Virus record (IMG/VR): IMGVR_UViG_3300030108_006236
Coordinates: 1-22,013 of that record
DNA length: 22,013 nt
Origin: a virus
Strand: one strand, 5' to 3'
Shown here in pieces: positions 1 to 22,013 of the stretch. Position numbers and translations under genes: made by a program. Below the pieces are notes generated by a model. The model was not told the origin of the DNA. It was given only the letters and a program-made list of their open reading frames with translations, and did not search any database. How positions within the stretch are numbered: the first letter of the stretch is position 1; the number at the start of each line of letters is the position of its first letter.

Positions 1-44
1 AACGCATGCGCAAGAGGGTTGCGAAGATGAAGGCTAAGCGATAG
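1..44 (+). CDS. C-terminal end of an upstream gene (partial)
   Basis: The window opens inside an open frame (codons starting at position 3) that ends with TAG at 42-44. The visible tail is RMRKRVAKMKAKR, strongly basic. Basic tails of this kind also end other proteins in this array, for example the Lys/Arg-rich protein at 7056-8159, so it may be another nucleic-acid-binding virion protein. The next gene starts one base after the stop, which suggests co-translation. Too little is visible to name a function. Confidence 0.55.
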   Translation, partial: RMRKRVAKMKAKR

Positions 45-45
45 T

Positions 46-471
46 ATGCGAATCACCAACTCCACACTACGAAAAATAATCCGCGAAGAGCTGGAAGCAG
101 TTCAAAGCGAATCTAAGTTTGATGACCGCTTTAATGCCATCAGAAACGCCGTGGCAGACATCCTGAACGCCCTTGGCAAGCGTAGGGGGGACCTATCCAT
201 TGCTCAGCGCGAGGGGCTTCCCAAATTGGCTGCTATGGTTGTTGACGGCGATATGACCGTCAAGTCCGCCGCGAAAAAATTGGGCGCTTCCATTCGGGAG
301 GCAGTCGAAAACGAGACGCTCTTCAACCTTGTCAAGGATGCCGGCATTCCCATGGCAGGCGTGGACCGCAATGACTTCTTTAACTTTCTGCGCGCGCGGG
401 AGCTGACCACGGCTGACGCCATTGAGTCACACATGGGTGTGATCGCCGGTTGGCTCAAGAAAAATCGTTAA
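46..471 (+). CDS. Tagged putative virion protein, unknown function
   Basis: This 141-residue protein has no fold I recognise. Residues 1-20, MRITNSTLRKIIREELEAVQ, are a clear copy of the N-terminal tag shared by at least nine other proteins in the window. The rest is predicted to be mostly helical and mixed in charge, with no membrane segment and no Cys. The ATG lies one base after the upstream stop. By analogy with T4 internal head proteins, whose N-terminal capsid-targeting peptides are removed by the prohead protease, I infer that it is virion cargo or a core protein. The antisense frame inside it is a shadow. Confidence 0.8.
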   Translation: MRITNSTLRKIIREELEAVQSESKFDDRFNAIRNAVADILNALGKRRGDLSIAQREGLPKLAAMVVDGDMTVKSAAKKLGASIREAVENETLFNLVKDAGIPMAGVDRNDFFNFLRARELTTADAIESHMGVIAGWLKKNR

Positions 472-490
472 AATTTTCAGCGATTCGGTG

Positions 491-500
491 ACTATATAAT
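491..500 (+). promoter_or_regulatory. Promoter-like -10 element
   Basis: ACTATATAAT sits in the short gap between two genes, 34 bases before the ATG at 525. It resembles the ACTATTTATA element found 31-32 bases upstream of three other starts (824, 6257, 14266). A strong GGAGG-type ribosome-binding site (about 507-516) lies between it and the ATG. I see no clear -35 element, so a phage-modified polymerase or late-type promoter is possible. Confidence 0.4.
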
Positions 501-524
501 ATCATAGGAGGGGGGGACCTAACT

Positions 525-809
525 ATGGAATCAATAATTGAAGGCTTAGCCCAATACGGTCCACTCGGTTTGTGGACCGCTTCGCTTTTATGGATGAACT
601 GGCAGCAGCGCAAGGAAAACAAGGAAGACGAGCTTCGCTCGGCTGAAGCCCTGAAGTATCATCAGGAGAATATCGCCGGCAAACTCGATGAGTTGGGCGC
701 CAAATTGGAACTCACAGGACAGAAGATAGACACCGGTTTAACGACCATGAGGGAGAAATACTCAGAGGACCGCGCATTGATGAGAGATTTGCTCAGAAAT
801 CGCGGCTAA
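525..809 (+). CDS. Small membrane protein with coiled-coil tail, holin-like
   Basis: This 94-residue protein has one N-terminal hydrophobic segment (about residues 7-26, LAQYGPLGLWTASLLWMNW). A highly charged helical tail follows (residues 28-94), rich in Lys/Glu heptads. One membrane helix plus a cytoplasmic coiled coil is the layout of the BhlA/UviB group of small phage holin-like proteins, but I see no diagnostic motif. It lacks the tag of its neighbours and has its own promoter-like element and a very strong G-rich ribosome-binding site, so it is probably expressed apart from the virion cargo. Alternative: a membrane anchor or spanin-like helper. A role in lysis is inference only. Confidence 0.72.
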   Translation: MESIIEGLAQYGPLGLWTASLLWMNWQQRKENKEDELRSAEALKYHQENIAGKLDELGAKLELTGQKIDTGLTTMREKYSEDRALMRDLLRNRG

Positions 810-812
810 GAG

Positions 813-843
813 CCTTCTAGGGTACTATTTATAGAGAAGAAGG
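813..843 (+). promoter_or_regulatory. Inverted repeat enclosing promoter-like element and RBS
   Basis: CCTTCT (813-818) can pair with AGAAGG (838-843). The loop contains ACTATTTATA (824-833). The 3' arm overlaps the AAGGAG ribosome-binding site of the gene at 856. Two other start regions (5207-5227 and 10187-10208) also put a TATA-type sequence in the loop and the ribosome-binding site in the 3' arm. This one is weaker (6 bp stem, 19-base loop). Confidence 0.35.
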
Positions 844-855
844 AGATTTCCCCCA

Positions 856-1329
856 ATGAAAATCACACAGGCTACACTTAAGGCGATCATCCAAGAAGAG
901 GTCGCGAAAATGTTCGAAGGCAAGCACGAAGGTGCTCGCGTTGCAAAGGCAGATGAGCGCCGCGCTGGAATGCAGGCTGGCGAAGTCGAAGCCGAGGATG
1001 TTGACGAGGGCATCTTTGCTCCCAACCACTATTGCGTGCACCACGGTGGTGTGCAGCACGAGGGCGAGATCAAGCTCGCTGAGGCTGTTGGGCACAATTG
1101 GAGCGAGAAGCTTGGTCGTGTAACCCACTACGACATGAAGCTCGCAAATGGCACGATTCTTGAGAATGTTGCGTTTGAAGACATTCAAGTCACCAACGCT
1201 TCACTTGCTGAGGGTCACCACGCACACGTTCCCTCCAAGGGTAAGCGCGATCGTGAAGAGCATGACCTCGATGATCTTTATGCAATGGTTCGAGACCTTA
1301 AGCATAAAGTCGACGATATGCGCAAGTAG
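856..1329 (+). CDS. Tagged His-rich putative virion protein
   Basis: This 157-residue protein starts with the tag MKITQATLKAIIQEEVAKMF, followed by E (M-F-E, a possible processing site). A charged linker (21-54) leads to a compact domain at about residues 54-120 with PNHYCVHHGGVQHEGEIK, then HNW, THYDMKL and EGHHAH. The spacing of His and its single Cys suggests possible metal binding, but no known site is evident. The C-terminus (129-157) is a charged helix. I have a general memory of this PNHYCVHHGG domain from marine phage hypothetical proteins, with no assigned function. The RBS is AAGGAG at about 840-845. An ACTATTTATA element precedes it by the same distance as at 6288 and 14298. Confidence 0.82.
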   Translation: MKITQATLKAIIQEEVAKMFEGKHEGARVAKADERRAGMQAGEVEAEDVDEGIFAPNHYCVHHGGVQHEGEIKLAEAVGHNWSEKLGRVTHYDMKLANGTILENVAFEDIQVTNASLAEGHHAHVPSKGKRDREEHDLDDLYAMVRDLKHKVDDMRK

Positions 1330-1357
1330 ATAAAAAAAATTTGGCAAAGAGTTTATA

Positions 1358-1795
1358 ATGAAGCAAGAAGATCTTAAGAAAATAATCGCCGAAGAACTGC
1401 AAGCTATGCGGTCCTCAACTCCGGTTGTGGAGGAGCAGGAGGTTCTCGAAGAGGTTCTGGGAATAGGGGCAATATTAGGTAAGCTTTTTCTAGTCTTGAC
1501 ACAACGCGAAAACATACGTAAGGTTATTCGGGCTCTCATGAGTCGCAAGGAAGATCTCCCCGAGGGGCTTCTAGAGATTTTGGAAAAAATCGAGGAGCTT
1601 TTAGACCTTGTTGAGACCAACCTGCCTAATATAATTAAAAGAATAACCGATGTAAGAGCATCGAGCCCAAGAAACAGGGTTGTTGCTCTTTTGGTAAATG
1701 TTTTTTCTGATTTTATTAAACAAGGAGAGCCAGATGAGCCTCACCCCAACTTTGAACAAGGGGAGGGTGAGTATTCACCACCAAACAGAAATTAA
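1358..1795 (+). CDS. Tagged putative virion protein, unknown function
   Basis: This 145-residue protein begins MKQEDLKKIIAEELQAMR, a shorter form of the tag that lacks the I-T dipeptide; the gene at 2590 starts almost identically. The middle (residues 25-100) is amphipathic and helical (VLGIGAILGKLFLVLTQRENIRKV and onward), with a hydrophobic stretch at about 28-45 that could associate with a membrane. The last 20 residues are polar and disordered (EPHPNFEQGEGEYSPPNRN). No catalytic motif is visible. It lies in the same polycistronic array as its neighbours. Virion location is inferred from the tag. Confidence 0.78.
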   Translation: MKQEDLKKIIAEELQAMRSSTPVVEEQEVLEEVLGIGAILGKLFLVLTQRENIRKVIRALMSRKEDLPEGLLEILEKIEELLDLVETNLPNIIKRITDVRASSPRNRVVALLVNVFSDFIKQGEPDEPHPNFEQGEGEYSPPNRN

Positions 1796-1808
1796 GGACT
1801 TTTAAATC

Positions 1809-2579
1809 ATGATTATCACCAATTCACAACTTAGAAAAGTTATCAACGAGGAACTTCAAATTGTCCTCGTGGAGCAACGAATGGAGCTGTGGGAGCAACG
1901 CACGACTCGCGAGCTAGATAAGCTCCTTAGCGAGATAGACCTCAAGGGAGTTGCCTCTGCTGCATTGGAGAAGATTAACAATTTTGTTCACACAGCCGGT
2001 GTAAAAGCTTGGCAATTTATGCAAAAGGGCAAAGAGGCGGCAATGAAGGGTATTAAGTTTCTTTCTGGAATCCTTCAGAAAATTCAGTCTTTTTGTGCAA
2101 AGAGACCAAGAGTGTGTGGCGCCGCAAAAGTATTTTTAACAGTTATGATCATGGCTGGCGTTGTGGTGGCGACAGCTGGTGCTGCTCAGGCAGCAGAAGG
2201 TGGTTTCGTGGACCCAGCCGTGTTAGACCAGATTATCGGCGGTGCAAAGGTAGCAATGGATCCACTAGCACAAAATCCGGGAGGCGCTGGTGGTTTTGTT
2301 AGTTATCATGAGCAAATTGACGAATATGTGCGCGTCTTGAATGAATTGAGAAATATACCTGTGGATGCGCAAGCAAGGGATCTCTCTAAGGGCGCCCAGA
2401 AAGTTCTTTCTATTGGTCTTGAGACCTTGAACGCCACCGACGAGATCGTCGGCGGTTCAGGCGTAGACCTCTTGCAAAAATTCGGCGCTAATGCCAACAG
2501 GGCGGCACAGGAGGCGCTTGACGCCGTCATGGAAGCCGCCGTCAGCGGCAATATGCCTTTAGGCACAGGACCAAAATAA
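1809..2579 (+). CDS. Tagged protein with central transmembrane segment
   Basis: This 256-residue protein opens with MIITNSQLRKVINEELQIVL then V-E, giving the tripeptide L-V-E right after the tag. Residues 25-95 are amphipathic helices. Residues 104-129 are strongly hydrophobic and Ala/Gly-rich (VFLTVMIMAGVVVATAGAAQAA) and would span a membrane or insert during genome delivery. The C-terminal half (130-256) is soluble and helical. An internal membrane segment in a protein carrying a capsid-type tag suggests ejection into the cell envelope, but that is inference. The nearest alternative is a structural protein of the baseplate or neck. Confidence 0.8.
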   Translation: MIITNSQLRKVINEELQIVLVEQRMELWEQRTTRELDKLLSEIDLKGVASAALEKINNFVHTAGVKAWQFMQKGKEAAMKGIKFLSGILQKIQSFCAKRPRVCGAAKVFLTVMIMAGVVVATAGAAQAAEGGFVDPAVLDQIIGGAKVAMDPLAQNPGGAGGFVSYHEQIDEYVRVLNELRNIPVDAQARDLSKGAQKVLSIGLETLNATDEIVGGSGVDLLQKFGANANRAAQEALDAVMEAAVSGNMPLGTGPK

Positions 2580-2589
2580 GGAGTTTATA

Positions 2590-3132
2590 ATGAAACAAGA
2601 AGATTTAAAAAGAATGATTATGGAAGAGCTTGGCAAAATTCGCGAGGCAAGAGGTTTTACTGGTCTTGAGGTCTCTGCGCTTAATGATGGCGGCGACGAG
2701 GTCGTTCGCATGACTTGGGCGCGTGAGCCTGCAGCTGAGGTCGCTGAGCAGACGCTTCTTGCTCAACTTGAGCTGCCCACTGTTAAGCGGCTCATGGTTC
2801 ACAAGGGCGAAGAGTGGATTGAAGCCAATCTTCCTGCGCTTGCTGGTGATGCAAGGGTTGACTATCCCGAAGATGAGCCACGATTTAGCCCCGAGCAAGA
2901 AGAGCAGGACGCACGACTAGCGAACCCTGATCTTTATAGAGACGACGACATGCTCCAAGAGGGTTTTCCCGGCGCGGAATTGGTGACACAGTTTATAAGC
3001 TTTATCCAAAGCAACCCAGAGGTGGCAGTTGCAGCTATTACTGCTAATGCTGCTTCATTGGCAGTTGTGGAGGTGCTGGAAAGTATCACCGATAAGGTTC
3101 GTGCCGCTCTCGCAGCGAAAGAAGCTAGATAA
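2590..3132 (+). CDS. Tagged putative virion protein
   Basis: This 180-residue protein has the tag MKQEDLKRMIMEELGKIR then E (I-R-E tripeptide). The tag is almost the same as that at 1358, so the two genes may share a recent origin for this part. Residues 20-115 are mixed alpha/beta. A short acidic linker follows, then a hydrophobic, Ala-rich C-terminal helix pair at about 126-176 (NPEVAVAAITANAASLAVVE). AGGAG with a TTTATA spacer precedes the ATG. The stop codon is one base before the next ATG, so the genes are coupled. Confidence 0.8.
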   Translation: MKQEDLKRMIMEELGKIREARGFTGLEVSALNDGGDEVVRMTWAREPAAEVAEQTLLAQLELPTVKRLMVHKGEEWIEANLPALAGDARVDYPEDEPRFSPEQEEQDARLANPDLYRDDDMLQEGFPGAELVTQFISFIQSNPEVAVAAITANAASLAVVEVLESITDKVRAALAAKEAR

Positions 3133-3133
3133 A

Positions 3134-3754
3134 ATGAACTTATCTCAACTTAAAAAGCTAATTAAAGAGGAACTAGAAGTTATCCTAACCAACGAAGAGG
3201 TTGGTGATTTTTTCGGTGAAGACGTTCAACGTCAAATCGAGGAGGCTGGGTTCTTTCCTGATTCTGCTAAGGAAGAGGAAGCTGAGGCTGCCGATCTATC
3301 AGCACAAGCGGGTAGTGTGAACGTCGAGCCAATGGAAGAGGCGGGACACAAGGGTGAGGGCACAATGGCTCGCTCCCAGCTCGCGCGCACTGGTGAGATT
3401 TCCCATATGCTTGAAAAGATGATTGGTGATGATACCAATCTTCCAGAGTGGGTTGAGTCAAAGATTACAAAGGCACAAGATTATCTTTCCAGTGTTCTCA
3501 ACTATATGCGTGGTGAAGATCTGGTTGACGCTGGTGATGCTGCCCGCGAGATGAAGGCTGCGGCTGCTGTTATGAACCGTGGTCCCCTTCAAGAGGCGGA
3601 CGAGGCAGAAATGATTGAGAAGCTAGAGGATGCAATTGAAAACGCAAAAGAACTCGTTAATAATCTCCCAGATAACCAAAGAGGTGAGGCGGAGAAGGTG
3701 CTCAACAGACTTGAGACGCGCTATAATCACATTATGAAAGGTAAAGTCAAGTGA
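3134..3754 (+). CDS. Tagged protein with conserved 'MARSQL' phage domain
   Basis: The open frame extends upstream to 3029, but the ATG at 3134 is the right start. It lies one base after the previous stop and begins with the tag MNLSQLKKLIKEELEVIL. The product has 206 residues. After an acidic linker comes GHKGEGTMARSQLARTGEI and then ADYLSS-like helices (WVESKITKAQDYLSSVLNYM). I remember this module as recurring in marine phage putative structural proteins; its role is unknown to me. The C-terminal 60 residues form another acidic helix pair. It is probably a head-core or virion component, based on the tag and neighbours. Confidence 0.82.
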   Translation: MNLSQLKKLIKEELEVILTNEEVGDFFGEDVQRQIEEAGFFPDSAKEEEAEAADLSAQAGSVNVEPMEEAGHKGEGTMARSQLARTGEISHMLEKMIGDDTNLPEWVESKITKAQDYLSSVLNYMRGEDLVDAGDAAREMKAAAAVMNRGPLQEADEAEMIEKLEDAIENAKELVNNLPDNQRGEAEKVLNRLETRYNHIMKGKVK

Positions 3755-4062
3755 AAATCACAACAGACAGAATCAAAGAAATTATTCGCGAAGAGCTTTC
3801 TCGCGTGAACGAAGCAATGTCTAGACAGGCAGCCGAGGATGGTGCCGATATGTACAACAGCGAGCACTATGGTCTCAGCTACCGTCAGCTAGTTCAGATG
3901 ATTATGAAACACGGTCACATTGATGCTGCTTATCCTACCTATCTTGAGTTTCGTGATGGACACGAGCACTATCGTGGCGACTACGTAGAGGACTCTGAGG
4001 ATGTGGACTTTGATATTGATCGTCGACGCATGAACAAGCCAATGATGGAAGAAGAGAGATGA
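3751..4062 (+). CDS. Small tagged putative virion protein
   Basis: This 103-residue protein starts at a GTG that overlaps the previous stop (GTGA), typical of translational coupling. The tag is MKITTDRIKEIIREELSRVN, followed by E. The rest is acidic with a Tyr/His-rich centre (EHYGLSYRQLVQMIMKHGHI and HEHYRGDYVED). No known domain is recognised. The gene ends by overlapping the next start (ATGA). It is unlikely to be an enzyme given its size; a small cargo or decoration role is possible. Confidence 0.78.
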   Translation: MKITTDRIKEIIREELSRVNEAMSRQAAEDGADMYNSEHYGLSYRQLVQMIMKHGHIDAAYPTYLEFRDGHEHYRGDYVEDSEDVDFDIDRRRMNKPMMEEER

Positions 4063-4475
4063 ATCTCAACAATCTAAGGCAGCTTGTTCAGGAGGAGATG
4101 TCTCGTTTTGAGTTTATGAAACACCTTGCTGGAAAGCGTCCTGATTTAAACGCCAAGCAAATCGGTGAAATTTACAAACTATACAAGGGTGGCATGGATA
4201 TTGATTCTGCTGTTGCTAAAGTTGCCCCAATGCAAGAGCAAGAGCGTCTTGGTATGGCATCCGTCTCTAGATCTGACCAAGCTATGATGGCACGACAAAA
4301 AGGAAAAGACATCGCGAGTGGCGATGCTCTTTCTGGGGTTACTACTCGCGAGCGTGCCATTATGGTTGATCTTGAAAAAATAATTGCTGCGATAGCTGAA
4401 GAGGATGATCTTGTAAAGTATAAAGTAGACCTGCAAAATGTAGTTGATCGATTGCGCAAAAAAGCTGGAGTTTAA
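4059..4475 (+). CDS. Tagged putative virion protein with GVTTRERA motif
   Basis: This 138-residue protein begins with the tag variant MNLNNLRQLVQEEMSRFE. Residues 22-58 look like a small helical unit (RPDLNAKQIGEIYKLYKGG). The C-terminal part contains GDALSGVTTRERAIMVDLEK followed by helices. I recall a similar GVTTRERA segment in other marine phage hypothetical proteins but no function. The ATG overlaps the upstream stop by four bases. The next gene starts two bases after this stop, so the whole block from 3134 to 5185 should be one translation unit. Confidence 0.8.
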   Translation: MNLNNLRQLVQEEMSRFEFMKHLAGKRPDLNAKQIGEIYKLYKGGMDIDSAVAKVAPMQEQERLGMASVSRSDQAMMARQKGKDIASGDALSGVTTRERAIMVDLEKIIAAIAEEDDLVKYKVDLQNVVDRLRKKAGV

Positions 4476-4477
4476 AA

Positions 4478-5185
4478 GTGGAGCGGCTTTTTGAAAATTG
4501 GCGCCTTTATGAGCGCGTGCTGCGCGAAGAACAGCAAGCCATTGACCTTGTTGAAGAGATCTGGCGAGGTGATTATACCGCGTCTCTTCTTATGCTTGAA
4601 GGGCAACAAGAGTTATTAGATGAAAGTGTTAGGCAATTTTTTCAAGATGCGTTTAATTCCGTAAGAGGAAAGATAAACCAATTTTCCACCTTCAAAGAAA
4701 ATCAGTTAATAAAATTTGTTGATGCCGGCATTGCAAAAATACAAGATTTTTTCACGAAGATGAGAGAAATTGCAAGAACCACAAGAAATGAGATATTGTT
4801 AAAGCTATTTCCCAAACGTGGGACTCGAAGCATTACGGATAAATTTGGAGTTCTTCGACGACCAGAGTATCTTGCTGCAGGTGCCGCCGTAATGTCTACT
4901 ATTTTAGCTAAACTCGCCGAACTGGGCGCTCAAGCTGTCTTGAATGCTCTATCTGGTGGTTTGGGTGGAGCTGCACAAGTAGCACAATTTGTGCAAACAA
5001 ACATTGAAAGATTGAAGCTCATAGTGGAAACAATAAAAAATGCTCTTGATCCAATGGGGATTATGGACCTTCTGGATACCGTAGAGTCCTTTAAGGATAA
5101 GGTGGAATTTTTACAGAAATTGAAGGATGATTTGCAGGACCCTTATAAAGAGTTTCACGCTAGTTTTCAGGGCGCACCCACATAA
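4478..5185 (+). CDS. Helical protein with ENWR-type tag
   Basis: This 235-residue protein starts at GTG. Its N-terminus, MERLFENWRLYERVLREEQQ, differs from the main tag but matches the tag of the protein at 8163 (MKILLENWRKFLTE): both have M-x-x-L-x-E-N-W-R, and both have L-x-E nearby (L-R-E here). It resembles T4-type capsid-targeting peptides (MKTYQEF style) more than the main tag does. The remainder is helical, with a hydrophobic Ala/Gly-rich region at about residues 128-168 (AAGAAVMSTILAKLAELG) that could insert in a membrane. No enzymatic motif is seen. Confidence 0.78.
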   Translation: MERLFENWRLYERVLREEQQAIDLVEEIWRGDYTASLLMLEGQQELLDESVRQFFQDAFNSVRGKINQFSTFKENQLIKFVDAGIAKIQDFFTKMREIARTTRNEILLKLFPKRGTRSITDKFGVLRRPEYLAAGAAVMSTILAKLAELGAQAVLNALSGGLGGAAQVAQFVQTNIERLKLIVETIKNALDPMGIMDLLDTVESFKDKVEFLQKLKDDLQDPYKEFHASFQGAPT

Positions 5186-5206
5186 ATAATTAAAACAGTC
5201 GTTTAG

Positions 5207-5234
5207 CCTCCTATATACTTTAGGAGGTTTTTTT
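5207..5234 (+). terminator. Terminator-like hairpin that also carries the next gene's RBS
   Basis: CCTCCTA (5207-5213) pairs perfectly with TAGGAGG (5221-5227), with loop TATACTT. Seven T residues follow (5228-5234), then the ATG at 5235. Stem plus T-tract is the layout of an intrinsic terminator for the upstream tagged-gene operon. The 3' arm AGGAGG is also an ideal ribosome-binding site for the lipoprotein, seven bases from its ATG. The loop TATACT could act as a -10 for a downstream transcript whose site would not be masked. Confidence 0.6.
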
Positions 5235-6257
5235 ATGAGATATATCTGTAGCTTAGCGTTTTTGTTATTACTTGTTGCAGGGTGCACAGGTTATAATATT
5301 GTTCCTTTGGACGATGACGACTCCCCAATAGACGATCCTGACGATCCGCCTGTTGACGATCCGGACTGGCGACCGACTGTTACATTCATTGACATTCCTG
5401 TGGGCGATGACGACGATGCAACACCGCCACCTCCCGAGATCCCTGATCCAAGATTTTATATTTTAACAAAGGCTGGCTTTCGTGGAGCAGATGAAAGCAC
5501 CCTAGAGCAAATTGATGAAGAGGGTAATGTGCTGGATATGATCGGGGTGGGCTTTCCCAGTTCCACTGTAACAGCGTTGCCTGGAGAATATAATTTTATT
5601 GTTATGAATAATGACGGTAGTCGTGATGTCCCAAGAGAACGAGATCTTAATCTCGTTGATGGTTTTCTAGACACGGTCACACCAACTGGCTTGACAATCA
5701 ACGGTAACGGTAGAATTCACTTCGCCCGAAACGCAAACCTTCTTGTAGGCGCGGTAGAACATTATGTTTATTTTAGAAATCTTGATGACGGCACAGCTTG
5801 GGTGAGAATGGGCAGCCATGATACTCAATGCTGGATTGACGCTACCAGTAGTCCTGTGCCTGGTGATGATAGAGTCTTTTTGCTTGAGCAATCTGAACGA
5901 GCTATTCACATTTACAATCCACTTACAGAGGAAATAATGGATGCTCCTTATGTTTCTGGTCTTCCTGATTCTACAGTCTTGGGTATGGACGAGGAGGGCA
6001 ATTTCTATACCGGTTCTGATTCTCCTGTTATATCAATCGTTCCAGCAGTTGATCGTATACCAATCTATTTGTCTATTCCCGAAATACATAGAACTATTGC
6101 TCTTGAGCCCGCAGGCAGCAACTCAATTTGGCTTCTTTATCTTAAAAATGAGGAGTCAAAAGCAGGAACAGTTCTGGAGAGAATTTGGTCTGACGGAACT
6201 CGTGAAGCAATCTTCGATGTTGTCGACGCTCCGTGGAGCGATTTCATTGTAATGTAA
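5235..6257 (+). CDS. Secreted Asp-rich lipoprotein with possible beta-propeller domain
   Basis: This 340-residue protein has a classic lipoprotein signal peptide: M-R, hydrophobic core (residues 3-14), and lipobox V14-A-G-C17. Thr follows the Cys, so sorting to the outer membrane is expected in a Gram-negative cell. Residues 25-70 are a low-complexity Asp/Pro linker (DDDDSPIDDPDDPP, later GDDDDATPPPP). I associate this style with cell-surface lipoproteins of some deltaproteobacterial lineages. Residues 75-340 are beta-rich with repeating aromatic/Gly units, which may form a propeller or other beta fold. It carries no virion tag. A role in altering the infected cell surface, such as superinfection exclusion, is possible but unproven. 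Confidence 0.82.
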   Translation: MRYICSLAFLLLLVAGCTGYNIVPLDDDDSPIDDPDDPPVDDPDWRPTVTFIDIPVGDDDDATPPPPEIPDPRFYILTKAGFRGADESTLEQIDEEGNVLDMIGVGFPSSTVTALPGEYNFIVMNNDGSRDVPRERDLNLVDGFLDTVTPTGLTINGNGRIHFARNANLLVGAVEHYVYFRNLDDGTAWVRMGSHDTQCWIDATSSPVPGDDRVFLLEQSERAIHIYNPLTEEIMDAPYVSGLPDSTVLGMDEEGNFYTGSDSPVISIVPAVDRIPIYLSIPEIHRTIALEPAGSNSIWLLYLKNEESKAGTVLERIWSDGTREAIFDVVDAPWSDFIVM

Positions 6258-6266
6258 CTATTTATT
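6257..6266 (+). promoter_or_regulatory. Promoter-like ACTATTTATT element
   Basis: ACTATTTATT begins 31 bases before the ATG at 6288, with an ACGGAG ribosome-binding site between them. The same element at nearly the same distance precedes the tagged genes at 856 and 14298. It overlaps the stop codon of the lipoprotein gene. This is probably a phage late promoter -10 region; no -35 is obvious. Confidence 0.45.
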
Positions 6267-6287
6267 GTGTAACGGAGAATCTACACA

Positions 6288-7016
6288 ATGAAAATCACCC
6301 AATCACAACTTAGACGGATTATCAAGGAAGAGCTTGAGGCAGTCCTGAGTGAAAAAGCAGAGAAAACGGTTAGTGCTGAGATCTCCGCTCAAAAGAAGAA
6401 GGGCAAGCCACAGGATCAAGCAGTAGCAATTGCTTTGTCTAAAAAAGAGCGTGGTGAAGTTCGTGCAGACGAGGCGATGAACGAAGAAGAGCTTGATGAG
6501 CGCTGTCAAAAAGGCTACAAAACTCACGAAAAACGCAAAACTAAAACAATGTATGGCAAAACATACAGGAACTGCGTTAAAGCAGAAGAATTAGAGTTAG
6601 ACGAGAAGAAAAAGAAGAAAAAGGACGATCGCTGTACTCGTATTGCCAAGCGTAAGTATGATGTCTGGCCATCTGCCTATGCTTCAGGAGCTGTCGTGCA
6701 GTGCCGCCGGGGTAAGATCTGGAAGGGTGTGAAGGAGGGTGCCGAGGAGGACCTAGCGGTAGCAATCAGGCAAGCGCTTCACGACGAAGGTGGTGCTGCG
6801 GGGATGGATGCACTTATTGACAAGGTTGGTGCATCGCAGAAAGAGATTGAAGATGCTATAGGCGATATGCACGACGTTGGACACTCCCACTATGGTGATT
6901 ACATTCTTGACGATGCAGATATGGTTGACATCGTGAAAGAAAAAAAAAACGTTGGAGCAAGTCAGAAAGAAGTAAGAGAGCGAAGAATTGCGCGAATCCT
7001 AAAGGATTTACTATGA
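6288..7016 (+). CDS. Tagged basic phage protein with DUF5872-like Cys segment
   Basis: This 242-residue protein carries the most canonical tag, MKITQSQLRRIIKEELEAVL then S-E (L-S-E). Several modules follow. Residues 24-58 resemble small Lys-rich segments (KKKGKPQDQAVAIALSKKE). Residues 73-97 read CQKGYKTHEKRKTKTMYGKT and end in NC. Residues 115-146 read C-T-R-I-A-K-R-K-Y-D-V-W-P-S-A-Y-A-S-G-A, a sequence I remember from phage proteins grouped as DUF5872. Residues 155-215 look like a small winged-helix-like domain. GASQKE occurs twice (residues 181-186 and 223-228), a small internal repeat. It is probably a nucleic-acid-associated head protein. Confidence 0.82.
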   Translation: MKITQSQLRRIIKEELEAVLSEKAEKTVSAEISAQKKKGKPQDQAVAIALSKKERGEVRADEAMNEEELDERCQKGYKTHEKRKTKTMYGKTYRNCVKAEELELDEKKKKKKDDRCTRIAKRKYDVWPSAYASGAVVQCRRGKIWKGVKEGAEEDLAVAIRQALHDEGGAAGMDALIDKVGASQKEIEDAIGDMHDVGHSHYGDYILDDADMVDIVKEKKNVGASQKEVRERRIARILKDLL

Positions 7017-7075
7017 AGCAGTTCTGCAAGAACCAGCGCACAAGAAGCAAAAAGGGTGAAAGGGCAAATGAGTAA
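7013..7075 (+). CDS. Possible 20-codon coupled leader ORF
   Basis: An ATG overlapping the previous stop (ATGA) opens a 20-codon frame, MKQFCKNQRTRSKKGERANE, that ends across the ATG at 7068 of the next gene (ATGAGTAA). It is basic and could be a real small peptide, a translational relay between its neighbours, or the relic of a frameshift joining two genes. Nothing besides the start/stop overlaps supports it. Confidence 0.25.
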   Translation: MKQFCKNQRTRSKKGERANE

Positions 7076-8159
7076 AGATCCCAAAACAGGCACAGGAAAA
7101 AAGCCCAAAGGTTCTGGTCGCAGACTATATACTGATGAGAATCCAAAGGACACCGTTGGTGTGGAATTCTCAAGTGCCGCAGCAGTTAGGAGAACCTTAG
7201 CAAAAGCATCTTTTAAATCTAAGTCACATAAGAGACAATCACAGATTATTAATCTTATTCACCAGCGCGCAAGGGCTGCGTATCAAAACGCAAAAGACCC
7301 AGCGGTGAAGAAGAGGCTAAAGGGCGCCCTTGATTATGCCGAGGAAAGAAAAGAGGCTTCGAAGAGGAAAACAAAAAGAATGCAGAAAGCTAAGAACGAA
7401 TCTTTGACCACCGCACAAACTCTTCAGCAAATTGTTTTAGAGGAAATTGAAGCAGTTCTCGATGAGGATCTTCGTAAGTGGTTTAAGCGCAAAGGAGCCC
7501 CTGGCAAAAAGGGTGGTTGGGTCGATTGTAACGCGCCAAAATACAAAGACGGAAAGAAAGTTGGATACAAAGCCTGTGGGCGCTCAAAAGGTGAGAAGAG
7601 ATCTAAGTATCCTGCCTGTCGCCCCACAGCTGCAGCCTGTAAGTCTAAAGGTAAGGGTAAGAAGTGGGGTAAAAAAGCTGCAAAAAAATCTAAGAGAAAG
7701 AGGAAGGCTAACGAGAATATGAACCTTGATCAGATTATTTTTGAGACAACAAGAGAGTTTGTTTTTCGAGAGATTGTGCAACCTCACCTTACCGAGGCGT
7801 TTTTGGAGGACGGAACCCCTGTCTGTGTCGCTTGTTTGAGCGAGCAGCTCTTCGAGGCAACTTGTGATTGCCCTCACTTAGTGTACGAAGCCGAGTATCA
7901 GGGGCGCAAAGTGAAGCTTAATAAGCCTATGAGAGGCGATGTTAAGAAGTTTAAGGTCTATGTTAAGGACCCGAAGACAGGAAACATTAAGAAAGTTAAC
8001 TTTGGTCATGGCGGAACTAGCGCAAAGAAAAAGGGTGAGAAGACAATGAAGATTCGCAAGTCAAACCCAAAGGCGCGCAAGTCATTTAGGGCTCGTCACA
8101 ATTGCGATAACCCAGGTCCAAAGACGAAGGCACGCTACTGGTCGTGCAAGAAATGGTAA
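7056..8159 (+). CDS. Multi-module basic phage protein with internal tag (possible polyprotein)
   Basis: This is a 367-residue, very Lys/Arg-rich protein. The frame opens at GTG 7056; ATG at 7068 (residue 5, MSKDPK) is equally likely. Modules in order: residues 20-110, a helical basic unit (GRRLYTDENPKDTVGV and onward); residues 117-136, LTTAQTLQQIVLEEIEAVLD, an internal copy of the tag followed by L-D-E; residues 139-196, KWF then WVDCN, YKACG and YPACRPTAAAC, a DUF5872-like Cys unit; residues 222-250, NMNLDQIIFE and HLTEAF, a weaker tag-like segment with L-T-E; residues 256-275, two CxxC-like pairs; residues 295-367, KVYVKDPKTGNIKKVNFG ending RARHNC, GPKTKARYWSCKKW. I recall several of these modules as separate phage proteins, so this may be a fusion processed in the head. 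Confidence 0.8.
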   Translation: MKGQMSKDPKTGTGKKPKGSGRRLYTDENPKDTVGVEFSSAAAVRRTLAKASFKSKSHKRQSQIINLIHQRARAAYQNAKDPAVKKRLKGALDYAEERKEASKRKTKRMQKAKNESLTTAQTLQQIVLEEIEAVLDEDLRKWFKRKGAPGKKGGWVDCNAPKYKDGKKVGYKACGRSKGEKRSKYPACRPTAAACKSKGKGKKWGKKAAKKSKRKRKANENMNLDQIIFETTREFVFREIVQPHLTEAFLEDGTPVCVACLSEQLFEATCDCPHLVYEAEYQGRKVKLNKPMRGDVKKFKVYVKDPKTGNIKKVNFGHGGTSAKKKGEKTMKIRKSNPKARKSFRARHNCDNPGPKTKARYWSCKKW

Positions 8160-8162
8160 ATT

Positions 8163-8615
8163 ATGAAAATATTGCTCGAAAACTGGAGAAAGTTTCTCAC
8201 AGAGGTTAAAAACCTCATCTGCCCTCCAGCCACACAAGATTTAGAACTCAACACTCGCAATCGCAATAATGCTATTAAAGCAGATTATATACAATATGGT
8301 CCCCTTAATCTTGAAGATGAGGGTTATTGGGATCGAGCAGCGGAACATTGGAATACAACACCTGATGTTGCAAAGAAATCACGCTGCGCTAACTGCATTG
8401 CCTTTGATATTTCACCCAGAATGCTTGATTGTTTGCCTGGTCCAGTGTCTCAACCCATTGAGGACGCTGAAGGGTATCTTGGATACTGCTGGATGCACCA
8501 CTTTAAGTGCCACAGTGCACGTGCCTGCTACACTTGGGCAGCAGGTGGACCCATCGATGACGACAAGACATCGGCAGAGTGGCAAGAAAAGTCCGGAAAT
8601 TTTGAAAAAGAATGA
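8163..8615 (+). CDS. HiPIP-like Cys-rich protein with ENWR-type tag
   Basis: This 150-residue protein begins MKILLENWRKFLTE, the same tag class as at 4478, with L-T-E at its end. The C-terminal half has C75-x2-C78 (RCANCIAFD), C90, GYC109, FKC116 and C122 in SARACYTWAAGGP. CxxC, then a spaced Cys, then G-Y/W-C recalls the four-Cys cluster of high-potential iron-sulfur proteins, which are small electron carriers. Loop lengths differ from classic HiPIPs, and there are two extra Cys, so another metal site is possible. The next gene, a cytochrome c, overlaps its stop by four bases, which supports a redox role. No export signal is seen. Confidence 0.72.
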   Translation: MKILLENWRKFLTEVKNLICPPATQDLELNTRNRNNAIKADYIQYGPLNLEDEGYWDRAAEHWNTTPDVAKKSRCANCIAFDISPRMLDCLPGPVSQPIEDAEGYLGYCWMHHFKCHSARACYTWAAGGPIDDDKTSAEWQEKSGNFEKE

Positions 8616-8932
8616 AATATTTTGCCCTAACCGCAATAATTGGCGGTCTTGTTGCCGCTGATAGCGATTTTAATTTCTCTTTTATGACCGCAAGGACCGG
8701 TCCAGAGGTGTATGAGGCGTTTTGCCAAAGCTGCCACGGGGAAAATGGGCGTGGAGCAGGACCAGAGACCAATCTTTATGCTAATCGTCGACGCCTCCGC
8801 ACTGCTGACGGTGATCTTATAACAAGTATTCTGGATGGCAAGGGTGAAATGCCGGGATATTCCAATATTTTGACCTATGACGAGGCTCAAAATGTTTTAA
8901 ATTACATCCGAGAGGACCTAAAGCGTCGATAA
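8612..8932 (+). CDS. Small monohaem c-type cytochrome
   Basis: This 106-residue protein has a canonical haem c attachment site C38-Q-S-C41-H42, preceded by VYEAF and followed by GENGRGAGP. The distal Met ligand is likely Met80 in GKGEMPGYSNILTYDEAQNV, and the C-terminal helix NVLNYIREDLK is typical of class I cytochromes (cytochrome c6/c551 type). The N-terminus (KYFALTAIIGGLVAA) can serve as a short export signal or membrane anchor, needed because haem is attached outside the cytoplasm. The ATG overlaps the upstream stop (ATGA). It would depend on the host's cytochrome c maturation system. A cytochrome gene in a phage is very unusual. Confidence 0.85.
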   Translation: MKYFALTAIIGGLVAADSDFNFSFMTARTGPEVYEAFCQSCHGENGRGAGPETNLYANRRRLRTADGDLITSILDGKGEMPGYSNILTYDEAQNVLNYIREDLKRR

Positions 8933-8933
8933 A

Positions 8934-9203
8934 ATGAGAATTTTAAGACTTTTTACTGATCATCCGCGTGAAGTTGGCGAAACTTATCTCTCGCATGCCT
9001 TATCTGCTTCTAAGATTGCCTTGAAATTTGCCATTGCAGCGCCCATGCAACTTTTGCACGCCGTTTTTCCATTTATTCAACCCCCTTTTGGGTCAGATAC
9101 CACTTCAATGAAGGCTTTTTTACGAAAAATGAGCCCAAAAAGACGAAAAAAGCAGTCTAAACCCTGTTGCGGCGGACAACAGTGTCAAAATAGCGCTTCA
9201 TAA
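8934..9203 (+). CDS. DUF6356-like small membrane-associated protein
   Basis: This 89-residue protein has FTDHPREVGETYLSHA at residues 7-22, the HP-x-x-VGETY-x-x-H signature I remember from the bacterial family DUF6356. A hydrophobic segment follows (residues 28-48, ALKFAIAAPMQLLHAVFPFI). The tail is basic and ends with CC and QC (KPCCGGQQCQNSAS), which could bind metal. The function of the family is unknown to me. The gene starts one base after the cytochrome stop, so it belongs to the same redox-like unit. Its 3' end overlaps the convergent J-domain gene by 47 bases. Confidence 0.68.
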   Translation: MRILRLFTDHPREVGETYLSHALSASKIALKFAIAAPMQLLHAVFPFIQPPFGSDTTSMKAFLRKMSPKRRKKQSKPCCGGQQCQNSAS

Positions 9204-9798
9204 GCTCTTTTCGAGGCATTTCATCCTCCAGATCATACCACATCCATGCCGCAGTCTTTTGAATGCCCTTTATTTTGCTTTTTATGCGTCTTGCCTCTTC
9301 TTTCATCAACTTTAGGTCATTTGGTGTTGGATCCGGCAGATCTAAGCCCATTCGACGAGCAATTTGTTGTAATTTGAAGTAATTCGACTCTTCTGCAGCC
9401 TCTTTTGCTTGCAAAAACACCTGTTTATTAACAATTTGAACCTCTTTATTGGCATTTGTGAACTTATCGGGGTGTGTTTTTGTAGCAATTTGCTTAAAAA
9501 GTTTGCTAATTTGCTCCGGTTTGCCCTTTTTTTCAAGCTGTTTTACGTCTTCATCAACGTTCACTCCGTCCTCATCATGGAAGCTAATCGCGTCTGGATC
9601 GGACGATTTTATATCTTTTACGTCCTCTTTTATGATATCTGTCTCGTAATTTATGTTTTGAGAGGCACAATACGCTAAAAATGCCCTCTGAAACTCTCTT
9701 CGAGCGTCATCTTGGACGTCTTCGTGGTATTCTAGGTCCTCATACAGGAATTCTAGCTCCAAAAGGAGCCTTTTATATTTTGCTTGTAGTCTTTTCAC
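9157..9798 (-). CDS. J-domain (DnaJ-like) protein
   Basis: The only convincing minus-strand gene in the window, 213 residues, with a GTG start. Residues 1-50 are a charged coiled coil. Residues 96-150 form a J-domain-like hairpin: ISKLFKQIATKTHPDK carries the H109-P-D motif, followed by FLQAKEAAEESNYFKLQQIA. J-domains stimulate the ATPase of Hsp70 (DnaK), so the phage protein may redirect host chaperones to virion assembly or replication. The C-terminus (165-213) is helical and basic. A TATAAT on the minus strand (in 9799-9850) is divergent from the promoter for 9851. Its 3' end overlaps the DUF6356-like gene, so antisense effects on that gene are possible. Confidence 0.8.
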   Translation of the reverse strand: MKRLQAKYKRLLLELEFLYEDLEYHEDVQDDARREFQRAFLAYCASQNINYETDIIKEDVKDIKSSDPDAISFHDEDGVNVDEDVKQLEKKGKPEQISKLFKQIATKTHPDKFTNANKEVQIVNKQVFLQAKEAAEESNYFKLQQIARRMGLDLPDPTPNDLKLMKEEARRIKSKIKGIQKTAAWMWYDLEDEMPRKELMKRYFDTVVRRNRV

Positions 9799-9850
9799 GT
9801 AGATAAGTAGAAATTGAGCACTAATTATACTACAAAGGGAGCCAACTGTT
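9799..9850. promoter_or_regulatory. Divergent promoter region
   Basis: The 52 bases separate the minus-strand J-domain gene from the plus-strand tagged gene. The plus strand reads ACTAATTATACT about 31 bases before the ATG at 9851, with AAGGGAG as ribosome-binding site. The minus strand reads TAGTATAATTAG. Both could serve as -10 elements, so the two genes may be switched reciprocally. Confidence 0.45.
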
Positions 9851-10165
9851 ATGAAGTTTACACAAGAAACGCTACGTCAGCTTATTTCTGAAGAGATTGA
9901 AAATTATCTAAATGAGATGAGCGATGAAGATGACCCAATGAGAGCACTTTATCCTCGTGAGAAAGTAATGGCAAACTTGGCTAAACTAGAAGCATACATT
10001 AAAGACCTTGAGGACCAACTACAGAAGCGTGGAATTGACCCTGATGGTCCAACTGTTGGTCCGACCGGAACTCAAATTGTGGAGCCTCTTGCCACTACAC
10101 CAGTGGGTGAAAAACCCAGACGCTCCAGTGTGGCAGCTACAAGACTCCTAGATCCCAGAAATTAA
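9851..10165 (+). CDS. Small tagged putative virion protein
   Basis: This 104-residue protein has the tag MKFTQETLRQLISEEIENYL then N-E (L-N-E tripeptide). Residues 33-60 are a coiled-coil-like helix (MANLAKLEAYIKDLEDQLQK). The tail is Pro/Thr/Gly-rich and flexible (DPDGPTVGPTGTQIVEPLA). No known domain is seen. It is separated from the first tagged block by the redox cassette and the reverse-strand gene, which shows that tagged genes are not confined to one operon. Confidence 0.8.
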   Translation: MKFTQETLRQLISEEIENYLNEMSDEDDPMRALYPREKVMANLAKLEAYIKDLEDQLQKRGIDPDGPTVGPTGTQIVEPLATTPVGEKPRRSSVAATRLLDPRN

Positions 10166-10186
10166 AAAGTAATTTAAGTCTTTTTG

Positions 10187-10208
10187 CCCCCTAGTTTATA
10201 ATAGGGGG
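10187..10208 (+). promoter_or_regulatory. Hairpin with TATAAT loop and RBS in its 3' arm
   Basis: CCCCCTA (10187-10193) pairs perfectly with TAGGGGG (10202-10208), with loop GTTTATAA. AGGGGG is the likely ribosome-binding site of the gene at 10217. TATAAT (10198-10203) spans the loop and 3' arm. The T-tract of a terminator is absent. The layout matches the hairpin at 5207-5227: read-through RNA would hide the ribosome-binding site, while RNA started at the internal TATAAT would not. Confidence 0.5.
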
Positions 10209-10216
10209 AATTTATT

Positions 10217-10483
10217 ATGTCTAAGCCAACTAAAGCAGATCCGCTTATAGAAAAACTATTTGAAAACAAGGCAAACAACGCCTATCCCACAGTTGTAGTA
10301 TCTGGTAGTGGAGACGCTTGGTTTCTTAATCCTAAAACAAAAACTATGGAAAGAATATTTAGAGGATCTGTTGTACAAAGGGTTACTTCGGCGCCAGATG
10401 AGAGAGGAAGACACTTGGTTAAATTAGGCGCAATCTACATTATGATACCTGATGAAGAATTGTTTTCAATTGGGGATAACTAA
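10217..10483 (+). CDS. Small phage protein, unknown
   Basis: This 88-residue protein has a short helical start (DPLIEKLFENK) then a beta-rich segment (YPTVVVSGSGDAWFLNPKTK and RGSVVQRVTSAPDERGRHLV). It could be a small SH3-like or beta-barrel fold, but I do not recognise it. It carries no tag and no membrane segment. The AGGGGG ribosome-binding site is embedded in a hairpin. The stop is followed immediately by the ATG of the next small gene. Confidence 0.68.
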   Translation: MSKPTKADPLIEKLFENKANNAYPTVVVSGSGDAWFLNPKTKTMERIFRGSVVQRVTSAPDERGRHLVKLGAIYIMIPDEELFSIGDN

Positions 10484-10660
10484 ATGATGCAGAATGATCT
10501 TCTATCGTATTGGGTGGTAAAAATCTATGATCCATCAATTGATATGTTTTGTGATGTTTATAAATCATATGGTAAAAATATAGCCGAAGAAAAGCTTATT
10601 AAGTATCTAGCTCAAGGAAAGTGTGCCGTGGTGGAATACAGAACTCTACCATTAATTTAA
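10484..10660 (+). CDS. Small phage protein, 58 residues
   Basis: The frame ATG-ATG-CAG opens directly after the stop of the upstream gene and runs 58 codons: MMQNDLLSYWVVKIYDPSID, then FCDVYKSYGKN and a helix to LPLI. The reading is aromatic-rich and looks coding. Its stop is two bases before the ATG at 10663, which fits a chain of coupled genes. The function is not recognised. Confidence 0.55.
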   Translation: MMQNDLLSYWVVKIYDPSIDMFCDVYKSYGKNIAEEKLIKYLAQGKCAVVEYRTLPLI

Positions 10661-10662
10661 CC

Positions 10663-10935
10663 ATGCAGCCCACAGAGCATATTTTTGGAAATTCTAAGTT
10701 AAAAAAAATTAAAACTGGGGATTTGGTGCGGTGGCATAGTCTCGCTAAAGAAGGGGCACCTAACTATAAAGAAAATATTGGCATAGTTACAAATGTGCAC
10801 GTTGATGAGCGCGGGGGACGTCATGTGGCTATGGCAAAGATTATCCTCTTGGGTCACGAAGGCGCACCAAGTCAAGAAGTGGAGGTATTTCTTGCGTGTC
10901 TAAAGGTGATATCTCCCAGCACAATATCAAGATAG
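10663..10935 (+). CDS. Small SH3-like protein, paralogue of next gene
   Basis: The frame is open from 10621, but the ATG at 10663, two bases after the preceding stop, gives a compact 90-residue protein. Core: KIKTGDLVRWHSLAKE, NYKENIGIVTNV, and EVEVFLACLKVIS. GDLV plus GIV in a short beta-rich protein suggests an SH3- or KOW-like barrel. The following gene shares the IK-x-GDLV, S-x-x-x and NY...GIV pattern, so the pair may have arisen by duplication. The gene overlaps the next one by 40 bases. Confidence 0.6.
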   Translation: MQPTEHIFGNSKLKKIKTGDLVRWHSLAKEGAPNYKENIGIVTNVHVDERGGRHVAMAKIILLGHEGAPSQEVEVFLACLKVISPSTISR

Positions 10936-11132
10936 GAGATTTGGTAACTTATCTTAGCATTCGAGAACTAACGGAAGAAAACTATCAACAAAAAATAACT
11001 ATTCATGGCATTGGCATTGTAATCTTCTTAGATGATGAATACGCCAAAGTTTATTGGATACATGCTAAACAGTTTTTATGGGTAATGACAAACAAGCTTA
11101 CGACTTTTAAAAAATTAGACCCTAGATACTAA
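10896..11132 (+). CDS. Small SH3-like protein, paralogue of previous gene
   Basis: This 78-residue protein starts at GTG 10896, ten bases after GGAGG, so translation begins inside the previous gene. Core: NIKIGDLVTYLSIRE, NYQQKITIHGIGIVIFLDDE, and AKVYWIHAKQF. It aligns by eye with the upstream product at IK-x-GDLV and GIV. No catalytic motif is seen. Small barrel proteins of this type in phages often contact virion or nucleic acid, but the role here is unknown. Confidence 0.58.
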   Translation: MSKGDISQHNIKIGDLVTYLSIRELTEENYQQKITIHGIGIVIFLDDEYAKVYWIHAKQFLWVMTNKLTTFKKLDPRY

Positions 11133-11144
11133 TGAGGGAGTTTT

Positions 11145-11306
11145 ATGAATACTCTAGATCTTATAATTTGGGAAAGATATAAAAAAGCTCAACAAGAACG
11201 CCCTAGTGTGCAGATACCGCTTCCACTAGCGCCGGTGCCTCAAAAAAAGCCGATAAATAACGAAAAAGATAAAGAAAAACGCGGCGTATACATCTTTGAG
11301 ATGTAA
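11145..11306 (+). CDS. Small Pro-rich phage protein, 53 residues
   Basis: An ATG preceded by GAGGGAG opens a 53-codon frame: MNTLDLIIWERYKKAQQERP, a Pro-rich stretch (IPLPLAPVPQKKP), a Lys/Glu-rich part, and a hydrophobic end GVYIFEM. Short hydrophobic ends joined by a disordered Pro-rich middle suggest a linear interaction peptide. I recall similar small ORFs from marine phages, with no known role. The start is well supported by the ribosome-binding site. Confidence 0.6.
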   Translation: MNTLDLIIWERYKKAQQERPSVQIPLPLAPVPQKKPINNEKDKEKRGVYIFEM

Positions 11307-11318
11307 TTATTACACACA

Positions 11319-11975
11319 ATGCATTGTAAAATTAAAAATTATTCAGATTTGGATATGAGCAAAGCTTTGCCCTTGGTAAAGAGTCTATATTCTTATGCCC
11401 AAAGGAAAATGGGATTCAATCACCCCGCTGATATTACTTTTCAGTCCGATATTAAAAATTCTAATTTAAACCTGGGTAGAACAGCCCACTATCATCCTGA
11501 TACACACACTGTTACAATTTATACCGATAAAAGGCACATAAAGGACATTCTAAGGTCCATGGCGCATGAATTGGTACACCATGATCAAAATTGCAATGGA
11601 GCCTTTGAGGAGCCGTTTGAGAGCGGTCCTGGGTATGCTCAAAAAGATGATCGAATGAGAGAACTTGAGCGAGATGCATACGAGCGCGGGAATATGATTT
11701 TTCGAGATTGGGAAGATACATACAAACAAGCGCTCAACGAGACTAATTATTATAGAAAGGAGGCACCAAAAATGTCAAAAAAGATTACCGAGCAACAGCT
11801 TCGTCAAATTGTTCGCAAAGTCCTACAAGAGAAGCTTGCGAAGAATGAGGCAGAGGTTGTCACCGAAACAGTAGAAGAGGAAGCTTCAACCACGGCGACT
11901 AAGGAAGAAATTTCTAACGATCAGTGGTATCAAAATAACCTCTTTGAATCGCTTAAAAGAAAGTGGACAAAATAA
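11319..11975 (+). CDS. HExxH metallopeptidase-like protein with tagged C-terminal part
   Basis: This 218-residue protein has DILRSMAHELVHHDQN, with zinc motif H83-E-L-V-H87. A possible third ligand lies in RMRELERDAYERGN (E115 or E117), as in gluzincin-type peptidases. The catalytic module covers about residues 1-140. At residue 152 a copy of the tag begins (MSKKITEQQLRQIVRKVLQE), followed by an acidic tail (TETVEEEAS). An AAAGGAGG ribosome-binding site lies eight bases before the codon for this Met, so the C-terminal 67 residues may also be made alone. The peptidase might act on peptidoglycan or on virion proteins. Confidence 0.75.
   Translation: MHCKIKNYSDLDMSKALPLVKSLYSYAQRKMGFNHPADITFQSDIKNSNLNLGRTAHYHPDTHTVTIYTDKRHIKDILRSMAHELVHHDQNCNGAFEEPFESGPGYAQKDDRMRELERDAYERGNMIFRDWEDTYKQALNETNYYRKEAPKMSKKITEQQLRQIVRKVLQEKLAKNEAEVVTETVEEEASTTATKEEISNDQWYQNNLFESLKRKWTK
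11772..11975 (+). CDS. Nested in-frame tagged protein (internal start)
   Basis: Inside the metallopeptidase gene, AAAGGAGG (11756-11763) is followed after eight bases by ATG 11772. The 67-residue product opens MSKKITEQQLRQIVRKVLQE, the same kind of N-terminus that starts separate genes elsewhere. This is a better ribosome-binding site than the one for the full-length frame. Either two products are made from one gene, or a peptidase gene has fused in frame with a tagged gene. No stop or frameshift separates them. Confidence 0.6.
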   Translation: MSKKITEQQLRQIVRKVLQEKLAKNEAEVVTETVEEEASTTATKEEISNDQWYQNNLFESLKRKWTK

Positions 11976-12000
11976 ATTAATTCGAGCGGGGGGTCGGATA

Positions 12001-12189
12001 TTGTATGAGAAATGGGATCACGGAGTAACAACTATCAACGAACTTGGAAGAAAAGTTTATAAAAAGTTTTACTCCAAAGAAAAAGCATTAGAATATATGC
12101 ACAAAAACTTATCTAGCGGAAGATGGGCAGTTTACTGGGATCGAAAACAGTCGCCCAACTTCTTCTATGCTGGTGTAGAAACAATATAA
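12001..12189 (+). CDS. Small phage protein, unknown
   Basis: The frame is open from 11944, overlapping the previous gene, but has no ATG near the start. TTG 12001 has a G-rich stretch (GGGGGG, about 11987-11993) upstream and gives a 63-residue product: YEKWDHGVTTINELGRKVYK, FYSKEKALEYMHKN, GRWAVYWDRKQSPNF. TTG 11944 would give 82 residues. The start is uncertain. It is a small alpha/beta protein with many aromatics; the role is not recognised. Confidence 0.5.
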   Translation: MYEKWDHGVTTINELGRKVYKKFYSKEKALEYMHKNLSSGRWAVYWDRKQSPNFFYAGVETI

Positions 12190-12205
12190 AGGAAAAAATA
12201 AAAAA

Positions 12206-14266
12206 ATGGGCGGTGTTGCTGGACACTTAATGCACCTGTATGATAATAGAGATTTATCTTACAATGATATAGCGGATATCTTATCCAAAGCCTCGCGAGG
12301 AGAACTTGAAGGTACTGAAAAAACGGATGGGTTTAACATCTATCTTGGATTCAAGGATGGCGAGGCTCGCGCTGCTCGCAATAAAGGAGATATGCGCAGG
12401 GGTGGCATGAATGCTGCTGCTGTCGCTGCGCGCAATTATAAAGGCGGACCACAAGTCCGCCAAATTTATGTTGACTCTTTTCGCGCTTTCGAAAAAGCAA
12501 TGTTGTCTTTGAGCGAAGAGGAGCGCGCGAAGTTATTTGGTCCGGACGGGGAAATATTTTATAATACAGAAATTCTCGGGATGCTTCAGCCCATAGAGCC
12601 GGAGGATGAGCCGCGCCCTGCCAATGTGATCAAATATGACCCGAGCATGATCACCATTCACCCAGCTGGTCATAAGCGATACAATCCTGAAACTAACTCG
12701 CTAGAAGTTGTTGACGTATCGCAAAACGCAAAAGTTTTAGATGCTGCGGTCGATAGATTCACAGAAGCACTAGCCGGCGAGGATTTTCAGCTAGCGAGGA
12801 CTGCTGTTGCGCAGCTTAATAAACTTGATAATGATCATGATCTTAACATTGCCTTGTCTCGTATTCAAAAGTCTGGTCTAACTGGCGATATGACCATCAA
12901 TGATCTTTTAACCGATAGAGTTTCGCAAGTTGTTAATGAAAGATTTTCTGTTCTTTCGGAAGAAAAGCGTCAGGCGATTGTAGCCCGAGTTCTTAAGCTT
13001 GAAGGGCACCCAAGTCTTGTCGCTATCAAAAAAGGGTTGCCAAAAGATATTGCAAATGAAGTATCAAAGTTTATAAAAGAAGACAGTATAATCCCAATTC
13101 GAAAAGTTATTGCTCCTATTGAGGATGCAATCCACGATCTAGCAGTAGAGTTGCTTAGCGGTCTTCAGAGCGCTTACATTCTTGATAACAAAGCAGAAGT
13201 TGAAAGATTGCGAAAAGAAGTTGCAACGGCGATTGTCAAAATTAAAAAGTATGTTGGGAAAGGATCAGACAAAGCCCACGAGATGCTTTATCGCCAACTT
13301 CTAAAGCTCAAACATCATGATAAGATTGATACTGCAGTCGAGGGATTCGTATTTCAGCACGATGGTAATCTTTATAAGTTTACAGGAAATTTTGCGCCGA
13401 TCAACCATCTCCTAGGCTTGTTCAAATACGGTAGAGGCTCCGTGCCGCCTATTAGAGCGCCAGGGGAGGGTGAACTTAATGAGCAAGCCGGAATGGTTCC
13501 CTCGCGGGTCTTAGCGGTCGTTCCTGGGGCGTTTAAGCCACCTCACCGTGGTCACGTTGCAATGGTAGCAGAATATGCCGGTGAGGCTGATGAGGTTATT
13601 GTCCTGGTAAGTCCCGTTGAGCGTGAGGGGATTACTGCTGATCAGTCTGTTGCGCTATGGAATATATATCTTGAAGAGCTGCCCTATGATAATATCAAGG
13701 TGATGAAGTCCCCTGTCAACTCACCAGTTCTAGCTGCCTATCAATTTGTTGAAAACCCGGATGATAATCCGCTTTGGGCTCAGCCCGGCGATGAGGTAAT
13801 TATGGGCGTTAGCACCAAGGGCGGAGATGAGGAGAGGTTCTGCAAAAACGTTCAGAAGTATGCCCGTGAAGGCGTCTTGATTCGCGCTAATTGCGCCATC
13901 GACCCTGCTGGAGGATCTTTTACAAACCAAGAAACGGGCGAACCATTTAGCGCTACAAATATGCGCCGTGCGATCGCAAATAGAAATAAAGAATTAATTT
14001 CTTTTATCCCGCCCGAGGCACACGATCGCATGGATGATATAGAGGATATTTTAGCAATGAAGCAGAACGAGAGAAAAGAGCCGATTACTTTGGAAAATTT
14101 GTTTGACATGGTTGAGGAGGTTATGGAGGAAGAGGAAGAGCCTGTAGAAGAGATCTCATCTATGGCAGGCGGTTCAGTGGCGGGATACTCGCTGCCATTA
14201 GGGGCAAAACCCCGAAAAATTAACAAAAAGAAACGCAAGGGAAGACGAATATACATTCCGGACTAA
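12206..14266 (+). CDS. Fusion of ligase-like nucleotidyltransferase and HxGH nucleotidylyltransferase
   Basis: This is the largest protein in the window, 686 residues. N-terminal part: EKTDGFNIYLGFKDG carries K39-T-D-G42, motif I of the covalent ligase/nucleotidyltransferase superfamily. EIFYNTEIL (about 117-125) fits motif III. EGFVF at 379-383 fits motif IV, and LYKFTG with K391 fits motif V. C-terminal part: VVPGAFKPPHRGHVAM has H447-R-G-H450, the HxGH signature of adenylyl/cytidylyltransferases, and SATNMRRA (582-589) fits the downstream S-x-T-x-x-R motif. I recall related phage proteins as DUF6267. The acidic, Lys-rich tail (640-686) is disordered. It may seal or modify RNA/DNA ends or handle NAD-type cofactors. 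Confidence 0.78.
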   Translation: MGGVAGHLMHLYDNRDLSYNDIADILSKASRGELEGTEKTDGFNIYLGFKDGEARAARNKGDMRRGGMNAAAVAARNYKGGPQVRQIYVDSFRAFEKAMLSLSEEERAKLFGPDGEIFYNTEILGMLQPIEPEDEPRPANVIKYDPSMITIHPAGHKRYNPETNSLEVVDVSQNAKVLDAAVDRFTEALAGEDFQLARTAVAQLNKLDNDHDLNIALSRIQKSGLTGDMTINDLLTDRVSQVVNERFSVLSEEKRQAIVARVLKLEGHPSLVAIKKGLPKDIANEVSKFIKEDSIIPIRKVIAPIEDAIHDLAVELLSGLQSAYILDNKAEVERLRKEVATAIVKIKKYVGKGSDKAHEMLYRQLLKLKHHDKIDTAVEGFVFQHDGNLYKFTGNFAPINHLLGLFKYGRGSVPPIRAPGEGELNEQAGMVPSRVLAVVPGAFKPPHRGHVAMVAEYAGEADEVIVLVSPVEREGITADQSVALWNIYLEELPYDNIKVMKSPVNSPVLAAYQFVENPDDNPLWAQPGDEVIMGVSTKGGDEERFCKNVQKYAREGVLIRANCAIDPAGGSFTNQETGEPFSATNMRRAIANRNKELISFIPPEAHDRMDDIEDILAMKQNERKEPITLENLFDMVEEVMEEEEEPVEEISSMAGGSVAGYSLPLGAKPRKINKKKRKGRRIYIPD

Positions 14267-14275
14267 CTATTTATA
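14266..14275 (+). promoter_or_regulatory. Promoter-like ACTATTTATA element
   Basis: ACTATTTATA begins 32 bases before the ATG at 14298 and is identical to the element at 824-833. A GCGGGAG ribosome-binding site lies between element and ATG. It overlaps the stop of the large fusion gene. This is likely a late-type phage promoter. Confidence 0.45.
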
Positions 14276-14297
14276 TTAATGCGGGAGCTGTAACCTA

Positions 14298-15110
14298 ATG
14301 AATACTGAAGAAAAACTATTACGAGAAAACATTCGAAAAATAATTCAAATTATTCAAGATAAGAAAAATAACGAAAAAAAGCAAAACCTACTTGAAGAGA
14401 AGGCATTGCGAAAGATTGTACGTACCCTCTTGAAGGAGGAGGCTGTCGCTGATTTTGCTCCGAACCAATCAACTGGCATTAATGTGCTCGAAGAACTATT
14501 GAAGAAGATTATACCAGTTCTTGAAGAAGACTTCAAGTCTTTAACAACAAATAAAGAACAAAGAGATTCATTTCGCGCTCATATTGTAAATGGAATTCAA
14601 GACCTGTTGGCTCCTGCTGAAGTTAATGCTGACGCTCCCGCCCCAGGGCAAAAGGATCCCCTCCAAGAACTGCTCAGCACTTTGGATGAGCTTGAGGTTA
14701 CAGTTGGTGGCGATGATGATATGCCAGAGGAATTTATTGATATATCTGGTGATGAAGAAACGGAAGAACCCGCAACAGAAGAAGAAGAATTTGGCGCCAC
14801 CCTTAAGGATAGAGAATACAACCTCACCGGTCGCAATATGGCACTTAGAAGCTTCAAAAAAATTCGACAGAATATTGTAGACTCTTACGACATCCTTGAA
14901 GATGATGAAGATCGTGAGATATTTTATGATTATTTGATCACTAATGTCAAGCTTTATTTTGATAGATTTGAAAATCAATTAGAGCCAATGGTAGATGAGC
15001 CCTCAACTCCTGAATATGATGAAAGAGAAACAAGCGAAGACAGAGAAGAAGATTTTAAGTTGGAAGAGTATATTGATTTAGATGGTTTGCTAGAAGGCAT
15101 TCACAGATAA
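14298..15110 (+). CDS. Acidic tagged-type phage protein, possible head-core protein
   Basis: This 270-residue acidic protein has an N-terminus (MNTEEKLLRENIRKIIQII, then EKALRKIVRTLLKEE) with two tag-like amphipathic stretches in tandem. Residues 52-110 contain NQSTGINVLEELLKKIIPVL and SFRAHIVNGIQDLL, a segment I remember from marine phage proteins. A long acidic linker follows (130-160, GDDDMPEEF and TEEPATEEEEF), then a helical domain (165-235, SYDILEDDEDREIFYDYLIT). Its size, acidity and helicity would suit a scaffold or core protein, but no known scaffold signature is seen. Confidence 0.75.
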   Translation: MNTEEKLLRENIRKIIQIIQDKKNNEKKQNLLEEKALRKIVRTLLKEEAVADFAPNQSTGINVLEELLKKIIPVLEEDFKSLTTNKEQRDSFRAHIVNGIQDLLAPAEVNADAPAPGQKDPLQELLSTLDELEVTVGGDDDMPEEFIDISGDEETEEPATEEEEFGATLKDREYNLTGRNMALRSFKKIRQNIVDSYDILEDDEDREIFYDYLITNVKLYFDRFENQLEPMVDEPSTPEYDERETSEDREEDFKLEEYIDLDGLLEGIHR

Positions 15111-15148
15111 AAAAGAAAATATATAAAAGAAAAAGTTTTTCAGGTATA
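15111..15148 (+). promoter_or_regulatory. AT-rich promoter-like spacer before the NMAD1 gene
   Basis: The spacer is nearly pure A/T and ends CAGGTATAATGGG: an extended -10 type TATAAT that overlaps the ATG at 15149. If this is the -10, transcription would begin near the second ATG (15158, MQTYRD), giving an almost leaderless message, and that Met would be the real start. Confidence 0.35.
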
Positions 15149-15493
15149 ATGGGTCTCATGCAAACTTACAGAGATCTGGGAACGAATATTGGTCGCCTTG
15201 TAGAAGAAAAGGACCAAGCATACGGCAGCTCCTTTCAGCGTGCCCAAGAAATATTAAGAATTCTATACCCGGATGGAGTTCAGCCTGATCAATATTGTGA
15301 TATGTTAGGGATGATTAGAGTCATTGATAAGCTCTTCAGGATCGCCAATCGAAAGGAAGCGTTTGGTGAGAACCCTTGGCAAGATATTGCAGGATATGGG
15401 TTGCTCGGAGTGGCAAATGAAATGGACAAGGAAGAGGAAGCTTCAGGGGAAACAATCCCACTACAGTTTAATTCGGAAGCTTCGCAGGGATAA
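15149..15493 (+). CDS. NMAD1 (DUF1599) protein
   Basis: This 114-residue protein shows the signature of the nucleotide-modification-associated domain 1 family (DUF1599): EKDQAYGSSFQRAQEIL, LYPDGVQPDQYCDML, IRVIDKLFRIANRKEAFGE, and PWQDIAGYGLLG. It covers the whole family length. Members occur in phages and modification clusters and are thought to act in nucleotide or DNA-base modification; the exact reaction is not known to me. The start may be ATG 15158, since TATAAT overlaps the first ATG. No hypermodification enzyme is visible in this window. The next gene begins about 25 bases downstream or overlaps in another frame. Confidence 0.82.
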   Translation: MGLMQTYRDLGTNIGRLVEEKDQAYGSSFQRAQEILRILYPDGVQPDQYCDMLGMIRVIDKLFRIANRKEAFGENPWQDIAGYGLLGVANEMDKEEEASGETIPLQFNSEASQG

Positions 15494-15518
15494 AAAAACT
15501 ACAGAAGAATTTGAGAGC

Positions 15519-15779
15519 ATGTTAAGTGCTCTAAGTCTTGAAGAAATAATCGGTTTAAAGCTTGAACTGGCAGCAAGAGCCATAGACAATAGGCTATATG
15601 GACTTGCGCTTTGGACCGGAATGCCTTATATTGTACACGAGGCTGTTTTCAAGTACGCTGTCTCAGCTACTAGAACCAAGCTTGAGTGTATGAACTTTTT
15701 GGGACTTGCCAATGCTCATTTTTATGATCTTTGGAATAGGTACCAGATTGACAACTACTTCTCAGAGGACGAGGAATAG
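15519..15779 (+). CDS. Fis-like helix-turn-helix protein
   Basis: The C-terminus AVFKYAVSATRTKLECMNFL, then GLANAHFYDLWNRY, matches the Fis/HTH_8-type DNA-binding helices (tRtk-eAa-fLGl). The preceding part, LSLEEIIGLKLELAARAID, is helical. The start is uncertain: ATG 15519 gives 86 residues, whereas the frame continues upstream (KLRRDKKTTEEFE) in a way that also looks coding and overlaps the NMAD1 gene, and I recall relatives that include this segment. It would probably be a small regulator or nucleoid-type protein of phage transcription. Confidence 0.65.
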   Translation: MLSALSLEEIIGLKLELAARAIDNRLYGLALWTGMPYIVHEAVFKYAVSATRTKLECMNFLGLANAHFYDLWNRYQIDNYFSEDEE

Positions 15780-15823
15780 TTATACGAATGGAGTGAAAGC
15801 TCCATCAGAAAGGAAAAACTATT

Positions 15824-15955
15824 ATGTTGAATAGACTACGTAATGAGGTCGCTCACGTTTGTGGCGAGCTAGTTAGCGGTGATCACCGTGCAGCGTGGTG
15901 GGTCGTTTTGGCGGCTGACGCTGTAGGTGTTCTTTTGCTTACGAACCTACTATAA
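15824..15955 (+). CDS. 43-residue single-pass membrane protein
   Basis: AAAGGAAAAACTATT precedes ATG 15824, a good ribosome-binding site. The product, MLNRLRNEVAHVCGELVSGD, then HRAAWWVVLAADAVGVLLLTNLL, has a basic amphipathic start and a C-terminal membrane helix (about residues 24-43). It resembles small phage membrane peptides that disturb host envelope functions or lysis timing, but no family is recognised. Confidence 0.55.
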   Translation: MLNRLRNEVAHVCGELVSGDHRAAWWVVLAADAVGVLLLTNLL

Positions 15956-15960
15956 TAACA

Positions 15961-15974
15961 ACTAGTTACTAATG
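15961..15974 (+). promoter_or_regulatory. ACTAGTTACTAATG repeated promoter-like motif
   Basis: One of three near-identical 14-base motifs (others at 16845 and 18862, ACTAGTTAATAATG), each located just before a coding region in the tRNA/ClpP/PhoH block. The A/T core resembles a -10 element. Here it ends on the first candidate ATG of the HNH gene, which argues that the real start is further in (15984). Confidence 0.45.
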
Positions 15975-16490
15975 ATGGAGCTAATGACTCTAAAATTAGA
16001 TTCAGCTTACAAGCCCGTGGGTATTGTATCCTGGCGGGACGCGCTGGTTTTAGTTATAACCGAAAAGGCTTATGCCGTCGAGTTGTACGAGACTTATGTG
16101 CGTTCCGCCAGGCAAATCTTTCAGCTTCCATCAGTAATAGCACTAAAAAGGTTTGTCAATGTAGACTTTCTTCGCCCAGTGTGTAGTAGGAAAAATATTA
16201 TTTTAAGAGATGGCAACGTTTGCCAATATTGTGGAGGCGATTTTCACACAGATGATCTAACGATGGATCACATAGTACCAAAGTCTCAGGGTGGCGAGAA
16301 ATCTTGGAAGAATATTGTAGCGTCCTGCAAACCCTGTAATCAGAAAAAAGGTAACCGGACACCAGAGCAAGCTGGCATGAAGTTGCTCAAAGATCCCAAA
16401 CCCCTCACCGGTCCAGGAATGCTTCGAAGACGTTCCGAAAATCTTCACAGCCACTGGCAAGATTATCTTGACAGTTACTCTAAAACCTAG
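15972..16490 (+). CDS. HNH endonuclease
   Basis: This 172-residue protein has the HNH zinc-ribbon form. C84-Q-Y-C87 and C119-x-x-C122 bind a structural zinc. D99-H100 (LTMDHIVPKSQGG), N114 (SWKNIV) and the CNQKKGN segment form the catalytic loop. The N-terminus (LDSAYKPVGIVSWRDALVLV) matches the long HNH group found in bacteria and phages. ATG 15984 (MTLKLDSAYKPV) fits the family start best; 15972 and 15975 lie in or next to the promoter-like motif. It is probably a stand-alone nuclease acting on DNA, possibly homing, packaging or host-genome related. No intron or intein is seen around it. Confidence 0.85.
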   Translation: MMELMTLKLDSAYKPVGIVSWRDALVLVITEKAYAVELYETYVRSARQIFQLPSVIALKRFVNVDFLRPVCSRKNIILRDGNVCQYCGGDFHTDDLTMDHIVPKSQGGEKSWKNIVASCKPCNQKKGNRTPEQAGMKLLKDPKPLTGPGMLRRRSENLHSHWQDYLDSYSKT

Positions 16491-16506
16491 TATAGTGTAT
16501 ACATCT

Positions 16507-16582
16507 GGGGCAGTAACTCAGCGGTAAGAGTAGTGTTCTTATAAAGCACCGGTCGCGGGTTCAAATCCCGCCTGCCCAACCA
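16507..16582 (+). tRNA. tRNA-Ile (UAU)
   Basis: A 76-base cloverleaf with encoded CCA: D-arm ACTC/GAGT, anticodon stem GTGTT/AGCAC with loop CTTATAA (anticodon UAU), T-arm GCGGG/CCCGC with loop TTCAAAT. The acceptor stem has G1 opposite A72; the other six pairs are fine. UAU reads the rare codon AUA directly, unlike the usual lysidine-modified CAU tRNA. Confidence 0.85.
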
Positions 16583-16590
16583 ACAAGATA

Positions 16591-16749
16591 ATGTGGTTTA
16601 AAATAACAGCCGATTACGGTAATATAGAACGTCTACAGTTTTGGCTCTGGGCTGAAAGCAGAGATGCCCTGGATGAGCTTGTAGCAAAGAAAAAAAATAT
16701 TAAAAAAATTTATAGTGTAGAAGATGGGCTGACGCCCTCATTCCTATAA
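16591..16749 (+). CDS. 52-residue phage protein between tRNAs
   Basis: ATG 16591 opens a 52-codon frame lying exactly between two tRNA genes: MWFKITADYGNIERLQFWLW, then AESRDALDELVAKK and IYSVEDGLTPSFL. A beta-alpha-beta-like order and a sensible composition suggest a real small protein. The gap before the next tRNA is three bases. No ribosome-binding site stronger than AACAAGAT is seen, so the expression level is doubtful. Function unknown. Confidence 0.5.
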   Translation: MWFKITADYGNIERLQFWLWAESRDALDELVAKKKNIKKIYSVEDGLTPSFL

Positions 16750-16752
16750 TAG

Positions 16753-16829
16753 GCACCCTTAGCTCAGTTGGATAGAGCAACGGTCTTCTAAACCGTAGGT
16801 CACTGGTTCGAGCCCAGTAGGGTGTGCCA
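16753..16829 (+). tRNA. tRNA-Arg (UCU)
   Basis: A 77-base cloverleaf with CCA: acceptor GCACCCT/AGGGTGT (G-U at the end), D-arm GCTC/GAGC, anticodon stem ACGGT/ACCGT with loop CTTCTAA (anticodon UCU), T-arm ACTGG/CCAGT. It reads AGA/AGG, codons favoured in A/T-rich phage genes. Confidence 0.93.
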
Positions 16830-16844
16830 TTTTAAAAGCAGAGG

Positions 16845-16858
16845 ACTAGTTAATAATG
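16845..16858 (+). promoter_or_regulatory. ACTAGTTAATAATG repeated promoter-like motif
   Basis: Second copy of the 14-base motif, identical to the one at 18862. It ends with the first ATG of the clpP gene. If it acts as a -10 element, the message would begin close to or within the first codons. Confidence 0.45.
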
Positions 16859-17458
16859 ATGCAACACGAAGATCTCCAATGGGAGAGTAAGGCAGGCGAC
16901 GAAGCCGCCGGAAGTTCAGATAACAACAAAGTTCAAATCGGAAGAAACAGAATATACTTTTATTCTGAAGTCACTCGTGCCAAGAACTTAGAGTTAAACA
17001 AGAACCTTGTCACGATGAGCAACACACTCTACAACAGAGGGCAATCGTTGCAAGTAGATCCAGGCAGGGTCTTTCTTCACATTAATTCTTTTGGTGGTAG
17101 TGTTTTTGCTGGTATGTCATCAGTGGACTATATTCTTAACAGCAAGGTGCCCGTCACCACCGTTATTGATGGCTGTGCCGCTTCCGCCGCCACTATCATG
17201 AGCGTTGTCGGTCACCACCGTGTTATGCACAAGCATGCCTTCATGCTTATTCATCAAATCTCTTCAGCAATGTGGGGAAAGTTTGAGGAAATGAAGGACG
17301 ATATGAAGAATAGTGAACTACTTATGGACACTATCATCAAGATATACGAAGAGCACACCCGCATTCCGAGAAGCGAACTAGAGAATATTCTTAAGCGCGA
17401 TATTTGGTGGGATGCAAAAACGTGTTTGGACTACGGATTGGTCGACGAAATCATTTAA
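16856..17458 (+). CDS. clpP: ClpP-type serine protease
   Basis: This 200-residue protein has all ClpP hallmarks: VFLHINSFGGSVFAGMSS (substrate strand), nucleophile S110 in DGCAASAATIMSV, H133 in FMLIHQ, and D182 in KRDIWWDAKTC, with the C-terminus LDYGLVDEII. Its length fits the family. The N-terminal 25 residues (HEDLQWESKAGDEAAG) are extra, acidic and possibly a cleaved leader. Cellular ClpP needs a ClpX/ClpA-type partner; phage copies may work with host unfoldases or as prohead proteases. It sits between tRNA genes, apart from any capsid gene visible here. Either the first or second ATG may be used, since a promoter-like motif overlaps the start. Confidence 0.92.
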   Translation: MMQHEDLQWESKAGDEAAGSSDNNKVQIGRNRIYFYSEVTRAKNLELNKNLVTMSNTLYNRGQSLQVDPGRVFLHINSFGGSVFAGMSSVDYILNSKVPVTTVIDGCAASAATIMSVVGHHRVMHKHAFMLIHQISSAMWGKFEEMKDDMKNSELLMDTIIKIYEEHTRIPRSELENILKRDIWWDAKTCLDYGLVDEII

Positions 17459-17743
17459 CAAAGCGAGTGAAATGTAATACAATTTAAAAGCTGGTATACC
17501 AACTAGCTTAGAAGCTATAAAGTCTCTGACCAACCCCCCTACCCCCTATTATTGGCAAGGCTTTTACTTCTACGCACAGGGAGGCATGGCGTAACAGATG
17601 TCTCTTTACATTATCAATATCAAAGGCGTGAGAACCTTGTGTAAGGGTTTCTATCTGATTCGATTTGATTTGTCATAATGTTCTTTCTCACCGCAGGGAG
17701 GCACGGGTTTATAGGTGCCTCACCACCCCACAAAATAAAATAA
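17459..17743 (+). other. 285-base non-coding stretch with hairpin and short repeat
   Basis: I see no convincing gene here. It holds a 10-base direct repeat CAGGGAGGCA (17577-17586 and 17694-17703), a perfect hairpin GAGGCAC/GTGCCTC (17698-17704 with 17715-17721), a palindrome GGTATACC near 17494, and two short frames (26 codons at 17598; about 20 at 17678) without good ribosome-binding sites. Its location right before a tRNA cluster allows a small RNA or processing signals, but none is recognised. Confidence 0.35.
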
Positions 17744-17829
17744 GCCGATGTGGTGGAATGGTAGACACGACGGATTCAAAATCCGTTGCCTGTAGGGGCG
17801 TGCGAGTTCGAGTCTCGCCATCGGTACCA
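17744..17829 (+). tRNA. tRNA-Leu (CAA)
   Basis: An 86-base class II tRNA with a long variable arm and encoded CCA: acceptor GCCGATG/CATCGGT, anticodon stem ACGGA/TCCGT with loop TTCAAAA (anticodon CAA, codon UUG), T-arm GCGAG/CTCGC. Confidence 0.93.
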
Positions 17830-17835
17830 AAATGA

Positions 17836-17911
17836 TCCGATATAGCTCAGTTGGTAGAGCAAGCGGCTGTTAACCGCTAGGTCGTAGGTTCGAGCCCTAC
17901 TGTCGGAGCCA
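17836..17911 (+). tRNA. tRNA-Asn (GUU)
   Basis: A 76-base cloverleaf with CCA: acceptor TCCGATA/TGTCGGA, D-arm GCTC/GAGC, anticodon stem AGCGG/CCGCT with loop CTGTTAA (anticodon GUU), T-arm GTAGG/CCTAC. It lies six bases after the Leu tRNA, so the two are probably processed from one transcript. Confidence 0.93.
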
Positions 17912-17930
17912 ATAACACAAAGGGGAAAAA

Positions 17931-18404
17931 ATGTCACTAGTAGAAAAGCTAAAGAAGACCGGTCTAACCGCCGAAGAGGAAGTCACTCTCATTTATGAGG
18001 CTGGACTGGATGTTATTCATTATACGGATAATTATTATGATGATGTGATTGAAGATACTACGGTTGCATCTAGCCTCGCTAATCTAGCCACAAACATTCC
18101 GACGAGCCACACTCGCTGGAGCAAGACGCCAATCATTGAAACGATGAGGGAAGATGGCTACTTTGAGGGCTATGAAGAGGAAGAGATCACTACAGATCTG
18201 ATTAAGAACATCATCAGTGAGTTTTGGAATGAGTGTGATTGGCTCAGCTTCTCAACGGAGAAGTATGATCATAAGCGCGGGTATGCCACTTGCATTGCAG
18301 AGGTCCAGGTGCCCTACAAGGATGTTGTGGAGGCTGAGGACTGGATGCTAACCGGCTGGAAGGCGTTAATCACCACCGACCTAGGAACACTAGAAATTAA
18401 GTAA
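17931..18404 (+). CDS. Phage protein of unknown function
   Basis: This 157-residue acidic protein lies between the Asn and Thr tRNA genes, with an AAAGGGGAAAAA ribosome-binding site. It begins MSLVEKLKKTGLTAEEEVTL and has many Asp/Glu and Trp/Tyr residues (IHYTDNYYDDVIED, SEFWNECDWLSF). No membrane segment or enzymatic motif is seen. Acidity and aromatics would suit a DNA mimic or a host-protein inhibitor, but this is speculation. The intact frame in a tight tRNA cluster supports it being real. Confidence 0.7.
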   Translation: MSLVEKLKKTGLTAEEEVTLIYEAGLDVIHYTDNYYDDVIEDTTVASSLANLATNIPTSHTRWSKTPIIETMREDGYFEGYEEEEITTDLIKNIISEFWNECDWLSFSTEKYDHKRGYATCIAEVQVPYKDVVEAEDWMLTGWKALITTDLGTLEIK

Positions 18405-18410
18405 TGGAAC

Positions 18411-18487
18411 GCCTCCGTAGCTCAGTTGGCTAGAGCAGCTGATTTGTAATCAGCAGGTCGTCGGTTCGAGTCCGTCCGGAGGCTCCA
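18411..18487 (+). tRNA. tRNA-Thr (UGU)
   Basis: A 77-base cloverleaf with CCA: acceptor GCCTCCG/CGGAGGC, D-arm GCTC/GAGC, anticodon stem GCTGA/TCAGC with loop TTTGTAA (anticodon UGU, codon ACA). The variable loop and T-arm follow the normal pattern. Confidence 0.93.
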
Positions 18488-18500
18488 TAGGAGAAATATT

Positions 18501-18803
18501 TTGAGAGAAATTAGAAAAAGCGCAATAGCAGTTAAGAGTCTCAAGGAAGCAAAGGGTCGCGCGTGCCTTTATAAGTTGTCTGATCCGCTCATGGGCTATG
18601 AATATGTCGTAGTCTCAGCAGCCAAGGACGCTAGAAATGGTCACGATCAAGTGGTTGGCGAGACGTTTATCTTTGGTTCTGACGAGACTGGGCAGGTTAA
18701 AAGCTTTTTAGAGCTTCCTGGCTCATACCGTGGTGGTTTAGATCATCAAAAGGCTCTTAACGACGCTGGATATGATATTAATTTTAGTGATCGTTTTCAG
18801 TAA
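18501..18803 (+). CDS. Phage protein of unknown function
   Basis: This 100-residue protein starts at TTG 18501, eight bases after AGGAGA, directly downstream of the Thr tRNA. Core: MREIRKSAIAVKSLKEAKGR, YKLSDPLMGYEYVVVSAAKD, ETFIFGSDETGQVKSFLELP. A mixed alpha/beta layout, no membrane segment, no known motif. A clear intrinsic terminator follows its stop by about 25 bases, so this gene closes the tRNA operon. Confidence 0.68.
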   Translation: MREIRKSAIAVKSLKEAKGRACLYKLSDPLMGYEYVVVSAAKDARNGHDQVVGETFIFGSDETGQVKSFLELPGSYRGGLDHQKALNDAGYDINFSDRFQ

Positions 18804-18828
18804 ATACAAAATAATATCAAGAGTTCAT

Positions 18829-18850
18829 AGCCCGCGAAATGCGGGCTTTC
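18829..18850 (+). terminator. Intrinsic terminator
   Basis: AGCCCGC (18829-18835), loop GAAAT, and GCGGGCT (18841-18847) form a strong 7-bp GC-rich hairpin followed by TTTC. It ends the tRNA block before the phoH promoter motif. Confidence 0.82.
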
Positions 18851-18861
18851 TCGTGTCTGAA

Positions 18862-18875
18862 ACTAGTTAATAATG
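18862..18875 (+). promoter_or_regulatory. ACTAGTTAATAATG promoter-like motif before phoH
   Basis: This copy lies just after the terminator and 14 bases before the phoH ATG, with CGGAGGG as ribosome-binding site in between. A terminator followed directly by the motif is the best evidence that the 14-base repeat is a promoter element. Confidence 0.55.
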
Positions 18876-18888
18876 CCTCGGAGGGCAA

Positions 18889-20199
18889 ATGGCTAAGAAA
18901 AAAATTTATGTGATTGATACCAGCGTCTATCTAACGGATGCTTCCTGTATTTATAGTTTTGGTAATAATGACATTGTGATTCCTCTCAAAGTTCTAGAGG
19001 AAATAGACAAACATAAAAAACGACAAGACGGTGTAGGCTCAAACGCTCGACGTATTATCCGCATTTTGGATGAACTTCGAGCTAAGGGTAATCTGCAAAA
19101 GGGCGTTCGTATACAAAAGGGCAAGGGGATTCTTCGCGTCAAGGGGTACCACCCTCTTACAGAACTACCCTCAGACCTCAATCCAAGCATTCCAGATAAT
19201 ATTATCATAGGCGCTGCTCTAACCGAAGGTATGGAGAACCCTGATCGAAAAGTTATCGTGGTGTCCAAGGATGTCAATATGCGTGTCATATGTGATTCAG
19301 TTGGCATTGTAGCGGAAGATTATAGAGCAGAGAAAGTTCTTGATAAGGACTCAGAATTGTATACTGGATTCAAATCGGTGCCCCTAGATGATCAGGTTAT
19401 TGATCAATTTTACGCAGGAGAAGAAATATTCTTAGAGGACATTAGCCCCTTTGCAAATGAGTTTGTTATGCTTGTATCAAATGCAAATGAAAAGAAAAGC
19501 GCATTAGCTAGGTATATCAACCCTCATGTTCCCCTTAGAAAGGTGCACGAGTATAAGGATGGTATTTGGGGAGTTCGTGCCCGCAATAAAGAGCAGGCGT
19601 TTGCTTTAGATATTCTAATGAATCCAGACATTCCTATCGTATCTCTTGTTGGTCGAGCAGGCTGTGGAAAGACGCTATGTGCTATCGCTGCGGGAATGGA
19701 GCAGTGCCTGGGATCAAAAGAATACAGCAAATTAATCGTATCACGCCCTGTGCAACCCATGGGTAAAGATATTGGATTTCTTCCAGGCACCTTAGAGGAA
19801 AAGATGATGCCATGGTTGGCACCAATCAGGGATAACTTAGAGTTTTTAATGAGCGGCGATAAGAATATGCTTGAGATGTATTTTGAAAAGGGGCTGATTG
19901 AAATAGAGGCTTTAACGTATATAAGAGGACGATCTATCTCAAATGCCTTCATCATAATCGACGAGGCTCAAAATTTAACAAGTCATGAATTAAAGACTAT
20001 AATCACTCGTGTAGGGGAGGGCACCAAGATAGTTCTGACTGGGGACATTGAACAAATTGACAACGCATATATAGATCAGACATCAAACGGTCTAACATAC
20101 GCAGTTGAAAAATTTAAACAGTATGACTTAGCTGGACACGTAACGCTAAAAAGGGGAGAGAGGTCAAAAGTTGCTACCCTAGCAGCCAAAATATTATAA
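18889..20199 (+). CDS. phoH: PIN-PhoH ATPase (PhoH2-like)
   Basis: This 436-residue protein has two domains. Residues 1-140 form a PIN nuclease fold: D10 (VIDTSV), E37/E38 (VLEEIDKHKK), and VVSKDVNMR near 124-132 supply the acidic site. Residues 215-436 form the PhoH P-loop ATPase, with Walker A G255-RAGCGK-T262, Walker B FIIIDEAQN (D358-E359), and a C-terminal KRGERSKVA arginine segment. PIN plus PhoH is the PhoH2 layout, in which RNA unwinding and RNA cleavage are combined. phoH genes are common in marine phages. The start follows a strong ribosome-binding site. The next gene starts in the stop (TAATG). Confidence 0.92.
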   Translation: MAKKKIYVIDTSVYLTDASCIYSFGNNDIVIPLKVLEEIDKHKKRQDGVGSNARRIIRILDELRAKGNLQKGVRIQKGKGILRVKGYHPLTELPSDLNPSIPDNIIIGAALTEGMENPDRKVIVVSKDVNMRVICDSVGIVAEDYRAEKVLDKDSELYTGFKSVPLDDQVIDQFYAGEEIFLEDISPFANEFVMLVSNANEKKSALARYINPHVPLRKVHEYKDGIWGVRARNKEQAFALDILMNPDIPIVSLVGRAGCGKTLCAIAAGMEQCLGSKEYSKLIVSRPVQPMGKDIGFLPGTLEEKMMPWLAPIRDNLEFLMSGDKNMLEMYFEKGLIEIEALTYIRGRSISNAFIIIDEAQNLTSHELKTIITRVGEGTKIVLTGDIEQIDNAYIDQTSNGLTYAVEKFKQYDLAGHVTLKRGERSKVATLAAKIL

Positions 20200-20489
20200 T
20201 GGAAGAGATAAAAAGCACCACAATAGATGAGTGGGATAACCCTGAGTTAAGAGAAGAGGTAGAAGGAGATAATGAGCTAAAACAGTGGCTTGTAGACTAC
20301 GTAGGTGAGAAGCACCAGCCAGAAAATGGCAATATAACAGTAGAGATGATCGTTCATACACTAGCAGAGGATTTTCCAGAATTTATGCTAGCTGTTGCGA
20401 GTGAAAACTTTCTGCGAGGATATCACCAGGCTCTTTGCGACGTAGATATGGCAAACAATGAAAATCAACATAACCAGAAGACATCTTGA
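20199..20489 (+). CDS. Acidic phage protein of unknown function
   Basis: This 96-residue protein overlaps the phoH stop by one base (TAATG) and is overlapped by the next gene by 32 bases. Core: NELKQWLVDYVGEKHQPENG, ITVEMIVHTLAEDFPEFMLA, SENFLRGYHQALCDVD. It is helical and acidic. I recall similar proteins in marine phages next to phoH or replication genes, with no function assigned. It is probably co-translated with phoH. Confidence 0.72.
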   Translation: MEEIKSTTIDEWDNPELREEVEGDNELKQWLVDYVGEKHQPENGNITVEMIVHTLAEDFPEFMLAVASENFLRGYHQALCDVDMANNENQHNQKTS

Positions 20490-21159
20490 AGTTTATATAA
20501 CAGAGAGCGCCGAAAGAGCTTTCAACGCTCATAAAGAATACTCTTTCTTTGGTGATGTGCTCGTTATGGTAAAAGATCCCCTTCCTGAAGAAATAGACCT
20601 TGTTTACTGTCTGCAAAAGATAGAGAATATGATCCCAAGCCATTTAGTTTATGGACTTGACTCAGTATTTATCGGTCAATTTCCTGAATTTGAAGAGAGG
20701 CACATCAACGCTTTTTATCGTGATGGGGCAATATACATAACTAATCATCAAGATGATGATGAAGACTTTATCGATGATGTGGTTCACGAGATAGCGCACT
20801 TGGTTGAAAAGAATTATGGCTCTTTAATTTATGGAGATCAAAAAATAACCAGAGAGTTCCTTGGAAAAAGACAGAGACTCTTTCATCTACTTAGAGCTGA
20901 GGGGTATGATGTTCTACCTAAAGATTTTATGGAGACAGATTATAATCAGGAATTTGATATGTTTCTATTCAAAGAGGTAGGGTATCCGGCGCTTACACAA
21001 CTTACCATGGGCTTATTCTTAACACCTTATGGGGTGACGTCACTATCAGAATATTTTTCAGAAAGCTTTGAGTATTTTTTTGTTAGAGATACCAAGTATG
21101 TCAAAAAGATAACGCCAAGTTGTTATATAAAAATTAGAGAACTACAGGAGGTAGAGTAA
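20458..21159 (+). CDS. HExxH metallopeptidase-like protein
   Basis: This 233-residue protein has a zinc protease motif DDVVH110-E-I-A-H114-LVE. A candidate third ligand lies in LSEYFSESFEYFF near residues 198-210, as in anthrax-lethal-factor-like and related gluzincin families. There is no signal peptide or membrane segment, so it would act in the cytoplasm or, if packaged, on delivery. Its N-terminus MKINITRRHLEVYITESAE resembles the virion tag only loosely. The start lies inside the previous gene (overlap 32 bases), and the next gene begins directly after its stop, so it is part of the phoH operon. Confidence 0.75.
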   Translation: MKINITRRHLEVYITESAERAFNAHKEYSFFGDVLVMVKDPLPEEIDLVYCLQKIENMIPSHLVYGLDSVFIGQFPEFEERHINAFYRDGAIYITNHQDDDEDFIDDVVHEIAHLVEKNYGSLIYGDQKITREFLGKRQRLFHLLRAEGYDVLPKDFMETDYNQEFDMFLFKEVGYPALTQLTMGLFLTPYGVTSLSEYFSESFEYFFVRDTKYVKKITPSCYIKIRELQEVE

Positions 21160-21468
21160 ATGAGCGCAAAAGAGACTATTGACATTTCAGAGGAAAATGG
21201 TATACTAGTATGTACAATTAGAGTGCCCCCTAGAAACTATGCATTCAGTAGAACACTGGTCTACAGGACAGATAACGTAATTGAAATGTTATTGAAAAAA
21301 GGGTATGATATCGAGCAAGTCATAGAGAGCGCATTGGTTCATAATAAGCCAACTAAGGCAAACGCTTACGAGGGAACTTGGAAATTTAAACTCACGCAGA
21401 AAAAAAATAAAAAAGCGACACCAAAGCCTCGTAAAACTAAATCAACCACTAAAAAAACAGAAGAGTAA
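21160..21468 (+). CDS. Basic-tailed small phage protein
   Basis: This 102-residue protein has a short beta-rich N-terminal domain (EENGILVCTIRVPPRNYAFS, VIEMLLKKGYDIEQVIESAL) and a Lys/Thr-rich tail (KKNKKATPKPRKTKSTTKKT) that would bind nucleic acid. A strong AGGAGG site precedes the ATG, which immediately follows the previous stop. It may be a small DNA/RNA-binding partner of the nuclease next to it. No family is recognised. Confidence 0.72.
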   Translation: MSAKETIDISEENGILVCTIRVPPRNYAFSRTLVYRTDNVIEMLLKKGYDIEQVIESALVHNKPTKANAYEGTWKFKLTQKKNKKATPKPRKTKSTTKKTEE

Positions 21469-21470
21469 AA

Positions 21471-22013
21471 ATGCCACACATCTCCTTTTCGGAGCTTAAA
21501 AACTGGGCGAAGTGCGCCTATTATCACAAGCTAGTAAATATCGACAAACTTAAGGGCTTTGTTGGAAGCGAGCACACTGCCTTCGGTAGTGCCATCCACG
21601 AGGTCTGCGAGCAGCGAGTGATGGGCACATTACCCGAGGGTAAAGAAAGTGAATTGTTCACTAAGGCTTTTGAAAAGGAGATCGAGGGTCTCCTTATCGA
21701 TGGCGTAGAACTAAAGCAGTCACTCGTCACAGAAATGGAGCAGCAGGGCGTAGAGCTGGCAGGAATGCCTGTTCCTGCCCTCTCGGAGTATTTTGGGGAC
21801 TACGAGGTGATTTCGGCAGAGGAGAAGCTCTACGAGCCCATAGAGGGCGTTGAGTACCTGTTTAAGGGTTTTATTGACCTCGTGATCAAGACCACGGATG
21901 GAAAGTACCACATCCTAGATTGGAAGACTACGTCCTGGGGTTGGGACTCTCGCCGCCGCAGCGAAAAGATGACAACTTACCAGCTTACTCTTTATAAGCA
22001 CTTCTTTGCGCAA
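21471..22013 (+). CDS. PD-(D/E)XK nuclease, Cas4/RecB-type (partial, runs off the window)
   Basis: The open frame from ATG 21471 continues to the window end, 181 residues so far. Motifs fit the RecB/Cas4/PDDEXK_1 group: H43 in FGSAIHEVCE, GFID with D136, D150-W-K152 in HILDWKTT, and Q171-x-x-x-Y175 in TTYQLTLYKHFF. An early Cys (NWAKCAYYHKL) could be part of an Fe-S cluster if later Cys residues exist beyond the window. Such phage exonucleases act in recombination and DNA-end processing. The gene starts three bases after the upstream stop. Confidence 0.85.
   Translation, partial: MPHISFSELKNWAKCAYYHKLVNIDKLKGFVGSEHTAFGSAIHEVCEQRVMGTLPEGKESELFTKAFEKEIEGLLIDGVELKQSLVTEMEQQGVELAGMPVPALSEYFGDYEVISAEEKLYEPIEGVEYLFKGFIDLVIKTTDGKYHILDWKTTSWGWDSRRRSEKMTTYQLTLYKHFFAQ

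Follow-up and report, generated by a model that had tools for sequence, protein, structure and literature searches.

Class I cytochromes c are exported unfolded by the Sec system, receive their haem from the cytochrome c maturation (Ccm) machinery outside the cytoplasm, and act as one-electron carriers, in many cases taking the electron from the bc1 complex and passing it to an oxidase. Those of the cbb3-subunit-III, c6 and c551 kinds (PF13442, PF00034) have in common a single domain of about 80 aa with a CxxCH motif and a distal Met, as well as an N-terminal export signal and a C-terminal helix. Cyanophages are known to encode carriers for photosynthetic electron flow, namely plastocyanin, ferredoxin and PTOX, and such small phage-supplied carriers are thought to keep electrons moving in the infected host. 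In the literature searched, the nearest precedent for a phage cytochrome is found in the viral SoxD and SoxCD auxiliary genes, which place a cytochrome c-family gene on phage contigs, and the two viral SoxD proteins reported there lack one cytochrome c motif or both (Kieft et al. 2021, PMC8190135). In contrast, the cytochrome described here has both its CxxCH and its Met intact and conserved in two phages, and while the cyanophage carriers serve the photosynthetic chain, it would presumably serve a respiratory one.

The window analyzed in this work, meaning the whole stretch of DNA, is one entire IMG/VR record of 22,013 bases. Three abutting genes on its plus strand span positions 8163-9203 and code for a HiPIP-like phage protein of 150 aa (8163-8615), a predicted monohaem class I cytochrome c of 106 aa (8612-8932) and a DUF6356 protein of 89 aa (8934-9203). 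The ORFs of the first two share 4 bases (ATGA, 8612-8615) and a single base (8933) lies between the cytochrome and DUF6356 ORFs, so the tight coupling of three genes put forward in the original prediction is borne out by the ORF coordinates. Since N bases are absent from the whole window, the gene junctions at 8163-9203 are not scaffold joins. A DnaJ-like gene on the opposite strand (9157-9798), the only clear minus-strand gene of the window, overlaps DUF6356 at its end in a tail-to-tail arrangement.

The second gene matches both PF13442 (6.6e-12, 46 bits against a cut-off of 27) and PF00034 (3.7e-8, 35 bits against a cut-off of 21.3), and the third matches PF19883, the DUF6356 family (2.4e-15, 56.9 bits against a cut-off of 24.4), all of which is far beyond chance and agrees with what had been proposed for these two genes. 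The haem-attachment motif C38-Q-S-C41-H42 (8723-8737, plus strand) and the Met80-type distal ligand (8849-8851, plus strand), in the context G-K-G-E-M-P-G-Y, were both present as predicted, and this Met is invariant in the window, in L097 and L183, and in three plasmid-borne bacterial relatives. The N-terminus of the cytochrome, MKYFALTAIIGGLVAA (8612-8659, plus strand), resembles a Sec-type signal peptide, with a hydrophobic core at aa 4-15 (mean hydropathy of 2.29, and 2.27 in the orthologue described below) and a likely cleavage after Ala16, a site placed by the -3/-1 rule. The closest solved structures are the c domains of bc1 complexes and CcoP, followed by small carriers of the c552/c6 type. 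An AlphaFold2 model of the cytochrome was poor (pLDDT 51), having been built on three sequences.

Unlike known class I cytochromes, the one in the window is phage-encoded, and the nearest bacterial sequences found share 35-42% identity with it. A search for a bacterial donor that covered one genome scan as well as 385 genomes from a single class and 398 from a single phylum, part of it under strict E limits, gave distant relatives only, none of them above ~42% identity. None of the NCBIfam cytochrome subfamilies passes its own cut-off with this protein, and its redox partner is therefore unreadable from the sequence; we classify it from its motifs and profile matches as a class I monohaem cytochrome that fits no curated subfamily.

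The rarity of cytochrome c in phages, on which much of the interest of this locus depends, was confirmed. A tblastn search of 50,697 phage records returned no homologues, with just two chance-level matches at E up to 10, and a generic bacterial cytochrome query had no match in those records either. PF13442 was absent from all 50 records in a first sample of records of relatives, and in a second sample of 50 it occurred solely in the record of contig L185, which had been included on purpose because its cytochrome was already known; overall, 99 of the 100 sampled records are without a PF13442 cytochrome. Scans of viral sequences with the cytochrome alone or with its bacterial relatives did not return the L185 orthologue, as its sequence departs from the short patterns that they used, and scans with a two-member alignment, the downstream gene or a DNA pattern returned no third member. 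These viral scans rely on short exact patterns and so are not exhaustive, and the collections may omit near copies of the window. The family stands at two known members, both on incomplete contigs. PHROG 16981, a family of unknown function, matches the window cytochrome weakly (6.7e-5), which indicates that cytochrome-like domains are not wholly new to phage-protein collections.

The second member was found by scanning with DUF6356 and lies on another viral contig in IMG/VR (L185, 17,416 bases) that is collinear with most of the right-hand 16 kb of the window; most window genes from 6288 to the end have a match there in the same order, with 33 to 87% identity. Its cytochrome (L183/L185) has 105 aa, is 73% identical to that of the window, carries CNSCH as haem motif and passes both Pfam cut-offs (50.6 bits for PF13442 and 33.5 bits for PF00034). 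It stands directly before DUF6356, with which it overlaps by 4 bases, and the same DnaJ-like gene follows on the opposite strand, again tail to tail with DUF6356. The two cytochrome genes differ at 0.60 of third codon positions and 0.22 of first and second positions, with a dN of 0.24 and a saturated dS, a pattern of purifying selection on a working protein. GC content of the cytochrome is 0.46 in a window that runs from 0.37 to 0.51, and 0.396 in L185 against 0.40 for that contig, so in both cases the gene resembles the surrounding genome and appears to be a long resident.

These results also bear on whether the locus could be an assembly chimera or bacterial contamination, an objection that the original prediction had raised against itself and that is understandable given that cytochrome c is almost unheard of in phages. 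A collinear contig with this gene at the corresponding position, a window without N, a GC content that matches the phage and phage genes on both flanks leave this explanation with a negligible probability, and L185 excludes it for practical purposes. This is a genuine phage gene: a metabolic gene of host type on a bona fide virus, kept by selection in two collinear contigs, as is expected of an auxiliary gene.

The HiPIP-like neighbour has a very different distribution. At least 582 viral relatives were found, and a second, more distant set was reached through a lake phage. Across 65 distinct sequences from the first set, seven Cys as well as His112 and His117 never vary, and the seven Cys are also fully conserved when both sets are taken together, whereas in a HiPIP the four cluster Cys should be the sole invariant ones; the alignments disagree on which four of the seven would hold a cluster. 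The protein had no family match in Pfam, PHROG or NCBIfam, the HiPIP profile PF01355 did not match it and reached one of 57 relatives at E 0.13, and profile-profile comparison with HiPIP gave a probability of 21% that was carried by nine residues round CxNC. The name rests on motif and predicted fold. An AlphaFold2 model (pLDDT 80.9) had HiPIPs as its top three Foldseek matches in the PDB, all weak (best E 0.42), and 14 of the 15 rows listed by VIA-align were HiPIPs, also weak (best Z 5.0). The suggested HiPIP-type fold is thus plausible as a model, since the top structure matches are HiPIPs, but the unmatched profile, the seven Cys and the lack of a Tat signal count against its being a HiPIP proper. 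A HiPIP-like fold in a protein that is not a carrier has a parallel in the accessory subunits of glycyl radical enzymes (HPAD gamma, which binds two clusters, BSS beta and MASS beta; PMC12358834), which are non-phage proteins, and one chain of these gave a partial match to the first gene at Z 2.2.

Relatives of the HiPIP-like protein point to the phage particle. In Actinomycetia phage DSL-LC01, a protein annotated as 'high potential iron-sulfur protein' (WJZ48512.1) is 43% identical to it and its gene adjoins those for capsid maturation proteases and the major capsid protein, and no cytochrome gene neighbours it. Predicted viral fold relatives at E below 1e-6 include proteins named portal, XkdF and prohead protease, these being the names given in the fold-match entries. 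In four related loci (L009, L020, L069 and L078) the HiPIP-like domain is fused in one ORF to KRKYDVWPSAYASGAVV and WVDCN...KYPSCRPT domains. In the window, genes of their own at 6288-8159 encode these domains, as they do the Lys-rich domains found fused to it in some relatives. We take it as an older, separate phage protein that is probably associated with the head or virion, and the name 'high potential iron-sulfur protein' given to so common a phage gene is no ground for inferring respiration.

The HiPIP-like protein starts with an ENWR-type tag, MKILLENWRKFLTE (8163-8204, plus strand), from which its packaging in the particle had been suggested. Such tags are reminiscent of the short sequences by which T4 internal proteins are targeted to the capsid (PMC3012670, PMC5694885), and a regular expression for the tag found 195 hits in related viral loci against a mean of 16 after shuffling, a count that includes the HiPIP-like homologues themselves. 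Packaging is a reasonable idea, but the tag is missing in several relatives, that of L185 among them. An ENWR-type tag also begins the gene at 4478, and at least 10 other genes (46-4475, 6288-7016 and 9851-10165) begin with a common helix-like tag of the MKIT..LR.IIREEL type. These shared N-termini are possibly capsid-targeting or packaging signals.

DUF6356 follows the cytochrome directly in both phages and codes for a protein with one hydrophobic stretch (aa 30-48) and a basic tail containing Cys. It is also present without a cytochrome in 15 of 50 relatives, and in eight cytochrome-free loci (L002, L005, L006, L007, L008, L015, L073 and L077, of which L007 and L008 are near copies) its start lies at, just before or just after the end of the HiPIP-like gene. 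Cytochrome-free phages thus often have DUF6356 directly behind the HiPIP-like gene, and this junction is therefore where insertion of the cytochrome probably took place. In L185 the order is HiPIP-like gene, another gene that is interrupted by a run of N (a scaffold gap), cytochrome and DUF6356. The simplest reading is that the common ancestor of both phages gained the cytochrome upstream of DUF6356 and that the contact between the HiPIP-like gene and the cytochrome in the window is incidental.

This arrangement matters for the proposal that the three genes form an electron-transfer cassette, in which the HiPIP-like protein would pass electrons to or from the cytochrome. Bacterial HiPIPs and small cytochromes c can replace each other as carriers, and the proposal gains from this, from how closely the three ORFs adjoin in the window and from fold matches that are weak but consistent. 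However, the HiPIP-like gene is found in hundreds of phages, and all but one of the 100 sampled records lack a PF13442 cytochrome. It is separated from the cytochrome in L185, has seven invariant Cys instead of four and has viral fold relatives named for portal, XkdF or prohead protease. Moreover, no Tat or other export signal was detected in the HiPIP-like protein, whereas a Tat signal was present in all eight bacterial HiPIPs fetched, and given the Sec-type signal of the cytochrome the two proteins are expected in different compartments. The cassette was not borne out, we regard it as highly unlikely, and the HiPIP-like protein probably stands functionally outside the cytochrome unit.

The explanation that we favor, if by a narrow measure of confidence, is that of an auxiliary cytochrome that is exported, loaded with haem by the host Ccm system and employed to supplement electron transfer from the bc1 complex to a terminal oxidase. 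The cytochrome would have entered a locus where the phage had its HiPIP-like and DUF6356 genes already, and would have been kept together with DUF6356, a possible helper at the membrane. During infection it would be made and exported by the host Sec system, after which the host cytochrome c maturation machinery would put haem on its CxxCH. In the periplasm it could then act as an additional one-electron carrier from the bc1 complex to the terminal oxidase, or between a similar donor and acceptor, and respiration and proton motive force would thereby last through infection. Other functions are conceivable for such a protein, such as scavenging of peroxide or NO, a haem sink, or competition with the host carrier in order to slow respiration. 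The sequence reaches no subfamily and does not separate a carrier from a sensor, scavenger or competitor, and phage metabolic genes elsewhere redirect a host pathway rather than support it, as in the divergent cyanophage PebA (quoted as an example in PMC8190135). Nevertheless, His/Met ligation in a single domain of carrier size is the usual anatomy of an electron carrier and the closest sequences are carrier domains, which makes these other functions unlikely. Less probable still is a membrane unit peculiar to the phage, in which DUF6356 would anchor the exported cytochrome or act as its partner, perhaps with a link to membrane potential and lysis timing. The adjacency of the two genes in both phages, their overlap in L185 and the hydrophobic stretch and basic tail of DUF6356 would suit this unit, but DUF6356 occurs without the cytochrome in phages and beside unrelated genes in bacteria. 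As for the auxiliary carrier, DUF6356 may be its membrane partner, and the fuller proposition, that this phage lineage keeps its own periplasmic cytochrome, haem-loaded by the host, and a DUF6356 membrane partner as a means of controlling respiration in the cell it infects, is advanced tentatively, at somewhat less than even chances.

Phage genes that aid photosynthetic electron flow are well known, which is not the case for an intact, conserved carrier for a probably respiratory chain. If functional, it would mean that phages intervene directly in the part of the chain that runs from the bc1 complex to the oxidase, as a respiratory counterpart of the cyanophage photosynthesis genes, and the cytochrome offers a small, easily expressed protein with which phage action on respiration can be tested.

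Elsewhere in the window, a ClpP-like protease is encoded at 16856-17458 (head maturation protease by its PHROG name), and a protein with HEIAH, a zincin-type metallopeptidase signature, at 20458-21159, where a weak Pfam match to ATLF, below the cut-off, probably reflects just the common protease fold. The gene at 12206-14266 codes for 686 aa, part of which resembles a nucleotidyltransferase (CTP_transf_like, narrowly below the Pfam cut-off), and for a putative lipoprotein of 340 aa (5235-6257, LLLVAGC) the loci fetched contain no relatives. Five tRNA genes, Ile-TAT, Arg-TCT, Leu-CAA, Asn-GTT and Thr-TGT, lie within 16507-18487.
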